NCBI GenBank assembly: GCA_022564055.1
Contig: JADFMD010000003.1
Span: 1-64,000 of the forward strand
DNA length: 64,000 nucleotides
Direction of reading: 5' to 3'
From: Gemmatimonadota bacterium
GTDB lineage: Bacteria > Gemmatimonadota > Gemmatimonadetes > Longimicrobiales > Gaopeijiaceae
In this document: piece by piece, positions 1-64,000 of the stretch
Layout: every line of letters begins with the position of its first letter
Numbering within the stretch: position 1 is the first letter of the stretch
Notes under the pieces: generated by a model
What the model was told of the DNA's origin: nothing
Seen by the model: only the letters and a program-made list of their open reading frames with translations
Database searches by the model: none
Made by a program: the position numbers and the translations under genes

Positions 1-200
1 GCCGGTCCTTGGTCCTCGGGGCGCTGGAACGTCGTCAGCGTCCCGCTGCTCCAGTTAACCTGGAGGTCCGGATGACCATCGGGCGTCCGAGGAACGACCC
101 ACCCGGAGGGGCTGGACGCGGCTTGCGCCGCCGACAAGGCAACAGGGGCCATCGCTGTGGTGGTTACGCAAAGAGCTAGAAGTGAAGCACGATAACGCAT
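1..200 (-). CDS. Secreted protein of unknown function, N-terminal fragment truncated by window edge; paralog of the next two large ORFs
   Basis: Reverse-strand translation from ATG at 200: MRYRASLLALCVTTTAMAPVALSAAQAASSPSGWVVPRTPDGHPDLQVNWSSGTLTTFQRPEDQG, matching the WVVPRTADGRPDLQGNWSN motif of the 356-aa and 374-aa ORFs. Confidence 0.75.
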   Translation of the reverse strand, partial: MRYRASLLALCVTTTAMAPVALSAAQAASSPSGWVVPRTPDGHPDLQVNWSSGTLTTFQRPEDQGP

Positions 201-250
201 AATCACCTCCCGTTCGAAGAGCTGCGGCGCGGCCCCAAGCCTCCGTCCGC

Positions 251-1321
251 TCACTCGCGTGCGCCGGTCGCTTCCTTTTCCATGCGCTCCTGATAGCGCG
301 CACCGCTCAGTATGTTCGACAGGGCGTAATTCGCCTCATGGCAGGCGTACTCGTAGAGCTGGTCGTGAAACGCTTTCATCGGAACTGCACCGCCCCAGGT
401 CTCGGTATAGGTCGTCGGGTCGTCGATCGTGAACTCATACAGCACGGTCTCCTCATCGACCCGGCTGAACCGCTCGATCACCGTCAGATTGTCCGAGTCG
501 TTACCACCGAACCGCTGAAGCGGGTGGATGTTGGTGGTCTCGACCACGAGCACGTCACCCTCCCAGTGGCCCCAGGAATCCCCCATCCACGGGCGTATGT
601 GCGGAGGGAGCCGCGGGCCGTCCCCGATACGGATAATCCGCGCGTCGTGGACCATCTCAGCCATGATCAACAGGTGGTCGGGGGTCTGCACGATCGTATA
701 ATTGTTGTTGTAAAAACCGTTCGGGAGCATCGGCGGGCCGGCGTTGGTCCCGAATGACACGAGGCAGCGCTCGCCGAGCGGCCGCACCTCCGGGTGGTCG
801 TACGTGCCGAACTGGCGTCTGGACTCCCGGTACTCCGTTCTACGCTGCTGAGCCTCCGGCGTCAGTTCCGGTCTACGGCCGTCCGCCGGGCGGGTGATCA
901 GTGAGCTCATGGGTTGTCCATCCAAGATGGCCACCCCATCGCCCCGATCGATATAGATCCCGTTGTAACCCCCTACGCCCCCGGCGGCTCCCCTCGATCC
1001 GTCACCACCCACCGGAGGGGCCACGCGGTCCGGATCGCTCGGCTGGCTGACTCTCTCGAGGTAGCCCGCCGCCCTCCCCTCGATCCTTTCCACTTCCTCC
1101 CAACTGAGAAACGGGCCTTGGTCTCGGGGGCGCTGGAACGGTGTGATCGTCGCGTTGCTCCAGTTACCCTGTAGGTCCGGACGGCCATCGGCCGTCCGGG
1201 GCACCACCCAATCGCTTGAGGCGCTGGAGGGCGCCTGGGCCGTTGCAGGGGGGGAGTACAGCGCCACCGCAACGAGAGCAACACACGGCACTAAAAGCGC
1301 CGATGCGAAACGCAGGATCAT
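251..1321 (-). CDS. Secreted protein of unknown function (WVVPRTADGRPDLQGNWSNAT family)
   Basis: 356-aa ORF with signal peptide (MILRFASALLVPCVALVAVALYSPPATAQA); strongly similar to the 374-aa ORF at 1824-2876. Confidence 0.85.
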   Translation of the reverse strand: MILRFASALLVPCVALVAVALYSPPATAQAPSSASSDWVVPRTADGRPDLQGNWSNATITPFQRPRDQGPFLSWEEVERIEGRAAGYLERVSQPSDPDRVAPPVGGDGSRGAAGGVGGYNGIYIDRGDGVAILDGQPMSSLITRPADGRRPELTPEAQQRRTEYRESRRQFGTYDHPEVRPLGERCLVSFGTNAGPPMLPNGFYNNNYTIVQTPDHLLIMAEMVHDARIIRIGDGPRLPPHIRPWMGDSWGHWEGDVLVVETTNIHPLQRFGGNDSDNLTVIERFSRVDEETVLYEFTIDDPTTYTETWGGAVPMKAFHDQLYEYACHEANYALSNILSGARYQERMEKEATGARE

Positions 1322-1346
1322 TTTTTTTGTTCCGGAAGGTTACCGC

Positions 1347-1811
1347 TTAGCACCTTCCGAGGTCGGACCCGCGAGACGCCTGGTCCCTCCCGTCCTCCGG
1401 AGCACCAGTACCGGACGACCCCAGGAAGAACTTCCTGCCGTCGGTGAAGGTGACGTCGCGCCCATTGGCCCGGGGAAGCGAGTGGTCCTTCGCCTGATAC
1501 CCGTCGACGATCAACACGGAGCCGATCGGAAGGCACTCACGGCGGAGTCCGCGCCGCTGAAGCACGTTGGGCGTGCCTCCCTCGATCATCCAGACCGTTT
1601 TCGTACCGTCGTCGTTCGTCACCTCAAGGTGAATCCACGAATGCGGATTCACCCACTCGACCTTCACGATGGGCCCCTCGAGGCGAATCGGCGCATCCGG
1701 GTCGAACTCCGCCCCGAACGCGTGATGGGCCAACGCGGGAGCCGCATAGGCCAAAAGGGCGACCGCGCCCAACGTCAAAGCCGCGTAGAATAGTTTTTTC
1801 ATTTTCATCAT
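1347..1811 (-). CDS. Small secreted DUF6152-like protein
   Basis: 154 aa; signal peptide then HHAFGAEFDPDAPIRLEGPIVKVEWVNPHSWIHLEV. Family name from memory. Confidence 0.7.
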   Translation of the reverse strand: MMKMKKLFYAALTLGAVALLAYAAPALAHHAFGAEFDPDAPIRLEGPIVKVEWVNPHSWIHLEVTNDDGTKTVWMIEGGTPNVLQRRGLRRECLPIGSVLIVDGYQAKDHSLPRANGRDVTFTDGRKFFLGSSGTGAPEDGRDQASRGSDLGRC

Positions 1812-1823
1812 TCTCCCCTCGGG

Positions 1824-2876
1824 TTAGTCCCGACTGCCTTCCGATTCAATTCGCTCCTCGTACCGCGCACCCATCAAAATGTTCGAGAGGGCGTAATTAC
1901 CCTCATGACAGGCGTATTCATACAGCTTGTCGCCCAGGGCCAACATCGGGACCTGTCCCCCCCAGGGCTCGGTGTAGGTCGTCGGATCGTCGATCGTAAA
2001 CTCGTAAAGTAGGGCGTCCTCGGCGACCCGGCTGAAGCGCTCGGTCACCTTCATTTTTTCCGACGTGTAAAGCTGCAGAGGATGAAGGTTGGTGGTCTCC
2101 ACCACGAGCACGTCCCCCTCCCAATGACCCCACGAGTCACCCAACCACGGACGTATGTGAGGCGGCAGGCGCGGGCCGTCGCCGAACCGGATGATCCGTA
2201 CGTCGTGAACCATCTCAGCCATGATCAACACGTGGTCGGCGGTCTGTACGATCGTATAGTTGTTGTTGTACCAGCCGTTGGGCAGCATCGGGGGACCGGC
2301 GTTGCTCCCAAAGGACACGAGACAACGCTCCGCAATGGGTCGAAGCTCGGGGTGGTCGGACGGTCCGAACTGGCTGGTGATCTTCCGGGCCTCCGCTCTA
2401 CGCTCCCGAGCCTCCGCCGTGAGACGTGGGACACGACCGTTCGCCGGCATCGTGACGAGCGAACTCCTGGGCTCGCCGTTCACCACGGCCACCCGCGTGC
2501 CGGGGTCGATATAGATCTCGTTGTAACACGTGGTCGGGGCGTCAATGCAGATCGGGTCCGTACCCCCGGCGGGAGGGGCCTCGCGGTCCGGGTCGGTCGC
2601 CGCCGCCCGCTCGATGACGATGCTCTCCCGCCCTTGTTCGATGTTTGCGACTTCTTCCGCCGTCAGAACCGCGGCCCGGCCACTTGGGCGCTGTAATGGC
2701 GTGAGCGTAGCGTTGCTCCAATTTCCCTGGAGGTCCGGATGACCGTCGGCCATCCGCGGCACCACCCAGTCACTCGAGTTTCCGGACCCCGCCTGGGCAG
2801 CGGCGGGCGCGAGCAGCCCTTCGGCCGCCATCCCTATCCCAACCAAGAGAAACAAAGCCAAATAACGCACGTTCAA
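1824..2876 (-). CDS. Secreted protein of unknown function, paralog of 251-1321; start re-assigned to TTG
   Basis: ORF track starts at 2948, but TTG at 2876 is preceded by GAGGAGGT and begins a signal peptide (M/LNVRYLALFLLVGIGMAAEGLLAPAAAQA). Confidence 0.8.
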   Translation of the reverse strand: MNVRYLALFLLVGIGMAAEGLLAPAAAQAGSGNSSDWVVPRMADGHPDLQGNWSNATLTPLQRPSGRAAVLTAEEVANIEQGRESIVIERAAATDPDREAPPAGGTDPICIDAPTTCYNEIYIDPGTRVAVVNGEPRSSLVTMPANGRVPRLTAEARERRAEARKITSQFGPSDHPELRPIAERCLVSFGSNAGPPMLPNGWYNNNYTIVQTADHVLIMAEMVHDVRIIRFGDGPRLPPHIRPWLGDSWGHWEGDVLVVETTNLHPLQLYTSEKMKVTERFSRVAEDALLYEFTIDDPTTYTEPWGGQVPMLALGDKLYEYACHEGNYALSNILMGARYEERIESEGSRD

Positions 2877-2919
2877 TCTCTTACCTCCTCTGAGCCAACC
2901 CACGTCCGCCGACGCCTGC

Positions 2920-3783
2920 CTACGGTCCAACCTTACGGTACTGCCCATACAGGAGCTCCTCTACGAACTCCACGCACTTGAAGACTCCGATCCGGGCATT
3001 GTCCTCGATGTGTTTGTACAAAGGCAGGCGGATCGTCCAGGGGCGGGAGAACGTGCCCGGGTCCTCCAGCGTGGCTTCGTACAGAATGTGGTAGGGGCTC
3101 GTCATCGTGTAACGCTCCGTGACCCGCAGCTGATAACTTGCGTGGTTTCCGGAGCGGTCGAGCCAAGCTTGACCTGTGAATCCCTGCGCCTCGACCACGA
3201 ACGTATCGCCTTCCCAATGGCCGACGGACTGGCCCATCCAAGCATCCACCTGCGGCGGTCCCGGGTCCTCGAGGTAGATGTTGCGATCCGCGCCCGCGTA
3301 TTCATACGTGATGAAGAACGCGCTCTCGCTCTGAAAGATCTGGAACGGGAAGGGCATGTACGTGGCGCGTGGGACCCCCGGGAGGTAGCACTTGACCACC
3401 GGGTCCAGCGTGACCCAGCTCGCCCGGTTCGCCTCCCTGGTCGCGAGCGCCTGCGGGAGGTACGGAATCTCGCCGCCTTCGACGATCCCCATCCCCGGCG
3501 GCACGGCCCCAAGGGCGCCAAAGGACACCACCTCCGGAGCAGGTATGGGAACCACCGGGCCGGGCACCATCTGGAGCGCCGCACGGGCCTGATGGGGCTC
3601 GATGTCCCAGTGGGCGTTGCCGAGCGCCTGCCAGATGCCGTTCAGGTCGGGCCGCCCGGACACGGTCCGGGGGATGTCCGAACTCTGAGCCTGTGCGTAA
3701 ACCGGCACGAGGGCCGCCGCCAGCAGGCCGAGCACGACCCTTCCGACGGCATACTTCGGTGATTTGACCGCGCTCGACATCAC
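2920..3783 (-). CDS. Secreted protein of unknown function, divergent relative of the upstream paralogs
   Basis: 287 aa; IPRTVSGRPDLNGIWQ and GHWEGDTFVVEAQGF motifs parallel those in the 356/374-aa ORFs. Confidence 0.8.
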   Translation of the reverse strand: MMSSAVKSPKYAVGRVVLGLLAAALVPVYAQAQSSDIPRTVSGRPDLNGIWQALGNAHWDIEPHQARAALQMVPGPVVPIPAPEVVSFGALGAVPPGMGIVEGGEIPYLPQALATREANRASWVTLDPVVKCYLPGVPRATYMPFPFQIFQSESAFFITYEYAGADRNIYLEDPGPPQVDAWMGQSVGHWEGDTFVVEAQGFTGQAWLDRSGNHASYQLRVTERYTMTSPYHILYEATLEDPGTFSRPWTIRLPLYKHIEDNARIGVFKCVEFVEELLYGQYRKVGP

Positions 3784-4124
3784 TCAACCCTCCTGGTTCT
3801 CGTTGGACTCCAGCTCTTTTGCCCTGCAACCAATCATTATATCGCGCATTTCCGTCGCTTGCCAGTTGGAAGCGGGGCCGGCGGCTTTGGCGACGGGGCC
3901 GCGCGCGCTCGGCTTCACCGTGAAGACGGAGGCGGGTGAGGGGCTGGGGGCTCACTCGCCCTCTGTGCCAGGAGTGGCCTTAGAATTTTCGGGGCGCCCC
4001 TGCTTGCGTACCCGCGGACGCACCCCTCAATTGAAGGGCTCGGTAACCTGGGGCACACCTTTAGCGCACTTGTGTTTCTTGCCGCGGGCCCGATTTCGCT
4101 GGTTTATGTCGAGGAGCGGAAAGT

Positions 4125-6710
4125 ATGGAGGGGGCTGGAAACAACGTAATCGAGATCGTTGGGGCCACGGTAAGCCTTCTTCTCGTGGCCACCGGGGTCA
4201 TGGCCATTTCCAAGCGGATCAGAATTCCGTTTACCGCGGCGAGGATTACGATTCCGTTCACGGTCGGGCTGGTCGTGACGGGTATGGTGCTGGCTCAGGT
4301 TGCCCGCTTCGGCGGGGAGGCTTTGGCGCCGATCGCCAACCTCCGTATCTCCGCGGACGTGGCCTTCTTCGTCCTCCTGCCTACGCTGATCTTCCAGGCC
4401 GCGTTCAAGCTCGATGCCCGAGCCCTCCGTGAAAACCTGGCGGGAGTGCTGTTGTTGGCGGTGCCGGGCCTGCTCCTCTCCACGGGGTTGATCGCCGGGG
4501 TGCTGGTCCTCGCCACGCCGCTCGGGTGGTTCGAAGCGCTCCTGCTGGGTTCGATTTTGAGCGCCACCGAGCCCGTGGTGATCGGGCTCCTCCGTCGACT
4601 CGGTGCTCCAAAGAGGCTCACGATCCTCGTGGAGGGGGAAAGTCTCTTCAACGACGCGACGGCTATCGTGCTGGCACGCATTTTGACCGGGATGCTTCTG
4701 GCCGGGGCCGTGGCAGGTGGGACGGGCGTGCTCCAGGGAGGCGTCGAGTTCATTGTCGTCTTCTTCGGCGGTTTGTTGGTCGGATGGGCTCTTGCGGTGC
4801 TCGTTGGGATGATTTTGGGGCGAGTCGATTCCGACGCATTCATCGAGGTCACGCTGACCACGGTGCTGGCGTATGTGTCGTTCCTGGTCGCGGAAGTAGT
4901 GCTCGGCGTGAGCGGTGTGATGGCGACGGTGGTCGCCGGCATGCTCATCGGTGGCTGGGGGAAGGCGAAAATCTCCCCATCGATTGCCGATTATCTGGAG
5001 CGTTTTTGGGGATACATGGCGATGGTGGCCAACGCGCTCATTTTCCTCATGGTGGGGCTCGCGGTGGATCTGGGGGCCCTGGCCAACAGCTTTCCGTTGC
5101 TGCTCGTGGTCATCGCTGCGATGCTCGCCTCACGAGCGGTCGTCATATTCGGCCTCGTGCCTGGAATCGGTCGGCTTCCCGAGTACGATCCCATAAGCCG
5201 CGGTCATCAGACGGTGATGTTCTGGGGCGGACTTCGGGGCGCCTTGGCGCTCGCCGTTGCTCTGAGCCTTCCCGACTTCGGGCGAGAGGTGGCGGGGTTC
5301 GGTGATCTCAATCAGCTCATCGTGGCACTCGTCATGGGTGCCGTGTTATTCAGCCTGTTGGCACAGGGGCTCACCATGGAAGCTCTGGTGAGAAGGTTCA
5401 AGTTACACGTCCCGCCGCTCTCGGACCGCCTGGCCCGCCTCGAAGGACTCCTCTCCGCCAAACAGCGGACGTTGGAGCGGATCCCGGAGTTGGAGACGGG
5501 TGGACTTTTCTCGCGTCGCATCTCGAAAGAGCTGCGAGCCCAATGTGAAGCCAAGATCGAAGCGATGAAGAATGAGCTCCAGCAGCTCAGAGGAGAGCAC
5601 CTCGATATCGAGGAGGAACGGAGACTTCTTTATCTTCGGTGCTTCGGTGAGGAGAACATCTTGTACTACGAGATGTTCACCCACGGGCATTTGACGGAAC
5701 GAACCTACCGCAGTTTGGTCCACTCCGTCGATCTCCAGACCGAAGCGATGCGACACCACGGCAGTCTGCCCGAGTTCACGCTTTACCCTCCTACCGGCGA
5801 ACGCCTGGAGAGCACCGTCCATCGGGTCCTGGCACGCTTGCCGGGTGGTCGCCGGTGGGCAGAGACGCTACGGGCGGAGCGGACCGCTCGCGATTATGAG
5901 GTGGCTTGGGCCCGTTCGCAGGTGAGCCTCCAGGTATCGCTTCGAATGGAGGAGTCGGAGGACGCCGAGTCGACCCGACCCGAAGTCGTGGCAGAACTCC
6001 GGGCCACCTATCGCTATTGGCAGGACCAGGCCCGGGACCGGGTCGATGAGAGCGCCGAGCAGTTTCCAGAGTTCGTGAACTCGGCTCAGGAGCGTTTGGC
6101 CAGGAGAATGGTCCTGCACGCAGAGTGCGAGGCCATTGAAGAAAGAGCTCGCGCTGGGATGATTCCCGAGGGAGTGGCGGAGGCCATGCTGGAGGAGCTG
6201 GCTGCGGATCTCCGGGGAATCCGGGCGAGCCAGCCGGAAAAACTGACGGTCGGCCCTGAGGACCTCCTGAAAAAGGTGCCGTTCTTCTCCAATATGCCCG
6301 AGGAGGAGTTTTCGGTGGTGACCGCCAAACTTCGGTCGAGAACCGTACCGGCCGGTGAGACCATCGTCCGCCAGAACGGATCGGATTCCTCATTGTTCTT
6401 GGTGGCGCGGGGCGTGATCAGGGTGTCCCGGCAGGACGGCGGCGTGAGTAGAGACCTGGCAACACTGTTCGCCGGGGAATTCTTCGGTGAGATGGCGTTG
6501 CTCCACGGCACCCGACGGACGGCCACGTGCCGGGCCTTGACCCCATGCGCCCTCTATGAGCTGCGGAGAGAAGATATCGACGTAGTGCGGAGCGTCTGCC
6601 CCGAGATCCAACGCGCCCTGGAAGAGGCGGACCGACGCCGGCGAGCCACCCTCCGGATGTCGGCCGTGGGGAGCGTCGCCCACTTGACCACACCGAGCTC
6701 TCGCACTTAA
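4125..6710 (+). CDS. CPA1-type Na+/H+ antiporter with C-terminal cyclic-nucleotide-binding domain
   Basis: 861 aa; multi-TM, GESLFNDATAIVL motif, C-terminal FGEMALLHGTRRTAT cNMP-binding cassette. Confidence 0.88.
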   Translation: MEGAGNNVIEIVGATVSLLLVATGVMAISKRIRIPFTAARITIPFTVGLVVTGMVLAQVARFGGEALAPIANLRISADVAFFVLLPTLIFQAAFKLDARALRENLAGVLLLAVPGLLLSTGLIAGVLVLATPLGWFEALLLGSILSATEPVVIGLLRRLGAPKRLTILVEGESLFNDATAIVLARILTGMLLAGAVAGGTGVLQGGVEFIVVFFGGLLVGWALAVLVGMILGRVDSDAFIEVTLTTVLAYVSFLVAEVVLGVSGVMATVVAGMLIGGWGKAKISPSIADYLERFWGYMAMVANALIFLMVGLAVDLGALANSFPLLLVVIAAMLASRAVVIFGLVPGIGRLPEYDPISRGHQTVMFWGGLRGALALAVALSLPDFGREVAGFGDLNQLIVALVMGAVLFSLLAQGLTMEALVRRFKLHVPPLSDRLARLEGLLSAKQRTLERIPELETGGLFSRRISKELRAQCEAKIEAMKNELQQLRGEHLDIEEERRLLYLRCFGEENILYYEMFTHGHLTERTYRSLVHSVDLQTEAMRHHGSLPEFTLYPPTGERLESTVHRVLARLPGGRRWAETLRAERTARDYEVAWARSQVSLQVSLRMEESEDAESTRPEVVAELRATYRYWQDQARDRVDESAEQFPEFVNSAQERLARRMVLHAECEAIEERARAGMIPEGVAEAMLEELAADLRGIRASQPEKLTVGPEDLLKKVPFFSNMPEEEFSVVTAKLRSRTVPAGETIVRQNGSDSSLFLVARGVIRVSRQDGGVSRDLATLFAGEFFGEMALLHGTRRTATCRALTPCALYELRREDIDVVRSVCPEIQRALEEADRRRRATLRMSAVGSVAHLTTPSSRT

Positions 6711-6712
6711 CC
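6684..6712 (+). promoter_or_regulatory. Candidate sigma70-like promoter for the his leader
   Basis: TTGACC, 17 nt, TTAACC; weak -10. Predicted start lies at about 6719-6720, i.e. at the leader ATG. Confidence 0.35.
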
Positions 6713-6719
6713 TATTCTC

Positions 6720-6794
6720 ATGAACACTTCAACTCGACATCATCGGCACCATCATCATCCGCTCCCGAGCGGCTGGCTGGGGCTGTGCGCCTGA
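6720..6794 (+). CDS. His-rich leader peptide of the his operon (hisL-like)
   Basis: ATG AAC ACT TCA ACT CGA CAT CAT CGG CAC CAT CAT CAT CCG ... TGA = MNTSTRHHRHHHHPLPSGWLGLCA; 6 His in 7 consecutive codons just upstream of hisG. Confidence 0.85.
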   Translation: MNTSTRHHRHHHHPLPSGWLGLCA

Positions 6795-6828
6795 GTTGAA
6801 GATCGTCTGACGACCTGAACGCACCTAC

Positions 6829-6855
6829 CGCCGGCCTCCGAGGTCGGCGTTTTTT
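6829..6855 (+). terminator. Intrinsic terminator/attenuator of the his operon
   Basis: CGCCGGCCT-CCG-AGGTCGGCG (9 bp with one G.U) followed by TTTTTT, upstream of hisG. Confidence 0.85.
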
Positions 6856-6902
6856 ATTTTATGCCCTCCTCGGAGTTCCGGCGCACATCACGGAGCTCCT
6901 TC

Positions 6903-7796
6903 ATGACGCAAGACCACAAGAACCGAGACGACGCCGGCGCGGATACGCTGCGTCTCGCCCTGCCCAAGGGCCGCATGCAAGAGGCCGTGCTCGCGCTGCT
7001 GGCCGACGCCGGCATCCGCGTGACACCCACAGCCCGTGGGTACCGCCCCGCAGTGTCGCTTTCCAACTGCGAGGCGAAGATCCTGAAACACCAGAACATC
7101 GTCGAGATGCTCGAGCTCGGGAGCCGAGACGTGGGATTCGCCGGCGCGGATTGGGTGGAGGAGTTGGATGCCGACGTCGTGGAGCTTCTGGATACCGGGC
7201 TCGATCCCGTGAGCGTGGTGGCCGCGGCACCCATAGGCCTCTTCGACCGACTCGACGAGATCGGACGGCCACTCGTGGTCGCCTCCGAGTACGAAAAGCT
7301 CACGAAGGCGTGGATCGCAAGCCGAGAACTGAACGCGGAATTCGTGCGTTCCTTTGGCGCCACCGAGGTTTTCCCGCCCGAGGACGCGGACGTGATCGTC
7401 GACAACACGGCCACCGGCAGCACGCTGCGTGCGAACGACCTCGAGATCGTCGACACCGTGCTCCAGTCGTCGACCCGCCTGTACGCGAGTCCCCATGCCA
7501 TGAAGAACGCTGCCAAGCGGGAGCGAATCGAGGATCTGAGCCTGCTTCTCCGCAGCGTGCTCGACGCTCGAAAGCGTGTCATGATCGAGGTGAATGCCCC
7601 CGAGGATCGGCTCAAGGAAGTCGTTTCGCTCCTGCCGTGTATGCGCGAGGCCACGGTGGCCCCACTCTTCGGAGACAGCGGATACGCCGTCAGGGCAGCC
7701 GTGTTGAGGGAGAAGCTTCCCGAGATCATCCCGGCCATCAAGTCCGTGGGCGCTACCGACGTCGTGGTCACCTCCATCTCCCAGATCGTCCCATGA
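6903..7796 (+). CDS. hisG: ATP phosphoribosyltransferase (long form)
   Basis: LRLALPKGRMQEAVLALL...; start at 6903 preferred over 6861 because of GGAG upstream. Confidence 0.93.
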   Translation: MTQDHKNRDDAGADTLRLALPKGRMQEAVLALLADAGIRVTPTARGYRPAVSLSNCEAKILKHQNIVEMLELGSRDVGFAGADWVEELDADVVELLDTGLDPVSVVAAAPIGLFDRLDEIGRPLVVASEYEKLTKAWIASRELNAEFVRSFGATEVFPPEDADVIVDNTATGSTLRANDLEIVDTVLQSSTRLYASPHAMKNAAKRERIEDLSLLLRSVLDARKRVMIEVNAPEDRLKEVVSLLPCMREATVAPLFGDSGYAVRAAVLREKLPEIIPAIKSVGATDVVVTSISQIVP

Positions 7797-9538
7797 CCGA
7801 CCGAGGATCACCGCTCCCTTCGACGTGGATTCCCCGCGATCTCTACCAGGGACCGGCCCAGCCGGCGCCCGGGGTGCTCAAGCTCGACGGAAACGAGGGT
7901 AATCCTCCACCACGCAGGCTCCTCGAGGATCTGGCGGCGGCGGACCTGTCCCTGGTCCGGGATTATCCCGACGCCCGTCCCCTGGAGTCCCAGATCGCCG
8001 AACGCCTCGGCGTGGATCCGGCACGGGTCGTCGTGACCGCCGGTGCCGACGAGGCGCTGGATCGGATGTTCCGGGCCTATCTGGCGCCTGGTCGACGCCT
8101 GGTGCTTCCGGTTCCGGCGTTCGAAATGATGTACCGCTTCGCAGCCGTGGCCGGTGGGGAGATCCAGCCCGTGCCATGGACGGGCGCCTTCCCGACCGAC
8201 GACGTGATCGCCGCGCTAGCCGGGGACGTGTCACTCGTCGTGATGATCTCGCCCAACAACCCGACGGGGTGCACGGCCACCGCAAGCGATCTCGAACGCG
8301 TCGCCGAGGCGGCGTCCAAGGTGGACTGCGGAACGGCCTTCGGGGCGATGGTCGTCCTCGACCACGCCTACGTGGAGTACTCGGATCAGGATCTCACGTC
8401 CGTGGCTCAGAATTTCGACAACGTCGTGACCGTGCGCACGTTTTCGAAGGCGTGGGGATTGGCGGGCTGCCGCGTGGGCTACGCCGTTGCGGCCCCCGAA
8501 GTCGCCACCCTCCTCCGTAACGTGGGGAGCCCTTTCCCGGTCGCGGGACTCTCGTTGGCCGCGGTCCGGGCACAGCTGAAGACGGGCGAAGCGGCGTTGG
8601 GGGAGCACGTACTGGCCGTTCGAGCGGGACGGGACCGCCTCACGGAAACGCTCGACCGACTGGGCGTCGAAACCAGCCCGTCTCAGGGTAATTTCGTGTT
8701 CGGTGACTTCGGCGCGCGCTGCGATTTCGTTCTCAACGGACTGAACGCGTTGGGGGTGCGTGTGCGACGATTCCCACACCGCCCCGAGATCGCAGACTCC
8801 CTGCGGATCACCGTGCCGGACCACGCGGAGCCGCTGAACCGGCTTCTCGAGGCCCTGGAAATCTGCCTCGCGCCCCAGGCCCTCCTCTTCGACCTGGACG
8901 GGGTGATCGCGGACGTGGAGGAGTCGTATCGGCGGTGCGTACTCGAAACGGCCGGCACTTTTGGGGTGGAGGTCACGCGAGAGGAGTTGGCCACCCTGGT
9001 CCTCGCGGGTGACGCCAACAACGACTGGGTGTTGACGCAACGCATCCTCGCCGGGCGCGGCGTCGAGGCGTCGCTCGACGCTGTTACGGAAGCCTACCAG
9101 CAGGTCTACCTCGGCACGTCGACGTCACCGGGGCTACGGGAATCCGAACACCTCCTGGTGGCGCGTGACGTGCTTTCGGGTCTCGCAGACCGACTGCCAC
9201 TCGCCATCGTGACCGGGCGGCCCCGCGAGGAGGCCGAATGGTTCCTCGAGAGGGAAGGCCTGACAGACCTCTTCCAGGCCGTCGTTTGCATGGAGGACGG
9301 CCCGCTCAAGCCCGACCCGGCGCCGGTTCGCTCGGCCGCCTCCAGCCTCGGCGTGGAGCGCGCCTGGATGATAGGCGACACGCCCGACGACATCCGCGCC
9401 GCGGCGGCGGCGGGCGCCGTACCCATCGGCGTCGTAGCACCCGGACCCGACCCTGAGGCCAGTGCCATGGCCCTGCGCGAAGCGGGAGCCGCCACGGTAA
9501 TCGCCACAGTTGATGACCTGATGCAGCTGCTACCATGA
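7793..9538 (+). CDS. hisC: Histidinol-phosphate aminotransferase fused to a C-terminal HAD-family phosphatase
   Basis: ATGA overlap with hisG; N-terminal PLP aminotransferase (FSKAWGLAGCRVGYAV), C-terminal ALLFDLDGVIADVEESYRR ... AIVTGRPREEAEWFL ... WMIGDTPDDIRAAAAAG. The 7151 start in the ORF track is an artefact. Confidence 0.9.
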   Translation: MTDRGSPLPSTWIPRDLYQGPAQPAPGVLKLDGNEGNPPPRRLLEDLAAADLSLVRDYPDARPLESQIAERLGVDPARVVVTAGADEALDRMFRAYLAPGRRLVLPVPAFEMMYRFAAVAGGEIQPVPWTGAFPTDDVIAALAGDVSLVVMISPNNPTGCTATASDLERVAEAASKVDCGTAFGAMVVLDHAYVEYSDQDLTSVAQNFDNVVTVRTFSKAWGLAGCRVGYAVAAPEVATLLRNVGSPFPVAGLSLAAVRAQLKTGEAALGEHVLAVRAGRDRLTETLDRLGVETSPSQGNFVFGDFGARCDFVLNGLNALGVRVRRFPHRPEIADSLRITVPDHAEPLNRLLEALEICLAPQALLFDLDGVIADVEESYRRCVLETAGTFGVEVTREELATLVLAGDANNDWVLTQRILAGRGVEASLDAVTEAYQQVYLGTSTSPGLRESEHLLVARDVLSGLADRLPLAIVTGRPREEAEWFLEREGLTDLFQAVVCMEDGPLKPDPAPVRSAASSLGVERAWMIGDTPDDIRAAAAAGAVPIGVVAPGPDPEASAMALREAGAATVIATVDDLMQLLP

Positions 9539-9566
9539 ATTCAACCCTCCCTTCGGAGAAGCTGAC

Positions 9567-10166
9567 ATGACTCCCCGAAATGCCACGATCGATCGCAAGA
9601 CCCGTGAGACCGAAATCAGCGTCACCCTCGAGCTGGACGGAACGGGCTCGTCGGATGTCCAGACGGGCATCGGCTTTCTCGACCACCTGCTCGACGCCCT
9701 CGCTCGCCACGGCCGATTCGACCTCGAGCTTCGCTGCAAGGGGGATCTTCAGATCGACGACCATCACACTGCAGAGGATTGCGGGCTGGCACTGGGCAGC
9801 GCCCTCCAGGAGGCGCTCGGCGACCGGGCGGGAATCACACGTTTCGGGTACGCCTACGCGCCCCTGGACGAGGCACTCGCGCGTGCGGTCGTGGACATCT
9901 CCGGGCGGCCCTTCGCTAGAATCGACCTGGGGCTCACGCGCGAGCGCCTGGGCGCCTTGTCGTGCGAGAACGTTCCGCATGTGCTGAGCTCCCTGGCCAC
10001 CGCGGCGGGCATCACCCTCCACGTCGACGTGATCAGGGGCGACAACGACCACCACCGCGCCGAGGCGGCCTTCAAGGCCGTGGCGCTCGCGCTCCGGGCG
10101 GCGGTGAGTGCGTCGGGCTTCGACGACGTCCCGTCCACGAAGGGCACGATCGGGGGCGTCGGGTGA
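9567..10166 (+). CDS. hisB: Imidazoleglycerol-phosphate dehydratase (monofunctional)
   Basis: 199 aa; GIGFLDHLLDALARHGRFDLELRCKGDLQIDDHHTAED. Confidence 0.96.
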   Translation: MTPRNATIDRKTRETEISVTLELDGTGSSDVQTGIGFLDHLLDALARHGRFDLELRCKGDLQIDDHHTAEDCGLALGSALQEALGDRAGITRFGYAYAPLDEALARAVVDISGRPFARIDLGLTRERLGALSCENVPHVLSSLATAAGITLHVDVIRGDNDHHRAEAAFKAVALALRAAVSASGFDDVPSTKGTIGGVG

Positions 10167-10221
10167 CCCTGATGCCGAATTCCGTCCCACTTACCACACG
10201 ATCCCCCCGAGGCGACACCTC

Positions 10222-11727
10222 GTGAGCGATTCGACCACGGCGCCTGCGCCGACGTCCGAGGAGTACCGCGTTGCGATCATCGACTCGGGCGTGGCCAACC
10301 TCGCGGCCGTCGAGAGCGCTCTGAACGCCCTGGGCGTCGAGTATGCGATCACCGGGAATCCCAAGACGGTGCTCGAGGCAACCCACGCGGTTCTCCCAGG
10401 CGTAGGGCGGTTTTCGGCGGGCATGGAGACGCTTCGTCGCGATGGCCTCGACGAGGCAGTGCACGAGGTCCACGAACGAGGGACACCGCTCCTCGCCGTC
10501 TGCCTGGGCATGCAGATGCTCGGGGCCGGGAGTGACGAGAGCCCGGACACACCGGGACTCGGCATCGTGCCCGGCCGGTTCCAGCGGTTGCCCGACTCGG
10601 TGCGCGTACCCCACCTGGGGTGGAATCAGGTGCGCGCCGATGACGGCTCCGGTCTGCCGAGCGGTACCGCGGCCTTTGCCAACTCGTTCTACTTGCCGAA
10701 GCCACCGAGCGGGTGGTGTGCCGCGTGGACGACCCACGGAGCGACCTTCGTTTCGATGCTCGCCCAGGGCCGGACCCTCGCGTGCCAGTTCCACCCGGAG
10801 CTCTCCGGACCGTTCGGGATGGGGCTCATCCGGGACTGGCTCAGCGGGAAGCTTCCGGCGCGAGCCGGAGGACAGGCGGCTGAAGGCGGGAGATCGGCTG
10901 AAACCCCCACCGAGGGCGATGGCGGCCGCGGGGGCCCGGCCAAGGAGGAGGGCAAAGGCCGCACGGTGTGGCGCGAGGTTGCACCCCGCATCGTCCCCTG
11001 TCTCGATGTGAAGGACGGGAGGGTGGTGAAGGGCATCCGCTTCCAGAACCTCCGCGACGCCGGTGATCCCGCCGACCAGGCCGAAGAGTACGAACGCCAA
11101 GGGGCGGACGAGATCGTCATTCTCGACATCGGGGCCTCCCCCGAGGGGCGCGAAACGCAACGCGAAACGGTGCGCGCCGTGCGACGGCGCATCCACATCC
11201 CGCTCACGGTCGGCGGCGGCGTCCGAAGCGTGGACGACGCGCGGGGCCTCTTGGCGGCGGGCGCCGACAAGGTGAGCGTCAACACCGCCGCCGTCCGGGA
11301 TCCGAGCCTGCTGAAGCGGCTGAGCCAGGCGTTCGGCACACAGTGCGTGGTGTTGGCCATCGACGCACGCCGATTGGGCGACAGCTGGGACACCCTGGTT
11401 GTGGGCGGGAGGGAGGCGACCGGTATCGACGCGATCGAGTGGGGACGCGAGGGCGCGCGCCTCGGCGCCGGTGAGATCCTGCTCACGAGTTGGGACCGGG
11501 ACGGGACCCGCGCGGGCTGCGACGTGGAGTTGCTCGAGGCCATGCGTGAGGCGGTGGATGTGCCGGTCATCGCATCCGGCGGCATCGGCACACCGGACGA
11601 CGTGGCCGCGGCATTCCGAGCCGGTGCCAATGCGGTCTTGGCCGCATCGGTCTTTCATGATGGAGACCTCACGGTAGGGCAGATCAAGACTTACGTATCA
11701 GAGCAAGGACTGGCAGTGCGCCTATGA
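10222..11727 (+). CDS. hisHF: Imidazole glycerol phosphate synthase, HisH-HisF single-chain fusion
   Basis: GTG start at 10222; HisH class-I glutaminase (CLGMQMLG, HPELSG) then a linker and HisF (IVPCLDVKDGRVVKG...VLAIDARR). Confidence 0.92.
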   Translation: MSDSTTAPAPTSEEYRVAIIDSGVANLAAVESALNALGVEYAITGNPKTVLEATHAVLPGVGRFSAGMETLRRDGLDEAVHEVHERGTPLLAVCLGMQMLGAGSDESPDTPGLGIVPGRFQRLPDSVRVPHLGWNQVRADDGSGLPSGTAAFANSFYLPKPPSGWCAAWTTHGATFVSMLAQGRTLACQFHPELSGPFGMGLIRDWLSGKLPARAGGQAAEGGRSAETPTEGDGGRGGPAKEEGKGRTVWREVAPRIVPCLDVKDGRVVKGIRFQNLRDAGDPADQAEEYERQGADEIVILDIGASPEGRETQRETVRAVRRRIHIPLTVGGGVRSVDDARGLLAAGADKVSVNTAAVRDPSLLKRLSQAFGTQCVVLAIDARRLGDSWDTLVVGGREATGIDAIEWGREGARLGAGEILLTSWDRDGTRAGCDVELLEAMREAVDVPVIASGGIGTPDDVAAAFRAGANAVLAASVFHDGDLTVGQIKTYVSEQGLAVRL

Positions 11728-13130
11728 TCATTCCCAGCATCGACCTCATGGATGGACGCGCGGTTCAGCTGCGCCGAGGCAAGGAGTTCGTCCTCGACGG
11801 AGGCGATCCGTTCGAGCGGCTCGAGGAGTTCTCCGTGGCGGGCGAGGTGGCGGTCGTCGACTTGGACGCAGCCATGGGAAAGGGGTCCAATGCCGAGATC
11901 ATGCGCGAGTTGGTCCGGCAGGCACCCTGCCGCGTCGGTGGCGGAATCCGGGATATCGACACCGCTCTGGCCTGGCTGGATGTAGGGGCGGAGCACGTGG
12001 TCATCGGAACAGCAGCCTCCGTGGATTTCTGCTCCCAGTTACCGCGGGACCGGGTGATCGCCGCCGTCGACGCCGAGGCCGGAAGGGTGGTGGTGGAGGG
12101 TTGGCAAACCCAGACCGAGCACGGCGTGATCGATCGGATTAAAGAACTGACGCCGGTCGTGGGCGGCTTCCTGCTGACCCAGGTGGAGTATGAAGGGGGG
12201 ATGTCGGGGTGGAACGAAGATCTCGTCGAGGAGGCCGTTCAGGCCGCTGGCTCCGTGCGTATTACAGCGGCGGGAGGGATCACCACCGCCGAAGATGTAG
12301 GTCGGCTGGATCAACTGGGTGCCGACGCCCAGGTGGGGATGGCCCTCTATACGAACCGCATGAGCCTGGGCGAGGCGGTCGGCGCCCCCTTGGTCAAAGC
12401 GATCGACGGACGACTCTGGCCCACCGTCGTGTGCGATGAAGAGGGGCACGCCCTCGGGCTGGTGTGGAGCACACGGGAGAGCGTCGAGGCGGCGGTGGGG
12501 GAAAGGCGGGGAATCTACTGGTCCCGCTCCCGGGACTCGCTGTGGATCAAGGGCGAGACCTCCGGGGCCACCCAGGAGCTGCTTCGCGTGGAGTTGGACT
12601 GCGACCGCGACGCTCTCCGCTTCGTGGTTCGCCAGCACGGCTCCGGATTCTGCCACACGGGAACCCCGGGTTGCTGGCCGACCCCTTTTACGCTCTCCTC
12701 GCTCTCGGACGTCATCGCACGTCGTGGCCGGGAGGCACCGGAGGGGTCCGGGACGGCCAAACTCATGGGAGACCCCGCCCTTCTCGCGTCCAAGCTTCGG
12801 GAAGAGACGGAGGAACTCATCCAGGCGCTTCAGGCCGATGAGGCCGGATCCGGGGATGTGGAAAGCGACAACGCTCCGACGGAGGATTCTATGGAGCGGG
12901 CACATGACTCGAAGGAGCAGGCGCCGCAGCGGGCGAACGAAGTGATCCACGAAGCGGCCGACCTGCTCTATTTCACGCTTGTCGCGGCGGCGAGCCGCGG
13001 CGCCGGTGTCGACGCACTCCGCCGGGAGCTCGCTCGGCGCAGCCTCCGGGTGGGGCGGCGTCCGATGACGGCGAAGTCCGAAGTGGCTCAGTCCGACCAG
13101 GCCAAGTCCGACGACGGAAAGAATCCATGA
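11724..13130 (+). CDS. HisA-HisI-HisE trifunctional fusion
   Basis: 468 aa; HisA (MIIPSIDLMDGRAVQLRRG), HisI (YWSRSRDSLWIKGETSGATQELLRVELDCDRDALRFVVRQHGSGFCHTG), HisE (KLREETEELIQAL...NEVIHEAADLLYFTLVAAASRG). Confidence 0.9.
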   Translation: MIIPSIDLMDGRAVQLRRGKEFVLDGGDPFERLEEFSVAGEVAVVDLDAAMGKGSNAEIMRELVRQAPCRVGGGIRDIDTALAWLDVGAEHVVIGTAASVDFCSQLPRDRVIAAVDAEAGRVVVEGWQTQTEHGVIDRIKELTPVVGGFLLTQVEYEGGMSGWNEDLVEEAVQAAGSVRITAAGGITTAEDVGRLDQLGADAQVGMALYTNRMSLGEAVGAPLVKAIDGRLWPTVVCDEEGHALGLVWSTRESVEAAVGERRGIYWSRSRDSLWIKGETSGATQELLRVELDCDRDALRFVVRQHGSGFCHTGTPGCWPTPFTLSSLSDVIARRGREAPEGSGTAKLMGDPALLASKLREETEELIQALQADEAGSGDVESDNAPTEDSMERAHDSKEQAPQRANEVIHEAADLLYFTLVAAASRGAGVDALRRELARRSLRVGRRPMTAKSEVAQSDQAKSDDGKNP

Positions 13131-14395
13131 GCCAGCCACTTCTCCCTCGTCGCAGCGTCGAGGAGTTTCGAGCCCGGAACCGCGGTGGGGTGCCGCCAGA
13201 AATTCTTGAGGAGGCCGCGGTCATCGTGGAGGCCGTACGCTCCGGCGGCGAGGAGGCGCTGAGAGAATACGCCACCCGTTTCGAGGACTGTGCACCCGAC
13301 GCACCCCTCTATCTGACCCGGGAGACTCTGCAGGGCCGTTTGGATGAGCTCCCCGAAGACGAGCGGAACCGCCTCGAGAGGATCTGCGAGCGAATCCGAG
13401 CCTTCGCCCAGTCGCAGCTGGGGGCGCTCGCCCCGTTGGACACTCCGGTACCCGGTGGGCGAGCCGGCCACCGTATCGATCCGGTCGAGGCCGCGGGGTG
13501 CTACGCGCCGGGCGGCCGCTATCCCCTGCCCTCCTCGGTGCTCATGACCGTGGTCACCGCGAGGGCGGCCGGTGTGCGATCCGTGTGGGTCGCGAGCCCC
13601 CGGCCGGCCCCAATCACACTGGCGGCGGCGGCAGTAGCCGGTGCCGACGGCGTCCTGGTCGCGGGCGGAGCCCACGCGATCGCGGCTCTGGCGTTCGGGG
13701 TCGGCCCCATTCCGCCGAGCGATGTCGTGGTGGGGCCCGGAAACCTGTACGTGACCGCCGCGAAGCAACTGCTCGCCGGAGAGGTCCGGATCGACATGCT
13801 CGCCGGGCCCTCGGAGCTGGTGGTCATCGCCGACGCCGCAGCCAACCCCGCCTGGGTCGCGGCGGACCTATTGGCACAGGCTGAGCATGACCCCGATGCG
13901 TTGCCGATCCTGATCTCGCTCGACCCGGAGTTCCCCTCCCTGGTCGAGCGAGAAATCGAACGGCGGCTCGACGACCTGCCGACCGCGCCCACGGCAAGGG
14001 AAGCGCTCGCGAATGGCGGGGTGATCGTGCGCGAAACCGAGGAGGAGGCCTGTCTAGCTTGCGACGACATCGCGCCCGAGCACGTGCAGCTCTCGGTGTC
14101 GGACCCCGAAACCTGGCCGGAACGACTCCATCATTACGGCGCCCTCTTCATCGGTGAGCGCGCCGCAGAGGTGTTCGGGGACTATGGGGTCGGGCCCAAC
14201 CATGTCCTTCCCACCGGGGGGACCGCCAGAGCGCGAGGCGGGCTTTCCGTCCTGGACTTTCTTCGAGTGCGGACATGGATCCGCGCGGATTCGGATCTCG
14301 ATCCCGACCTGATCGAGGATGTCGCGTGGTTCGCCAGACAGGAGGGGCTCGAGGCCCACGCCAGAGCCGCGGAGATCAGGCGCCGCGAAGGGTAG
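13127..14395 (+). CDS. hisD: Histidinol dehydrogenase
   Basis: 422 aa; GGRYPLPSSVLMTVVTARAAGV, AGPSELVVIAD, GPNHVLPTGGTAR. Confidence 0.96.
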   Translation: MSQPLLPRRSVEEFRARNRGGVPPEILEEAAVIVEAVRSGGEEALREYATRFEDCAPDAPLYLTRETLQGRLDELPEDERNRLERICERIRAFAQSQLGALAPLDTPVPGGRAGHRIDPVEAAGCYAPGGRYPLPSSVLMTVVTARAAGVRSVWVASPRPAPITLAAAAVAGADGVLVAGGAHAIAALAFGVGPIPPSDVVVGPGNLYVTAAKQLLAGEVRIDMLAGPSELVVIADAAANPAWVAADLLAQAEHDPDALPILISLDPEFPSLVEREIERRLDDLPTAPTAREALANGGVIVRETEEEACLACDDIAPEHVQLSVSDPETWPERLHHYGALFIGERAAEVFGDYGVGPNHVLPTGGTARARGGLSVLDFLRVRTWIRADSDLDPDLIEDVAWFARQEGLEAHARAAEIRRREG

Positions 14396-14427
14396 GGCAC
14401 GGAGCAGGAAGCGCCGAACCTGAACGA

Positions 14428-14467
14428 AACATCCCCCTGCGGCCGCTCAGCGCCACAGGGGGATGTT
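14428..14467. terminator. Bidirectional-type hairpin between convergent hisD and the cytochrome/monooxygenase-like gene
   Basis: Perfect 12-bp inverted repeat AACATCCCCCTG / CAGGGGGATGTT with 16-nt loop between convergent genes. Confidence 0.6.
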
Positions 14468-14493
14468 CGATCCTGGTGGACCGGAGAAAAACC

Positions 14494-15855
14494 CTAGAAG
14501 CTGTCTCCCTGGTCGTCGGCCGCGGGGCGTGCCTTCCTCGCCGCGACCTGCCTGTCGAATTCGTCCTGCTCCAGGTAGGTCACGTCCACCCATGCGTGGG
14601 CCATCTCATCGACCGTCCGGTCCCCGTATCCGACCCACTGCCGATAATCCGGGTTGTTGGGATTCGATTCGGTGTTGTCGTGCCACGCCGTGATTACGAG
14701 GGTCGTGCCCTTCGGAAGCAAAGGAGCCACGTCTTCCTCGTAGACGTAGTTGATGTGCCATTGCCACTGGAAGTTGTCCACGGAACTGAGCAATTCCTTG
14801 CGGCCATCGGGATAGATCGCCTCGATCGACATCGCCTTGCCGCGCATGTGCATGTGCGGCTGGAAGTTCTCCAGGCGGGCGGGCGCCTGCATCACATGGA
14901 AGTTCTGCGTCACGCTCACCTGTCCCGGCGGAATGTCGAGCTCCTCGTCGACCGCCTGGAACAGGTTCAGAATGGTGCGGTTCTCAGGCACATAGCCTTC
15001 CGGGTAGAAATACACGCCGAGCTCGACCACGTTGTCCACCACCTCTTCGCCAATCGCGTGCATGTGGATCTCCCAGCTGATCCGGGAGCCCGGCAGCATC
15101 AGTTTGCCCGCGTCCTCCGGGAAGACCTCGCCGACCTTGCCGACCGCCCATTCCATGAACAGGAAGTCGCGCACCCCCGCGTCAGTCGCCGTGCTCGCGA
15201 GGCCCGCTATCCCACCCTCCTCCCTCTGAAGGAGGAAAGTGAGGGCGTGGTGGACAATCCTCCGTCCATCCGGATAGGCGGGCTTCATCTCGATCGCACG
15301 CACCCAACGCGGCTCCGTGAGCCCCGTCTCGACGGTCGGCCGGAACCACTTGTCCTGCGTCACGGCCGCCAACGTGTAGGGCTCGGACTTGATGATCAGG
15401 TCCGGCTCACCGAAACGATCCGCGAGCTGCCAGCGGTTCGGATCCGGGAACTCCATCGGCGGTGGCTCGTCCGCCGCGTCGCCGTACACAGCACCCTGAT
15501 CCACCCAGGTGACGATCGTCTCGATCTGCTCGTTGGTAAGGCCACGGTCGTTCTTGAAGCCCTGAATGCCCACCGTACGGTTGATGTGGTACGGAGGCAT
15601 AATACGGTTCGCGACTTTCATCTTGATCAGCGGCGCGTAGGTCCGCACCTGCTCGTAGGTCAGCAACGACATCGGCGCCACCGAGTTCGGCTGATGACAG
15701 ATCTGGCACTTCTGCTGGAGGATCGGCGCCACGTCCCGCGCGTAGGTGACTTCCGCGTCCTGCGCCATGAGATCCGCCGCCGGCAGGGCGACCATGGCCA
15801 TCACTCCGAACGCGACGCCAATAAGGAGCACGCGGCTGACTTTCGTCTCTGTCAT
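14494..15855 (-). CDS. Secreted cytochrome c / copper type II ascorbate-dependent monooxygenase-like protein
   Basis: CQICH haem motif near the N-terminus; downstream IHMHAIGEE and FQPHMHMRGKAMS. Start at 15855 preferred (AGAGAGG upstream). Confidence 0.75.
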   Translation of the reverse strand: MTETKVSRVLLIGVAFGVMAMVALPAADLMAQDAEVTYARDVAPILQQKCQICHQPNSVAPMSLLTYEQVRTYAPLIKMKVANRIMPPYHINRTVGIQGFKNDRGLTNEQIETIVTWVDQGAVYGDAADEPPPMEFPDPNRWQLADRFGEPDLIIKSEPYTLAAVTQDKWFRPTVETGLTEPRWVRAIEMKPAYPDGRRIVHHALTFLLQREEGGIAGLASTATDAGVRDFLFMEWAVGKVGEVFPEDAGKLMLPGSRISWEIHMHAIGEEVVDNVVELGVYFYPEGYVPENRTILNLFQAVDEELDIPPGQVSVTQNFHVMQAPARLENFQPHMHMRGKAMSIEAIYPDGRKELLSSVDNFQWQWHINYVYEEDVAPLLPKGTTLVITAWHDNTESNPNNPDYRQWVGYGDRTVDEMAHAWVDVTYLEQDEFDRQVAARKARPAADDQGDSF

Positions 15856-15878
15856 GGGTCGAACCTCTCTTTTCGTGT

Positions 15879-16736
15879 TCATGGGTTGACGGATACGCTC
15901 ACGTATCCGTTGGTCCAGCAGCACTGAGCATGTCCAGCGGTCTCGACCGCTGGGGAATCGGTGGCGCGTATTCGAATAACATACTCCCCTGGCGCTCCGA
16001 AAGTCACACTGTTCACCGCCGGGACCGCGGCGTCGGAGACCCGGTGACGTGCTTCAGCGAACGTAACCTCGCCCGGTCCCTGATGCTTGAACCACATCAG
16101 CGTCGCGAGTAGGCTTCTGTTGCCACCGCCGAACCCGCCGAGGCTCCGCCCCTTGCCATCGTCGTCCGCGTACAACGAGATCTCCAGGGGTACACCGACG
16201 GAGGTGGTCAGCGGACCGAGCACGAAGCCCTCCGCTCCCGGACCGCTGAATTCAGGGCCGCCCTGCTCGAACCGAAGCACCGGGGGCGTGTTGTCATGCG
16301 CTCCGCCCCCGAGCGCGTCGATTTTCCATTCAGGCCTCAGGGTGCCAGGCACCATGAAGGTTTGGCCCTTCATCCTAAGCGTCCAGGTCACCTCCTGGTC
16401 ACCGAAGTCGGCGGGGACCCGCACAGCGAAGATGCCCCAGGTGCGGCCCTCCTCGAAGCGGGTCGGCTGGATCTGCTCCAGCTCCGCTGGTTCGAGCATG
16501 TTGTCGGGGCCGATGGGAATCTCGATAATCTCCTCTGAATTTCGGTTGTAGTACCCGAACGCGATGCTGTACGTCCCGTCATCGTTCTCATACCAGCCCT
16601 CGTAGGCCGGCGTTACCGTAAGCCCGGTCGTGCTGTTCGGCGGCAGCGGTATCAGTTGTAAAGCCGCGACCGGGCCGGCCACCAACACCGCGAGCCCGAA
16701 GCCCAGACCCGCGACAATTTTTCGTCTTCCTCGCAC
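15879..16736 (-). CDS. Secreted protein of unknown function
   Basis: 285-aa ORF with signal peptide; directly upstream of and co-oriented with 14494-15855. Confidence 0.7.
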   Translation of the reverse strand: MRGRRKIVAGLGFGLAVLVAGPVAALQLIPLPPNSTTGLTVTPAYEGWYENDDGTYSIAFGYYNRNSEEIIEIPIGPDNMLEPAELEQIQPTRFEEGRTWGIFAVRVPADFGDQEVTWTLRMKGQTFMVPGTLRPEWKIDALGGGAHDNTPPVLRFEQGGPEFSGPGAEGFVLGPLTTSVGVPLEISLYADDDGKGRSLGGFGGGNRSLLATLMWFKHQGPGEVTFAEARHRVSDAAVPAVNSVTFGAPGEYVIRIRATDSPAVETAGHAQCCWTNGYVSVSVNP

Positions 16737-17023
16737 AAGTCGCTCCTTTGATCACCTGCGCATGCCACGTCCTGGGCGGCGGGATAGCGCCACCTCCGTG
16801 GATCGGCCCAAAATTTCTCATGGCGGGGCCCGGCGCGCAAGCGAAAGACCACGGGACCCAGGCTCCTCATCGGCTCGCAACTCTCATACGTGCCGAAGGT
16901 TGTTTTTGATTCTCGCCGGGAGATAGAAAGGCTCGCCTCCGTCCCACCCCCTCCGATGATAGAACGATGATACCCGCTGCTTAGGATGATCGCTCACCAC
17001 ACTCACTCTAACGCAGGAGGTTC

Positions 17024-17212
17024 ATGATGAGGACCTTGACACCGGACGCGATGCGGAGGCTCCACGGGGCTGCGATCCCAAGACCAAGGGGAGCATTCTG
17101 TGGGGTGCTGACGGGTCTTGTCTTCGCGTTCGCCCTTACCGGAAACTGGGTCGGCGCCGCGACCATCTACATGTTCACGCCCGTCACGTGTCTCTTCGAC
17201 TACGCGTATTAG
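17024..17212 (+). CDS. Candidate double-glycine-leader peptide 1
   Basis: 62 aa, AGGAGG SD; leader MMRTLTPDAMRRLHGA fits L(-12)...M(-7)..L(-4).G(-2)A(-1); two Cys 29 residues apart in a hydrophobic core. Confidence 0.65.
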   Translation: MMRTLTPDAMRRLHGAAIPRPRGAFCGVLTGLVFAFALTGNWVGAATIYMFTPVTCLFDYAY

Positions 17213-17261
17213 CGGCCCCTAATCCACACAACGCTTCACCTCCACGATGAGGGTCAGATTC

Positions 17262-17456
17262 ATGCAGGAGCTTACGATCGCTCAAATGTCCGAGATGGAT
17301 GGCAGGATAGGCTTCAGAGCTCGCTTCTTTACCGGGTTTCTTTGCGGCGCGTCTTTCGCGGCCGCGTTCTTGATTACGCCGACCCCCAGTGGGATTACGC
17401 GTATGCTCATTTACGCCACAGTGGTGTCCTCCTGCGGGGCCACGTTTTTCATTTGA
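17262..17456 (+). CDS. Candidate double-glycine-like-leader peptide 2 (paralog of peptide 1)
   Basis: MQELTIAQMSEMDGR leader shares LTxxxMxxxxG with peptide 1; core FLCGASF...VVSSCGATFFI also has two Cys 29 residues apart. Start at 17262 or 17247. Confidence 0.6.
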   Translation: MQELTIAQMSEMDGRIGFRARFFTGFLCGASFAAAFLITPTPSGITRMLIYATVVSSCGATFFI

Positions 17457-17464
17457 TCCGGTGG

Positions 17465-17493
17465 GGGCCGGGCACCGAATGAGAGCCCGGCCC
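17465..17493 (+). repeat. Intercistronic stem-loop
   Basis: Perfect 9-bp inverted repeat GGGCCGGGC-accgaatgaga-GCCCGGCCC between peptide genes and ABC permease gene; no T-tract. Confidence 0.7.
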
Positions 17494-17534
17494 TCCACTT
17501 CCCTGACCGGCCACAAGACCTCCATCACCTCAAG

Positions 17535-19178
17535 GTGCGACGTGGGATGAGTACCGCCTACAACGACTTGGTTCTGGTCACCAAGATCAAACTTCGCATC
17601 CTTTGGCGCGAATTCGTGCACAGCGTACGCACAACCTTCGAAGGCAAGTTAGCCCTCATAGGCATGGTCGCGGGTCCCTTAATGATGAGGGGCATGTTGG
17701 TCTCGAGTGCTCTTCGGCAGGCGAGCATGAACGAGGACGGAGGATGGGTCGTCCTGTGGACTGCCCACCTCTTCATGATGGCAGCACTCGTTTTGTTCGT
17801 CGCCTCCCGGACGTCGCGCTCCCTCACGGTGAACCGACGCGACGACGCGCTCGCGCTATACCCGCACGCGAGGCAGGGTCTGGCAGGCGTTCATCTGTGG
17901 GGGGAGAGCGTGGCCGTCACGACCCTGATGCTTCTCGCTTTCTTCTATTTGTTCTACGGCCCTCTGGTGAGCAGGCTCGCGGTACACCCCGTCATGGGCA
18001 CGCTCCTTCATTTTATCGGGCATGCCGTCGTTAGCGTCTCCTTGGGCGCCGTGGCGTACCGGATCACGCTTCGCGCGCTCGAGCGGCACCCGACCTGGGG
18101 AGGACGGATCTACTACATGACCTCGTATTCCGGTGCGTTGGCCTTCGTCATGATTGCGGCGGGTCCACGGTTCCTGCTGGATTTTGCGCCGAACCGGATC
18201 GGTGAGCTCCGTGCAATCTTCGATATGGCCGGGGGGTTCTACACTCCCCTCACGGCGCTGGCCGGTTTGACGGTTCGGCCCGGACCCATATTGGCCTGGC
18301 TCATTGGGGTCGGGGTGGCCGGGGCCATCGCACTCGGCGCTGCGGCACCTCTCATTCAAACGCCGAGTACGCTCTTGCTCGGAGAAGTCCAAGGCCCGAC
18401 GACCCGTCGCTTCCGGAGCGTTTTTGGGGACCGGAGGAGTCCCTCGACCCATCGAGTTGGTCACGGCGCTCGATTGTTTTTCTGGAAAGACGTCCTCCTC
18501 GGCCCGATCCGTTCCCCTCAAGCGTTCATCAGGCGGCAGGGCCTATTCCTCGGCACCTTCGCCTTGGCCCCCTACTTGGGCTGGGGGCTCCTTCATGAGG
18601 GCCTGATAGGGGAAAACGAGGCCGAGGCCCTCGTGTTGGGTCTGGTGGTCGGCCTGGTATGCGCGGCAGCGTATTTCCGAGGACTCGGCTCTCTCGGGTC
18701 GGAGGGTCCGGCGTTGGCGCTGCTTCGCCCCGTCGTGCGTCCCTCCGATCTGATGGGCTATAAGACGTTTGCCGTGTTGGCTTCCGTCGTACCGGCCGGG
18801 CTCCTGTACGGCGCCGGCGCCGGCGCGTTATCCCAAGCCGTGGACATGAGACCCGGTCCCCTGGTCGCGGCAGGAGTCGGAGGTCTCACCGCTGCCGTCG
18901 CTGCCGCATTCGCGGTCTCCTTGGCTTTTCTTTTCCCGGACTTTGAACGGCGGAACGTTCTCGTGCCCGGCGCCTCGCGAGTGGGAAGATACGCCTTCAT
19001 TTCGGTCGCCTTCTACGGCGCCGGGGTCGTCGCGGGTCTCCGGTGGATGACACAGTCGGGGATGCTCCCATCGAGCATGTTCGTCCCGAGCCTCCTCATG
19101 ACCGCCGCATTCGGGGTGGCCCTGACGGGAGTCGTGATGATGCTGGCCCTTCGCCGATTCCCCTACCTGGAGTCTTGA
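17535..19178 (+). CDS. ABC transporter permease-like membrane protein
   Basis: 547 aa, multi-TM, immediately upstream of the ATPase gene; start may be 17547 (MSTAYNDL). Confidence 0.7.
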   Translation: MRRGMSTAYNDLVLVTKIKLRILWREFVHSVRTTFEGKLALIGMVAGPLMMRGMLVSSALRQASMNEDGGWVVLWTAHLFMMAALVLFVASRTSRSLTVNRRDDALALYPHARQGLAGVHLWGESVAVTTLMLLAFFYLFYGPLVSRLAVHPVMGTLLHFIGHAVVSVSLGAVAYRITLRALERHPTWGGRIYYMTSYSGALAFVMIAAGPRFLLDFAPNRIGELRAIFDMAGGFYTPLTALAGLTVRPGPILAWLIGVGVAGAIALGAAAPLIQTPSTLLLGEVQGPTTRRFRSVFGDRRSPSTHRVGHGARLFFWKDVLLGPIRSPQAFIRRQGLFLGTFALAPYLGWGLLHEGLIGENEAEALVLGLVVGLVCAAAYFRGLGSLGSEGPALALLRPVVRPSDLMGYKTFAVLASVVPAGLLYGAGAGALSQAVDMRPGPLVAAGVGGLTAAVAAAFAVSLAFLFPDFERRNVLVPGASRVGRYAFISVAFYGAGVVAGLRWMTQSGMLPSSMFVPSLLMTAAFGVALTGVVMMLALRRFPYLES

Positions 19179-19179
19179 A

Positions 19180-19947
19180 ATGAGCGAGACGCCTCATATC
19201 AGCGTGGACGCGCTCACCAAGCGCTTCGGATCGATCACCGCCGTCTCCGATCTGACCTTGACGTTCGAGGGGGGTCAGATCGTGGGCCTCCTCGGGCCCA
19301 ATGGGGCCGGCAAGACCACGACCCTCCAAACCATCATGGGCCTGAAAACGCCAACAGCGGGCGACGTGCGGATCAACCGCGTGAGCGTGCAATCGCCTGA
19401 GATCGCGTCGGTGAGGCGCCGAATCGGGTACCTGCCCGAACAACCGGTGTTGTACGACTATCTCACCGGCCGAGAGTTCGTCCAATTCCTCGGGCAACTC
19501 TACGACGCCGCCCTGGACTTCGATGACTGGCTGACCGACAGCCTCGACACGCTCGAAATGGGCCAGGACGCCGATCGACTGATCCGGACATACTCGATGG
19601 GCATGCGCAAGAAGATCGCATTCCTGGCGGCCATGGTGCACCGGCCGAACATCCTGATCTTCGATGAGCCGACGGGCTCACTGGATGCGTCGAGCGCCCG
19701 TGTGGTCAAGGACCAAATGCAGATGGCGCGTGACCAAGGCGCGCTCGTCCTGTTCACGACACACGTCATGGAGATCGCGGAGCGTCTCGCTGATCGAATC
19801 GTGATCCTCAATCACGGAAGCTTGGTCGCGGATGGAACGCTGCGGGAAATCAAGGAAGCGCACGGCCAGCCGGGCGGTGGGACCCTCGAGGAGATCTTCC
19901 TGCGGCTCACCGCTTCACCAGATTACGCCGAGCGCGCTGCCGGATGA
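19180..19947 (+). CDS. ABC transporter ATP-binding protein
   Basis: Walker A GPNGAGKTT, signature-like YSMGMRKK, Walker B ILIFDEPTGSLD. Confidence 0.93.
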   Translation: MSETPHISVDALTKRFGSITAVSDLTLTFEGGQIVGLLGPNGAGKTTTLQTIMGLKTPTAGDVRINRVSVQSPEIASVRRRIGYLPEQPVLYDYLTGREFVQFLGQLYDAALDFDDWLTDSLDTLEMGQDADRLIRTYSMGMRKKIAFLAAMVHRPNILIFDEPTGSLDASSARVVKDQMQMARDQGALVLFTTHVMEIAERLADRIVILNHGSLVADGTLREIKEAHGQPGGGTLEEIFLRLTASPDYAERAAG

Positions 19948-22073
19948 GAGGACGTAAGCGATCGGGGCCGCGTTTCATCGGTTTTGCGCCCCGGTACCCG
20001 GTGGTCCGCCAATGCGACCGTGTCGACTGCGGCCCCGCCTGCCTTCTGGCCGTCCTTCGATTTCACGGTGGTGACGCCGCGCTCGCACCGGTCCGCGCTC
20101 TCGCCGGAACGGACGCGAGCGGAACCAGCCTTCTCGGCCTCTACAAAGCCGCAGAGGCGCTCGGTTTCGATGCGAGAGGCGCGACGGGGGATTACGAGTC
20201 TCTGAGGAGTGTGCAGCTACCCTGCATCGCACATGTGGTCGTCGAAGACGGTCCCCACTACCTGGTGCTCTACGAGGTGGGAGAACACGAACTCAGGGTG
20301 GCGGACCCCGCCCGCGGGCTGGTCCGGCTGACCCGTACCGAATTTGAGCAGATCTGGGTGCAGGGGGCAGTGCTGCTCCTCGACCCCGGCCCGGAGCTTC
20401 GCTCCACTCCGCCCCCGCATTGGTTCCCCTGGGTCCTGCACCACTGCCGAGGGGCCCAGGGGTGGCTCGTACAATCCGTGTTCCTCGGGCTCGTGTACAC
20501 GGGTCTGGGGCTCACGACGGCATTCGTCGTCCAAAGGCTCGTCGACGACTTCATTCCGGCGGGCCGTGGGAGCCGGATCATCGCGGCCGGGGGAATCCTG
20601 CTCGGACTACAGTTATTTCGGGCGATGGTGGGCTATCTGCGTCAACGCTTTCTGGTTGGGCTCGGCAAGCGAGCGGCCACCGCCATCGCCCATGAGTTTA
20701 TCGGGCACCTCTTTTCCCTTCCATCCCGATTCTTCGATACGCGGAAGAGAGGCGATGTGGCGGCGCGCCTCCAGGACGCTTCACAAGTTCAGAACGCGGT
20801 CATCCAAATTCTGGGGAGCACAACCATCGATGTCCTCGTCACCGTACTCTCACTCGGCCTCGTATTCTATTTTTCTGCCGAGATGGGGTGGGTCACGCTC
20901 CTTCTCGTGCCGCCCTACGCCCTGGTGGCAGGGACGGTCGCCGCTCGGCTCCATCATGAGCATCACGAGACGCTCGGTGCATTCGGGCGGCTGCAAGGCT
21001 CCTTTATCGACACGCTCGACGGTATCGAGGCGGTGCGGGGGAGCGGGGCAACGGCAATTTTCTCGAAGGCCACATTAGCCCTCTTCGGCATTTTCCAATC
21101 CAAAGTCGAGCGGCTCGGACACACCCAAGCCGCCGCCGCATCGAAGTTGGAAGCCGTGGGTGGAGTGCTCCTCACTGCGGTGCTGACCACCGGGGCCATG
21201 TTCGTCCTGGCTGGGGATCTGGCGATCGGCGCGATGTTCGCGGCCTATTCACTGGCCGCCGGAGCCCTCCCGAGCCTCCAGGGAGTGACCAACGGCTTCT
21301 TTACCCTCCAGGCCGGATCGGCGGCGGCACAGCGGCTGCAAGACGTCTTACTCACCGAGCCCGAGCGAAACCTCGGGGGGAATCTTTTTGAGATGGAGCG
21401 GGAGTTGAGGCTGGAGAACGCGACGTTCCAGTGGTCTCCGGACGAGCCTCTTCTTCAGGGGACGAATCTCACGCTCCAGCGAGGCCAGATCACCGGGCTG
21501 AGTGGGGCCAACGGCAGCGGCAAGAGTACGCTGATTCACCTCCTCACTCGGCGCTACCCACTCGCCGAAGGAACGCTTTCGGTTGACGGTATGGCCGCTG
21601 AAGCGATCGACCTTGTCAGCTATCGCCGAAACGTGGCCCTCGTTCCTGAAGCGGTAAAAATCTTCAACGGCACGCTCGGGGCCAATCTTGCTATGGCGGC
21701 GCCCGACCTTGCGCCAGAGGCTCTTCTGGAGCGCCTCCGTGAATTGTCTGTCGAATCGTTTCTGGGCCGATTCAGAGCCGGCCTCGGCACGGAAGTCGGT
21801 GAGGACGGCCGACGACTTTCCGCCGGGGAGCGTCAAATGATGGGTCTGATTCGAGCCCTCCTCGGAAAGCCGGCGATCCTGATCGTAGACGAGGGGTTCA
21901 ACGCGCTGGATCCCGATGGGTTCGCCCAGGCCGTGCGCCTGGTAAGGGCACATGCCCGAAACGGCGCGGTGTTGCTGGTCTCCCACCTTTCGCGACTGAT
22001 CTCAATCGCGGATGAGCGCTTCATCCTTGAGGGCGGCGCCGTGCTCCCCGATACCCGCACGAGGGCCGCGTGA
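19944..22073 (+). CDS. Peptidase C39-containing ABC exporter (PCAT/bacteriocin-processing type)
   Basis: N-terminal C39: RQCDRVDCGPACLLAVLRFHGG, HYLVLYEV, VADPARG; exporter TM domain; NBD SGANGSGKST, LSAGERQ, ILIVDEGFNALD. Confidence 0.9.
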   Translation: MRGRKRSGPRFIGFAPRYPVVRQCDRVDCGPACLLAVLRFHGGDAALAPVRALAGTDASGTSLLGLYKAAEALGFDARGATGDYESLRSVQLPCIAHVVVEDGPHYLVLYEVGEHELRVADPARGLVRLTRTEFEQIWVQGAVLLLDPGPELRSTPPPHWFPWVLHHCRGAQGWLVQSVFLGLVYTGLGLTTAFVVQRLVDDFIPAGRGSRIIAAGGILLGLQLFRAMVGYLRQRFLVGLGKRAATAIAHEFIGHLFSLPSRFFDTRKRGDVAARLQDASQVQNAVIQILGSTTIDVLVTVLSLGLVFYFSAEMGWVTLLLVPPYALVAGTVAARLHHEHHETLGAFGRLQGSFIDTLDGIEAVRGSGATAIFSKATLALFGIFQSKVERLGHTQAAAASKLEAVGGVLLTAVLTTGAMFVLAGDLAIGAMFAAYSLAAGALPSLQGVTNGFFTLQAGSAAAQRLQDVLLTEPERNLGGNLFEMERELRLENATFQWSPDEPLLQGTNLTLQRGQITGLSGANGSGKSTLIHLLTRRYPLAEGTLSVDGMAAEAIDLVSYRRNVALVPEAVKIFNGTLGANLAMAAPDLAPEALLERLRELSVESFLGRFRAGLGTEVGEDGRRLSAGERQMMGLIRALLGKPAILIVDEGFNALDPDGFAQAVRLVRAHARNGAVLLVSHLSRLISIADERFILEGGAVLPDTRTRAA

Positions 22074-22762
22074 GCAAAGCGCCTCCATACCATCAGGATA
22101 CCCATCGTACCGGGGCCCCCTCACTTAGGCGCGGGTTCGGCGGATGGCCGACGTTCGGTCTCATGACGGCGATGTGGATTGCACTCGCTCTCTACACCAA
22201 CGGACGCGTGCTCACGCCTCAGAAATTGATGGCCCTGGCAACCCAAGGGGAAGGCATGGCAATCGCGCCAGACCAAGTAGACTTCCTCCAGCGGTTGGAA
22301 TGGCTGTCCTACGGATTACTGCCCGTCATGCTAGCCCTGCGTGTCGCGATCACCGCTTTGATCCTGCAGCTCTTCGCGATGCTCCTGTCGGCAGAGATCG
22401 GGTATCGGGATCTCTTCAGAGCATCACTTTGGGGGTTCAGCGCAGTGCTCTACGGGATGTTCATTCAGATGGTGAGGCTCGATTTACTAGGGCCCGGCAT
22501 CACCGTAGCGGAACTCACTGTGGTCCCCGACTCACTCGCCGCCCTGATCCTGAACCCGGCGCCCACCCTTTCGATGGGATACAGTGCGCTGAGCCTTCTG
22601 AGCATTCATGGTCTGCTGTGGATCGGCATCATCTTTACGTACCTCCGCTTTGAGCACCGCCTCACTCCACGTACCGCCCTTCTCGTGCCCCTGGCCGCTT
22701 GGGGCACGATTTCGCTCGCACAGCTGGGGCTCCAGGCGTTCACGGTCCAAATCCTGGGTTGA
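22070..22762 (+). CDS. Membrane protein of unknown function
   Basis: 230 aa, several TM segments; 4-nt GTGA overlap with the C39 ABC exporter gene. Confidence 0.7.
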   Translation: MSKAPPYHQDTHRTGAPSLRRGFGGWPTFGLMTAMWIALALYTNGRVLTPQKLMALATQGEGMAIAPDQVDFLQRLEWLSYGLLPVMLALRVAITALILQLFAMLLSAEIGYRDLFRASLWGFSAVLYGMFIQMVRLDLLGPGITVAELTVVPDSLAALILNPAPTLSMGYSALSLLSIHGLLWIGIIFTYLRFEHRLTPRTALLVPLAAWGTISLAQLGLQAFTVQILG

Positions 22763-22835
22763 GCGGAGCCTTTCACTCCCAACTCAGACGCATCATTTAG
22801 CTCGACATCCACCATGAGCTTGTACACATTACCGG

Positions 22836-24482
22836 ATGTTGGGGAAGCCACTGATTAGGTCGAGTACGCCGATCGGCTCGTGGAGCGGGCCGGCGGACCT
22901 CCTCCTCACGACGCCCGAAGAATTTGCGCAGGGGCTCCGTCGTGTCGGAAGGCCCCTGTACGCAGTGGAGCATGGCGACGGCTTTGCGCTCGCGGACAGC
23001 GGATCCGTGGAGTTGGGCGTAGATCCGCAGGTTGACGGACTTCCGCTCCTCGCTCTTGCCCCCCCCTGCAAGCCCCAGAATTTCGGATCGGCCAGCTTCG
23101 CGAGCGACCACGGCGTCCGCTTCTGTTATCTGACAGGAGCCATGGCCAACGGCATCGGGTCCGCAGAGCTCGTAGAGGCGATAGGCCACGCCGGCATGCT
23201 CGCCTTCTTTGGAGCCGCGGGTTTGGGGCCGGATACGGTCGAGGACGCCATCGACCGGATCTCGACGCGTTTGGGCGATCTCCCCTGGGGATTCAACCTG
23301 ATTCACAGCCCATACGAGCCGCTGCTCGAAGAGGCGATCGCCGATCTATACGTGCGCCGCGGGGTGACTCGCGTTTCGGCCTCGGCCTACATGGATCTGA
23401 CGCTTCCACTCGTCCGGTACCGGCTGCAGGGCATTCATTCGGACACCTCGGGGCGGGTCGTGACTCCGAACCGACTCCTCGCCAAGGTCTCGCGTATCGA
23501 AGTCGCGCGTAAGTTTCTTGCACCGCCTCCGGCCAAGATGGTGGCCGAGCTCGTGGCCCGTGGAGACCTGTCCGAGGAGCAGGCTCGGATGGCCCAAACG
23601 ATTCCTGTCGCCCAGGACCTGACCGTCGAAGCCGACTCCGGAGGCCATACGGATAATCGGCCAGCCATCGCCCTGCTTCCGACCATGCTGGCCCTGCGCG
23701 ATCGAATCCAGGCCGAGTACGCCTATTCCGTTCCCCTCCGGGTGGGTTCGGCTGGGGGAATTTCGACGCCACATTCCGTGGCCGCGGCGTTTGCCATGGG
23801 AGCGGATTACGTGATGACGGGTTCGGTCAACCAGGCCTGCCGGGAGGCAGGAACGTCCGACACGGTACGAAAGATGCTGGCCCAGGCGGAGCAGGCCGAC
23901 GTCACGATGGCCCCCGCCGCCGACATGTTCGAAATGGGCGTCAGGTTGCAGGTGCTCAAGCGTGGAACGATGTTTCCCATGAGGGCCCATCGTTTGTATG
24001 ATTTATATCGGGCCCACGGCGGACTCGAAGACCTGTCCGACGACGAACGGCAGAACCTCGAAGAAACGATTTTCCGTAAGCCGTTGGAGGAGATCTGGAA
24101 CGACACACGACGTTTTTGGGTGCAGCGCGACGTCACCCAGACGGAGAGGGCCGAGGGCGATCCCAAGCATCGGATGGCGCTGGTCTTTCGGTGGTACCTC
24201 GGAATGTCGTCCCGGTGGGCCAACAGTGGCGAGCCGGGTCGGGAAATGGACTACCAAATTTGGTGTGGCCCGGCGATGGGCGCGTTCAACGAATGGGTTC
24301 GGGACAGTGATCTCGATCCCTGGGAGAATCGGCGCGTGGTCACCGTGGCGCACAACATGTTGCATGGAGCCGCGGTCATCACTCGGGCCGCCGCTCTGCG
24401 TAGCCAGGGGGTAGACCTTCCCGCGGCGTGCGTGGATGTGGTGCCCCGTGACCCAGGCGAAATTGAGGAAATGCTGACTTGA
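22836..24482 (+). CDS. pfaD: PfaD-type FMN enoyl reductase of PUFA synthase
   Basis: 548 aa; nitronate-monooxygenase-like barrel (GSAGGISTPHSVAAAFAMGADYVMTGSVNQACREAGTS), followed by PfaA-like gene. Confidence 0.93.
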   Translation: MLGKPLIRSSTPIGSWSGPADLLLTTPEEFAQGLRRVGRPLYAVEHGDGFALADSGSVELGVDPQVDGLPLLALAPPCKPQNFGSASFASDHGVRFCYLTGAMANGIGSAELVEAIGHAGMLAFFGAAGLGPDTVEDAIDRISTRLGDLPWGFNLIHSPYEPLLEEAIADLYVRRGVTRVSASAYMDLTLPLVRYRLQGIHSDTSGRVVTPNRLLAKVSRIEVARKFLAPPPAKMVAELVARGDLSEEQARMAQTIPVAQDLTVEADSGGHTDNRPAIALLPTMLALRDRIQAEYAYSVPLRVGSAGGISTPHSVAAAFAMGADYVMTGSVNQACREAGTSDTVRKMLAQAEQADVTMAPAADMFEMGVRLQVLKRGTMFPMRAHRLYDLYRAHGGLEDLSDDERQNLEETIFRKPLEEIWNDTRRFWVQRDVTQTERAEGDPKHRMALVFRWYLGMSSRWANSGEPGREMDYQIWCGPAMGAFNEWVRDSDLDPWENRRVVTVAHNMLHGAAVITRAAALRSQGVDLPAACVDVVPRDPGEIEEMLT

Positions 24483-27400
24483 GCGATCGGAAAGAAGATC
24501 GGGCTGCGGCCCAGTCCCCTATAGCCATTGTCGGCATGTCCTGTTTATTCCCGGGCGCGAGCGGCCTGCGGGAGTACTGGGCCAACGTACGGGACGGCGT
24601 TGACGCGATCACGGACGTTCCGGCGAGCCATTGGAGCGTGGGCGATTATTTCGACGCCGACCCCAAGGCCCCCGACATGACCTACGGGCGCCGCGGCGGG
24701 TTCCTCGACGCGGTCGACTTCGACCCGATGGGCTTCGGCATTTCGCCGCGCGATCTCGAGGCCACCGACTCCACACAGTTGCTCGGCATGCACGTTGCCC
24801 GGGAAGCACTCAGGGATGCCGGCTACGGGGCCGACGGACGGGAATTCGACCGTGAGCGCACGAGCGTGATCCTCGGTGTGAGCGGAACGCTTCCTCTGGT
24901 GATCCCTTTGGGGGCCCGCCTCGGGCACCCGATTTGGCGGCAGGCTCTGGCTGAGGCCGGCGTCGATCCGGAGACCGGCGAGGACGTGATCGCTCGCATC
25001 GCGGACGGCTACGTGCCGTGGCAAGAGAACTCCTTCCCTGGACTTCTGGCCAACGTGGTAGCGGGCCGGATCGCCAACCGACTCGATCTGCACGGAACCA
25101 ACTGCATCGTCGACGCGGCGTGCGCCTCGTCCTTGAGTGCCATCCATCTCGCATCCCTCGAGCTCGAAACCGGTCGGGCCGACATGGTGCTGAGTGGTGG
25201 CCTGGACACGTTCAACGACATCTTCATGTACATGTGCTTCTCGAAGACGCCTGCGCTTTCGGCGTCTGGGAATGCACAGCCCTTCAGCCGGGACGCGGAC
25301 GGTACGATTCTCGGGGAGGGTGTGGGCGTCGTGGCGCTCAAGCGTTTGGCGGACGCCGAGCGGGACGGTGATCGAATCTACGCGGTCATCAAAGGCATGG
25401 GTTCGTCGAGCGACGGAAAGGGTCAAGCGGTTTACGCACCCTCTTCCGAAGGCCAAGCACGCGCACTACGCGCTGCGTACCGCAATGCGGGGGTGACCCC
25501 CGACACGATCGGCCTCGTCGAGGCGCACGGCACGGGCACCATTGTGGGAGACGCCACCGAGGCACGGGGCCTTACGAGTGTCTATGAGGATACCGGCCGG
25601 GAGGGAGCGTGGTGCGCCCTGGGCTCGGTCAAGTCGATGATCGGGCATACCAAGGCGGCCGCGGGAGCCGCAGGACTGATCAAGGCCGTGATGGCGCTCC
25701 ACCATAAGATTCTCCCGCCTACCATCAAGGTCGAGACACCCAACGAAGCCGTCACGCCCGGAGAGACGCCGTTTTACGTCAATACCGAAAAGCGTCCATG
25801 GTTGTCCGAGGGCGATCTTCCTCGCCGGGCCGGCGTGAGCGCGTTCGGCTTCGGTGGCAGCAATTTCCACTGCGTTCTCGAAGAGTACGAGTCGCAGGCG
25901 ACGCTCGTCGATTGGGACGGCCGGGATCAAATCTTCGCTTTCTCCGCCGAGAGCCACGAGACCCTGGTGTCGAAACTCAAGGACTTCGATGCAGGTTCGG
26001 AGTGGGAAGAGATTCGGGGACGGGCTGCCGAAACCAGGGAAGGCTTCGACGCTTCGCACGAGGTCCGGTTGCTCATGGTGGTCGAGCGGGACGGAAAGTC
26101 ACCCGCAGACCTCATCGCCCTGGCGCTGGCCCGCCTGGAAGAATCGGAGTCCGCGTGGAGTCTGCCCCAGGGAATCTTTTTCGGGTCGGGCTCGTCCAGG
26201 GGCGGGTGGGCTGCCTGTTTCCCCGGCCAAGGGGCTCAGTACGTAGGTATGTTACGCGAGCTCATGTGCCGTTTCCCCGTTGCCGCCGCTACCCTCGCGG
26301 CCGCGACCGAAGCCGCGCCGGGGTTGGCCGACAAGATCTTTCCACACCCCGCGTTCGACGACGTTCGCAGAGCTGAACAGGAAGCCGAGCTCACCGCCAC
26401 CCGGAACGCGCAACCGGCCCTCGGCGCCGTGAGCCTTGGGGCCTTCCGCGTGCTCGAGCAGTTCGGAGTCGCGCCCGATGCGACGTGCGGGCACAGCTAT
26501 GGCGAATTGGTCGCCTTGTGCGCCGCGGGTCGTGTGAGTCCCTCAGAGCTGCACGAGCTTTCGAGTCTCCGGGGTCGTCTCATGACCCTGGGCGAGGGCG
26601 ATCACGGCTCGATGCTGGCCGTAGCCGCCGGTTCCGAGCAAATCCAGACCCTCCTCGAGAAGCACGAACTCGATCTGGTGATAGCGAATCACAACGCCCC
26701 GCGTCAGGTGGTGCTGTCCGGGCTGACCGACGAGATCCATCGCGCGACGGATATTCTGTCCGGCGAGGGCATCAGGACCAAGAAGCTGCCCGTTTCGGCC
26801 GCCTTTCACAGCACCTTGGTGGCCGGCGCTGCTGAGCCCTTCGCCGAACACGTCAAAAGGGTCAACCTGAAGAAGAGTGCGGTGGCGGTGTATGCGAACG
26901 CCACCGGCACCCGATACCCGGCAACTTCCGTTGCGGCAAGAAAGGTGCTGTCCAAGCAGTTGGCCTCACCCGTGGATTTCGTTCAATGCGTGAAGGCCAT
27001 GTTCGACGACGGCGTACGCACGTTCGTGGAGATCGGACCCGGACGCCGCCTCACTGGGCTCATCAAGGAGATCCTGGCCGACGAGGAAATCACGGTCGTA
27101 GCGATAGACGCCTCGTCCGGGCAGCACCCAGGCCTGCTGGATCTGGCCCGGACCCTGGCTCAGCTCGCCGCGGCCGGTCATACCGTCGCCCTCGACCGGT
27201 GGGACGAAGGTGCCCTCGAGGCCTGGCGGCACGAAACGGCACGAGAGAAACCCGCCCTTACCGTGAAGATCAGCGGAGCGAATCACGTGACCGAGCGCCC
27301 GAAGCGTCCCCCGAGGGCCGCGGCAGCGACGGGTGTACCCATGGGCCCGCCGACCACGGCCGCGCCGGTTGCGGCCACACCCTCCGCTCTCGATCCAACC

Positions 27401-30400
27401 GCCGCAGTGGGGTCCGACCCGCAGGTCCTCGCCGAGGCCATGCGAGCGAGCCAAGCGAGCTTGGCCGCACTCGTACGGCTCCAGGAACAGACCGCGGCGG
27501 TGCATCGACAGTTCCTGGAATCGCAGGAGCGGACGATCCAGGCCATTATCCAGCATCAGGGGCTCGCCGCGCCCGGTGAGGCTGCCACGACAGCCATCCC
27601 CTCCAGCCCACCCTCCGAAATTCACACTGAAACACCGGTCGAGGCACCGGTCGCCGCCTTGGGCAATGCGGTGGGCGAAGCAAGGGTGGCGTCAAATCCC
27701 GACGTGGCCGCGGCACTGCTCTCGGTAGTTTCGGAAAAGACGGGGTATCCGGAGGAGATGCTCGACCTCTCAATGGGGTTGGACGCGGACCTCGGCATCG
27801 ACTCGATCAAGCGGGTCGAAATCCTTGCCGCCCTGCAGGAGCGCCTCCCGGAGGCCCCCGCCATCACCCCCGAGCATCTCGGAGAGATCCAGACGCTGGG
27901 TCAGATCGTCGATTTCTTGGGTGGACCCGCGGGGCCCTCTGAGCCCGACGCACCGGCCGTGGATTTCGTGACGCCGGACCCGAAGGGAGCAGACGCCCCC
28001 ACGAATGGTGTCGTAGCGGATCCAGCGAACGGAGCCAGCGATTCCGCTGATATCGCGGCGGTTCTCCTGGGGGTCGTTGCGGAAAAAACAGGCTATCCGG
28101 TGGATATGCTCGACGTCTCGATGAACCTCGACGCCGACCTCGGCATCGATTCCATCAAACGGGTCGAGATCCTGTCCGCTCTTCAGGAGGTCCTTCCAGG
28201 GGCGCCCGTCGTGGCCCCGGATCAGTTGGGGGAGTTGCGAACGCTGAGCCAGATCGTCGACCTCCTGTCCGACGGAGCGAAATCGGTCCCGGGGTCCTCC
28301 TCGCCCGAAACAGCAGGGCAGATCGAGCGCTTCGTTCCCACGCTCCACCCCGTTCAGGATACCGGTGACCCCATCGGGCTTCCGGCCGGCTCCAAGATCT
28401 GGGTGACCAAAAGTGGCGACGTGCTGTCGGGCCAGATTGTCGAGGAGTTGAGCGCTCAGGGGTTCGCGGCCGAAGAAATCGAGTTGTGCGACGAGGGCGA
28501 TGACCCTCCGGACGAACTGGCCGGACTCATCGTCGTCGTGCCCCCTCAGGTCACGGACGAGGACATCCTCTTCGGCTTTGGGCGAATGCGGGCCATGGCG
28601 CCAGCTTTGAGGCGGGCGGCGCTTCAGGGGGGTGCCCTCCTGTGCAGCGTCACGGCCCTCGGGGGGGGTTTCGCCCTCGACGCGCCTCCACCTGAGGACG
28701 TCGATCCGACGGGTGGTGCCTGGGGAGGAATGTTGAAGACGGCCGCCGCCGAATGGACCGACGTCAATTGCCGGACCATCGACGTCGATCTCTCGCGGGA
28801 GGGTCTCGCTGCTGAGATCGTGCGGCACGCATTATCCCGAGGGCCGGTGGAGATCGGCCTGGGTCCCGACGGCCCCCAAACCGTGGTCCTCGAACCCCGA
28901 CCGGTCCAGCCTGTACAGGGGTCGTTCCCCAACTCGGACGACACCGTGTTGATTACCGGAGGAGCCCGCGGGGTGACCGCCGAGGTCGCGGTGGCGATGG
29001 CGGAAGCAGCGCAGCCACGGCTCATCCTCCTGGGGCGCAGTCCCGAGCCCGAGAAGGAGCCCGATTGGCTGATCGGACTCAACAGGGAAGCTGAGATCAA
29101 ACGGGCGATCCTGACGCACGTAGGTCCGAGCATCACCCCCCAGGAGGTTCAGGCCGAATTCAACCGCATCCTCGCCGGCAGGGAGATCCGCCGCACCATC
29201 GAGCGAATCTCCAAGGCCGGTTCCCAGGTGGCGTACCGTTCCGCCGATGTGCGAGATGAAGACGCGGTCCGTCGGACCCTCGCGCCACTCGTCGAGGAAT
29301 TTGGACCCGTCACGGGGCTCGTACACGGAGCCGGCGTCCTGGCCGACCGAAACATCGAGGACAAGAGCGACGATGATTTCGCGCGTGTCTACGGGACCAA
29401 GGTCGGGGGGCTCCGCTCGGTGCTGAAGGCGATCGGTGAAAGCCCTCTCAAGGCGTTGGTCCTGTTCTCGTCCTCGACCGCACGTTTCGGACGCCGAGGC
29501 CAGGTCGACTACGCGGCGGCAAACGAGGTCCTCAACAAGGTGGCCCAGGCTGAAGCGGCACGGCGTGAAGGGTGCCGCGTCGTTTCGGTCAACTGGGGAC
29601 CGTGGGACGGCGGAATGGTGACTCCCGGATTGAAACGGATCTTTGCGGACGAGGGCATCGAGGTGATCGGGATGCGTGACGGAGCGGCCTACCTCCTCGA
29701 CGAGATCGCGACCGCCGACGGGCCGGCCGAGGTGCTCATCCTTGGGGGCGGATCACGGATTCCGGAAGTGGGATTACCCCCGGGCACGGTGGGGAATGGC
29801 GTGTACGCCTCAGCGAACGGCGCCGGCACGGTGGAAAACGGGGCCGCAGGCATCGAAAATGGAGCTGTGGCTCCCGAAAATGGGGCCGGTGCCTCCTTCA
29901 CCGAGTTGCCCACGATTTTCGAGCGCACCATCAGCACGGAAACGCACGAATTCATGGCGTCGCACGTGCTCGACGGCCATGCGGTGCTCCCGGCCGCGAT
30001 GACGCTCGAATGGCTGGCCCACGGCGCACTCCACGGAAACCCGGGGTTGCGGTTCGTTGGCGTCGACGACCTCCGTATCTTCAAGGGAGTCCGCGTTCAA
30101 ACCAACGAGTCCTTGCGGGTCCGTATCTGTGCGGCCAAGGCACAGAAACGGGGCGAAGAATTTCATGTTCTGGCTGAGCTGTGTAGTGGTGGCAGCAATG
30201 GCCGCCGGGTTCTGCATGCACGAGCGAACGTCGTGTTGGCCGCCAAGCAGCCCGATGCCGGTGCCGCCAGGACCTCGCGCGACCTGCCCGCCCTGGATCA
30301 GTCGATCGAGACGATTTATGCGGAAACGCTCTTCCATGGCCCCGCCATGCGCGGACTCTTGGACATCGAAAGTTGTGGCGACGCCGGGCTGGTGGCGCGC

Positions 30401-30775
30401 TGCCGGGTGGCTCCACCTCCGCGGGACTGGATGAAGGAGCCCGTGCGGAGCGAATGGATTGCCGATCCGCTGGCCTTGGACAGTGGGCTCCAAGCGATGA
30501 TCGTTTGGACCTCCGACCGTGTGGGGGAGTTGTCATTGCCCTCACGGTTCACACGCTATCGCCAGTTCGTGGCCTCGTTCCCCAAGGAGGGAGCCCGCAT
30601 CGTCATAGAGGTTCACGAGCGGACGAACGGCAAGGTCGTTTCCGATATCGATTGGATCGGTGATGACGGAAAATTGCTGGCCCGCCTGGAAGGGTACGAA
30701 TCCATTTTGGACTCTTCCCTGGGCAAGGCGTTCCGTCACAACCGACTCGACGAGAGCGCACCGACGAAGGCGTAA
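24479..30775 (+). CDS. pfaA: PfaA-type PUFA synthase: KS-MAT-ACP-ACP-KR-DH
   Basis: KS DAACASSL; AT GHSYGE; two LGIDSIKRVEIL ACPs; KR TVLITGGARGVTAEV; C-terminal HVLDGHAVLPA DH. TTGA overlap with pfaD. Confidence 0.95.
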   Translation: MSDRKEDRAAAQSPIAIVGMSCLFPGASGLREYWANVRDGVDAITDVPASHWSVGDYFDADPKAPDMTYGRRGGFLDAVDFDPMGFGISPRDLEATDSTQLLGMHVAREALRDAGYGADGREFDRERTSVILGVSGTLPLVIPLGARLGHPIWRQALAEAGVDPETGEDVIARIADGYVPWQENSFPGLLANVVAGRIANRLDLHGTNCIVDAACASSLSAIHLASLELETGRADMVLSGGLDTFNDIFMYMCFSKTPALSASGNAQPFSRDADGTILGEGVGVVALKRLADAERDGDRIYAVIKGMGSSSDGKGQAVYAPSSEGQARALRAAYRNAGVTPDTIGLVEAHGTGTIVGDATEARGLTSVYEDTGREGAWCALGSVKSMIGHTKAAAGAAGLIKAVMALHHKILPPTIKVETPNEAVTPGETPFYVNTEKRPWLSEGDLPRRAGVSAFGFGGSNFHCVLEEYESQATLVDWDGRDQIFAFSAESHETLVSKLKDFDAGSEWEEIRGRAAETREGFDASHEVRLLMVVERDGKSPADLIALALARLEESESAWSLPQGIFFGSGSSRGGWAACFPGQGAQYVGMLRELMCRFPVAAATLAAATEAAPGLADKIFPHPAFDDVRRAEQEAELTATRNAQPALGAVSLGAFRVLEQFGVAPDATCGHSYGELVALCAAGRVSPSELHELSSLRGRLMTLGEGDHGSMLAVAAGSEQIQTLLEKHELDLVIANHNAPRQVVLSGLTDEIHRATDILSGEGIRTKKLPVSAAFHSTLVAGAAEPFAEHVKRVNLKKSAVAVYANATGTRYPATSVAARKVLSKQLASPVDFVQCVKAMFDDGVRTFVEIGPGRRLTGLIKEILADEEITVVAIDASSGQHPGLLDLARTLAQLAAAGHTVALDRWDEGALEAWRHETAREKPALTVKISGANHVTERPKRPPRAAAATGVPMGPPTTAAPVAATPSALDPTAAVGSDPQVLAEAMRASQASLAALVRLQEQTAAVHRQFLESQERTIQAIIQHQGLAAPGEAATTAIPSSPPSEIHTETPVEAPVAALGNAVGEARVASNPDVAAALLSVVSEKTGYPEEMLDLSMGLDADLGIDSIKRVEILAALQERLPEAPAITPEHLGEIQTLGQIVDFLGGPAGPSEPDAPAVDFVTPDPKGADAPTNGVVADPANGASDSADIAAVLLGVVAEKTGYPVDMLDVSMNLDADLGIDSIKRVEILSALQEVLPGAPVVAPDQLGELRTLSQIVDLLSDGAKSVPGSSSPETAGQIERFVPTLHPVQDTGDPIGLPAGSKIWVTKSGDVLSGQIVEELSAQGFAAEEIELCDEGDDPPDELAGLIVVVPPQVTDEDILFGFGRMRAMAPALRRAALQGGALLCSVTALGGGFALDAPPPEDVDPTGGAWGGMLKTAAAEWTDVNCRTIDVDLSREGLAAEIVRHALSRGPVEIGLGPDGPQTVVLEPRPVQPVQGSFPNSDDTVLITGGARGVTAEVAVAMAEAAQPRLILLGRSPEPEKEPDWLIGLNREAEIKRAILTHVGPSITPQEVQAEFNRILAGREIRRTIERISKAGSQVAYRSADVRDEDAVRRTLAPLVEEFGPVTGLVHGAGVLADRNIEDKSDDDFARVYGTKVGGLRSVLKAIGESPLKALVLFSSSTARFGRRGQVDYAAANEVLNKVAQAEAARREGCRVVSVNWGPWDGGMVTPGLKRIFADEGIEVIGMRDGAAYLLDEIATADGPAEVLILGGGSRIPEVGLPPGTVGNGVYASANGAGTVENGAAGIENGAVAPENGAGASFTELPTIFERTISTETHEFMASHVLDGHAVLPAAMTLEWLAHGALHGNPGLRFVGVDDLRIFKGVRVQTNESLRVRICAAKAQKRGEEFHVLAELCSGGSNGRRVLHARANVVLAAKQPDAGAARTSRDLPALDQSIETIYAETLFHGPAMRGLLDIESCGDAGLVARCRVAPPPRDWMKEPVRSEWIADPLALDSGLQAMIVWTSDRVGELSLPSRFTRYRQFVASFPKEGARIVIEVHERTNGKVVSDIDWIGDDGKLLARLEGYESILDSSLGKAFRHNRLDESAPTKA

Positions 30776-30780
30776 CCCGC

Positions 30781-33700
30781 ATGCCCGAGCCGATTGCCAT
30801 CGTCGGACTCGGAGGAGTGCTTCCCGGCGCCCCGACGCTCGACGATTTTTGGAATGTCGTCGAGGCGGGCGTGGACACGGCCTCCGATCCACCGCCCGAC
30901 CGCTGGTGCCTTCATGTCGATCGTGTCTACTCGCGGGATCAGGCACAGCCCGATCGCGTCCACTCTCGACGTGCCTGTTTCATCCGTGATTTTCAACTCG
31001 AAATCCAGGGAATCGACCTCCCCACAGAGTTGGTCGAATCTCTCGATCCCATGGTACACCTGGCACTGCACGCCGGGCGGCAGGCTTGGCATGACGCTGT
31101 AACCGAACCGGTCGATCCCGCACGCGTGGGCGTGATGCTGGGCAACCTCGTCCTCCCCACGGTGTCCGCCTCCGCAATGGCGGACTGGATTCTCGGCCGG
31201 CGTTTCGAGCGAGAACTCTTCCGAGCGGCGGGCGTGCCAACGCCCCCAGAGACCCGGGCACCCGTGGCCGCGATCAACCGTTGGGTCGCGGGCCTACCGG
31301 CGGCAATGCTGGCAAAGGGGTTGGGGCTCGGGGGCGATCGGTTCTGCATCGACGCCGCCTGTTCGTCGTCGCTCTTTACCGTGGAGCTCGCCGTGGACGC
31401 CCTGCGGCAGGGCCGCCTCGACGCGGTCCTCGTCGGAGGGCTTTCACGACCGGATTCGCTTTACACCCAGATGGGTTTCTCGCAGCTGCTTGCGGTCTCG
31501 CCTACGGGCCGGTGCTCTCCGTTCGACCGCAAGAGCGACGGCCTGATCGTGGGCGAGGGAGCCGGAGTGCTAGTCTTGAAGCGCCTGTCGGACGCGCGCC
31601 GCCAGGGCGATCGAGTCCGCGCGGTGATACACTCGGTGGGGCTTTCCAACGATGTTGAAGGCAGTCTCCTCGCTCCCAGCCAAGAAGGCCAGTTGCGCGC
31701 CATGCGGGGGGCCTACACCGCCGCGGGGTGGACCCCGAGCCAGGTAGACATGGTCGAGTGCCACGCGACGGGCACCCCGGTCGGGGATTCCGTCGAGTTC
31801 GCGAGCCTCCAGACACTTTGGGCTGAGGAGCAGTACCAACCCGGCCAGTGTGTGATCGGGTCGGTCAAATCGAATACCGGCCATCTCCTCACGGGAGCGG
31901 GCGCCGTCGGTCTCCTGAAGACCGTGTTGGCGATGGAGAACCGTGTGCTCCCACCCACGGCCAATTACGAGGAACCCGGGGAAAAGATCGAGCTGGATGG
32001 AAGTCCGTTTCGTGTGCTCGCGGCAGCGACTCCGTGGAAGTCTCCGTCCGATCACCCACGCCGGGCCGCGGTCAGCGGGTTCGGATTCGGAGGAACCAAC
32101 GCCCACTTGCTCCTGGAGGAGCCGACCGAGCCGAGCCGGGGAAGGTCGGTGGTGAGTGTCGCAGAGCGACCACGCGCGACGAAGGGCGCAGATGTAGCCA
32201 TCGTCGGGATGGGGGCTCGAATCGGTCCGTGGCGGAACGTTGCCGAGGTCGGCGACCGTTTGATGGGCCGTGGCAAAGATCATCCCGCCCTCGCCAAGGT
32301 GAATCACTGGGGCTTTCCGGACGCACCCGTCGGATGGTTTATCGAGGAGCTCGAGATTCCGGTGGGTCGATTCAAGATCCCTCCCCGGGAGGTCGAAGAG
32401 GCCCTTCCCCAACAGATGCTCATGCTTCAGATAGCAGAGCAAGCCATTGCCGACGCCGACCTCAGCGAGGTCGACCGCCTCCGGACCGGTGTCTTCATCG
32501 GGGTCGAACTCGACCTCAACACCACGAACTACCACCTCCGTTGGGCCGCGCGGTCACGTGCGGCCGATTGGGCGCAGCGACTCGGGCGTCCCTCGCACGG
32601 TGAAACGTTCGAGGGGTGGGTCGACGAACTCTGCGATTCGCTCGCACCCGCGCTCAACGCGAACCGAACCATTGGCGGGCTGGGTTCGATCGCGGCCAGC
32701 CGTATCGCCCGGGAGTTCGGGCTGGGTGGACCCAGCTACGTGATATCGAGCGAGGAGACGTCCGGCCTCTCGGCCCTCCAGGCCGCCTCGCGCGCGCTCC
32801 GACAGGGTCGTATCGACTGCGCCATCGTCGGAGCCGTCGACCTGGCGGGGGATATACGTTCCCTGATCTCGCTCGAGAGCACAGACGGTTTAGCCACGCC
32901 AGACGATTCCCGGGCCGCCGGCGGACCCTCGGCGGGGATCGTACCGAGCGATGGCGCCGTCGCGCTCGTGTTGAAGCGCAAAGAGGACGCCGAGCGTGAC
33001 GGCGACCGTGTGTACGCGGTCGTCCGGGCGATCGGGACCGCCGGCGGCGGCCCGAGCGCTCCCCCTGCAGATTCCGGCGAATCGGAGTCTTCAGTCCGCG
33101 AAGCGATTCGCAGAGGCTGTGAAGAGGCCGACGTCGCCGCGCGCGACATCCCCTACGTGGAGACGCACGGTTGCGGGATCCCAGGTCGGGCCAGGGCAGA
33201 AATGATCGCCCTTTCCGAGGCCTTCGGGCCGGACACCGTGCTCGGTTCCATCGAGGCGCATGTCGGGCACACCGGGGCGGCAGCCGGCCTCCTTTCGGTA
33301 CTGGGCGCCACACTTTCGTTGTACCGGCAAGTCCTGCCCACGGCCCCCGGACACAGCGACACGGGGCGCAACCCGCGGGGCGACCCCACACCCTGGGTGC
33401 GCGATCGGGTCGATGGGCCGCGGCGGAGCGGCGCACTCGCGGTCTCACGCGGCGAATCGTGCTCCTACGTGATTCTGGAGGAGCCCCAACCCGAGGCCAC
33501 ACCCAAGTCCCCAAGACCGGCAGCCAACGAGCGGTCGGAGGCCTGGCGCGGCGATCTTCCGCTGAATGAAGGCCTTTTCGTCGTCGAGGGAGACGAAGTC
33601 GCGCAAATCGTGGCGGACCTACGGGCACTTGCGGATGGGGCCCCCAACTTGGCGGCCGACGCTCCCGCCAACTCCGCGACCGGCACAGCCCCCGAAGCCA

Positions 33701-36700
33701 CCACCGGAAACGCCGGGAACAACACCTCCGAAACCACCGCCGACACGGTGGGGCTAGGGGCGATCCACCGACTCGCCAAGGAGAGGTGGGAAGCCCATCC
33801 CGGCCGTTCCGACGCCCGGCTCGCCGTCACTTTGATCGTCCGAGATGCCAGCGAACTCAGGGCACTTTGCCGGTCCACAGCAGACCAGCTCGAGCGAGGG
33901 GACGACCCATCGGACCGGAGCGCCGGCCGGGTGTTTTTCTCGCCGGACCCGCTCGGACCCAAAGGAGAGCTGGCCTTCGTCTACCCCGGATCGGGAAGCC
34001 AATATGCCGGAATGGGACGCGAACTGTGCCTCCAATGGCCCGAGATTCTTCGCGCCCAGGACCGTGCGAACGAGCGCCTGGGTTCGCAGCTCCAGGCCGC
34101 CGAGATCTGGGGGTCCGGTCCGGACGTCAGCGACGTCCGGACCGTAATTCTCTCCCAGGTCACTCTCAGCACGATCACCACGGACCTCATGGCCGGCTTC
34201 GGCGTTCGCCCCGATGCGGTCGTGGGCTACTCCCTCGGTGAGACTGCCGGACTGGTCTCGCTGGGCGCGTGGCATGACCGGGATGAGATGCTACGACGCG
34301 TGACGGAGAGCGAGTTGTTCGTCAGCGATTTGACGGGACGCTGTAACGCCGCGCGTAAAGCCTGGGGCGTCGCGGATGACGCCGACGTGGATTGGAGCGT
34401 GGGCGTGGTCGAGACGCCCGCCGATCGGGCACGTGAGGTCGTCGAGGCGCTCGACCGGGTTTATTTGCTCATCGTAAACACGCCGGACGAGTCTGTGATC
34501 GGAGGCGAGCGCTCGACGGTCGAGAGAGCGGTCGAGAAGCTGGGATGTCCCTTCCACGCCCTGGAGGGCGTCCCGACGGTCCACTGCGACGTGGCGGAAG
34601 AGGTATCGGAGGCCTACCGCAACTTTCATCTGTTGGACACCCGCCCGCCGGAGGGTGTGCGTTTCTACAGCGGAGCGTGGGGCGAAGCGTACGAGGTGAA
34701 TCAGGATCGGGCGGCAGATTCTCTCCTGGCCCAGGCGATCCAGGGGGTGGATTTCCCCAAGACGGTGCAACGAGCTTATGACGACGGCGTGAGAATCTTT
34801 TTGGAGATGGGCCCGGGCGGATCTTGTTCCCGGATGATCCACAAGATTCTCGACGGCGTCCCGTTTCGGGCACGCTCGATTTCTTCCGCCACCCAGGATG
34901 AGCCCACCGCGGTCCTCCGAGCACTCGGGATGCTCATCGCGGAGCGCGTCCCGGTCGACCTGGCGCAGCTTTACCCGGAGGGCAGCCCCGTGGAGGACGA
35001 GTCAGGCCCAGTCACCCGAATTCGGGTCGGCCAAGAAAGCTTTGGCCCTTTGCCGCTTGCTTCGCCATCCCCGATCGGTCCCTCGTTCCCGCTCGCTTCT
35101 CTATCCCCCATCGATTCTCCCTCCTCGATCGCTTTCCCATCGTCGATCCCTTCAGCTTTGGGCGGTGAGAACGTCTCGCCTGAACTGACCGAAGCCGTCC
35201 GGGCCGCCGAGAACACGATCCGGGCTCACGAAGCGTTCCTTCGAACCGCGCAACGGACCCAGGAGCTCGCTCAGGGCGAGTACGCCAGGCAGCAAGAGCT
35301 GATTCGGGCCCTTACGGGTGATGGCACTGCGCTCGCCCCGCTTCCTGCGCGTACGATCGCGATGGATCGGGACCAGCTCATGGAGTTCGCAGTGGGATCG
35401 ATCGGACGGGCCCTCGGAGAGCGCTTCGCTCACGCGGACGAACACCCGACCCGGGTTCGTCTTCCGGACGAACCGCTCATGCTCGTCGACCGTGTCACCA
35501 TGATCGAGGCCGAGCCGCTATCGATGACGTCCGGGCGGATCGTCACCGAACACGACGTTCTCGCGGATGGGTGGTATCTCGACGGCGGACGACTTCCCAC
35601 CTGCATTGCCGTGGAGGCAGGCCAAGCCGATCTCCTTCTTTCCGGCTACTTGGGGATCGACTCAGAGACCCAGGGGCTCGCCGTCTATCGGCTTCTCGAT
35701 GCCGTGGTCACCTTCCACTCCGAGCTGCCGCGTCCGGGGCAAGTCATCCGATACGACATCCACATACTCCGGTTCTTCCGCCAGGGCGACACCTGGCTTT
35801 TCCGCTTCAAGTTCGACGCCACCGTGAACGGCCGGCTGCTCCTGACCATGCGCGAGGGTACGGCTGGATTTTTTACTCAGGCAGAGCTCGATGCCGGTAA
35901 GGGAATCGTCCGAAGTGCCATCGACGAACAGGAGCTGGCGGGAGTCCGGCCCGAAGATTGGCGTGAGCTGGTACCCATCGGGAAGGATGCTTTTGACGAA
36001 GAACGGCTGGGGGCACTTCGTGCGGGTGATCTGGTCGGTGCGTTCGGAGAGGTTTTCTCGGGTCTGCCTGTGACCCGCGCGCTGACGATCCCGGGAGATC
36101 GCATGCGGCTGGTCCACCGCGTGACCGAGCTCGATCCCGAGGGAGGGCGGTACGGAATCGGCAGTATCGTGGCGGAAGCCGACATTCAACCCGACGACTG
36201 GTTCCTGACCTGCCATTTCTCCGACGACCAGGTGATGCCAGGCACACTGATGTATGAATGCTGTCTGCACACGCTCCGAATTTTTCTCCTGCGCGTCGGG
36301 TGGATCGCAGAAGCGGACAGCGCGACGTGGCAGCCCATCGTGGACGTCAGGAGCCGGCTTCGGTGCCGGGGCCAGGTGCTCGCCTCCACCATGAAGGTTA
36401 CCTACGAGATCCATCTGCGTGAGCTGGGCTATCGGCCGGAGCCGTACGCGATCGCCGACGCGCTCATGTACGCCGACGGAAAACCGGTGGTAGAGATCCG
36501 CGACATGTCCGTCCGTCTGACCGGCACCGACCGACAGAGGCTCGAGAAGATGTGGGCGGCCCGCGGTGAGACAGGGGATTCGACCCTCGGAGAGCCAGCA
36601 AGATCGACCGACAGAGGAGCGTCCACAACCGGAACGCGTATCCTCTACGACAAGGAAAGCATCCTCGCGTTCGCCGGCGGAAAACCCTCCGAGGCCTTCG

Positions 36701-37767
36701 GAGCACCGTACCGCGTCTTCGATGAAGGAGACCGACGCATCGCACGGCTGCCCCGTCCTCCCTACCAATTCCTGGATCGCATTTCGGCCGTAGAGGGAGA
36801 GCCGTTCGTGATGCGAACCGGCGCGAGCGTCACCGCCCACTTCGACGTGCGTCCGGATCATTGGTACTTCGGGAGCAACCGCCAGAGCGAAATGCCGTTT
36901 TCGATCCTCCTCGAAGTCGCGCTTCAGCCGTGCGGATGGCTGGCGGCGTATGTAGGATCGGCTTTGACATCCGACCAGAATCTTCGATTCCGCAATCTCG
37001 GGGGAGACGCGATCCAGTTGGCGCGGCTCACCGCCTCCGAGGACATGATCACGACACGGGTCGGTCTGACGGGGGTTTCGGCCTCGGGCGGCATGATCAT
37101 CCAGCACTACACCATGGCTCTGGAGAGCGAACGCCTCGGGCCCCTCTATGAGGGCACGACCTACTTCGGTTTCTTCTCGGACAAGGCCCTGGCGGATCAG
37201 GTCGGCATCCTCGACGCACCCATTCACGAGCCCACGCCCGCCGAGAGGGAGAGGGGCCGTAGCCTGGTCATGCCGCACACCCCACCCTTACCCGAACCAC
37301 GGTTCCGCATGGTCGACCAGATCGACCTCCTCGTGGCCGACGGGGGTGCCGCCGGGTTGGGGTGGGTTCACGGTTCGATCGCGGTCGATCCGAGCATGTG
37401 GTTTTTCGAGGCGCACTTCTACCAGGACCCGGTGTGGCCCGGCTCGCTGGGCCTCGAGGCCTTCATTCAGTTACTCAAGGTCTACGCCGTCGACCGGTGG
37501 GACCTGGGTGAAGGCACGGAGTTCGCGACGATGGCCAGGGAGGAATCCGCCGGTCCAGAGCCGGCCGGTGGAGAGAGCCCCGCTGCAGGCCGGCATCGCT
37601 GGACGTACCGGGGACAGATCATTCCGGGTTGCGAGCGGGTAGAGGTCTTCGCCAGCATCACGGAGGTGGACGACGTACGGAAGCGCCTGCGGGCCGACGG
37701 CTTTCTCAAGGTGGACGGCCGAACCATCTATACGATGAACGATTTCAGCCTGGATGTGATCGCTTGA
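30781..37767 (+). CDS. PfaB/PfaC-type hybrid PUFA synthase: KS-CLF-AT-(FabA-like hotdog)x4
   Basis: KS DAACSSSL; second KS-like domain with the Cys position replaced (YVISSEETSGLSAL); AT GYSLGE; four hotdog segments (PLMLVDRV, MRLVHRV, YQFLDRI, FRMVDQI). Confidence 0.93.
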   Translation: MPEPIAIVGLGGVLPGAPTLDDFWNVVEAGVDTASDPPPDRWCLHVDRVYSRDQAQPDRVHSRRACFIRDFQLEIQGIDLPTELVESLDPMVHLALHAGRQAWHDAVTEPVDPARVGVMLGNLVLPTVSASAMADWILGRRFERELFRAAGVPTPPETRAPVAAINRWVAGLPAAMLAKGLGLGGDRFCIDAACSSSLFTVELAVDALRQGRLDAVLVGGLSRPDSLYTQMGFSQLLAVSPTGRCSPFDRKSDGLIVGEGAGVLVLKRLSDARRQGDRVRAVIHSVGLSNDVEGSLLAPSQEGQLRAMRGAYTAAGWTPSQVDMVECHATGTPVGDSVEFASLQTLWAEEQYQPGQCVIGSVKSNTGHLLTGAGAVGLLKTVLAMENRVLPPTANYEEPGEKIELDGSPFRVLAAATPWKSPSDHPRRAAVSGFGFGGTNAHLLLEEPTEPSRGRSVVSVAERPRATKGADVAIVGMGARIGPWRNVAEVGDRLMGRGKDHPALAKVNHWGFPDAPVGWFIEELEIPVGRFKIPPREVEEALPQQMLMLQIAEQAIADADLSEVDRLRTGVFIGVELDLNTTNYHLRWAARSRAADWAQRLGRPSHGETFEGWVDELCDSLAPALNANRTIGGLGSIAASRIAREFGLGGPSYVISSEETSGLSALQAASRALRQGRIDCAIVGAVDLAGDIRSLISLESTDGLATPDDSRAAGGPSAGIVPSDGAVALVLKRKEDAERDGDRVYAVVRAIGTAGGGPSAPPADSGESESSVREAIRRGCEEADVAARDIPYVETHGCGIPGRARAEMIALSEAFGPDTVLGSIEAHVGHTGAAAGLLSVLGATLSLYRQVLPTAPGHSDTGRNPRGDPTPWVRDRVDGPRRSGALAVSRGESCSYVILEEPQPEATPKSPRPAANERSEAWRGDLPLNEGLFVVEGDEVAQIVADLRALADGAPNLAADAPANSATGTAPEATTGNAGNNTSETTADTVGLGAIHRLAKERWEAHPGRSDARLAVTLIVRDASELRALCRSTADQLERGDDPSDRSAGRVFFSPDPLGPKGELAFVYPGSGSQYAGMGRELCLQWPEILRAQDRANERLGSQLQAAEIWGSGPDVSDVRTVILSQVTLSTITTDLMAGFGVRPDAVVGYSLGETAGLVSLGAWHDRDEMLRRVTESELFVSDLTGRCNAARKAWGVADDADVDWSVGVVETPADRAREVVEALDRVYLLIVNTPDESVIGGERSTVERAVEKLGCPFHALEGVPTVHCDVAEEVSEAYRNFHLLDTRPPEGVRFYSGAWGEAYEVNQDRAADSLLAQAIQGVDFPKTVQRAYDDGVRIFLEMGPGGSCSRMIHKILDGVPFRARSISSATQDEPTAVLRALGMLIAERVPVDLAQLYPEGSPVEDESGPVTRIRVGQESFGPLPLASPSPIGPSFPLASLSPIDSPSSIAFPSSIPSALGGENVSPELTEAVRAAENTIRAHEAFLRTAQRTQELAQGEYARQQELIRALTGDGTALAPLPARTIAMDRDQLMEFAVGSIGRALGERFAHADEHPTRVRLPDEPLMLVDRVTMIEAEPLSMTSGRIVTEHDVLADGWYLDGGRLPTCIAVEAGQADLLLSGYLGIDSETQGLAVYRLLDAVVTFHSELPRPGQVIRYDIHILRFFRQGDTWLFRFKFDATVNGRLLLTMREGTAGFFTQAELDAGKGIVRSAIDEQELAGVRPEDWRELVPIGKDAFDEERLGALRAGDLVGAFGEVFSGLPVTRALTIPGDRMRLVHRVTELDPEGGRYGIGSIVAEADIQPDDWFLTCHFSDDQVMPGTLMYECCLHTLRIFLLRVGWIAEADSATWQPIVDVRSRLRCRGQVLASTMKVTYEIHLRELGYRPEPYAIADALMYADGKPVVEIRDMSVRLTGTDRQRLEKMWAARGETGDSTLGEPARSTDRGASTTGTRILYDKESILAFAGGKPSEAFGAPYRVFDEGDRRIARLPRPPYQFLDRISAVEGEPFVMRTGASVTAHFDVRPDHWYFGSNRQSEMPFSILLEVALQPCGWLAAYVGSALTSDQNLRFRNLGGDAIQLARLTASEDMITTRVGLTGVSASGGMIIQHYTMALESERLGPLYEGTTYFGFFSDKALADQVGILDAPIHEPTPAERERGRSLVMPHTPPLPEPRFRMVDQIDLLVADGGAAGLGWVHGSIAVDPSMWFFEAHFYQDPVWPGSLGLEAFIQLLKVYAVDRWDLGEGTEFATMAREESAGPEPAGGESPAAGRHRWTYRGQIIPGCERVEVFASITEVDDVRKRLRADGFLKVDGRTIYTMNDFSLDVIA

Positions 37768-38843
37768 GATATACCCGTGTTGTCATCGAGACCTTCGGAT
37801 ACGAGCTCGCTCCGTGCGTGGTCACGTCCGACGAATTGGAGGAGCGGCTCGCCCCGGTATACGAAAAGCTCCACATCCAGCCGGGCCAGCTCTTCCAGAT
37901 GACCGGCGTAAAGGAGCGCCGCTATTGGGACCCTGGGTATACGGTATCGCAGGGCGCCACCGCGGCGGCAGAAAACGCACTCCGTGAATCGCCCGTGCCG
38001 GCCGACGCCATCGACATGTTGATCTACGGAGGCGTGTGCCGCGAGCACTTCGAGCCGGCCACAGCCTGTCACGTCGCGGCCGGCCTCCAAACAGCCGGCC
38101 ACGCGATTCCCCCCTCCGCCCATGTCTACGACGTCGGCAACGCGTGCCTGGGCGTGCTGAACGGCATACTCGATATCGCCAACCGAATCGAGTTGGGGCA
38201 GATCCGAGCGGGCATGGTGGTCAGTTGCGAGACCGCACGAGGCATCGTCGACGCAACCATCATCCGGTTGACCAACAATCCCGTCATGGAGGAGTTCAAG
38301 ACCTCCATCGCCACGCTAACCGGAGGGTCGGCCGCGGTAGCCGTGATTCTGAGTGACGGGTCCTTCGGGGAGTCCGACCGGCGGCGCCTCCGCGGTGCCG
38401 TGGTCGAAAACGCGCCCGAACATCACATGCTGTGCCGCTGGGGCCTGGAAGCCCACCCCGATGGTCAGCCGAACGGAGCCGAAGCGACTCTGAGGGAGTT
38501 TGCCAGCACCGATGCGGCCGCCGTCCTCGAGCACGGAGTCGCCCTGGGCGCACGTACCTGGGAAAAGTTCCTCGAGGAGATGGAGTGGCCTTTGGAGGAC
38601 GTGGACCGCACCGTATGCCACCAGGTCGGTTCCGCCCATCGGGACGTCATGCTGCGAACCATGGGCCTGTCCCCTCAACAGGACTTCGTGACCTATGAAT
38701 ACCTGGGAAACACCGGTACGGCCGCCCTCCCCGTAGCCGCCGCGCTGGCCCACGAACGCGGGTTCTTGGAGCCCGGCCACCGCGTGGGACTCCTCGGCAT
38801 CGGCAGTGGTTTGAACTGCATCATGCTCGGGGTGGACTGGTGA
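37764..38843 (+). CDS. oleA: OleA, thiolase-fold head-to-head condensing enzyme
   Basis: TTG start in TTGA overlap with the preceding stop; YDVGNACLGVLNGILDIANRI and GGVCREHFEPATA motifs; followed by oleBCD. ORF-track start 37629 lies inside the pfaBC frame. Confidence 0.92.
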   Translation: MRYTRVVIETFGYELAPCVVTSDELEERLAPVYEKLHIQPGQLFQMTGVKERRYWDPGYTVSQGATAAAENALRESPVPADAIDMLIYGGVCREHFEPATACHVAAGLQTAGHAIPPSAHVYDVGNACLGVLNGILDIANRIELGQIRAGMVVSCETARGIVDATIIRLTNNPVMEEFKTSIATLTGGSAAVAVILSDGSFGESDRRRLRGAVVENAPEHHMLCRWGLEAHPDGQPNGAEATLREFASTDAAAVLEHGVALGARTWEKFLEEMEWPLEDVDRTVCHQVGSAHRDVMLRTMGLSPQQDFVTYEYLGNTGTAALPVAAALAHERGFLEPGHRVGLLGIGSGLNCIMLGVDW

Positions 38844-39862
38844 GCCGGCTCTACCCGTTCGCTCCGAACTACATCGAGGTAGGTGGTCGCTCCGCCGCTG
38901 CCGGCACATCCGAAGGCGGCACGTCCGAGGGCGTCGCCCACCGCATGCACTACGTGGATGAAGGCCAGGGAGACCCGGTGCTCATGGTCCACGGAAACCC
39001 GAGTTGGTCCTTCTACTACCGGGATCTGATCAGCGCGTTGAAGTCGAGTCACCGGGTGATCGCACCGGACCACATCGGGTGTGGGCGCTCCGACAAACCG
39101 AATGACGACCACTACGACTACACGTTATCGACCCGCGTGGCGGACCTCGGCACGCTCATCGACTCGCTCGACCTCCGTGACATCACGCTGGTCGTGCACG
39201 ACTGGGGCGGCATGATCGGGATGGCCTGGGCGGCCCAGCACCCCGATCGCATCGCGAGGGTCATCGTCATGAACACCGCCGCGTTTCCTCTACTGACCGG
39301 CAAGAACCTCCCCGCCTCGCTCGCGCTGGCGCGGACCCCCGGTATGGGGGCATTGCTCGTGCGCGGGGCCAACGCTTTCTCGCGGGGCGCGGTGCGCCAC
39401 TGTGTGACGCGCCGGCCGATGTCCAAGGAGGTGGCCGCCGGTTACCTGGAGCCGTACGACAGTTGGGCGCACCGGATCGCCGTGCATCGTTTCGTGCAGG
39501 ATATTCCGCTCGAAGAGAACGATCGGGCCTACCCGATCGCGAAGGAAACCGCGGACGCTCTCGTTCGCTTGGTCGACAAGCCGATGTTGATCTGCTGGGG
39601 CCTCCGGGATTTCGTATTCGGCCACCAATTCCTGGACGAGTGGATCGACCGATTCCCGGGTGCCGAGGTGCATCGCTTCGAAGACTGCGGGCACTATGTC
39701 CTGGAGGACGCGGCGGATGAGATCATTCCGCTCGTCCGCAATTTCATCGATGCTCCTTCGGGAGGACACCGCGACGGTCCTCCTGAAAGCCATTCGCACG
39801 GTCGGCCCGGGAGTCACCCGGACGGTCACCCCGAACCCCAGCCGACCGACAGTTCGGTATGA
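38840..39862 (+). CDS. oleB: OleB, alpha/beta hydrolase-fold beta-lactone decarboxylase
   Basis: MHYVDEGQGDPVLMVHGNPSWSFYYRDLI, VVHDWGGMIGMAWA, CGHYVLEDA; haloalkane-dehalogenase-like fold in an ole context. Confidence 0.92.
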   Translation: MSRLYPFAPNYIEVGGRSAAAGTSEGGTSEGVAHRMHYVDEGQGDPVLMVHGNPSWSFYYRDLISALKSSHRVIAPDHIGCGRSDKPNDDHYDYTLSTRVADLGTLIDSLDLRDITLVVHDWGGMIGMAWAAQHPDRIARVIVMNTAAFPLLTGKNLPASLALARTPGMGALLVRGANAFSRGAVRHCVTRRPMSKEVAAGYLEPYDSWAHRIAVHRFVQDIPLEENDRAYPIAKETADALVRLVDKPMLICWGLRDFVFGHQFLDEWIDRFPGAEVHRFEDCGHYVLEDAADEIIPLVRNFIDAPSGGHRDGPPESHSHGRPGSHPDGHPEPQPTDSSV

Positions 39863-41703
39863 GCGGAGAAGGCGACGGTGCGACCGCGGAAACGGGGCCA
39901 CCTGCCGGAGCCGACGCCGCGCCAGAGCGCTCCCCCGAACACATCAATGTCGCCGCCTTTCTAGTCGACCTGGCCCGCAGCCAGCCGGACGCGCTCGCGG
40001 TGGCGGTCTCCGACGGCCGGAACCCGGACGGATCGGCCCGCTATTCCGAACTGACCGCACTCGAGTTGCATCGTCGCTCCGACCGCATCGCCCATGCACT
40101 GGTGGGCGTCGGAATAGGGCCGGGCGTTCGGACCGTCCTCATGGTGGAGCCCAGCCTCGCGTTCTTCTCGTTGACGTTTGCGATGCTCAAGGTCGGAGCG
40201 ATCCCGGTCCTGGTGGATCCGGGCATGGGAATCAAGAATTTGGGGGAGTGCCTTCGCGAAGCAGAACCAGAGGCCTTTATCGGTGTCCCCAAGGCGCAGG
40301 CCGCGAGAGTCTTTTTCGGCTGGGCGAGGCAGACGGTCAGGACCAAGATTACCGTAGGGCACAGATTGTTCTGGGGGGGGCACACCCTGAGCAATTTGGA
40401 GGCGAAAGCGTCGCCGGACCCCTTCCCGATTCTCGAGCCCGACCCCGAGCAAACCGCCGCAATCCTGTTCACGAGCGGGAGCACCGGCGTGCCCAAGGGG
40501 GTCGTCACCCCGTTTCGGGTTTTCGCGGCCCAGGTGAAGGCGCTCAGAGAGGTATACGGCATCCAGCCGGGGGAGCGAGACCTGGCGACTTTTCCCCTCT
40601 TCGCGCTTTTCGGTCCGGCCCTCGGCATGGCTTCGGTGGTCCCCGACATGGACGCGAGTCGGCCGGCGGAGGCCGACCCGCAGCGTCTCTTCGAGGCGTT
40701 CCGGGACTACGCGTGCACCAATCTTTTCGCCTCACCGGCCCTCATCGACAAGCTGGGACGCTACTGCGTCGATCACGGCCATCGGTTGACCTCGCTTCGG
40801 CGAGCCATCTCGGCGGGGGCCCCGGCATCGAACCCGGCGCTCGAGCGCTTCCAACAGTGTCTCCCGGACGGCATCGAGGTCCTGACCTCCTACGGAGCGA
40901 CCGAGGCCCTTCCGGTGTCCGTTCTCGGAAGCAGAGAAATCCTGCGAGAGACGCGACGGCTCACGGACCAGGGCGGCGGCGTGTGCGTGGGTCGCCCCAC
41001 ACCCGGCATGGAAGTGCGGATCGTGCCGATCCATGACGACCCGATCGAGTCATGGACGGACGACCTTCCTCTCCCACCAGGAGAGATCGGCGAGATCGTT
41101 GTGCGGGGCGCGGTCGTGACACCGTCCTATTACCAGCGGCCCCTGGCGACGAAGCTCGCCAAGATTCCCACCTCGAGTGGAGATGTATGGCACCGCATGG
41201 GCGATGTCGGCTATTTCGATGAGCAGGGCCGGCTTTGGATGTGTGGCCGAAAGGGCCACCGCGTGGATGCCGAGACGGGGACGATGTACACGATCCCCTG
41301 TGAGGCCGTTTTCAACACGCACCCGGCCGTTCGGCGAAGCGCCCTGGTGGGCGTCGCAGGAGTGGGCAAAACGGCGAGGGGGCGCAGAGTCGTGGGAGCG
41401 GGCCGGACCACGAGCGAAGCCGACCCCGCGCACCGGGGTCATACGACGCCGCTGATCTGCGTAGAGCGGGTGCCGGAAGCTACGATTGGCAATGGGCAAC
41501 TCACGAAAGAGTTGCTGGAAATCGCCCGGAGCCACGAGCACACCCGGGCGATCGACATGGTGCTCTACCACCCCGCCTTTCCCGTGGACGTTCGGCACAA
41601 CGCGAAGATCTTCCGGGAGAAGCTCGCGGTGTGGGCAGAGAAGCAGTTGGCGTCCCGCCGGAGCCGTGGTCCGACCTCCGGACAGCCGGACAACCGCTCA
41701 TGA
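39859..41703 (+). CDS. oleC: OleC, ANL-superfamily beta-lactone synthetase
   Basis: ILFTSGSTGVPKGV; FPLFALFGPALGMASVVPDMDASRPA; ATGA overlap with oleB. Confidence 0.92.
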   Translation: MSGEGDGATAETGPPAGADAAPERSPEHINVAAFLVDLARSQPDALAVAVSDGRNPDGSARYSELTALELHRRSDRIAHALVGVGIGPGVRTVLMVEPSLAFFSLTFAMLKVGAIPVLVDPGMGIKNLGECLREAEPEAFIGVPKAQAARVFFGWARQTVRTKITVGHRLFWGGHTLSNLEAKASPDPFPILEPDPEQTAAILFTSGSTGVPKGVVTPFRVFAAQVKALREVYGIQPGERDLATFPLFALFGPALGMASVVPDMDASRPAEADPQRLFEAFRDYACTNLFASPALIDKLGRYCVDHGHRLTSLRRAISAGAPASNPALERFQQCLPDGIEVLTSYGATEALPVSVLGSREILRETRRLTDQGGGVCVGRPTPGMEVRIVPIHDDPIESWTDDLPLPPGEIGEIVVRGAVVTPSYYQRPLATKLAKIPTSSGDVWHRMGDVGYFDEQGRLWMCGRKGHRVDAETGTMYTIPCEAVFNTHPAVRRSALVGVAGVGKTARGRRVVGAGRTTSEADPAHRGHTTPLICVERVPEATIGNGQLTKELLEIARSHEHTRAIDMVLYHPAFPVDVRHNAKIFREKLAVWAEKQLASRRSRGPTSGQPDNRS

Positions 41704-42719
41704 AGGCGCTGGTGACGGGAGCGGGCGGCTTCCTCGGAGGAGCCATCGCCCGGACCCTCCGTGACCGGGGGGATGAGGTCAGAGGTTTCTCCCGTGGATC
41801 CCACCCGGAGCTGGCCGCCTATGGCATCGAGCACCAACGGGGAGATGTGGCGGAGCTCGACGCGGTGACCGACGCGACCCGTGGCGTCGATGTCGTGTTC
41901 CACACGGCGGCGAAGGTGGGGGCGGGAGGCCGGTACGTAGACTTCTACGATACGAACGTCACGGGGACTGCAAACGTGCTCACGGCCTGCCGGGAATGCG
42001 GCGTGCGGGCGCTCGTCTACACCTCCACGCCGAGCGTGCTTTCCGGCGTCACGGATCTGGAAGGTGTCGATGAGTCGGAGGGCTACGCCACGCGTTACGA
42101 GGCGGACTACGGCCGGACCAAGGCGGAGGCCGAGCGCCTGGTTCTCTCCTCGACCTCCAAGGAATTCAAGGTGGTCGCACTCCGCCCCCCCCTCATCTGG
42201 GGCCCCGGCGACACGTCTCTGCTGCCCCGTGTGATCGAGAGGGGAAGGAACGGCGCACTCCGACGCATCAATGGGCCGCCCAAGCGGCAGGATATCACCT
42301 ATATCGATGACGCGGTGGAGGCCCATTTGATCGCCGGGGATCTTCTCCTAAGCGGGGGGGAGGGAGCCCGCCGCATCAATGGCCGCCCCTACTTCGTGAG
42401 TTCTGGCGAGCCCGTGGAGATCTGGGACTTCATCGATGGGCTCCTCGAGGCCGCTGGGGTGCCGCCGGTTCGGAAGACGGTGTCGCTGCGAACCGCGCTA
42501 GCGGTGGGCTGGCTTTTCGAGAAGGCGCACGCACTCTCGCGGGCGCAGGGCGATCCACGGATGAGCCGTTGGATGGTACGCCAACTCACGAGCTCGCGTT
42601 GGTTCGACATCAGCGCCGCGCGGCGGGATCTCGGATACGAGCCGCAGGTGTCCCTGGAGGATGGCATGCGCCGCCTGAAGGCATGGATAGAGGAGCGGGA
42701 AAAGGAGCCACGTGGCTGA
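41700..42719 (+). CDS. oleD: OleD, NAD(P)H-dependent 2-alkyl-3-ketoacid reductase (SDR)
   Basis: MKALVTGAGGFLGGAIARTLRDRGDEV; ATGA overlap with oleC; start 41700 preferred over 41631. Confidence 0.92.
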   Translation: MKALVTGAGGFLGGAIARTLRDRGDEVRGFSRGSHPELAAYGIEHQRGDVAELDAVTDATRGVDVVFHTAAKVGAGGRYVDFYDTNVTGTANVLTACRECGVRALVYTSTPSVLSGVTDLEGVDESEGYATRYEADYGRTKAEAERLVLSSTSKEFKVVALRPPLIWGPGDTSLLPRVIERGRNGALRRINGPPKRQDITYIDDAVEAHLIAGDLLLSGGEGARRINGRPYFVSSGEPVEIWDFIDGLLEAAGVPPVRKTVSLRTALAVGWLFEKAHALSRAQGDPRMSRWMVRQLTSSRWFDISAARRDLGYEPQVSLEDGMRRLKAWIEEREKEPRG

Positions 42720-43425
42720 GCGCTGGCGCCCCGCCCAAGAATGGGAGCTCGCACCCGACGACGTAATCGACGTTTGGCGTTTCGACCTCGAGGTCCGGGG
42801 GCACGATTGGGCGATCCTCACTCCCGACGAGGCCCGAGCCGCCAGGCGCATCGTCGTTGACGAGAAGCGGGACCGGAAGGCCTCGTCGAGGGGTCACCTG
42901 CGCCGCATCCTTGCTCGCTACCTGAGCACCCGCCCAAAGGATGTGAGATTTACGTACGGAGAGCACGGAAAGCCGATGCTCGCTGAGCACGATGAGCCCC
43001 GATTCAACCTTTCCGACTCGGAGTCGAAGGGGCTCGTAGCCGTATGTTGGGGAGCGCGCATCGGCGTCGATATCGAGTTCGCGAGGGAGGAGCGGGCCTT
43101 TACCGACATCGCGGACCGCTTCTTCTCCCCAACCGAGAGCGCCGCCCTTCGAGCACTCCCGTCTGAGGACCGCCCCGCGGCGTTTTACAGAGCCTGGACT
43201 CGGAAGGAAGCCTACCTGAAGGCCTGGGGAACCGGCCTGAGCTTCGGCTCGGATCGCTTCACGCTCGACTACGCTGGAGACGGCCCCGGAAGCCTCCTAA
43301 CCACAGAGATGCCAGACGACGAAGCGTCTCGTTGGCACTTCAGGGGAGTTGAGCTGGGTCCTGCCTACACGGGAGCGATCTGCTTCGAGGGCCCCGACCG
43401 CCCGCTTCGGTGGTGGACCATCTGA
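42712..43425 (+). CDS. 4'-phosphopantetheinyl transferase (Sfp type), likely activating the PfaA ACPs
   Basis: FNLSDSESKGLVAV ... IGVDIEFAREE ... FYRAWTRKEAYLKAWGTGL; 8-nt overlap with oleD. Confidence 0.92.
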   Translation: MAERWRPAQEWELAPDDVIDVWRFDLEVRGHDWAILTPDEARAARRIVVDEKRDRKASSRGHLRRILARYLSTRPKDVRFTYGEHGKPMLAEHDEPRFNLSDSESKGLVAVCWGARIGVDIEFAREERAFTDIADRFFSPTESAALRALPSEDRPAAFYRAWTRKEAYLKAWGTGLSFGSDRFTLDYAGDGPGSLLTTEMPDDEASRWHFRGVELGPAYTGAICFEGPDRPLRWWTI

Positions 43426-43493
43426 GCCCCACCCTCGCGGAGATCGGTCTCCTCGAAACCTCAGACGAGCGTATGACACCGTGCGGACCGACT

Positions 43494-44303
43494 CTACCTG
43501 CCCCCCACCGCCCACGTCATCAACAGGATCAACCCGCCGAGAATCATGGCTCCGCCAGTCAGCCTTGCCGGAATCGGCGAATCAGGGAGAGGAATCACCT
43601 TCTCGGCGAAGACGAACGTCGCGATGGCCGCGATCCAGAGCAGGTTCATGACGCCACCCACGAACAGGAGTCCCATCAATACCCAGCAACATCCCAAACA
43701 AAAGATCCCGTGCTCCAGCCCCATCCGAAACGCGCCGGTGATTCCGGCGCGCCAGTGCTCGGATAGGAAATGTGCAGGTGAACGGCAGTGTTTCAAGCAC
43801 GCGCGTTTGATCGGCGTGAGCTGGTACACCCCGGCAGCGATCAAAAGACTCGACCCGATCGCGGGGCTGGTCGTCACCATCATAGGGGACAACAACGAGG
43901 CTCGATCGAGACCCCATTGCGCCAGAGTCGCCACCACGCAGAATAACGTCCACAGAACGACGTACCCTGAAATGAAGACGACGGTGGGCGGGACGACGTG
44001 CTGATCGCGTGCCGCCTTGCGGGCGACGCCCGCGTAGATCATGACGGTGGGGGCCGCGCTCGGGACCATCATCCCGACCATCATGATCGTCCACATCAGG
44101 AAGATCAGCACGAAGTCGGCCGCCTCCCACGGGCGGACCTGAAGCCCTTCCATTGGAGCGGCCGAGCCGGTCATCCCGTCGGCAAGCCGGAAGAGGTAGA
44201 CCCAAGCGAGCGTAGTTCCGCCCACCAAGGCCGACAGGACGCCCAAAAGATCACGCTTCCGGAGGGAGCGCCATGCGCCGATGTCTGAGCGAGTGACCAT
44301 CAC
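43494..44303 (-). CDS. DUF2182 membrane protein
   Basis: FLMWTIMMVGMMVPSAAPTVMIYA ... GLEHGIFCLGCCWVLMGLLF. Confidence 0.85.
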   Translation of the reverse strand: MMVTRSDIGAWRSLRKRDLLGVLSALVGGTTLAWVYLFRLADGMTGSAAPMEGLQVRPWEAADFVLIFLMWTIMMVGMMVPSAAPTVMIYAGVARKAARDQHVVPPTVVFISGYVVLWTLFCVVATLAQWGLDRASLLSPMMVTTSPAIGSSLLIAAGVYQLTPIKRACLKHCRSPAHFLSEHWRAGITGAFRMGLEHGIFCLGCCWVLMGLLFVGGVMNLLWIAAIATFVFAEKVIPLPDSPIPARLTGGAMILGGLILLMTWAVGGR

Positions 44304-44324
44304 CCGGACTCCCTTTAGACCACC

Positions 44325-44957
44325 CTACCGGATCACGCCATCCTGATTCATATGCAGGATATTGAATTGGCCGTAGCTGTCGGTGAGCTCGAGCTCAATC
44401 CCGGCGGTCAACTTGGACGACGCGGAGCCCATTTCCGCGACCGTATACTCGAACCCATTGGGCAGGTTGATACGGGCACGGGAAGGCTCCCCGCTAAATG
44501 GGTCGATGATGGGTGAGCCCGTGGACTCCACCACCCCGGGCACGCTCAACTGAGCCGTGCGCGCGTCGATGTCGATCTCGAGTTCGATCGGGGCGTAGAG
44601 GGTTTCCAGCACCTCGGCCATCATGCTGTTGTAGACGGCGAAATGAGTCGCTCCCGGCGTGGTGTCCTCGCCGTGAAGAATTCTGCGCAGTCCCTCGCGC
44701 TGAGCATCCGTGGCCCGTTCGTCGATGACCACTTGCTGCCTGCCGTTCCCCTCTGCGACCTCCCCTGGCCACCAGAACATCATCGCGAAGTCCAAGCCAT
44801 CCAGCCGTGTATCGCCGTGGTGCCCCTCCTCGATGTGACCGGCGAGCACACCCTCGCAATTGCCGTGAGTGGTAGGAGCATTGAATTGGCAGGGACACCC
44901 GTAGTTGCAGTTGCAGTTCCCGTACTCGACCCCGCGAATCATCCATGGACTTACCAT
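44325..44957 (-). CDS. DUF1326 protein, partner of DUF2182
   Basis: MVSPWMIRGVEYGNCNCNYGCPCQFNAPTTHGNCEGVLAGHIEEG; true start 44957 or 44942. The rest of the 368-aa ORF is out-of-frame with an ADOP gene. Confidence 0.85.
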   Translation of the reverse strand: MVSPWMIRGVEYGNCNCNYGCPCQFNAPTTHGNCEGVLAGHIEEGHHGDTRLDGLDFAMMFWWPGEVAEGNGRQQVVIDERATDAQREGLRRILHGEDTTPGATHFAVYNSMMAEVLETLYAPIELEIDIDARTAQLSVPGVVESTGSPIIDPFSGEPSRARINLPNGFEYTVAEMGSASSKLTAGIELELTDSYGQFNILHMNQDGVIR

Positions 44958-45111
44958 CGAGCGCGCCCCTCTTGGTTTGTAGTGTGCTTTTTCGTGAGCG
45001 AAGCCGGTATCAATAGCCGGTCGGTGTGCCTTTGTCGAATGGGTCGGAGAAGACCGGCGTCCTCGAGGGCCGGGACCCAACCCTGAACATTTCTGCACCC
45101 CACTCGTACGG

Positions 45112-47595
45112 CTACTCCGCCCGCAAGGCGTCGATCGGGTCGACGCGAGTGGCGCGTCGGGCCGGAACGTACGCCGCGAGCAGTGCAACCCCGGCGAGTA
45201 CCGCGCCCACCGCCACGAACGTGACCGGGTCCGTGGGCTCGATCTCGAACAGGAGACCTGACAGGAAACGAGACAACAGGACCGAGGCCACACCCCCCAA
45301 AAGGAGCGCACCGAGCACCAACCGCGCGCCCTCTCCCATGACCATCCGAAGCACCTGGCCCTGCTCGGCCCCCAACGCGAGGCGGATACCGAACTCCTTG
45401 GTTCGCTGTGTGACGGAGAACGACAGTACACCCAGCACCCCGACGCCCGCGACCACCAGGGCCAAGATCGCGAAGGCGGAAAAGAGCGTCGCGTTCAAGC
45501 GCTGAGGTGCGATGTCCTCCCTCGTCAATTCCTCCAGGGTAATGACGTTGTCCACCGGCCGCTCAGGATCAGTTTCGTGGATGATCTCGGTGATCTGCCG
45601 CACGAGCGGTCCGATCTGGCCCGTCGTGCGCACGAGCATCGTCTGCGCAGGAAACCCTCCGCCGCCCGTCACTCCTGCAATGCCCCCGCGCCGGCGGACG
45701 GCCTGACTCGTCGCCTGATAAATAACATGGACATCGGCTTGAGCGATCCCCGCATCCCGAGTGTTGGCGACCACGCCCACCACGCGCTGCCATGGCTGCC
45801 AGGTGCCGCGGGCGCTCTGCCATCGGATGCGTCTTCCGACCGGGTCCTCACTCCCGAAGTAGGTCCTCGAAAGCGACTCATTGATGACGACGACCGAGTC
45901 GGCCTCCGGCGTGTCATCCCGCGTGAAGGAGCGCCCGCGAAGAAGCACGGCTCCCACGGTCCGGAAATAGTCGGGACTCACGGTGTTGAAGAGCCCTATG
46001 GGCGTCGACGCCTGAAGTTCGTCCAGCCCCTCGACATCGATCGTGAGGGCGGCGGGCGGCGGGCTCTGAAGCGGCGCCCAGGTGGCGTAGGCCGCGCTCT
46101 GCACGCCGGGAAAACTCCGTATTCGAGCCATGGTCCCACCAAACAACGTCTGCTGCTCCTCCGCAGTGAGTGATGTGAAGTTCGGTGACTCCAATGTCAC
46201 CACGGTCCCCTCCTCGAAGCCCGAGTCGACCCCCTGCAGCCTGAACAGGCTCCTCACGAGAAGGCCGGCACCGATCAGAAGAGTGAAGGAAAGCGCAAGC
46301 TGGCTCACGACCAGAAGCCGCTGCAGCTTGCGTCTGGATATCCCACCTGAATGCCGCCCGCCCGACTGGTTGAGGGACATTCCGATCTGGGACGTGAAGG
46401 GAAGACTGGGTGCCCACGCGAGCAGCATCGCGATCCCGATCCCGATCAGAAGCGTGAACGCAAGGACGGCACCGTCCATCCCGATTTCTTCGCTCCGGAT
46501 CGTAAAGCGGTTGGCGTACGATACCAGCATGTCCAGACCGGCGACGGCAAGAACCAAACCCAACCCCGCACCGGCGAGCGCGAGGATGAGGTTCTCCGTG
46601 AAGAGTTGGCGGCGGATGCGCCCTTTGCCGGCGCCCAACGCAGCTCGCACGGCCAATTCGCGCTCGCGCCGGATCAACCGCGTCAGGGTCAAGTTCGCCA
46701 CGTTGGCACATGCCAGGAGGAGCACCATGAGCACCGTTCCCATCATGATCATGAACGTGGGACGCGCGGATTCGGTGAGTACCTCCTGCCATGGGCGAGC
46801 GGTTATCTGGTAACCGAACGACTCTGGATAGGCTTCGCGAAATTCATCCTGGAGGCGCCGGTTGATCTGGCTCAGCTCCGCCTGAGCCACCTCGAAGGTG
46901 GCGCCCGGAGCGAGGCGCCCGAATACCTCCGTCATGCGATGCGTGCGTGCGTCCCGCATGGCCGCACCCATGTAATGATCGTTCGTCGTGTAGTTGGTGA
47001 AGACGTCCGGTTTCCTACGCCCCGTGTAGTGACTCCCCGGCCTGAGCACGCCCACGACCTCTACACTCTTCGTCGTGAGCTTGACGGTCTGGCCCACGAT
47101 TTCGGGATCGGAACCGAACATGCGGGTCCAGTAGTCGTGTGTGAGGACCATCACGGGCGGGGCCCCCGGATCGTCGTCGCTCGAGATCAGGGTACGCCCG
47201 TGAAGGGGAAGGATGCCGAGGACCTCGAAGTAATTGGCCGTCACCAGGCCGCCGACCACGCGATGGGGGTCCCCGCGGCCGATCACACTGAAATCCCAGT
47301 CTCCGAACTCGACGAACTCGTCAATGGTCCGCGACGCCGCTCTGTAGTCGTCGATCTCGATGAACGAGAACGCTCCGTCGAAGGCGCCGACCCTGTTCGC
47401 GGGCTGCTGGATGAACATGATCCGCTCGGCATCCTTATACGGTAGCGGCTTGAGCAGCACACCATTGACCACGCTGAAGATGGCCGTGTTCACGCCGATA
47501 CCGAGGCCCAGCGTAATCACGAATGCCGCCGCATAGGTGCGACTCTTATTCAGGCTGCGGAACGCGTACCTGACTTCCGAAACGAGATCCGACAT
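45112..47595 (-). CDS. FtsX/MacB-like ABC permease of the ADOP type
   Basis: MSDLVSEVRYAFRSLNKSRTYAAAFVITLGLGIGVNTAIFSVVNGVLLKPLPY...; C-terminal LAAYVPARRATRVDPIDALRAE. Confidence 0.92.
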   Translation of the reverse strand: MSDLVSEVRYAFRSLNKSRTYAAAFVITLGLGIGVNTAIFSVVNGVLLKPLPYKDAERIMFIQQPANRVGAFDGAFSFIEIDDYRAASRTIDEFVEFGDWDFSVIGRGDPHRVVGGLVTANYFEVLGILPLHGRTLISSDDDPGAPPVMVLTHDYWTRMFGSDPEIVGQTVKLTTKSVEVVGVLRPGSHYTGRRKPDVFTNYTTNDHYMGAAMRDARTHRMTEVFGRLAPGATFEVAQAELSQINRRLQDEFREAYPESFGYQITARPWQEVLTESARPTFMIMMGTVLMVLLLACANVANLTLTRLIRRERELAVRAALGAGKGRIRRQLFTENLILALAGAGLGLVLAVAGLDMLVSYANRFTIRSEEIGMDGAVLAFTLLIGIGIAMLLAWAPSLPFTSQIGMSLNQSGGRHSGGISRRKLQRLLVVSQLALSFTLLIGAGLLVRSLFRLQGVDSGFEEGTVVTLESPNFTSLTAEEQQTLFGGTMARIRSFPGVQSAAYATWAPLQSPPPAALTIDVEGLDELQASTPIGLFNTVSPDYFRTVGAVLLRGRSFTRDDTPEADSVVVINESLSRTYFGSEDPVGRRIRWQSARGTWQPWQRVVGVVANTRDAGIAQADVHVIYQATSQAVRRRGGIAGVTGGGGFPAQTMLVRTTGQIGPLVRQITEIIHETDPERPVDNVITLEELTREDIAPQRLNATLFSAFAILALVVAGVGVLGVLSFSVTQRTKEFGIRLALGAEQGQVLRMVMGEGARLVLGALLLGGVASVLLSRFLSGLLFEIEPTDPVTFVAVGAVLAGVALLAAYVPARRATRVDPIDALRAE

Positions 47596-47757
47596 CCTGT
47601 CCCCTCCCCGCTCCCTATCCTGATGGCTGTCTTGGGCTGCACCCGGGTGCAAACTCGTTGAACCATAGGACCACCGAAAGTACGCCCGCCGACCGCCCCC
47701 TCGACTCCCTTACTCCGGGCCAGGGGCAACGGAGCCCCTGATGTTCATAGCTGGCTT

Positions 47758-47805
47758 GGCCTTGAAGTGCCCGACATCGATAGGGTACTATCGGAGGCCT
47801 TTTTT
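47758..47805 (+). terminator. Terminator-like hairpin in the 5' region of aroF
   Basis: GGCCT...CGATAG-ggta-CTATCG...AGGCC followed by TTTTTT. Confidence 0.5.
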
Positions 47806-47840
47806 ATCGTCGCAGAGCGAACAACTCGAGACACACGAAC

Positions 47841-48854
47841 ATGATCATCATCACCCGACACGACGTCACCGACGAAGAGCTGGACCATATCCGGGAGCGG
47901 GTGGAGGCCCTCGGGCTTCAGACCCACCTTTCGCGCGGAAAACACCGTACTGTGATTGGATGTATCGGAGACGAGGAGCTTCTGGCCGGCATCCCACTCC
48001 GTTCGATTCCGGGGGTCGAGGCCGTTCACACGGTCATGAAACCATACAAGTTGGCGAACCTCCAGTTTGCCGCCGAACCGACGATAGTTCCGCTGGGCAG
48101 CGCTACCGTCGGCGATACGGCCATCGCTGTCGTGGCGGGCCCTTGTTCGGTGGAGAGCCTTGAAATGCTCTCCGCGACGGCTCAGCGGGTCCAGAAGGCG
48201 GGAGCTGTAGGGCTTCGCGGCGGTGCGTTCAAGCCGCGCAGTTCACCCTATTCCTTCGGCGGGCTGGGCGAGGATGGCCTCAAGATGCTCGCCGATGTCC
48301 GTGCCGAGACCGGCCTCCCGATCGTGACCGAGGTCATGGACACACGCCAGGCGGACTTGGTCGCCGAATACGCCGACGTGCTCCAGATCGGAGCGCGAAA
48401 CATGCAGAATTTTTCCCTTCTCACCGAGGTCGGGAGACTCCACCGGCCGATCCTGCTCAAACGCGGAATGGCGGCCACCGTGGAGGACCTGCTCCTTGCG
48501 GCGGAGTACATCATGAAACAGGGGAACCAAAACGTCATCCTTTGTGAACGGGGTATCCGAACTTTTTCCGACGCGACCCGAAATACTTTCGACCTGGCCG
48601 CCATCCCGGTCCTCAAGAAGGAGACGCACCTTCCGGTGATCGCCGACCCGAGCCATGCCGCTGGCCGGCGTGATCTCGTGGCGGCGCTTTCATACGCGGC
48701 GGTAGCCGCCGGAGCAGACGGGTTGCTGATCGAGGTGCATCCGGACCCGGAGCAGGCAGTCTCGGATGGAGATCAATCGCTTACGTTCGACGAATTCGAC
48801 ACTCTTATGGCGGGCCTGGAGCCCGTTGCCGCCGCAGTGGGAAGGAGCCTCTGA
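47841..48854 (+). CDS. aroF: 3-deoxy-7-phosphoheptulonate synthase (DAHP synthase, AroF/AroG beta type)
   Basis: [66 protein letters not shown]. Confidence 0.95.
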
Positions 48855-48890
48855 TCTCTGACTTCTTCAACAGGCCTCGGAGGGCCGCGA

Positions 48891-50144
48891 TCAATCCCGC
48901 TCGGATTCGTCGTCTTCATTGGACGTTTGCGAACGTAAAAACATCGTCAACGCCAGGTGTTCTCGGCTATCCATGTCCATGATTGCGAGCGCCATCTCAT
49001 AGGCCCCATCCACTTTGTCGTATACACGAACGACGCGGCCGTACGCCTTGATTCCCTCGCTACGGTCAGGGACGTCCAGAACGAATTCGACCATCGAGTT
49101 CAATTCCAGAGGCTCCTTCGCCTTGAGACTCAGGCCCCGCTCACTGATGTTCAGCGTAGAAAATGGCACCCCCTTGTCGTTCAGAACGCGGATCTCCCCC
49201 TTCAGCTCGACCCTAACTCGCCGGAGTGCGCGGCGATTGGCGCCGTACAGTTGGGTCTGGTTCTTCCCCTTGGCCTTGGCGGTATACATAGCCCGGTCTG
49301 CGCATCGAATGAGCGCCTCGGGCGCCACGGCGTCGACCGGATAGGAGGCCACCCCCAGACTCATGGTCACCCCGTTTTTCGACGGTGACGGAGAGAACTC
49401 AAGCTCTGCAATCGCTCGGCACACCCGATCCGCCACCCCCCCCGCATCTTCCTTCGACGTTTCAGGCATGATGAGGACGAACTCCTCACCTCCGTACCGC
49501 ACCGCTACGTCCTGGTCTCTTCCGGCCTCCCGGAGAGCCTCCCCAACAGCCTTCAAGGCGTCATTACCGGCGTCGTGACCGAATCGATCGTTGTAGTATT
49601 TGAAGTTGTCGAGGTCGCCCATGGCGATCGAAAACTCTCCGCCGCTCCTCTCGCAGCGCTTAACCTCCCACCGAAGGAACTCCTGGAAGAACCTGAAGTT
49701 GTGGAGACCCGTGAGCTCATCCTTGTACGCGGAGGCGCGAGTCTCTTCAAAGAGCTTGAGTTCGATCACCTTCGGATGTTTCATCCTGGGGGTCATCTGC
49801 ACGAAGTAGCTCACCAACGCAACAGACAAGTCCATCTCATAGCCCACGGCATCCTCGAGTTCTTGCCGGTGGAGGATCACCGCGTCCCAATGTTTTCTAG
49901 CCTCGTCAGGCTCAAAACGAATGTCCGTGAGCAGGTACAGTAATTCGACAAAAACGACCGGGCCCTCCCGCTCCTCCAACTCCTGGAGGGCCGCCACGAG
50001 AGCGCCGATGCCGAGGTCGTCTCGATATAGAAGACCATAGATGACTTCGACAATCTCCGGCTTCCAAGGCAAAGGGCGGGTTTCCGAAAAAACCGGAGCC
50101 CGACCTAATCCTTCCGGAGTTTGGTCGCTAGAAGACATCGTCAA
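48891..50144 (-). CDS. Diguanylate cyclase (GGDEF) with C-terminal PilZ domain
   Basis: RYGGEEFVLIMPE active site; C-terminal RRVRVELKGEIRVLN...LNISERGLSL (RxxxR and D/NxSxxG). Confidence 0.85.
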   Translation of the reverse strand: MTMSSSDQTPEGLGRAPVFSETRPLPWKPEIVEVIYGLLYRDDLGIGALVAALQELEEREGPVVFVELLYLLTDIRFEPDEARKHWDAVILHRQELEDAVGYEMDLSVALVSYFVQMTPRMKHPKVIELKLFEETRASAYKDELTGLHNFRFFQEFLRWEVKRCERSGGEFSIAMGDLDNFKYYNDRFGHDAGNDALKAVGEALREAGRDQDVAVRYGGEEFVLIMPETSKEDAGGVADRVCRAIAELEFSPSPSKNGVTMSLGVASYPVDAVAPEALIRCADRAMYTAKAKGKNQTQLYGANRRALRRVRVELKGEIRVLNDKGVPFSTLNISERGLSLKAKEPLELNSMVEFVLDVPDRSEGIKAYGRVVRVYDKVDGAYEMALAIMDMDSREHLALTMFLRSQTSNEDDESERD

Positions 50145-50168
50145 CCCCCGCGCGGTGATTAATCAGGA

Positions 50169-52196
50169 TCAACGCACCGGGAGCTCGACTCGACCCAAGA
50201 ACTTGTCCTCGAGGAGCTCCACCCTGAAGTCGGCGAGGTAGGGTGCACGGGTCGCTGCATCGGCATCGAGCGGCCGAATTTCCAGAGTGTGAACCGGCCC
50301 GGCCGTTACGGGAAAGCTCACGAGAGCCGTGGGGCCGATCTCTTCTCCGTCGATGAACACACGCCCGCCCGGTCGGGAATCGATGGTGATCGTCCCAAAA
50401 GGTGTCACCTCAGCCCGCAGAGTGAGTTGCTGAGCCGGAGATAGCGTCTGGCTGACGTCGAAGATACGGATTCTGCGGGGGGAGACCTCTGACGTGCCGA
50501 AAATCTCGATCCGGTGGGCAACGCCCTCCGAAACCACTCGGTTCAGGATGGGCGCCGGGCCCAAAGTTTCTCCGTCGATCATCACGATCGTACGGGACGC
50601 GACCGACGCCGGGATCACCTGTATCGTCAACCGTCCAGGACCGCTAGGCGCGACGGGTCGGGCCACCACTCCCACCCGAAATCCAAACGTATCGGGTAGC
50701 AAGGGAAGCCCCGCCACGTCCGTGATCCCGTCTCCCAGCACGAGTCGGTAGAGGCCAGCCGCGAGGGGTTCGGCCGGATCGACACGTAACGTTTCATCAT
50801 CATCGCCACAGCACGTGAACGTGGATGCCACCCGAGCGCCGGTCGCCGTAATCAACATTACGGTCGCCGAATCCAGTGTCAGCGGATTCATCGGGTTGCT
50901 GAACCTGGCGAACACCGGGCTTCCGCCATCGACGCCGGCCGATCCGTCGGCAGGGTCCGTACTCGTGAGGACCGGTGGATTCGGTGGCAAAGGCTGGGTC
51001 ACAAAGGACAGGAGACTCTCCAGTGACCCGCCTCCCCGAGGCGGGCGGATCTCCCCTCCGGAAGAAGACCGCAGCCCGCCGTTCAACACGATCTGATACC
51101 GCGTTGCGTAGGCGAGAGGAGTCAGAGGCGTGATGTTGACCACCAGGCCATCCTCCGACGCACTGACCTCGGTGGGAACGAGCACTCCTCCCGGGCCGAG
51201 GAGTTGGACGGTCGAGCTCGTGGCCGTGGCCGAATTGATGAGCCCGGTGAAACCCACTGTGATGGGGCTATCGATGGCGGCCCCACCCTCGATCGCCCTG
51301 TATCCCGGAGATTGAGCGAACACCCCCCGCGTGAACACAGCGGAAAATCCAAAATCTTGTAAGCGCTGATCCAACTGCCCTTGGACCCCGCCAAGATCCA
51401 TCGCGACGGCAGTTATCCCGGCCATGAGCGCAAGACCCACCGCGGCCCACGGCCACCGTGAACGCCGATCTCCAGCCCTTGAGGACCTGGGTATGGGCTG
51501 CTGCACAGGTGCCACGGGCGCGTCTTGACCGGCCAGGAGCACGACAAATAGCTCCATCGGATCAGGTACACCCTTGAGGTCCTTTTCACCGATAGACGAG
51601 AACTGATAGTGCTTGCGGTGGCGGAGTTGCTGGTACGCCGATTCCGAGACCACAACGCCGGCTAGCGGCGCGTGACTTTCGATTCGGGAAGCGACATTCA
51701 CTCCACTCCCGTATACGTCGCCGTCTTCACCGAATACGATGTCGCCGAGATGAACGCCCACCCGCAAAGAAACCCGCGACTCTTTGACGTCTTTCAGGGT
51801 GGGGAACGAGTGCTGTAGGGCGTGAGCCGAGTTGACGGCGGCGTCCAAGCTGGAAAACTCCGCGAGCATTCCATCGCCGAGGAACTTCACAACTCGCCCG
51901 CCCTTGTCCCCCACGATCTGCTTCGAGATGCGCTGGAAGCCCTTGATCACCGCTAGTGCGAGATCCTCATCGTGAGAAGAAAGAGCCGTATACCCCGCCA
52001 CGTCCGCAAAAAGGATTGCGGCAAGGCGACGTTCGGTAGGCTTTTCCGAACCTAGGACGTCGGGGCCTGGAGCGTCCGGAGTGGGAGCCTCAGGTTTGGA
52101 ACCGTCGGGATCGGGCGCGTCAGGAGTGGAAGCATCAGGACCCGGAGTGTCCGGATCTGAAGCGTCCGGAGTGGGAGCGTCAGGGGGTTCGGTCAT
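50169..52196 (-). CDS. Class III adenylate/guanylate cyclase with TM, Big_5-like and PEGA-like extracytoplasmic domains
   Basis: AAILFADVAGYTALSS...KFLGDGMLAEF...VNVASRIESHA cyclase core; TM WPWAAVGLALMAGITAVAM; C-terminal GTITIDSRPGGRVFIDGEEIGPT. Confidence 0.8.
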   Translation of the reverse strand: MTEPPDAPTPDASDPDTPGPDASTPDAPDPDGSKPEAPTPDAPGPDVLGSEKPTERRLAAILFADVAGYTALSSHDEDLALAVIKGFQRISKQIVGDKGGRVVKFLGDGMLAEFSSLDAAVNSAHALQHSFPTLKDVKESRVSLRVGVHLGDIVFGEDGDVYGSGVNVASRIESHAPLAGVVVSESAYQQLRHRKHYQFSSIGEKDLKGVPDPMELFVVLLAGQDAPVAPVQQPIPRSSRAGDRRSRWPWAAVGLALMAGITAVAMDLGGVQGQLDQRLQDFGFSAVFTRGVFAQSPGYRAIEGGAAIDSPITVGFTGLINSATATSSTVQLLGPGGVLVPTEVSASEDGLVVNITPLTPLAYATRYQIVLNGGLRSSSGGEIRPPRGGGSLESLLSFVTQPLPPNPPVLTSTDPADGSAGVDGGSPVFARFSNPMNPLTLDSATVMLITATGARVASTFTCCGDDDETLRVDPAEPLAAGLYRLVLGDGITDVAGLPLLPDTFGFRVGVVARPVAPSGPGRLTIQVIPASVASRTIVMIDGETLGPAPILNRVVSEGVAHRIEIFGTSEVSPRRIRIFDVSQTLSPAQQLTLRAEVTPFGTITIDSRPGGRVFIDGEEIGPTALVSFPVTAGPVHTLEIRPLDADAATRAPYLADFRVELLEDKFLGRVELPVR
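52050..52184 (-). repeat. 15-bp tandem repeat encoding 9 P-(D/E)-x-x-x pentapeptides at the cyclase N-terminus
   Basis: PDAPT PDASD PDTPG PDAST PDAPD PDGSK PEAPT PDAPG PDVLG. Confidence 0.85.
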
Positions 52197-52280
52197 CGAG
52201 CCGCGCTTGGTTAGAGGACACCACCGTAAACATGTGTTGTCTCAAGCCGCCGGGGCAAGCTTCGTCGAACCTGGACGATC

Positions 52281-55200
52281 TTAGCGGATCCTACGGATAT
52301 CCCGAAATCTCTCGATCGCCTGTAGGTCAAAAACGGTGACGCCGTACAACTCCTCCACGCGTTCCACCATGGGTTCTATCTCGAAGAGCGGGTCGAGATC
52401 GAGGATTCCCCGGTAGGTCGACACGGCATCGTCCTCACGACCGGCGCTCTGGTACGCTCCGGCGAGCAACGCCCTCGAGATGGTCTCCTGCTCAGGCGTG
52501 AGCCCCCCCAACTCGAGGGTTCGTTCGAAAAAACGGATCAATCCCACGAAGTTGGCCTCGTCCCAATACTGGAACCCCTCTCCCAGCCTCGCCCGTGTTT
52601 CTTCCCGGGGGGTAAATACGGCGATCGAGTCCTGGTATGCCAGGCGAAGCTCGTCTGCCTCTCTCGGCAGACCAGCCGCATAATCCGCCAGGAAGGTCAG
52701 CCCCGCGGTGTGCCCCTCGCTATCGCCGTCCTGGAGCGCCCTGAAGATATCCAGCGTGAGGGCCACCGTCATGGAGTCCGTGAAGAACTCCGGTCCGGGG
52801 TCCGTGTCCAGCAGCTCCAGGAAGTTTGCGAGAGCCTGAACGCCTTGGCCTTGCGATGCCCTGTAGCGACTCAGCGCCTCGAAGTAGAGCCGCCTACGGT
52901 CGCCGGTCACGTACGGAGCGAACTCCCCAGCCCACAATTCCATCAGTTCGTTGTCGTCGACGGCCAGGGAGGCCTGGAAGGCCACCCAATACAGTTCGGG
53001 CCGATCCTCGTCGTACGCGACAATCCTTCCAGCCCGGTCCGCCTCGAGGACCACCATCGCGATCTGGAGGGCACGCCGCGGATTGTCCAAGGCCAGATGT
53101 CCCGTGGCCAACCGGGCGAAAAATTGGAACTCCCGATCGGGCGCGATGCGGCCCTGAAGCTCTTCACCAAAGGTTACAAGGTCTTCAAATGCCCCGGCCT
53201 CGAATGCCGCGGCAAGACCCAACTGCAAGAGCTCCAGCCCACCGTCCCCGGACCGGTCCCTGAGGGGAATGACCTGGAGAGCTCGGCGGGCGCTCGCCAA
53301 CGCCGCACCCGGCTGATCTACGTCCGCGTGCGCGATCGCCAGACGCCGATGAAGCTCGAACCCGCGGTCCTCGCCCACCCATCCCTGCAGCGCCTGCTCC
53401 CGGGCGACCGCTTCGGCGAACCTCCCGAGTTGGAATTCCGCGGAGAACCCATACCATTGGACCTCTTGAGCAAGGTCCGGAGCCAGGCTCAACACCCCTT
53501 GATCGGTCAGGGACTCCGCCCTGGCTACCGCGTCCAAAACCTCCACGTGCGCTTCTCGGGCCGCGGCTTCCCGGGCCACCAAATGGGCCAACGGAATGGG
53601 CTCGTCCGACGCGCTCGCTGTACCCGCGATGCTCACTGGATCCACGCGGAGCCAGCGGTACTCGAAATCTTCGTCCAAGGGGAAATCGAAGGCCCTCCCC
53701 GTCGTTGTGGCGATGGGAGTAAACGGGCCCTGGCGAGACGTGGCACCCGAGAGCCGGTATCCCCACAAATAGTCGGAACCGACCTGATCCCAGGAAAACC
53801 TCATCGCATCGGCAGACAGAGCGACCCGGAGCGTCTCCAACTCCGGCAAGCGCGCGTCCCACCGATAGACCAGGGTGCGCCCCTCCTCCAGATTGGCGAG
53901 ATAGACGTTGCCCAAGGCATCCAGCGAAAGATGCGTAGCCTCGAACCTCGAGTCGCGGCCCCCCAGCCTGACGAGAACCCGCTCCAGGTTGGAATCCAAG
54001 ATCGTCACGCGGCTGGTCTCTTGCTCGAGGATGAAAAGATTTCCCTGGGTGTCGAATTTGATGTCCTGCACCGGGCCCGCGAGAAGCCCCGCGGCCACCA
54101 CCTCATGAGGACCGCCATCGAGCGGGATTCGCACGATCGACAACCCTTCTTCGGCCCAGGCGAACAATTCATCGTCGGGAGAAAGGGCCACGCCCCGCGC
54201 CTCCCTGAGGGGGAAGGAAGCGAGAAGCGACGTCAGATCTGCACTGAACACGACGACCCGATGGTTATCCCGGTCCGCTATTACCACACTTCCGTCTGAG
54301 AACAGCGCCACGCCCACTGGTTTGTTGAGCCGCCGGTCGTCGTCGTAATCGCGCCCAAACGTTCCGAGGGACATGCCGTCCCGGGTGTCGAACACGGCGA
54401 AGCGATCCTCATCCGGCTCCGTCACCACAAGCAAGGTGTCGTTGAAAGCCATCGTGCCCGGGGTTCGCTGGAACCCCATCACCAACGTCTCGGGCCCAAC
54501 CGTCTCCGGGATCAAATAGGACTCGAACACGTCACCGAACAGATCCTCGAAGCTCTCGGATGTGACGCGTTCCACGCGAAGGCCGCGACCCCTGGCCGAT
54601 GCGATGACGAAACGGGCCGTGCCATCCGCCCCTGGCTCTACTCCGGTCACCGCGCCCGCCGGGTCGGGCGGTAGCTGGCTCACCCGGATCGGGTAACCCC
54701 ACTCCAACCGGGGTGCATCCCCGCCTTCGGCGAGCGCAATGCGCTCCACCTTTCGAAGGTCACGATCCAACACCACGAGATGCCGTTCTGGGGTAAAAGC
54801 CACCCCTACCGGGTCACGGAAGGACCCCCTGCCTCGGCCGACACCCCCATACAGCGCACGGCTCTGTGTCGCAGCCGCCGGATCGAGGCGGTTTCCGCCC
54901 CAGACCTGGCCCTGCTCGCCATCCAGGACCACGAGGGTACCGGATCCATCGACCGTAATGGCCGCGGCTTCTTCGACCGCTCCCAAGGACAACACCTGAG
55001 GCGCGCTCGGCCCCTGCCAGGCGACGTCTGAAAATGGGGGCAAGGTGAAGACCTGCGCCCCGCCGTCCTTGTCTGCCACGAAAATCCGACCGTCGCCGCC
55101 TACCGCGATCCCGATGGGATTCCCGATCACCGGTCCCAAGCCCAATTGGCGTACGAACGCCCCGTCTCGCGAAAACACGGTGACCGAGGGGTCGCCCTTG

Positions 55201-55661
55201 TCGAGCACGTAGACGAACCCACGCGGACCGAGCGCCAGCGCCACGGGATCATTCAACCGGGATGCCCCGCGCCTGCTTCCGGCGATGACATACTGGAGCT
55301 CGCCCCGCCGGTCGTAGACGAGGACCTGCTTCAACCCATGGTCGAGAACGTAGGCGCGCCCATCGTCGTCGAACGCGACAGCCACGGGTTCGTCTAGACC
55401 CTCTGCTCCGTAGGCGCGGATCGGAGCACCGGCCCGATCGAAGACCATCACCTGTCCGCGTCGGTCCACGATGTGCAGCGTCCCGTCGCGCGCAACCGCG
55501 ATTGCGGTGGGGTCCCTGGGCGAGGTGGGACCTACAGGCGGGAGGTCGAAGGAGCCATCACTCAGGTAGGTCGCCCTGGCGGCGATCTGGCCAGCCGCCG
55601 AGGCAAAATTCACCAGCAGGAGGGCGGTACAGGTTATTACCGTCCGAAACGCTGCGGTCAT
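52281..55661 (-). CDS. Secreted beta-propeller (NHL-like) plus TPR-like repeat protein
   Basis: Repeated DPTAIAVARDGTLHIVDRRGQVMVFD-type blades, helical-repeat C-terminus; start 55661 preferred (GGGGAG upstream, signal peptide). Confidence 0.75.
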   Translation of the reverse strand: MTAAFRTVITCTALLLVNFASAAGQIAARATYLSDGSFDLPPVGPTSPRDPTAIAVARDGTLHIVDRRGQVMVFDRAGAPIRAYGAEGLDEPVAVAFDDDGRAYVLDHGLKQVLVYDRRGELQYVIAGSRRGASRLNDPVALALGPRGFVYVLDKGDPSVTVFSRDGAFVRQLGLGPVIGNPIGIAVGGDGRIFVADKDGGAQVFTLPPFSDVAWQGPSAPQVLSLGAVEEAAAITVDGSGTLVVLDGEQGQVWGGNRLDPAAATQSRALYGGVGRGRGSFRDPVGVAFTPERHLVVLDRDLRKVERIALAEGGDAPRLEWGYPIRVSQLPPDPAGAVTGVEPGADGTARFVIASARGRGLRVERVTSESFEDLFGDVFESYLIPETVGPETLVMGFQRTPGTMAFNDTLLVVTEPDEDRFAVFDTRDGMSLGTFGRDYDDDRRLNKPVGVALFSDGSVVIADRDNHRVVVFSADLTSLLASFPLREARGVALSPDDELFAWAEEGLSIVRIPLDGGPHEVVAAGLLAGPVQDIKFDTQGNLFILEQETSRVTILDSNLERVLVRLGGRDSRFEATHLSLDALGNVYLANLEEGRTLVYRWDARLPELETLRVALSADAMRFSWDQVGSDYLWGYRLSGATSRQGPFTPIATTTGRAFDFPLDEDFEYRWLRVDPVSIAGTASASDEPIPLAHLVAREAAAREAHVEVLDAVARAESLTDQGVLSLAPDLAQEVQWYGFSAEFQLGRFAEAVAREQALQGWVGEDRGFELHRRLAIAHADVDQPGAALASARRALQVIPLRDRSGDGGLELLQLGLAAAFEAGAFEDLVTFGEELQGRIAPDREFQFFARLATGHLALDNPRRALQIAMVVLEADRAGRIVAYDEDRPELYWVAFQASLAVDDNELMELWAGEFAPYVTGDRRRLYFEALSRYRASQGQGVQALANFLELLDTDPGPEFFTDSMTVALTLDIFRALQDGDSEGHTAGLTFLADYAAGLPREADELRLAYQDSIAVFTPREETRARLGEGFQYWDEANFVGLIRFFERTLELGGLTPEQETISRALLAGAYQSAGREDDAVSTYRGILDLDPLFEIEPMVERVEELYGVTVFDLQAIERFRDIRRIR

Positions 55662-55994
55662 GACCAACTCCCCTTGTGGCACTCGGAAAATGACGACCCG
55701 AGGCGGATCATACTATCTCGGACGCTCGACGTCCTTCTCGAAGCTAAATTCTATCGCATGAAATCGCACGGGTGTCGTGTTCGACTCCGTATCAAGCTCT
55801 CGCCCATTTTTTTACGGCAACCCCAGACCGAGGCCCGATTTTCTTGCAGCAGGGGAAGAATCAGACTGCAACATTCAGGCCGTACCCAAATCGACCGGAC
55901 GCAATCGAGCCGGATTCGCTATTTTCTTGAGAGGCCATCGGCTTCATCGCGACGAAGCTCCTAGCCGCCGCGTCACCACGGTTCAACGCCTTCG

Positions 55995-56474
55995 ATGATA
56001 TCCAGGACCACCATTCCCGATAGATGCGCTCATTCCGCGCTCATCCCCCTGCTGGCGGCGTGCGTGTGCTTCCCCATGGCCTGCGGAGAGGGCGGGGCGC
56101 CTCCTCCCTCGAGCGGGAGCGAATCCGCCGCACCCGCAGCGTCGACAGACCCGGAAGGAGTTGTCGTAGACATCGACCTCGACGAGTACAACATCCTCAT
56201 GAACGCCGTCATGCCCGCCGGTCGCGTGACTCTCGCACTCGCGAACCGGGGTTTCGAGGAACACAATCTTCTGTTCGTGGTCCTCGAGTCCGACTCGACG
56301 GTCTGGGAGACCGAGCGCCGCCTGAGCCCGGGAGAGAGGCGCACGGTGACCCTCGACCTCGAAGCGGGCAAGTACAGAGCCGTGTGCGATTTTTCTGGGC
56401 ATGAAGGCCGGGGAATGTTGGTGGAGTTCTCGGTTGAAGAAAAAACTCCGACTGGGGCCGGGCCAGACCGCTAG
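55995..56474 (+). CDS. Cupredoxin-like lipoprotein
   Basis: Lipobox-like FPMACGEGG; ligand set EHNL / VCDFSGHEGRGM (His, Cys, His, Met). Confidence 0.7.
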   Translation: MISRTTIPDRCAHSALIPLLAACVCFPMACGEGGAPPPSSGSESAAPAASTDPEGVVVDIDLDEYNILMNAVMPAGRVTLALANRGFEEHNLLFVVLESDSTVWETERRLSPGERRTVTLDLEAGKYRAVCDFSGHEGRGMLVEFSVEEKTPTGAGPDR

Positions 56475-56481
56475 AGTTCGC

Positions 56482-57984
56482 TCAACGATCCACAACCCCA
56501 GGAGCGCCGGCCATTGCGAGCAGGGACTCGATCATCCCTTCATCGCCGTAGATTTCAGGCACCCCGGAGACCGGTACCCCTGCGGAACGCGCAGCATCAG
56601 CCGTCGTCGGTCCAACACAGAAGATCTGCACGCCCTCGAGGTCCACCCCGGACGAAGCCAGTGACGTCGCCGCAGAAGGGCTGTACAGAAGCACCGCATC
56701 CACGCCCCTCCTGAACGCGTCCAACGCGGCGTCACTCGGCGGCTGGAGCAGCGTGTCGTACACATGGAGGGTTTCAACTTCCAACCCCAACCGAGTCAAT
56801 CCGTGGGAAACCTCGTCTACCGCGAGCGTTCCGCACGGGAAGAGTACCCGCTCGCCGCTGCTCGCCTCGACCCCGATCGCCTCCACGAGAGCCCGGGCTC
56901 GATGCTCTTCTGGAATCAGATCGGCACGGATCCCCACACCTTTCAGGCCGGCCGCCGTCTTGGGACCGACCGCGGCGATGCGAGTAGCCCCGAAAAAGCG
57001 GGCGTCGAGTCCCTGACGCTCGATTTGCCGGATGAGCCCTTCGACGCCGTGGAGGGACGTGAACACCATCCAATCGTGGTCGGAGCGGGGCACCGAGATC
57101 TGCGCCTCCAGGTACTCGATACGGATCAGCGGTGAGTCGATCACCTCCGCGCCGAGCCCTCGGAGCTTAGAAATGACCTGCCTGCTCGCGAAGGAGGGTC
57201 GGGTCACGACCACTCGGCAGCCGGCCAGGGGCCCGAAGCCCAAGGCTGGTGTATTTCCGTCGAGCCGGGGCAATCCGGCGCCCGGACCCACGATAAGCAC
57301 CATCGGCGCCCGCAGACCCGCGTCGAGGACCACGCCCGCGATGGAGGCAAGGGTCCCCCGGACCTGACGCTCCCCTGGGAGCGTGCCCTCTTGAACGACC
57401 GCGGCGGGGGTCGCGCTGTCCCGGCCTGCCGCAATCAGGCCCTTCGTCACCTCCTCCAGCTTAGCGCCGCCCATGAGCACCACCGCGGTGTCCAACTTCG
57501 CCATGGCGTCGTACGGAAGGTCACGAGCCGGAAGGCCCTTTCCGACGCTCGGCGTCACGATACTCACCGTGCTCGCCTGTCCGCGCAGCGTGAGCGGGAT
57601 GCCCGCGGCGGCCGGCACGCCGGTCGCGCTACTCACGCCTGGAACCACCTCACAGGGGATGCCGGCCAGACAGCAGGCCTCGATCTCTTCCCATCCCCGG
57701 CCATAGATGAAGGGATCACCGCCCTTCAGACGAACCACCTCCTTACCGGCCCGGGCCCGCTCGATCAAAACCTCGTGGATCCAGTCCTGACCCACCGTGT
57801 GCTGACCGGGCGCCTTGAAGACGTCGATCAGCTCGGCATCGGACTTCGTGAGGGTCAAGAGCTCCGCACCGGCGAGCCGATCATACACGACCACATCGGC
57901 CCGTCCGAGAAGCGCTTGTCCCCGAACGGTGATGAGCCCCGCGTCTCCGGGCCCCGCACCGACCAGCCACACCCGACCGGTCAA
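56482..57984 (-). CDS. Uroporphyrinogen-III C-methyltransferase fused to uroporphyrinogen-III synthase (CobA-HemD)
   Basis: SUMT: GRVWLVGAGPGDAGLITVRG, VVRLKGGDPFIYGRG, EVVPGVSSATGVPAAAGIPLT; C-terminal HemD-like domain. Likely TTG start (TTGA overlap with the preceding stop). Confidence 0.9.
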   Translation of the reverse strand: MTGRVWLVGAGPGDAGLITVRGQALLGRADVVVYDRLAGAELLTLTKSDAELIDVFKAPGQHTVGQDWIHEVLIERARAGKEVVRLKGGDPFIYGRGWEEIEACCLAGIPCEVVPGVSSATGVPAAAGIPLTLRGQASTVSIVTPSVGKGLPARDLPYDAMAKLDTAVVLMGGAKLEEVTKGLIAAGRDSATPAAVVQEGTLPGERQVRGTLASIAGVVLDAGLRAPMVLIVGPGAGLPRLDGNTPALGFGPLAGCRVVVTRPSFASRQVISKLRGLGAEVIDSPLIRIEYLEAQISVPRSDHDWMVFTSLHGVEGLIRQIERQGLDARFFGATRIAAVGPKTAAGLKGVGIRADLIPEEHRARALVEAIGVEASSGERVLFPCGTLAVDEVSHGLTRLGLEVETLHVYDTLLQPPSDAALDAFRRGVDAVLLYSPSAATSLASSGVDLEGVQIFCVGPTTADAARSAGVPVSGVPEIYGDEGMIESLLAMAGAPGVVDR

Positions 57985-58850
57985 GGTACCGAGGGTAATC
58001 CGGCTCGCAGGGGCACAGGTACAGACATGGCCGCCCGCAAGCGCGCCCGCCCCGCCCGCCCGCGCCAAAACCCGCGGCTCGGACCGAGCGAAGCGGGGAT
58101 CCGTGTTGCCAAATCGATCGCTTCGAGGGTGAGCGAGGCCAGCTCCGGCCACTCCAAGATCGGCGGTAGGATCTTCAGGTTCTGCGGAAGGATCTCGAGG
58201 CGGCCTGGCACAGGGCTGGGCTCCGTGCACGTTCGGTGTTCGGTCAGAGCTTTTTCAAGATCCACGAGAACATGTGGCCCACCGCCCAGGAGCAGCGGAA
58301 CCGCCACGACCGGGCGATCGCCGAGTGAGCCCGCAACGTCCGAAAGGAAGGGAGATTCATCGAGGAAAGCGGTGAGAATCTCCGTTCGGGGAAAGGTGAG
58401 CGCCATTTCGTCCCGAACCCATCGAGCCGCCTCCCCGCTCGAACGAACTCGGGTGGTGCCATGCCCCACGAGCAGGACGACTGGACTCAGTCCGCGTTGG
58501 TTCATGGCCGTCACCGCTTCGCCCACCTTGGTCGCCAGGACCCGAGGGAATGCGGGAAGTGTGCCGATGGGAGAGGTAATCACGAACGAACGCGACGGGT
58601 CTCCCTTCGCCCACTCCTCGGGCAGGCGTCGCCGGGCGTAGTACCCGGCGCTCGCCATGATCGGCACCACCACGGGGCGCTGCCCCCTCGAGCTACGGGC
58701 CGCATCCTCGAAGCTCGGCGTGCCCTTCCAAAACGCACACCCGAAGCGAACCCCCGGCCTCCGTGCCCGCAGCGCATCCGCCAACTCCAGGACCCTCCGG
58801 TTGGCCTCCGAGCCGTCGCCGGCGCCGTGCGCCGCGAGAATCACGCTCAT
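57981..58850 (-). CDS. Sirohydrochlorin chelatase (CbiX/SirB family)
   Basis: MSVILAAHGAGDGSEANRRVLELADALR...VVLLVGHGTTR; two-lobed CbiX-like sequence adjacent to cobA-hemD and sulfite reductase. Confidence 0.8.
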   Translation of the reverse strand: MSVILAAHGAGDGSEANRRVLELADALRARRPGVRFGCAFWKGTPSFEDAARSSRGQRPVVVPIMASAGYYARRRLPEEWAKGDPSRSFVITSPIGTLPAFPRVLATKVGEAVTAMNQRGLSPVVLLVGHGTTRVRSSGEAARWVRDEMALTFPRTEILTAFLDESPFLSDVAGSLGDRPVVAVPLLLGGGPHVLVDLEKALTEHRTCTEPSPVPGRLEILPQNLKILPPILEWPELASLTLEAIDLATRIPASLGPSRGFWRGRAGRARLRAAMSVPVPLRAGLPSVP

Positions 58851-58868
58851 GACATAGCCTCGATAGGA

Positions 58869-59504
58869 CTAACCGGCCGCCGAGCGAGCTCCGCTCACCA
58901 GCTCTTCGAGAGTCCACTCACCCTCGCCCACCACCCTCATGTGGAGCGTGAGCGGCCCCCGCGCGTGACCGACCCTTTCAAACTCGACCGGGGCGTCGCC
59001 GTAGAGGCCCGCCAACACCTTTTCCAGTTCAGGGGTGACCTCTTCGAACGCGGCGTCCGTCGCCGGCACAGCAAGACGATCCGTAAAACGAAAGACCATC
59101 TCCCGCGTCACGAACCGCACGGGGTTGTCTCCGGCTGTATCCTGCTCGAGTGCGGCGGCAGCCTCGAGCAGGCTTGCAACCGCCTCGCCGAGACGCTCGG
59201 AAAGAGTCCCAGACGCCTCTCTCTTCATTTCGTACTCGAGCCCGATACGGCCACCCGCTTCGTCCGTGCGGAGGTGCCACTCATGAGCGATCAGAAGGAC
59301 TCCGGGCCCTTCCTGGACATGGGTGTAATCATGTACGTCGACCAGCGTCCCCGGGAGACGGTCCTCCTGAATCCAACGGTGGAACACCTCGATCATCCGG
59401 GCCCGGTCGAACGCCTCCTGATCCTCGACGAAAAGCTTCACCCCGACCCTTTGGGGCGCTGAAAGGACCCGAGACCGCACGTCCGGAGCCACCTGCGTGC
59501 TCAT
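58869..59504 (-). CDS. Protein of unknown function in the sulfite-reductase operon
   Basis: 211 aa; ATGA overlap with sir; no motif recognised. Confidence 0.75.
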   Translation of the reverse strand: MSTQVAPDVRSRVLSAPQRVGVKLFVEDQEAFDRARMIEVFHRWIQEDRLPGTLVDVHDYTHVQEGPGVLLIAHEWHLRTDEAGGRIGLEYEMKREASGTLSERLGEAVASLLEAAAALEQDTAGDNPVRFVTREMVFRFTDRLAVPATDAAFEEVTPELEKVLAGLYGDAPVEFERVGHARGPLTLHMRVVGEGEWTLEELVSGARSAAG

Positions 59505-61813
59505 ACCGACACCGTCTCGGCGGTCCGGACATGGTATGAGTGGGCGGCCTCGATAAAGAGCTGGGCCTCTTCAATTCGCTGGCGAGCCCGCGAAGGCGTC
59601 GCCTCGAACCCATTTTTGCGCTCTCTGTGGACGCGGAACAAATAATTTCCGAACTTTCCTCCCGCAAAGGGATCGTGGAAAAGGCCGGGGTCAAAGAGGT
59701 GGGTCTTGAAAGCGGCAACCACGGCTTCGGGATCTTCGCCGAGGCCGATCTCCTTCTCGCGCGCCAGCGTTCTCGCCGCGATCAACATCGCACCGTAAGC
59801 GATATCGGCGGCTCCGTTGAAATCCCCTTGATCCAGCCGATCTTGCGCCGAGAAGATTTCGCGCTCACTGGCTTGGAGGCCGAACTCCACAGGCGAGACG
59901 ATTTGGCCGGCACACTCACCGACGCCCATGTCGCCCAGCGTGAACTCCCGCGGGTCCCCCCAATTCGAGTAGAAGCTGCGGTCCTGCTCGTAGGCAGGAA
60001 CTTCGGTCAGGTCCTGTAGGAGGGTCCTGAGGCTGGCCTTGCCCACACGGGTGACGAAAGCCTTGAAACCCTCATCCCCCTCACGCTCATCGACGTAATA
60101 CTGGATGATCCTGTCCGTGGCAGCCGGGATGTTCCGCCCCGGCACGGCGACGATGGCCAGACCATAGGAACCGGCGTTCTCGGCCCACTGGCCTCCCAGC
60201 ACTACCTGGAAGTGAGGCACGTTGTATCCGTTGCGCTTCCGGCTCACACCCCAGAAACCGATGTCCGCCATATGATGTTGCCCACAACTGTTGAAGCACC
60301 CGCTGATCTTGATGCGCAACCCCCGCACCACTTCATCCAACTCCTCGCCGCGCGTCTCCAAGTGGTCCATGAGGGTACGCGCCAGACCACGCGAGGATGA
60401 GATGCCGAGTTTGCATGTGTCCGTTCCGGGGCAAGCGGTGATGTCGGTGAGCGTCTCCGCCCGCGGATCCGCGAGAGCGAGCTCCTCCAAGGCCTCGTGT
60501 AGAGCGGAGAGGTCGCTTTCACGCACCCAGCGGAACGCCAAATTCTGCTCCACGGTCATACGGACCGCGTCGCCGGTGAAGCGCCTAGCCACGTCCGCGA
60601 GGCCCCGAATCTGATCGGCCGTGATATCACCCAGAGGGAGATAAATCATGACCACCTTGTAACCCGGCTGCCTCTGTTGCGTCACGCTGGTGCCGAGCCA
60701 TGCCTCCAACTGTGGACTCGGCGTCAGCTTGTCCCGCTTCTTTTCGATCTGCCAGAGCGGCCCATCATGACCCTTGTGAACATCGTCGAGGAAGGCCGTC
60801 CACCTCGAATCCTCGGTGAGCCCTGCGCGGTCCTCCAGAACCAGGCGCCGGAACTCCTCAATGCCGAGTTTCGCGACGAGGAACTTCAAGCGGGCGCGGG
60901 ACCGAACATCCTTTTCCCCCAGACGGGCGAACACTCGAGAGATCGACTGGCAGATCGGAAGCAGCTCCTCTTCCGGCAGAAATTCGTCGAACAGCTCCGC
61001 CTGGTGAGGCACGGCCCCCAGGCCTCCACCGACATAGAACTCGAATCCCCGCCGTTCCACTCCATCCACCTCCCGAACCCGGGCGATTCCGCCGATGTCG
61101 TGCATCTTGACGAGTCCGCAGGGACGGTCCGCACATCCGGAAAAAGCCGGCTTCACCTTTCTTCCGAACTCCTGAGCATCCGGGTGCCCGAGAAGAAAGT
61201 CGCTGACGGCTGCGGCGTAGGGGGTGACATCGAAGGTCTGTGTCGTACAAACTCCCGAGAGGTGGCAGGCCGTAACGTTTCTCACCGCGTTCCCGCACGC
61301 CTCATGGGTGGTGATCCCCACAACGCCCAGCCTCCGCATCAGATCCGGGGTTTCTTCCAGGTGCACGAAGTGCAGCTGGATGTCCTGCCGCGTCGTCACG
61401 TGTAGTATGCCGTCCGCATACTCCTCGGAGACTTCCGCCAACACGTCCATCTGATCAGCGGTGAGGGCGCCGAACGGATTCTTGATGCGCACCATGCCGG
61501 GCGCGTCCCATAACGTTCCCGGGCCCTTGGTGAGCTCGGCGTTGGGGAACACCAGCTCCCTCGAGCTCACCCCATCGTGGCGCTGGCCGTTGTCGTACCG
61601 CTGGCCGTAGACGCCCCGGCGCAGCCGCATCTCTGCGAAGACTTCATCGGTGAGCTTTCCCGCCCGCTTCTGCTCTATCTGTCCCTCGAAGGAATCGATT
61701 TCTCGAGAAAGCTTTTCGCCAAGGCGAGATCCCAACCTTGCCTTCCACGCCCGTGGCTCCGGGGCCTGACCGCTACCATTCGTAGTCATTGGATTCTGTT
61801 GTTCCACTCCCAT
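59501..61813 (-). CDS. Nitrite/sulfite reductase with extra C-terminal helical domain
   Basis: Siroheme/4Fe-4S cysteines TACPGTDTCKLG...ISGCFNSCGQHHMADIGF; C-terminal extension from about SEREIFSAQDRLDQGDF to the end. Start may be 61789. Confidence 0.88.
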   Translation of the reverse strand: MGVEQQNPMTTNGSGQAPEPRAWKARLGSRLGEKLSREIDSFEGQIEQKRAGKLTDEVFAEMRLRRGVYGQRYDNGQRHDGVSSRELVFPNAELTKGPGTLWDAPGMVRIKNPFGALTADQMDVLAEVSEEYADGILHVTTRQDIQLHFVHLEETPDLMRRLGVVGITTHEACGNAVRNVTACHLSGVCTTQTFDVTPYAAAVSDFLLGHPDAQEFGRKVKPAFSGCADRPCGLVKMHDIGGIARVREVDGVERRGFEFYVGGGLGAVPHQAELFDEFLPEEELLPICQSISRVFARLGEKDVRSRARLKFLVAKLGIEEFRRLVLEDRAGLTEDSRWTAFLDDVHKGHDGPLWQIEKKRDKLTPSPQLEAWLGTSVTQQRQPGYKVVMIYLPLGDITADQIRGLADVARRFTGDAVRMTVEQNLAFRWVRESDLSALHEALEELALADPRAETLTDITACPGTDTCKLGISSSRGLARTLMDHLETRGEELDEVVRGLRIKISGCFNSCGQHHMADIGFWGVSRKRNGYNVPHFQVVLGGQWAENAGSYGLAIVAVPGRNIPAATDRIIQYYVDEREGDEGFKAFVTRVGKASLRTLLQDLTEVPAYEQDRSFYSNWGDPREFTLGDMGVGECAGQIVSPVEFGLQASEREIFSAQDRLDQGDFNGAADIAYGAMLIAARTLAREKEIGLGEDPEAVVAAFKTHLFDPGLFHDPFAGGKFGNYLFRVHRERKNGFEATPSRARQRIEEAQLFIEAAHSYHVRTAETVSV

Positions 61814-61824
61814 GCTATGACTAG

Positions 61825-61856
61825 GAATCCAGGTCGCCGGACGGCGACCTGGATTC
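61825..61856. repeat. 15-bp perfect inverted repeat between cysH and sir
   Basis: GAATCCAGGTCGCCG-GA-CGGCGACCTGGATTC; no T-tract. Confidence 0.9.
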
Positions 61857-61873
61857 GTGTTCCACTCGAGGCC

Positions 61874-62572
61874 CTACGTCAGGCCGTGTAAACCGCATTC
61901 CAGGCGTTCGATCCCCCTCCACCTCCCGGCCCGCTCGTGCTCCTCCTCGGAAACGGGCGTGGTCAGAGGCTGGTCGCCGAGGCTCAGGTAGCCCATGTCG
62001 TGGAGCGGGTTGTACGGCACGTCATTTGCGCGGATGAACGACCACACCTCGTCGGCCGACCAGGACGCCACAGGGTTGACCTTGATACGATCCCCGATTT
62101 CCACGTGGGCCAAATGGGAGCGGCTGTCCGACTGGTCACGGCGCCGCCCGGTGATCCACCCCTCCACCCCACGGAGGGCTCGTTTCATTGGCTCGACCCG
62201 CGTGAGTCGATGGAAGAGCTCCAGGTCACGTTCCCACAACCGCTCCCCGTACCTCTCCTCGAACTCCTCACGCGAAGGAGCGGGACGGTAGACCCGTACC
62301 GCCAGGCCATAGTGTGCTTTCACACGCTCGGCATGCTCCAGCGTCTCGGGGAAGTGGTACAGCGTGTCCACGAACACTACGGGCACCTCAGGAGCGATCT
62401 CCGCCAGAAGGTGAAGATTTACCATCCCGGTAGCCCCGAACGAAGAAGCGACGATCAGCCGCCCGGGCGCCACATTTTCGACCGCCCACCGAATCGCCTC
62501 CGAAGGATGCGCTCCCTCAAACCGTTCGTTGAGCAGTTTTACGTCTTCGATTCCCGCTGTCGCTGCGGTCAT
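61874..62572 (-). CDS. cysH: Phosphoadenylyl-sulfate reductase (CysH)
   Basis: LIVASSFGATGMVNLHLLAEIAPEVPVVFVDTLYHFPET; GWITGRRRDQSDSR; C-terminal ERLECGLH. Lacks the CC pair of assimilatory APS reductases. Confidence 0.92.
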   Translation of the reverse strand: MTAATAGIEDVKLLNERFEGAHPSEAIRWAVENVAPGRLIVASSFGATGMVNLHLLAEIAPEVPVVFVDTLYHFPETLEHAERVKAHYGLAVRVYRPAPSREEFEERYGERLWERDLELFHRLTRVEPMKRALRGVEGWITGRRRDQSDSRSHLAHVEIGDRIKVNPVASWSADEVWSFIRANDVPYNPLHDMGYLSLGDQPLTTPVSEEEHERAGRWRGIERLECGLHGLT

Positions 62573-62626
62573 CCGCTTCCCACCGATTTAGATGTCAACA
62601 TGCCTTTTCTTTCAAATTTCAGACCC

Positions 62627-62657
62627 AAAAAAAACCGCGACCCTCGAGGGGCGGCGG
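62627..62657 (-). terminator. Intrinsic terminator downstream of Cys-leader 2
   Basis: Minus strand CCGCCGCCC-CTCGA-GGGTCGCGG followed by TTTTTTTT. Confidence 0.8.
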
Positions 62658-62682
62658 CGTTCGCAGGAGTCTTCGTTTCTCG

Positions 62683-62760
62683 TCAACGACTCGTAGGAAC
62701 GCGCCCCTCTCTAGGCGTGACCGTACAGCAACACCAACACAGGCCCGTCTGTTGAGTCAT
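62683..62760 (-). CDS. Cys-rich leader peptide 2
   Basis: ATG ACT CAA CAG ACG GGC CTG TGT TGG TGT TGC TGT ... TGA = MTQQTGLCWCCCTVTPREGRVPTSR; between cysH and Cys-leader 1. Confidence 0.75.
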   Translation of the reverse strand: MTQQTGLCWCCCTVTPREGRVPTSR

Positions 62761-62854
62761 CTCGAAAAATTCCTGATTTCTATGGAACCGCACGTTTCAA
62801 ATACCTCGTCCTGATTTGTTGGTCCTCCTACCGCTGTTCCTGCCCGTTCCCTAT

Positions 62855-62884
62855 AAAAAGAGCCCCCAGGAAAAACCCGGTGGC
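62855..62884 (-). terminator. Second terminator downstream of Cys-leader 1
   Basis: Minus strand GCCACCGGG-TTTTT-CCTGGGGGC-TC-TTTTT; one A/G mismatch, one G.U. Confidence 0.65.
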
Positions 62885-62910
62885 CCTTGGATATTCAAGA
62901 CATTATCCAT

Positions 62911-62939
62911 AAAAAAAGCCACCGAATGTCTCCGGTGGC
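62911..62939 (-). terminator. First terminator downstream of Cys-leader 1
   Basis: Minus strand GCCACCGGA-GACA-TTCGGTGGC followed by TTTTTTT. Confidence 0.85.
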
Positions 62940-62965
62940 GTTTCAGGAATTCTCGTCGCGTATAG

Positions 62966-63037
62966 CTATACGACGTCTCCCCGACACCCCACCGGGCTCG
63001 GACAAGAACATCGACAACAACAACGCTTGAGCATCAT
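62966..63037 (-). CDS. Cys-rich leader peptide 1
   Basis: ATG ATG CTC AAG CGT TGT TGT TGT CGA TGT TCT TGT CCG AGC CCG GTG GGG TGT CGG GGA GAC GTC GTA TAG = MMLKRCCCRCSCPSPVGCRGDVV; AGGA about 12 nt upstream. Confidence 0.8.
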   Translation of the reverse strand: MMLKRCCCRCSCPSPVGCRGDVV

Positions 63038-63091
63038 GAACCGCTTCCTTTTACAACACATCCGCTTTCTCACGCATCCTTCCTACGAACA

Positions 63092-63119
63092 ACGCTAAAC
63101 GCTGGAAGGCCCCTGTCAA
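63092..63119 (-). promoter_or_regulatory. Candidate sigma70-like promoter upstream of Cys-leader 1
   Basis: Minus strand TTGACA, 16 nt, TAGCGT. Confidence 0.4.
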
Positions 63120-63503
63120 GAGAGGATCGAGCGAGGCAACGCCCTAATCGGTGACGGCACCGTAGGGTTCCAGAGCCTCGACCCGGACCGGGCTGCACCC
63201 CTCATTTGTGCAGAGCTTATCTGGCGACTCGCACTGGTTCCACCCATAATGGCGCCACGGCAGCGCCGATGGCGCACCGGAACGGAGTTAGACCACGATG
63301 TTCTTGGGGGTGTGTTGACGACCTTCGGCCCGAATCTCGCAGGCGGTAATCGAGCCCTCCACGGCACGCGAAGTTCACCGCCCGGCACCCCGCATCGTGG
63401 TTCTTCCCACGCGTTTGGCGATAGATCTTGTTGCTGTACCACGCCCCCTGGAGCGGCCGCCTCGTGTCTAACCACGACGCCGCCCGGGGGGATCCGCTAG
63501 GCC

Positions 63504-64000
63504 ATGTCCGACGGGGCCCGGAAATCAGGGAAGTCGTTCGACCGCTCGATCGTCGAGGGCCCCATCCGGAGTGTGGTGTGGAAAATCGCCTGGCCGACGA
63601 TGCTTCAAAACGTCCTCGGCGGCCTCCAGGGCATCGTGGACCACGCCATGGTGGGACACTTCGTGGGCTACACCGGGAACGCCGCCATCGGAGTCGCGTG
63701 GCAAATCTTCCTCGTGGTGATCGTGTTCATCAGCTCTGTCTTCACCGGCATGGGGGTGCTGGTCGCGCGCTTCGTGGGTGCTCAGGATCCGGACAGGGTG
63801 AACCGGACGGTTTATCAGGCGTTCCTCACCGCCGCCGTCATGTCGATCGGGATCCTGGCGCCGCTGGGATACGTCCTGTCGCCATCGCTTCTCGGACTGG
63901 TCAACGCCGCCCCCGAGGTGCAGGCGGAGGCCCTCCAATACCTCCGCATCATGTTCATGTTCAGCTTCGGCATGATCGTCTACTTCATGATCGGAGGGGC
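63504..64000 (+). CDS. MATE-family efflux transporter, N-terminal part truncated by window edge
   Basis: MSDGARKSGKSFDRSIVEGPIRSVVWKIAWPTMLQNVLGGLQGIVDHAMVGHFVGYTGNAAIGVAWQIF...; open to the window end. Confidence 0.85.
   Translation, partial: MSDGARKSGKSFDRSIVEGPIRSVVWKIAWPTMLQNVLGGLQGIVDHAMVGHFVGYTGNAAIGVAWQIFLVVIVFISSVFTGMGVLVARFVGAQDPDRVNRTVYQAFLTAAVMSIGILAPLGYVLSPSLLGLVNAAPEVQAEALQYLRIMFMFSFGMIVYFMIGG

Follow-up and report, generated by a model that had tools for sequence, protein, structure and literature searches.

Attenuators that depend on a leader peptide were known, according to a survey of 2010, only from Proteobacteria and Actinobacteria, to which it added the Firmicutes, with histidine leader peptides at hisS/hisZ of bacilli (PMC2965389). 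Further his attenuators are placed in the Bacillus cereus group, Peptostreptococcaceae and Erysipelotrichales by another article (PMC9413887). In Streptomyces lividans the leader peptides trpL1, ilvL and leuL were reported as transcribed leaderless, and in trpL1 and ilvL the leader is followed by hairpins and a U-rich stretch (PMC8079986); a leaderless attenuator is thus not new in principle, having been published for the trp, ilv and leu genes of that species. For the 5' UTR of hisDCB in C. glutamicum, which is devoid of a His-coding leader ORF, a T-box or another riboswitch was proposed (PMC3896937).

Here, I describe a leader ahead of the his operon in a draft genome (3.38 Mb) of an uncultured member of the Gemmatimonadota, within a stretch of DNA of 64,000 nucleotides that was analysed as a whole and is called the window below. 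The reading I favour, at a probability of about 0.88, is that translating ribosomes control the his operon by transcription attenuation and that the leader transcript involved is leaderless. The His codons, the terminator, the alternative pairings, the conserved promoter geometry and the comparative support were obtained by computation; the elements are collected in Table 1.

Table 1. Elements of the his leader, its operon and the adjoining gene (positions in the window)
Feature	Position	Strand	Remarks
Na+/H+ exchanger with cNMP-binding domain	4125-6710	+	directly upstream of the leader
Promoter-like pair	6684-6713	+	TTGACC 6684-6689, 18 nt, TAACCT 6708-6713, then 6 nt to the leader ATG
hisL leader peptide ORF	6720-6794	+	ATG at 6720, TGA at 6792-6794; 24 codons, MNTSTRHHRHHHHPLPSGWLGLCA followed by the stop; position and His run kept in relatives
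Enclosing helix, 5' arm	6727-6736	+	CUUCAACUCG; pairs with 6792-6801 (fold)
Putative regulatory His codons	6738-6758	+	CAT CAT CGG CAC CAT CAT CAT
Hairpin 1:2	6759-6772	+	CCGCU/AGCGG, abutting the last His codon on its 3' side; fold and covariation
Antiterminator strand 2	6771-6789	+	GGCUGGC, GG, GUGCG
Enclosing helix, 3' arm	6792-6801	+	UGAGUUGAAG; overlaps the leader stop codon
Antiterminator strand 3	6820-6836	+	CGCAC ... CC GCCGGCC; its 3' part is the terminator 5' arm
Intrinsic terminator 3:4	6829-6855	+	CGCCGGCCT (6829-6837) CCG AGGTCGGCG (6841-6849) T6 (6850-6855); scan and fold
hisG (ATP phosphoribosyltransferase)	6903-7796	+	first operon gene; PF01634, PF08029 and TIGR00070 above cut-off; GGAG 6892-6895
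hisC-like aminotransferase fused to HAD phosphatase domain	7793-9538	+	PF00155, PF13419; TIGR01141 under cut-off
hisB (imidazoleglycerol-phosphate dehydratase)	9567-10166	+	PF00475; NF002111 above cut-off
hisH-hisF fusion	10228-11727	+	start codon approximate; TIGR01855 and TIGR00735 above cut-offs
hisA-hisI-hisE fusion	11724-13130	+	PF00977, PF01502, PF01503
hisD (histidinol dehydrogenase)	13127-14395	+	PF00815

The leader ORF, its terminator and the operon

The genes from hisG to hisD look like one operon. It is unusually compact, with hisH-hisF and hisA-hisI-hisE fusions (10228-13130) and hisD in last place. The HAD part of the fused aminotransferase scores 136.8 bits against TIGR01548, just under the cut-off of 140.2, and is a candidate for the operon's histidinol-phosphate phosphatase.

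Ahead of this complete set of his genes lies an ORF rich in codons for the amino acid that they produce: histidine is encoded at 6738-6743 and 6747-6758, that is, by 6 of 7 codons (five CAT, one CAC), the exception being CGG. The preliminary description had pointed to six His codons in seven and to a stop at 6794, and sequence and translation agree with it to the base. A run with 6 or more His among 7 codons occurs once in the 64 kb of the window, scanned in six frames, and not at all in 20 Markov-1 simulations of 64 kb; a weaker run, 5 His among 7 codons, lies near 47833 (47790-47860). Codon choice in the leaders found before hisG (see below) differs from that in the hisG genes, with 313 CAT and 306 CAC in the former versus 32 and 110 in the latter (odds ratio 3.5, Fisher p 7e-10); the excess of CAT could stem from slower decoding or from keeping the His run free of stable structure.

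Between the leader ORF and hisG stands an intrinsic terminator, whose two arms and T6 tract stood in the preliminary description and were recovered by a terminator scan as well as by folding. Of the 107 leaders of the first set, 94 have such a stem, at less than -8 kcal/mol and followed by a T-rich tail, the terminators lying mostly 20-41 nt beyond the leader stop, and among 34 aligned family members 94.3% of the cells of the terminator 3:4 are paired, with 6 pairs changed on both sides.

Promoter-like pair and predicted alternative pairings of the leader RNA

No Shine-Dalgarno sequence precedes the window's leader ATG, and the putative -10 element ends 6 nt ahead of it, within the 6-9 nt or so by which, together with a missing Shine-Dalgarno, a leaderless start was recognised. 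In a bacterial promoter of this form transcription starts some 6-8 nt past the -10 box, so that the 5' end of the transcript would fall at or next to the AUG; the position of the promoter-like pair strongly suggests a start at or next to 6720, and the leader mRNA is probably leaderless. Both hexamers are imperfect, and a stricter promoter scan returned nothing in the window's leader stretch. The feature had at first been taken to begin at the ATG; the elements then placed within it stand, and its left end has to be moved upstream, since the promoter-like pair begins at 6684.

The same geometry recurs among the relatives. A TTGAC starts between -41 and -33, counted from the leader ATG, in 82 of 107 leaders, where shuffles average 0.7, and TTG[AC]C lies at -45..-34 in 115 of 140. 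TA-rich -10 elements are concentrated at -16 to -11 in the set of 107; in the set of 140 the 3' end of the best -10 hexamer mostly lies 6-9 nt short of the start codon, the distribution of spacers over this set being skewed towards 17 by the scoring used. SD-like GGAG, GAGG or AGGA precedes 5 of 107 leaders as against 55 of 89 hisG starts, a count inflated by the several candidate hisG starts allowed. Start codons and promoter hexamers were assigned by rule, the leader start being the ATG nearest the His run, a rule blind to the upstream sequence.

Structures were predicted with 37 C parameters and without kinetics; for the ribosome states, the footprint was masked and the RNA folded up to the terminator loop. 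The complementarity noticed beforehand between GGCTGGC (6771-6777) and GCCGGCC (6830-6836) holds over 7 bp, with one G-U. Taken alone, the window's 2:3 duplex with this short arm is no better than shuffles (z -0.4), and a longer antiterminator was therefore sought, and found, by masked folding: it joins 6771-6777/6830-6836, 6779-6780/6828-6829 and 6785-6789/6820-6824, plus an inner helix. The pairing first proposed for the antiterminator is thus retained and its extent revised, the 7 bp being the base of a longer stem. The core of the antiterminator has a probability of 0.98 when the ribosome is stalled at the last His codon, against 0.02 without ribosome and 0.00 with the ribosome at the stop; for GUGCG 6785-6789 with CGCAC 6820-6824 the values are 0.97, 0.05 and 0.00. 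In these models the antiterminator excludes the terminator and is freed by the stalled ribosome, and the idea put forward in the preliminary description, that a ribosome stalled at the His codons frees the antiterminator and one at the stop masks it, is borne out by the contrast of 0.98 with 0.00. Once the full terminator is included, it wins at equilibrium in every ribosome state, as expected for a kinetic switch.

Hairpin 1:2 has a probability of 0.96 both without ribosome and with the ribosome at the stop, and of 0.00 with the ribosome on the last His codon (masked folding). It starts at or right behind the last His codon. In the 34 aligned family members 85.5% of its cells are paired and 4 pairs show changes in both partners, more than any shuffle reached; a segment for it, taken at a constant 36 nt, is locally no more stable than shuffles over all leaders, for which reason the hairpin rests on covariation and on the window's fold. 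It is a possible protector or pause hairpin. The enclosing helix, an addition to the pairings of the preliminary description, encloses the leader in the model when the ribosome is absent and leaves the terminator free; it has counterparts in loci L002-L004 and none clear in L033; its signal across the phylum is modest (mean z -0.97, 24 of 94 at 5%) and strongest in the window's genus.

From these elements the following switch may be drawn. Transcription would begin at 6720 or within a few bases of it, and a 70S ribosome would start directly on the 5'-terminal AUG. When charged tRNA-His is ample, the ribosome would reach the stop at 6792-6794 and cover or release strand 2; the antiterminator would not form, and the terminator at 6829-6855 would stop transcription. 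When His-tRNA is scarce, the ribosome would stall on codons 7-13, covering arm 1 of the hairpin (6759-6763) and freeing strand 2 (6771-6789), which would then pair with 6820-6836, the terminator 5' arm included, and RNA polymerase would continue into hisG-hisD. In a leader free of ribosomes, the helix 6727-6736/6792-6801 and hairpin 1:2 would hold strand 2, and termination would for that reason be the default. The transcription start, the stalling of the ribosome, the response to histidine and the read-through are the steps that I infer.

Folded alone, the 151-nt leader is only modestly more stable than its shuffles (z -1.6), and the case consequently rests on the comparison between genomes. 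Folding the window to a consensus with its four nearest relatives gives z -3.63, with 94% of cells paired and none of 100 column shuffles as good. Over 94 leaders, the segment from the edge of the stalled ribosome to just 5' of the terminator 3' arm has a mean z of -1.76 versus shuffles, and upstream control segments give -0.08 in the same test. Covariation of 2:3 is weak within the large family alignment (34 members), because the 2:3 core is nearly invariant there; paired changes on both sides are seen in L026 (A-U to G-C) and L150 (C-G to A-U). Between lineages the 2:3 sequences are wholly different and the pairing is retained, as in GGCUGGC/GCCGGCC of the window and GACGGGC/GCCCGUC of much of the family; a record labelled Melainabacteria still pairs through GGAGC/GCUCC with CUGA/UCAG. 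When partners are swapped, the ranks come to 0.28 on average, against 0.5 if there were no coadaptation, a figure that the relatedness of the loci keeps from being a clean probability. A crude switch score exceeds 0.4 in 14 of 94 leaders versus 2% of controls (p 0.003), a modest separation. A more general score, for an arm sequestered upstream, was set aside for its poor discrimination, because a GC-rich arm always pairs somewhere in a truncated RNA.

Recurrence and descent of the leader

HisG loci were drawn from a family search (85 of 121 genomes matched), a phylum search (211 of 298) and a named genome collection (74 loci), and a leader was called where the DNA upstream of hisG encodes 4 or more His within 8 codons. 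The first set yielded 107 loci with homologous leaders before hisG, which the preliminary description suggested looking for, and the total came to 140 distinct loci, most of them in Gemmatimonadota, all counts in this account being inflated by related sequences; the doubt raised in that description, that the His codons might not be conserved in relatives, is allayed by the recurrence of the His run. In the window's own family (f1) the leader stands in 57 of 79 loci, and in the other families of the phylum sample it is present in 2 of 2 loci (f2), 17 of 18 (f4), 22 of 24 (f5) and 1 of 1 (f8), and scarce or absent in f7 (1 of 11), f6 (0 of 1) and f11 (0 of 5). The design appears, on this sampling of sequences, common to most of the sampled families of Gemmatimonadota.

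One genus of the window's family, g2, is without the leader in every sampled member. The loci that lack the leader, of the Candidatus Palauibacter type and of genus g2, are L059-L061, L065-L068, L071 and L073; and L105, L108-L111, L113, L116, L117 and L119. In the window's genus, a simple scan for W-rich and ILV-rich ORFs upstream of trpE and ilvB yielded no convincing Trp or branched-chain leader.

By HisG, the window stands closest, among named records, to MAGs labelled Longimicrobiales and Gemmatimonadetes, in keeping with its assignment to the Gemmatimonadota. Other named loci that bear a leader carry the depositors' labels Acidimicrobiia, Spirochaetes, Phycisphaerae / Planctomycetota, Melainabacteria, Bacteroidetes and others; some of these labels may be wrong, for the HisG proteins are unusually alike. 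On a HisG tree of 100 loci the presence of the leader requires 13 changes versus 24 expected with shuffled labels, from which it follows that the leader is clustered and was lost (or gained) several times.

Within the window's family hisG is of two types, with ~60-100% and ~35% identity to the query and a very long branch between them. Both (L026-L030; L105-L153) occur with His leaders and with the leaderless promoter geometry, and their terminator cores differ, GCCGGC in one and GCGGCCCGUC in the other. Either the operon was replaced and the leader region stayed, or the leader region originated on more than one occasion. That the leaders form an ancient leaderless class of his attenuators, spread over Gemmatimonadota and several other phyla and kept or re-made across the two hisG lineages, to which the window's genus adds a translational layer by way of a hairpin around the Shine-Dalgarno sequence, is a tentative and rather doubtful extension.

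Past the terminator, two hairpins are predicted both for the window and for its closest relatives: one joins the terminator 3' arm to sequence downstream, by 6840-6843/6868-6871 and 6846-6850/6861-6865, and a second, 6872-6880/6891-6899, contains the hisG Shine-Dalgarno. These hairpins at 6840-6899 may form a second, translational layer or protect the read-through RNA.

Competing readings and known systems

The same attenuator could lie behind an ordinary 5' UTR, or be read into from the upstream antiporter gene, its leader being translated by re-initiation or from a weak start without a Shine-Dalgarno. Coupled re-initiation is possible because the upstream gene, on the same strand, ends with a stop at 6708-6710, a mere 9 nt from the leader ATG; the leaderless start is itself read from sequence. 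Such an arrangement is nonetheless unlikely in view of a TTGAC held at a fixed distance together with a TA-rich -10 in 82 of 107 leaders (115 of 140 with the looser motif), in many genera. Quite improbable is a control exerted chiefly on the translation of hisG, with its Shine-Dalgarno held in 6872-6880/6891-6899 and the terminator in a minor or secondary role: the terminator is strong, ends in T6 and is kept in 94 of 107 leaders, and the hairpin in question, although folding of two stretches predicts it, in one or both, for each of the five closest sequences, was examined in those five only; the terminator 3' arm may indeed be drawn into a pairing just downstream (6840-6850 with 6861-6871).

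Poly-His peptides bind metal, and the ORF ends before the terminator, as would suit a true small protein, for instance a His-rich metal-binding peptide, whose own gene the terminator closes. This is a very improbable account of an ORF whose residues beyond the His run vary freely between lineages, the RNA pairings, the promoter geometry and the place before hisG being retained. Least credible, with practically no probability left to it, is a His-coding repeat standing by chance ahead of an ordinary terminator: the z of only -1.6 for the single-sequence fold would accord with it, but no such stretch arose in 20 simulated windows, and the recurrence of His leaders upstream of hisG in relatives, at 140 distinct loci, refutes it.

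The attenuator on a leaderless transcript is thus retained, and it remains to set it beside known systems. No relevant Rfam match reaches the gathering score anywhere in the window, and RF00514 (His_leader) is unlisted for 6650-6910 even at E <= 10, so the leader is not filed under that family; a His T-box gave no covariance match in the whole window. The best Rfam match for the leader, anti-hemB, was dismissed at 19.7 bits versus a cut-off of 49.5. In the literature no leaderless his attenuator was found and none in Gemmatimonadota, nor any paper that links Gemmatimonadetes with attenuator and leader peptide or leaderless with Gemmatimonas, nor an earlier description of RNA regulation for Gemmatimonadota his operons, a provisional result, the subscription journals lying mostly outside the search. 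The window's leader is best regarded as a real attenuator that follows a known principle, and its leaderless his form and its occurrence in Gemmatimonadota are, provisionally, apparently unreported.

Few phyla have so far had attenuators of the leader-peptide kind described, and the 140 leaders, most of them from Gemmatimonadota, add a well-supported set, from which a covariance model could be seeded and which offers a candidate regulatory part responsive to histidine. In classical attenuators the coupling relies on a pause hairpin together with a Shine-Dalgarno. The leaders raise the question of how a ribosome that would have to bind the 5'-terminal AUG the moment it emerges keeps step with RNA polymerase.

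With the hisDCB operon of C. glutamicum, itself rich in leaderless mRNAs like others of its phylum, the locus has in common an RNA element ahead of his genes. With the leaders of Firmicutes it shares, as far as the accessible texts go, a His-rich leader peptide, a terminator and an antiterminator outside Proteobacteria; those leaders are from Firmicutes only, the texts do not describe a leaderless start, and in their available parts one leaves Gemmatimonadota and Acidimicrobiia unmentioned (PMC9413887) and the other Gemmatimonadetes (PMC2965389). A leaderless leader peptide is probably shared by the window with S. lividans, where the leaders are for Trp, branched-chain and other amino acids, with no His leader among the 8 (PMC8079986).

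By its anatomy the window's leader works like the enterobacterial hisL (RF00514), with which it has in common the run of His codons, hairpin 1:2, antiterminator 2:3, terminator 3:4 and hisG as first gene. The label "classical" given to it at the outset is therefore apt for the principle of attenuation and not for the enteric form, since the leader looks leaderless and the Shine-Dalgarno is absent; this absence, a promoter that abuts the start codon and a strong enclosing helix across the stop codon are the window's own.

Follow-up and report, generated by a model that had tools for sequence, protein, structure and literature searches.

Ribosome-mediated attenuation is classically represented by the trp and his leaders, and the his leader has alternating stems. 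Leaders with more than one regulatory element have also been described. The leader of the Salmonella mgtCBR operon carries two attenuators in tandem, mgtM and mgtP, the former linked to ATP and the latter to proline (PMC3641672). Homotypic tandem riboswitches, such as those for TPP, are pseudo-cooperative, and in series they are predicted to steepen the dose response (PMC9481103). For cysteine, leaders with Cys codons have been described upstream of cysteine genes in Mycobacterium, Propionibacterium and Bifidobacterium, the mycobacterial ones being without conserved terminators (PMC1262725). In the Rhodobacterales, the cysS leader uORFC-8-2 is a Cys leader that ends in an intrinsic terminator (PMC8632094). 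A search of the open-access literature, with subscription literature mostly outside it, found no homotypic pair of leader peptides and no Cys leader from the Gemmatimonadota.

The locus considered here lies in a 64-kb stretch of DNA from an uncultured Gemmatimonadota bacterium (all 64,000 nt of it are referred to below as the window). A first-pass annotation had placed a promoter-like sequence, a Cys leader, two terminators, a further Cys leader and a third terminator upstream of cysH. Reading of the sequence finds all of these parts, in that order and in that place, on the minus strand. The arrangement is best explained, and we think probably correctly, by two Cys attenuators acting in series on one transcript before cysH. 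The parts and the genes that follow them are these, in the direction of transcription:

63092..63119, minus strand: promoter-like TTGACA-N16-TAGCGT, read directly from the sequence (TTGACA at 63119-63114, TAGCGT at 63097-63092), which would serve the whole leader
62966..63037, minus strand: leader ORF 1, MMLKRCCCRCSCPSPVGCRGDVV and a stop codon; 6 Cys in 23 residues, all TGT; SD-like AAGGAAG 6 nt 5' of the ATG
62989..62996, minus strand: core antiterminator strand of leader 1, CCCGGTGG, predicted from folds; the codons Pro-Val-Gly after the Cys run
62911..62939, minus strand: terminator T1, GCCACCGGAGACATTCGGTGGC plus T7; hairpin 62939-62918
62855..62888, minus strand: terminator T2, AAGGGCCACCGGGTTTTTCCTGGGGGCTCTTTTT; hairpin 62888-62858, 5' arm GGCCACCGGG
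62683..62760, minus strand: leader ORF 2, MTQQTGLCWCCCTVTPREGRVPTSR and a stop codon; 4 Cys in 25 residues, three TGT and one TGC; SD-like site
62697..62709, minus strand: predicted antiterminator strand of leader 2, GAGGGGCGCGTTC; pairs with 62662-62646, overlapping the T3 5' arm
62627..62657, minus strand: terminator T3, CCGCCGCCCCTCGAGGGTCGCGG plus T8; hairpin 62657-62635
61874..62572, minus strand: cysH, (P)APS reductase, first gene of the operon; start 62572; PF01507 (8.7e-49) and NF002537
59501..61813, minus strand: sulfite/nitrite reductase-type hemoprotein, second gene of the operon; PF01077 and PF03460, two stretches each
56482..59504, minus strand: likely remainder of the operon, comprising a 211-aa ORF, a CbiX/SirB-like gene and a uroporphyrinogen-III methyltransferase/HemD fusion

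Domain matches to cysH and a sulfite reductase-type gene place the leader ORFs before genes of the cysteine pathway. Tight spacing and a shared strand make it likely that the genes in 56482..59504 are the rest of the cysH operon. The CbiX/SirB-like and uroporphyrinogen-III methyltransferase/HemD genes are, by their sequence, likely to supply siroheme for the reductase. The 211-aa ORF (58869-59504, minus strand) lies between the sulfite reductase and CbiX-like genes and has no Pfam or NCBIfam match; it is likely to be a member of the sulfate assimilation operon. In both leader ORFs the Cys run is the only repeated codon, unlike leaders of the mgtCBR kind with their different signals. No Rfam family reaches its gathering score within the window, and the leader therefore has no known aptamer and is not a tandem riboswitch. 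In another part of the window (24479-42719, plus strand), the translations resemble two very large PUFA/polyketide synthases, followed by four genes of an OleABCD-type long-chain olefin pathway and then a phosphopantetheinyl transferase.

How might two attenuators work on one transcript? Transcription would begin about 50 nt before leader 1, and the polymerase would then have to pass two independent cysteine checkpoints before reaching cysH. At checkpoint 1, low Cys-tRNA would slow a ribosome at the TGT run of leader 1, and CCCGGTGG could then pair with the T1 5' arm. The T1 3' arm freed in this way would capture the 5' arm of T2, and T1 and T2 would both fail. Conversely, a ribosome that has passed the Cys run and reached the leader 1 stop codon would keep CCCGGTGG unpaired, so that T1 would form and T2 would be free to form. 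Checkpoint 2 would follow equivalent logic, using leader 2, the GAGGGGCGCGTTC strand and T3. On this model the cysH genes would probably be on only if cysteine is short at both checkpoints. Read-through into the operon would be roughly two cysteine-dependent probabilities multiplied together, so that the repressed level would be lower and the response steeper. We infer that the leaders are translated and that ribosomes stall in them, as well as how efficiently the terminators work, the cysteine response and the multiplication itself. The sharper response expected of a double leader is theoretical, by analogy with the homotypic tandem riboswitches (PMC9481103).

The terminators and the possible alternative pairings were computed. 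T1 has 9 bp (-15.1 kcal/mol, z -6.4) and T2 is somewhat more stable (-18.3 kcal/mol, z -3.1). Ribosome positions were represented in equilibrium folds by a footprint that ends 14 nt beyond the first base of the A-site codon. With RNA up to T2 and the ribosome on any of the first three Cys codons of leader 1, the probability of T1 and T2 is 0.00, and with the ribosome at the leader 1 stop codon it is 0.98. None of 300 shuffled spacers equals this result. The predicted pairing is a chain, CCCGGTGG with the T1 5' arm and the T1 3' arm with the T2 5' arm, an arrangement similar to the alternating stems in the his leader. CCCGGTGG is complementary to the 5' arms of both T1 and T2 and is invariant in three species of the genus. 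Across the same species the T2 5' arm is invariant and the T2 3' arm is variable, as would be the case if two different strands pair with the 5' arm. In all three species, partial transcripts are predicted to form the T1-T2 chain when the ribosome is stalled. On the full leader, T2 is still formed at equilibrium with a stalled ribosome in two of them (G002 and G003), and the partial transcript of G003 is predicted to have the T1-T2 pairing even with the ribosome in the stop state.

T3 is the weakest of the three terminators (-14.7 kcal/mol with flanks; -10.9 and z -1.2 for a shorter fragment), and a simple consensus scan misses it. Folding predicts that GAGGGGC-GCGTTC of leader 2 pairs with GAACGC...GCCCCTC, overlapping T3. 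At equilibrium the probability of T3 is 0.00-0.06 with the ribosome stalled in leader 2, compared with 0.99 at the stop codon; T3 is also displaced by 9% of shuffled spacers. Leader 2 of this genome has an SD-like site, a start codon, a Cys run, an antiterminator and a terminator with T8, and hence no sign of decay. The leaders and terminators of the first-pass annotation stand, but no antiterminators had been named there, and the folds now predict one for each leader.

Fold evidence of this type depends on the criterion applied, because most single leaders of the family, with their very stable terminators, do not switch at equilibrium. A different criterion is whether the 5' arm of a terminator pairs upstream in transcripts cut before the 3' arm. 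At this locus and in the family such pairing mostly does not rise above a GC-rich null, the exception being leader 1 with T2 (1.3%). The folds support switching, short of proof.

Leader 1, T1 and T2 are conserved in each of the three species of the genus with cysH (this genome, G002 and G003). Leader 2 and T3 are intact only in this genome, shortened in G003 and absent in G002, where T2 runs directly into cysH. In G003 a second Cys ORF, MTPKLAMCCCRFGSQSWKTAC, follows T2; the T3 hairpin is deleted and its U-tract flank is retained. Alignment of G003 with this genome shows homology in the part from the SD to the Cys codons and again between the T3 U-tract and cysH, with the intervening segment missing, and none of 2000 shuffles reaches the score of either flank. 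This is most simply read as leader 2 and T3 having been present in the common ancestor with G003. The recognisable flanks in G003 also argue against the tandem being an assembly artefact of a single MAG. A fourth species of the genus, G001 (73% complete), yielded neither a cysH nor a leader match. In G003, from 88 nt upstream of cysH to its start (L004 / L026), the Cys codons of the shortened leader are predicted to pair with and mask the SD and AUG of cysH, and a stalled ribosome to open them. This leader may have turned into a translational attenuator after the terminator was lost.

In the wider family, assimilatory sulfate reduction by cysH is patchy, a close cysH being present in 15 of 121 genomes. 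Among the usable cysH 5' regions of the family, a second Cys ORF occurs only here and, shortened, in G003. In all 11 family genomes outside the genus with usable upstream DNA, one Cys leader and a terminator precede cysH, although the leader of G152 has only two Cys codons and the start codon in G150 is unclear. The upstream DNA of G025 is too short for a judgement. Across the family leaders the Cys run persists while the remaining peptide changes. Outside the family no convincing Cys leader before cysH was found in the sister family or the other phyla examined.

Where did the two leaders come from? They had been called non-homologous, which holds insofar as neither is a recent copy of the other; however, both resemble the single leaders of related genera. 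A recent duplication of leader 1 was considered and rejected, leader 1 being no more similar to leader 2 than to other family leaders. A paralogous region as the source of leader 2 was rejected as well, since the genome gave no further DNA match to the region at E<=0.001. In the cysH tree the genus adjoins that of G147-G150 (98/96). By profile scores leader 2 leans to the leaders of the G147-G150 genus (0.4% of shuffles). Of the leader 1 copies, that of G002 leans to leaders from more distant genera (0.2%), and those of G000 and G003 give no match. In pairwise tests each leader scores above shuffles against both leader types. That leader 1 is of one type and leader 2 of the other is only suggested by these sequences. 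Turnover, with leader 1 added and leader 2 being lost, fits the data without being established.

Serial control presupposes one transcript, and the first-pass annotation had named two alternatives, an independent promoter between the leaders and a lack of function in one of them. A second promoter between T2 and leader 2 would put the attenuators on different transcripts, in parallel. There is a weak promoter-like GAGACA-N19-GATAAT (9/12) at T1-T2, and the consensus may not model the promoters of this phylum well. In the putative promoter upstream of leader 1 the -10, TAGCGT, is a poor match to the consensus. Nevertheless, the TTGACA and TAGCGT hexamers there are identical in G002 and G003, and several family leaders have similar TTGAC-N17-TAGACT-like sites upstream. 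With the predicted -10 about 54 nt before the leader 1 ATG, leader 1 would not be leaderless, and it has terminators, unlike the mycobacterial polycysteine sORF; mycobacterial Cys leaders are reportedly leaderless, going by the title of Canestrari 2020 (doi 10.1111/mmi.14498). In this genome no TTGAC was found upstream of leader 2. In G003 the start of leader 2 lies only about 20 nt beyond T2, so that a promoter would have to overlap the terminators. A separate promoter after T2 is therefore unlikely, and we regard parallel control as highly improbable. The same two observations, together with a predicted antiterminator and one or more terminators for each leader, support the earlier claim of series attenuation. 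It is harder still to credit that the terminators are ordinary or independent of translation and the Cys ORFs accidental or small peptides that bind metals or have a redox role. Genes are often preceded by intrinsic terminators, and by strength alone the antiterminators mostly do not exceed the GC-rich null. However, the real 548-nt region has two short ORFs that begin with ATG and have 4 or more Cys within 8 residues, whereas 20,000 dinucleotide shuffles of it gave one such ORF 7 times and two never. The window beyond the leaders has one further such ORF, out of frame inside another gene. The recurrence in the family of a Cys leader and terminator before cysH, with diverged sequences, and the constancy of the Cys run within changing peptides, also argue against accident. 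Codon choice in the leaders is distinct as well: TGT makes up 55 of 74 Cys codons (74%) across the family leaders (L002-L024), compared with 34% in 30 window genes, where TGC predominates (94/143). In this genome the pattern TGTTGYTGYN{0,24}TGY has 45 matches, none of them another leader-like one with a terminator, although the pattern misses leader 2 itself.

What if only checkpoint 1 works? In this scenario leader 2 and T3 would be dispensable or decaying remains of an older leader being replaced by leader 1, and the tandem would be transitional. Leader 1, T1 and T2 are present in three species, whereas G002 has lost leader 2 entirely and G003 has kept only parts of it. Since neither sister species has leader 2 and T3 intact, the unit is possibly redundant or on its way out here too. 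The leader type scores, although weak, point in the same direction, since the model of the single leaders in the sister genus picks up leader 2 and that of the distant genera picks up leader 1 of G002, and the cysH tree sets the sister genus with the leader-2-like leader beside this one. However, each leader scores above shuffles against both types, and in this genome leader 2 is complete, from its SD-like site and Cys run to its antiterminator and T8 terminator. We consider a single working checkpoint unlikely, if far from negligible, and retain two attenuators in series as the preferred reading. A fuller version of the serial reading would make this a homotypic serial leader-peptide pair with a pseudo-cooperative cysteine response, a domino antiterminator acting on T1 and T2, and leader turnover in the genus by way of a tandem intermediate (an intact pair here, a shortened one, perhaps a translational switch, in G003 and a single leader in G002). 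We would put this combination at somewhat less than an even chance.

If the serial reading is correct, the three close species, which carry two, one and a half, and one attenuator, make up a natural series in which to measure what a second checkpoint does to leakiness and steepness. The same series suggests how attenuators get replaced in evolution. Serial switches for the same signal are known for riboswitches, and no described case with leader peptides was found. The locus would also bring cysteine attenuation of the kind that uses intrinsic terminators to cysH of the Gemmatimonadota, for which no earlier description was found. The actinobacterial and Rhodobacterales Cys leaders differ in that they are described as single and belong to other phyla, and cysS is another gene (PMC1262725, PMC8632094). 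The mgtCBR leader is alike in having two short ORFs and two serial attenuators, but its stem-loops are unlike intrinsic terminators and its signals differ (PMC3641672), whereas here both ORFs are Cys-rich and there are three intrinsic terminators. Tandem TPP-type riboswitches (PMC9481103) share two full switches, one signal and a serial arrangement; here the ribosome would be the sensor and there is no aptamer. The trp and his leaders are alike in the ORF with codons of the pathway's amino acid, the overlapping antiterminator, predicted here, the intrinsic terminator and the biosynthetic operon. The difference is that here there would be two complete attenuators for one amino acid, with leader 1 governing two chained terminators.

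What the first reader, a model, noticed from the sequence alone, without database searches (positions are those of the whole stretch)
62911..63037. Cys-rich leader peptide 1 with terminator: candidate cysteine-responsive attenuator of sulfate assimilation
Seen in sequence (minus strand): MMLKRCCCRCSCPSPVGCRGDVV (7 Cys), then GCCACCGGA-GACA-TTCGGTGGC-T7. CCGGTGG in the leader (62989-62995), a few codons after the main Cys run, is exactly complementary to CCACCGG of the terminator 5' arm (62932-62938), giving an antiterminator. Established (from memory): polycysteine leader ORFs attenuate sulfur genes in mycobacteria. The presence of one here, upstream of cysH-sir-cbiX-cobA/hemD, is inferred to be regulatory.
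Basis: partly seen in the sequence, partly recalled or inferred. Interest (0 to 1): 0.82.

Follow-up and report, generated by a model that had tools for sequence, protein, structure and literature searches.

The report
Serial cysteine-sensing attenuators before cysH
In front of the sulfate-to-sulfide genes of a Gemmatimonadota bacterium sit two short cysteine-rich reading frames, each followed by a stop signal for transcription, which very probably let the cell make these genes only when cysteine runs short; the same kind of switch recurs across the bacterial class but had apparently not been described there.

Summary
Leader ORF 63037-62966 (-), terminator 62939-62911 and the leader/terminator complementarity are exactly as stated. 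A second hairpin, T2 (62887-62855), has a 5' arm that repeats T1's. A complete second attenuator lies before cysH: leader 2 at 62760-62683 and T3 at 62658-62627. A fixed-footprint ribosome-position folding model predicts a switch at the last codon of each Cys run (shuffles reaching it: 0/120 for L1, 1/150 for L2). Stalling on Cys codons frees the leader to pair with T1's 5' arm, and T1's released 3' arm can then pair with T2's 5' arm. This 'relay' is inferred and weaker in the two congeners. Comparative support is strong: a strict automated test finds Cys-run leader plus terminator on the sense strand upstream of cysH in 29 of 42 loci of the class, 0/42 antisense and 0/42 in each of five shuffles (35/42 with a looser rule plus inspection). 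Leaders pair better with their own terminator arm than with others' (p<5e-5). I judge it a cysteine-responsive, ribosome-mediated transcription attenuator: a known kind, in a phylum where I found no report, here in an unusual serial form.

The parts
63092..63119 (-). Candidate sigma-70-like promoter: TTGACA (63119-63114), 16 nt, TAGCGT (63097-63092)
   Evidence: TTGACAGGG and TTAGCGTTGT are conserved in three congeners. The -10 is weak and the consensus scan found no promoter, so this is inference.
63044..63049 (-). Candidate Shine-Dalgarno AGGAAG for leader 1
   Evidence: Sequence; AGGA invariant in three congeners
62966..63037 (-). Leader peptide 1, MMLKRCCCRCSCPSPVGCRGDVV, 6 Cys
   Evidence: core identical at DNA level in congeners; Cys-run leaders at the same place in all 14 family loci with upstream sequence
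62989..62995 (-). Leader half of antiterminator, CCGGTGG
   Evidence: Exact complement of T1 5' arm 62938-62932; dG -15.4, 2% of shuffles as good
62918..62939 (-). Terminator hairpin T1, -16.3 kcal/mol, followed by T7 62917-62911
62911..62917 (-). U-tract of T1
62855..62887 (-). Second hairpin T2 with U-tract; 5' arm GGCCACCGGG repeats T1's 5' arm and can pair with T1's released 3' arm (62926-62918)
   Evidence: 5' arm and following T's identical in three congeners while the 3' arm varies
62683..62760 (-). Leader peptide 2, MTQQTGLCWCCCTVTPREGRVPTSR, 4 Cys
   Evidence: a related Cys leader is present in congener G003
62702..62709 (-). Leader half of antiterminator 2, GAGGGGCG
   Evidence: Exact complement of CGCCCCTC 62653-62646; folding switch, 1/150 shuffles as good
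62627..62658 (-). Terminator T3 with T8
   Evidence: -13.8 kcal/mol
61874..62572 (-). cysH, (P)APS reductase; first structural gene of the regulated operon
   Evidence: PF01507, E 8.7e-49
59501..61813 (-). Sulfite reductase
   Evidence: PF01077 and PF03460
58869..59504 (-). ORF without Pfam match, between sir and cbiX
57981..58850 (-). cbiX-like chelatase (siroheme branch)
   Evidence: PF01903
56482..58230 (-). cobA/hemD fusion (siroheme branch)
   Evidence: PF00590 and PF02602

Best explanation
This is a cysteine-responsive, ribosome-mediated transcription attenuator of the cysH-sir-cbiX-cobA/hemD operon, built as two attenuators in series. When Cys-tRNA is plentiful, the ribosome runs past the Cys codons and covers the leader's CCGGTGG element; T1 and then T2 form and stop RNA polymerase. 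When Cys-tRNA is scarce, the ribosome stalls on the Cys run; CCGGTGG pairs with T1's 5' arm, and the T1 3' arm so released can pair with T2's 5' arm, opening both terminators (relay). The transcript then meets a second checkpoint, leader 2 and T3, which works the same way through GAGGGGCG:CGCCCCTC. Shown by sequence: the ORFs, hairpins, complementarities and class-wide recurrence. Computed only: the position-dependent switch. Inferred: translation, termination and response to cysteine in cells, the relay, and that both checkpoints are used.
For: Anatomy and operon. Conservation: all 14 family-f1 cysH loci with upstream sequence carry a Cys-run leader plus strong terminator, as do 13/13 f6, 5/7 f3 and 3/8 f7 loci. 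Strict automated rule: 29/42 sense, 0/42 antisense, 0/42 in each of five shuffles. The peptide, not only the DNA, is kept: relatives use TGT and TGC interchangeably within CCAMCCC/CCALCCC-type runs. Stop-to-hairpin distance is mostly 22-38 nt. Leader regions pair better with their own terminator arm than with other loci's: sum -587 vs -513 +/- 16 kcal/mol, 0 of 20000 permutations. Folding with a 27-nt ribosome footprint: for L1 with RNA through T2, T1 and T2 are ~0 with the A site on codons 5-11 and 0.90 or more from codon 13; for L2, T3 is mostly below 0.2 through codon 12 and ~0.95 from codon 13. Shuffles reaching the switch: L1 0/120 (1/120 with T1 alone), L2 1/150.
Against: No expression data. 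Equilibrium folding gives a partial switch in congener G002 and none in G003. Across the other loci the terminators are so stable that equilibrium P(T) hardly changes; only a kinetic proxy leans the right way (20 more, 7 less, Wilcoxon p=0.015, loci not independent). L2:T3 complementarity alone is not significant (p=0.31). Leader 2 is absent in G002, and G003 has leader 2 without a terminator. The promoter is weak. With no ribosome and RNA through T2, equilibrium favours the antiterminator state, so the off state relies on translation or on T1 forming first. The genome is a draft MAG (87% complete).
Confidence: 0.85

Rival explanations
1. The Cys leaders act mainly on translation or through Rho, as inferred for mycobacterial polycysteine leaders, and the hairpins are secondary.
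For: Mycobacterial cys leaders lack terminators and are described as translational attenuation. In congener G003 leader 2 ends just before cysH with no terminator.
Against: Strong intrinsic terminators sit at a near-constant distance after the leader stop in nearly all class loci that have a leader, and leaders are complementary to the terminator 5' arm. Complementarity to the cysH ribosome-binding site was not tested.
Confidence: 0.09
2. The Cys-rich peptide is a functional small protein (metal-binding peptide, redox sensor or peptide precursor) that happens to be followed by a terminator.
For: Dense Cys motifs; some leaders contain CC-X2-CC patterns.
Against: Peptides share Cys runs but no common overall sequence across families. 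They precede sulfate-assimilation genes and a terminator, and a leader element complements the terminator arm.
Confidence: 0.03
3. Chance: an unrelated short ORF plus an ordinary terminator.
For: Short ORFs are common, and complementary 7-mers are common in GC-rich DNA.
Against: 0/42 antisense and 0/42 shuffled upstream regions pass the rule that 29/42 sense regions pass; unique in the 64 kb window.
Confidence: 0.01
4. The attenuator is real, but the relay through T2 and/or the second stage (L2-T3) is not functional: T2 is a back-up terminator and L2-T3 a decaying duplicate. (This competes with the serial part of the best explanation, not with its core.)
For: L2-T3 is missing or truncated in two congeners; the G003 model does not switch.
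Against: T2's 5' arm is invariant in three congeners although its A makes a mismatch in T2's own stem, which fits selection for pairing with GGUGG. The L2-T3 switch is as sharp as L1's. Another genus, G056, has two Cys leader-terminator units ~100 nt apart.
Confidence: 0.4

Closest known systems
uORFC-8-2 motif (cysS, Rhodobacterales; PMC8632094)
   Same: Short ORF with tandem Cys codons followed by an intrinsic terminator; proposed ribosome-mediated attenuation by Cys-tRNA.
   Different: Different gene (cysS, not cysH), two Cys codons at positions 14-15, single unit, different bacterial group, no serial arrangement.
Mycobacterial polycysteine leader sORFs (Canestrari 2020, cited in PMC9094748 and PMC13236596; predicted in PMC1262725)
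   Same: Cys-run leader ORFs upstream of cysteine/sulfur operons, cysteine-responsive.
   Different: Leaderless, no conserved terminator found, described as translational attenuation; here intrinsic terminators with complementary leader elements. The 2020 paper itself was not held here.
Classical amino-acid attenuators (trp, his, leu; established knowledge)
   Same: Control codons in a leader peptide, mutually exclusive antiterminator and terminator.
   Different: Cys as sensed residue; a separate pre-emptor hairpin was not tested for; in this window the units are in series with a repeated terminator arm.
Salmonella mgtCBR tandem attenuators (PMC3641672)
   Same: Two leader ORFs and tandem attenuators in one leader RNA.
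   Different: As known to me, those read different signals; here both leaders carry Cys runs and would read the same amino acid.

Membership tests
Ribosome-mediated (leader-peptide) transcription attenuators | Short ORF rich in codons for the pathway's end product | tested here: met
   6 and 4 Cys codons before a cysteine-pathway operon; recurs in relatives. Translation itself not tested.
Ribosome-mediated (leader-peptide) transcription attenuators | Intrinsic terminator between leader ORF and first gene | tested here: met
   T1, T2, T3
Ribosome-mediated (leader-peptide) transcription attenuators | Mutually exclusive antiterminator pairing with the terminator arm | tested here: met
   Exact 7-8 nt complementarity; own-arm preference across loci
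Ribosome-mediated (leader-peptide) transcription attenuators | Structure depends on ribosome position at the control codons | tested here: met
   Window L1 and L2, by model only; partial or absent in congeners and weak elsewhere at equilibrium
Ribosome-mediated (leader-peptide) transcription attenuators | Expression responds to charging of the cognate tRNA | not testable with these tools
   Needs an experiment
Mycobacterial polycysteine leaders | Leaderless Cys-run ORF, no terminator, translational control | tested here: not met
   Window leader 1 has an upstream region with a conserved AGGA, and intrinsic terminators follow
uORFC-8-2 (cysS) | Located upstream of cysS with two Cys codons at positions 14-15 | tested here: not met
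   Upstream of cysH, longer Cys runs
Known Rfam riboswitches, T-boxes or leaders | Match at gathering score | tested here: not met
   No Rfam match in the window

The most novel reading that the evidence does not exclude
A relay attenuator: one stalled ribosome opens two successive terminators because T2 repeats T1's 5' arm, and a second complete Cys leader-terminator unit then re-checks the same amino acid, giving a serial filter on a single signal; together with a class-wide family of cysH/sulfur attenuators in Gemmatimonadota.
Probability: 0.45. Interest if true: 0.65.

Novelty: new variant of a known kind. Interest (0 to 1): 0.55.

Why it matters
It supplies a testable, cysteine-sensing RNA switch for sulfate assimilation in a phylum with few genetic tools, where my literature searches found no described leader-peptide attenuator. 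Its recurrence across families allows comparative work on how Cys-codon attenuators arise. The serial form, two stages reading the same amino acid with a repeated terminator arm that could pass antitermination on, raises a clear question: does stacking attenuators sharpen the response or lower leakage?

Tried and rejected
Rfam scan: nothing. Own genome searched for further Cys-run leaders by pattern; of the hits inspected, only this locus plus one unconvincing candidate passed. The scan was partial: not every pattern hit was fetched. ATP sulfurylase (PF01747) was not found in the draft genome, so its regulation could not be compared. GTG start at 63073 rejected as the main start because it is not conserved. 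No Cys leaders found upstream of cysH in two genomes of another class of the phylum, in two Solirubrobacteraceae loci or in one cyanobacterial locus. My first orientation of three loci was wrong and was redone with the given strand. The G000 row of the alignment was mis-cut and replaced. T2 probabilities used a helix off by one and were redone. Canestrari 2020 could not be read.

Full report
WHAT IS THERE. Beyond the given interval there is a second hairpin T2 (62887-62855; 5' arm GGCCACCGGG), a second Cys leader (62760-62683, MTQQTGLCWCCCTVTPREGRVPTSR) and a third terminator T3 (62658-62627), then cysH at 62572. The downstream genes are cysH, sulfite reductase, an ORF without Pfam match, cbiX and cobA/hemD, i.e. 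sulfate reduction and the siroheme cofactor.

CHANCE. In the 64 kb window 3 of 656 short ORFs are Cys-rich, and this is the only place on either strand where a Cys-rich short ORF is followed by a strong terminator under the strict rule. No Rfam family matches.

WHERE IT COMES FROM AND WHO SHARES IT. The closest named relatives are Gemmatimonadetes/Longimicrobiales MAGs. Every one of the 14 same-family cysH loci with upstream sequence carries a Cys-run leader and a strong terminator: for example MNTLGSMLLSNSRGCCCCRQAPGDRSALPSG, MIRTACCCALCCCQTIPSEGRSGRRAA, MSQITAMCCAMCCCETPRGRGGSGRRRA. (A 15th locus, G025, ends at a contig edge.) The pattern continues in other families of the class: f6 13/13, f3 5/7, f7 3/8 in the stretches inspected, 35/42 in all, counting a looser rule plus inspection by eye. 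In some f3 and f7 genomes the leader lies at the head of a gene or operon several kb before cysH, so its link to cysH is less direct. A strict automated rule gives 29/42 loci on the sense strand, 0/42 antisense, 0/42 in each of five shuffles. Cys codons vary synonymously (TGT/TGC) between relatives, as expected if the peptide is read. The distance from leader stop to hairpin is mostly 22-38 nt.

ANTITERMINATOR. For most loci the best duplex between the leader's distal part and the terminator 5' arm begins shortly after the Cys run. Individually few are significant; jointly they are. Assigning leaders to other loci's arms gives a sum of -513 +/- 16 kcal/mol against -587 for the true assignment, 0 of 20000 permutations as good (some loci are related, so the true p is less extreme). 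Sequences differ between families (CCGGTGG, GGCCGTGGC, GGGGCCGGGGC, CGGGGCGGGTG and so on) while complementarity is kept, which is what conserved pairing predicts.

RIBOSOME-POSITION MODEL. I fixed one footprint (15 nt upstream and 12 nt from the A-site codon's first base, unpaired) and did not tune it. For L1 with RNA through T2, T1 and T2 have probability near 0 with the A site on codons 5-11 and 0.90 or more from codon 13 on; codon 12 is the last Cys of the run. With RNA only to T1 the switch is at the same place but noisier (codons 5 and 7 still favour T1). For L2, T3 is mostly below 0.2 with the A site up to codon 12, the last Cys (0.46 at codon 11), and about 0.95 from codon 13 on, apart from 0.74 at codon 16. 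Shuffling the stretch between the Cys run and the hairpin destroys this: 0/120 (L1-T1-T2), 1/120 (L1-T1), 1/150 (L2-T3). The same model gives a partial switch in G002, none in G003, and little equilibrium change in distant loci with very stable terminators; a proxy for pairing before the 3' arm is made leans in the expected direction (20 vs 7, p=0.015; loci not independent). The model therefore supports the window's locus strongly and the family moderately.

RELAY. T2's 5' arm repeats T1's, so the T1 3' arm released by antitermination (TTCGGTGGC) can pair with it (GCCACCGGG). In the model this pairing replaces both terminators when the ribosome is on the Cys run. T2's 5' arm and following T's are identical in the three congeners while its 3' arm changes and leaves the arm's A mismatched in T2's own stem, which suggests that the 5' arm is kept for something other than T2. 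This is inference.

SERIES. Leader 2 with T3 is complete only here. G003 keeps a related leader 2 but no T3; G002 has neither. In G056, another genus, two Cys leader-terminator units also stand in a row. Tandem attenuators are known in Salmonella mgtCBR, with, as known to me, different signals for the two stages.

COMPARISON. The kind is known: leader-peptide attenuation, with Cys-codon examples upstream of cysS in Rhodobacterales (uORFC-8-2) and of cys operons in mycobacteria, where no terminator was found. My searches found no report for Gemmatimonadota; the library is open-access only, so this is not proof of absence. New here are the phylum, the class-wide link to cysH and related sulfur genes, and the serial form with a repeated terminator arm.

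CONFIDENCE. Cysteine-responsive transcription attenuator: 0.85. Relay and both stages functional: about 0.45. Nothing here was tested in cells.

Noticed in passing
window 58869-59504 (-): 211-aa ORF between sulfite reductase and cbiX with no Pfam match; a candidate new partner in assimilatory sulfite reduction or siroheme synthesis.
   Followed up: no
L004/L015 (G003), between T2 and cysH: A leader-2 homologue (MTPKLAMCCCRFGSQSWKTAC) ends 22 nt before cysH with no terminator; either decayed by deletion or acting on translation.
   Followed up: partly
L028 (G113) and L032 (G144), upstream of cysH: In some relatives the leader ATG lies about 8-9 nt after the -10 hexamer, so the leader mRNA may be (nearly) leaderless, as in mycobacterial polycysteine ORFs.
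   Followed up: no
L061 (G054), -3085 and -2345 relative to cysH: Two different Cys-rich leader plus terminator units about 600 nt apart upstream of a sir-cysH operon.
   Followed up: partly
L062 and L064 (G052, G151), about 5 kb upstream of cysH: Cys leaders with terminators about 5 kb upstream of cysH; in G151 the next ORF looks like a TauE/SafE-type permease (from its sequence, no family search run), suggesting a wider Cys-attenuator regulon.
   Followed up: no
L111 (G000 contig 106, 13168-13269): Short ORF MGFCCCRYCPTCCFWVTELLAISRGQPRQESAC in the same genome with a poor terminator-like hairpin; possible second Cys leader.
   Followed up: partly
window 63504-64000 (+): MATE-family transporter gene (PF01554) divergent from the sulfur operon.
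   Followed up: no
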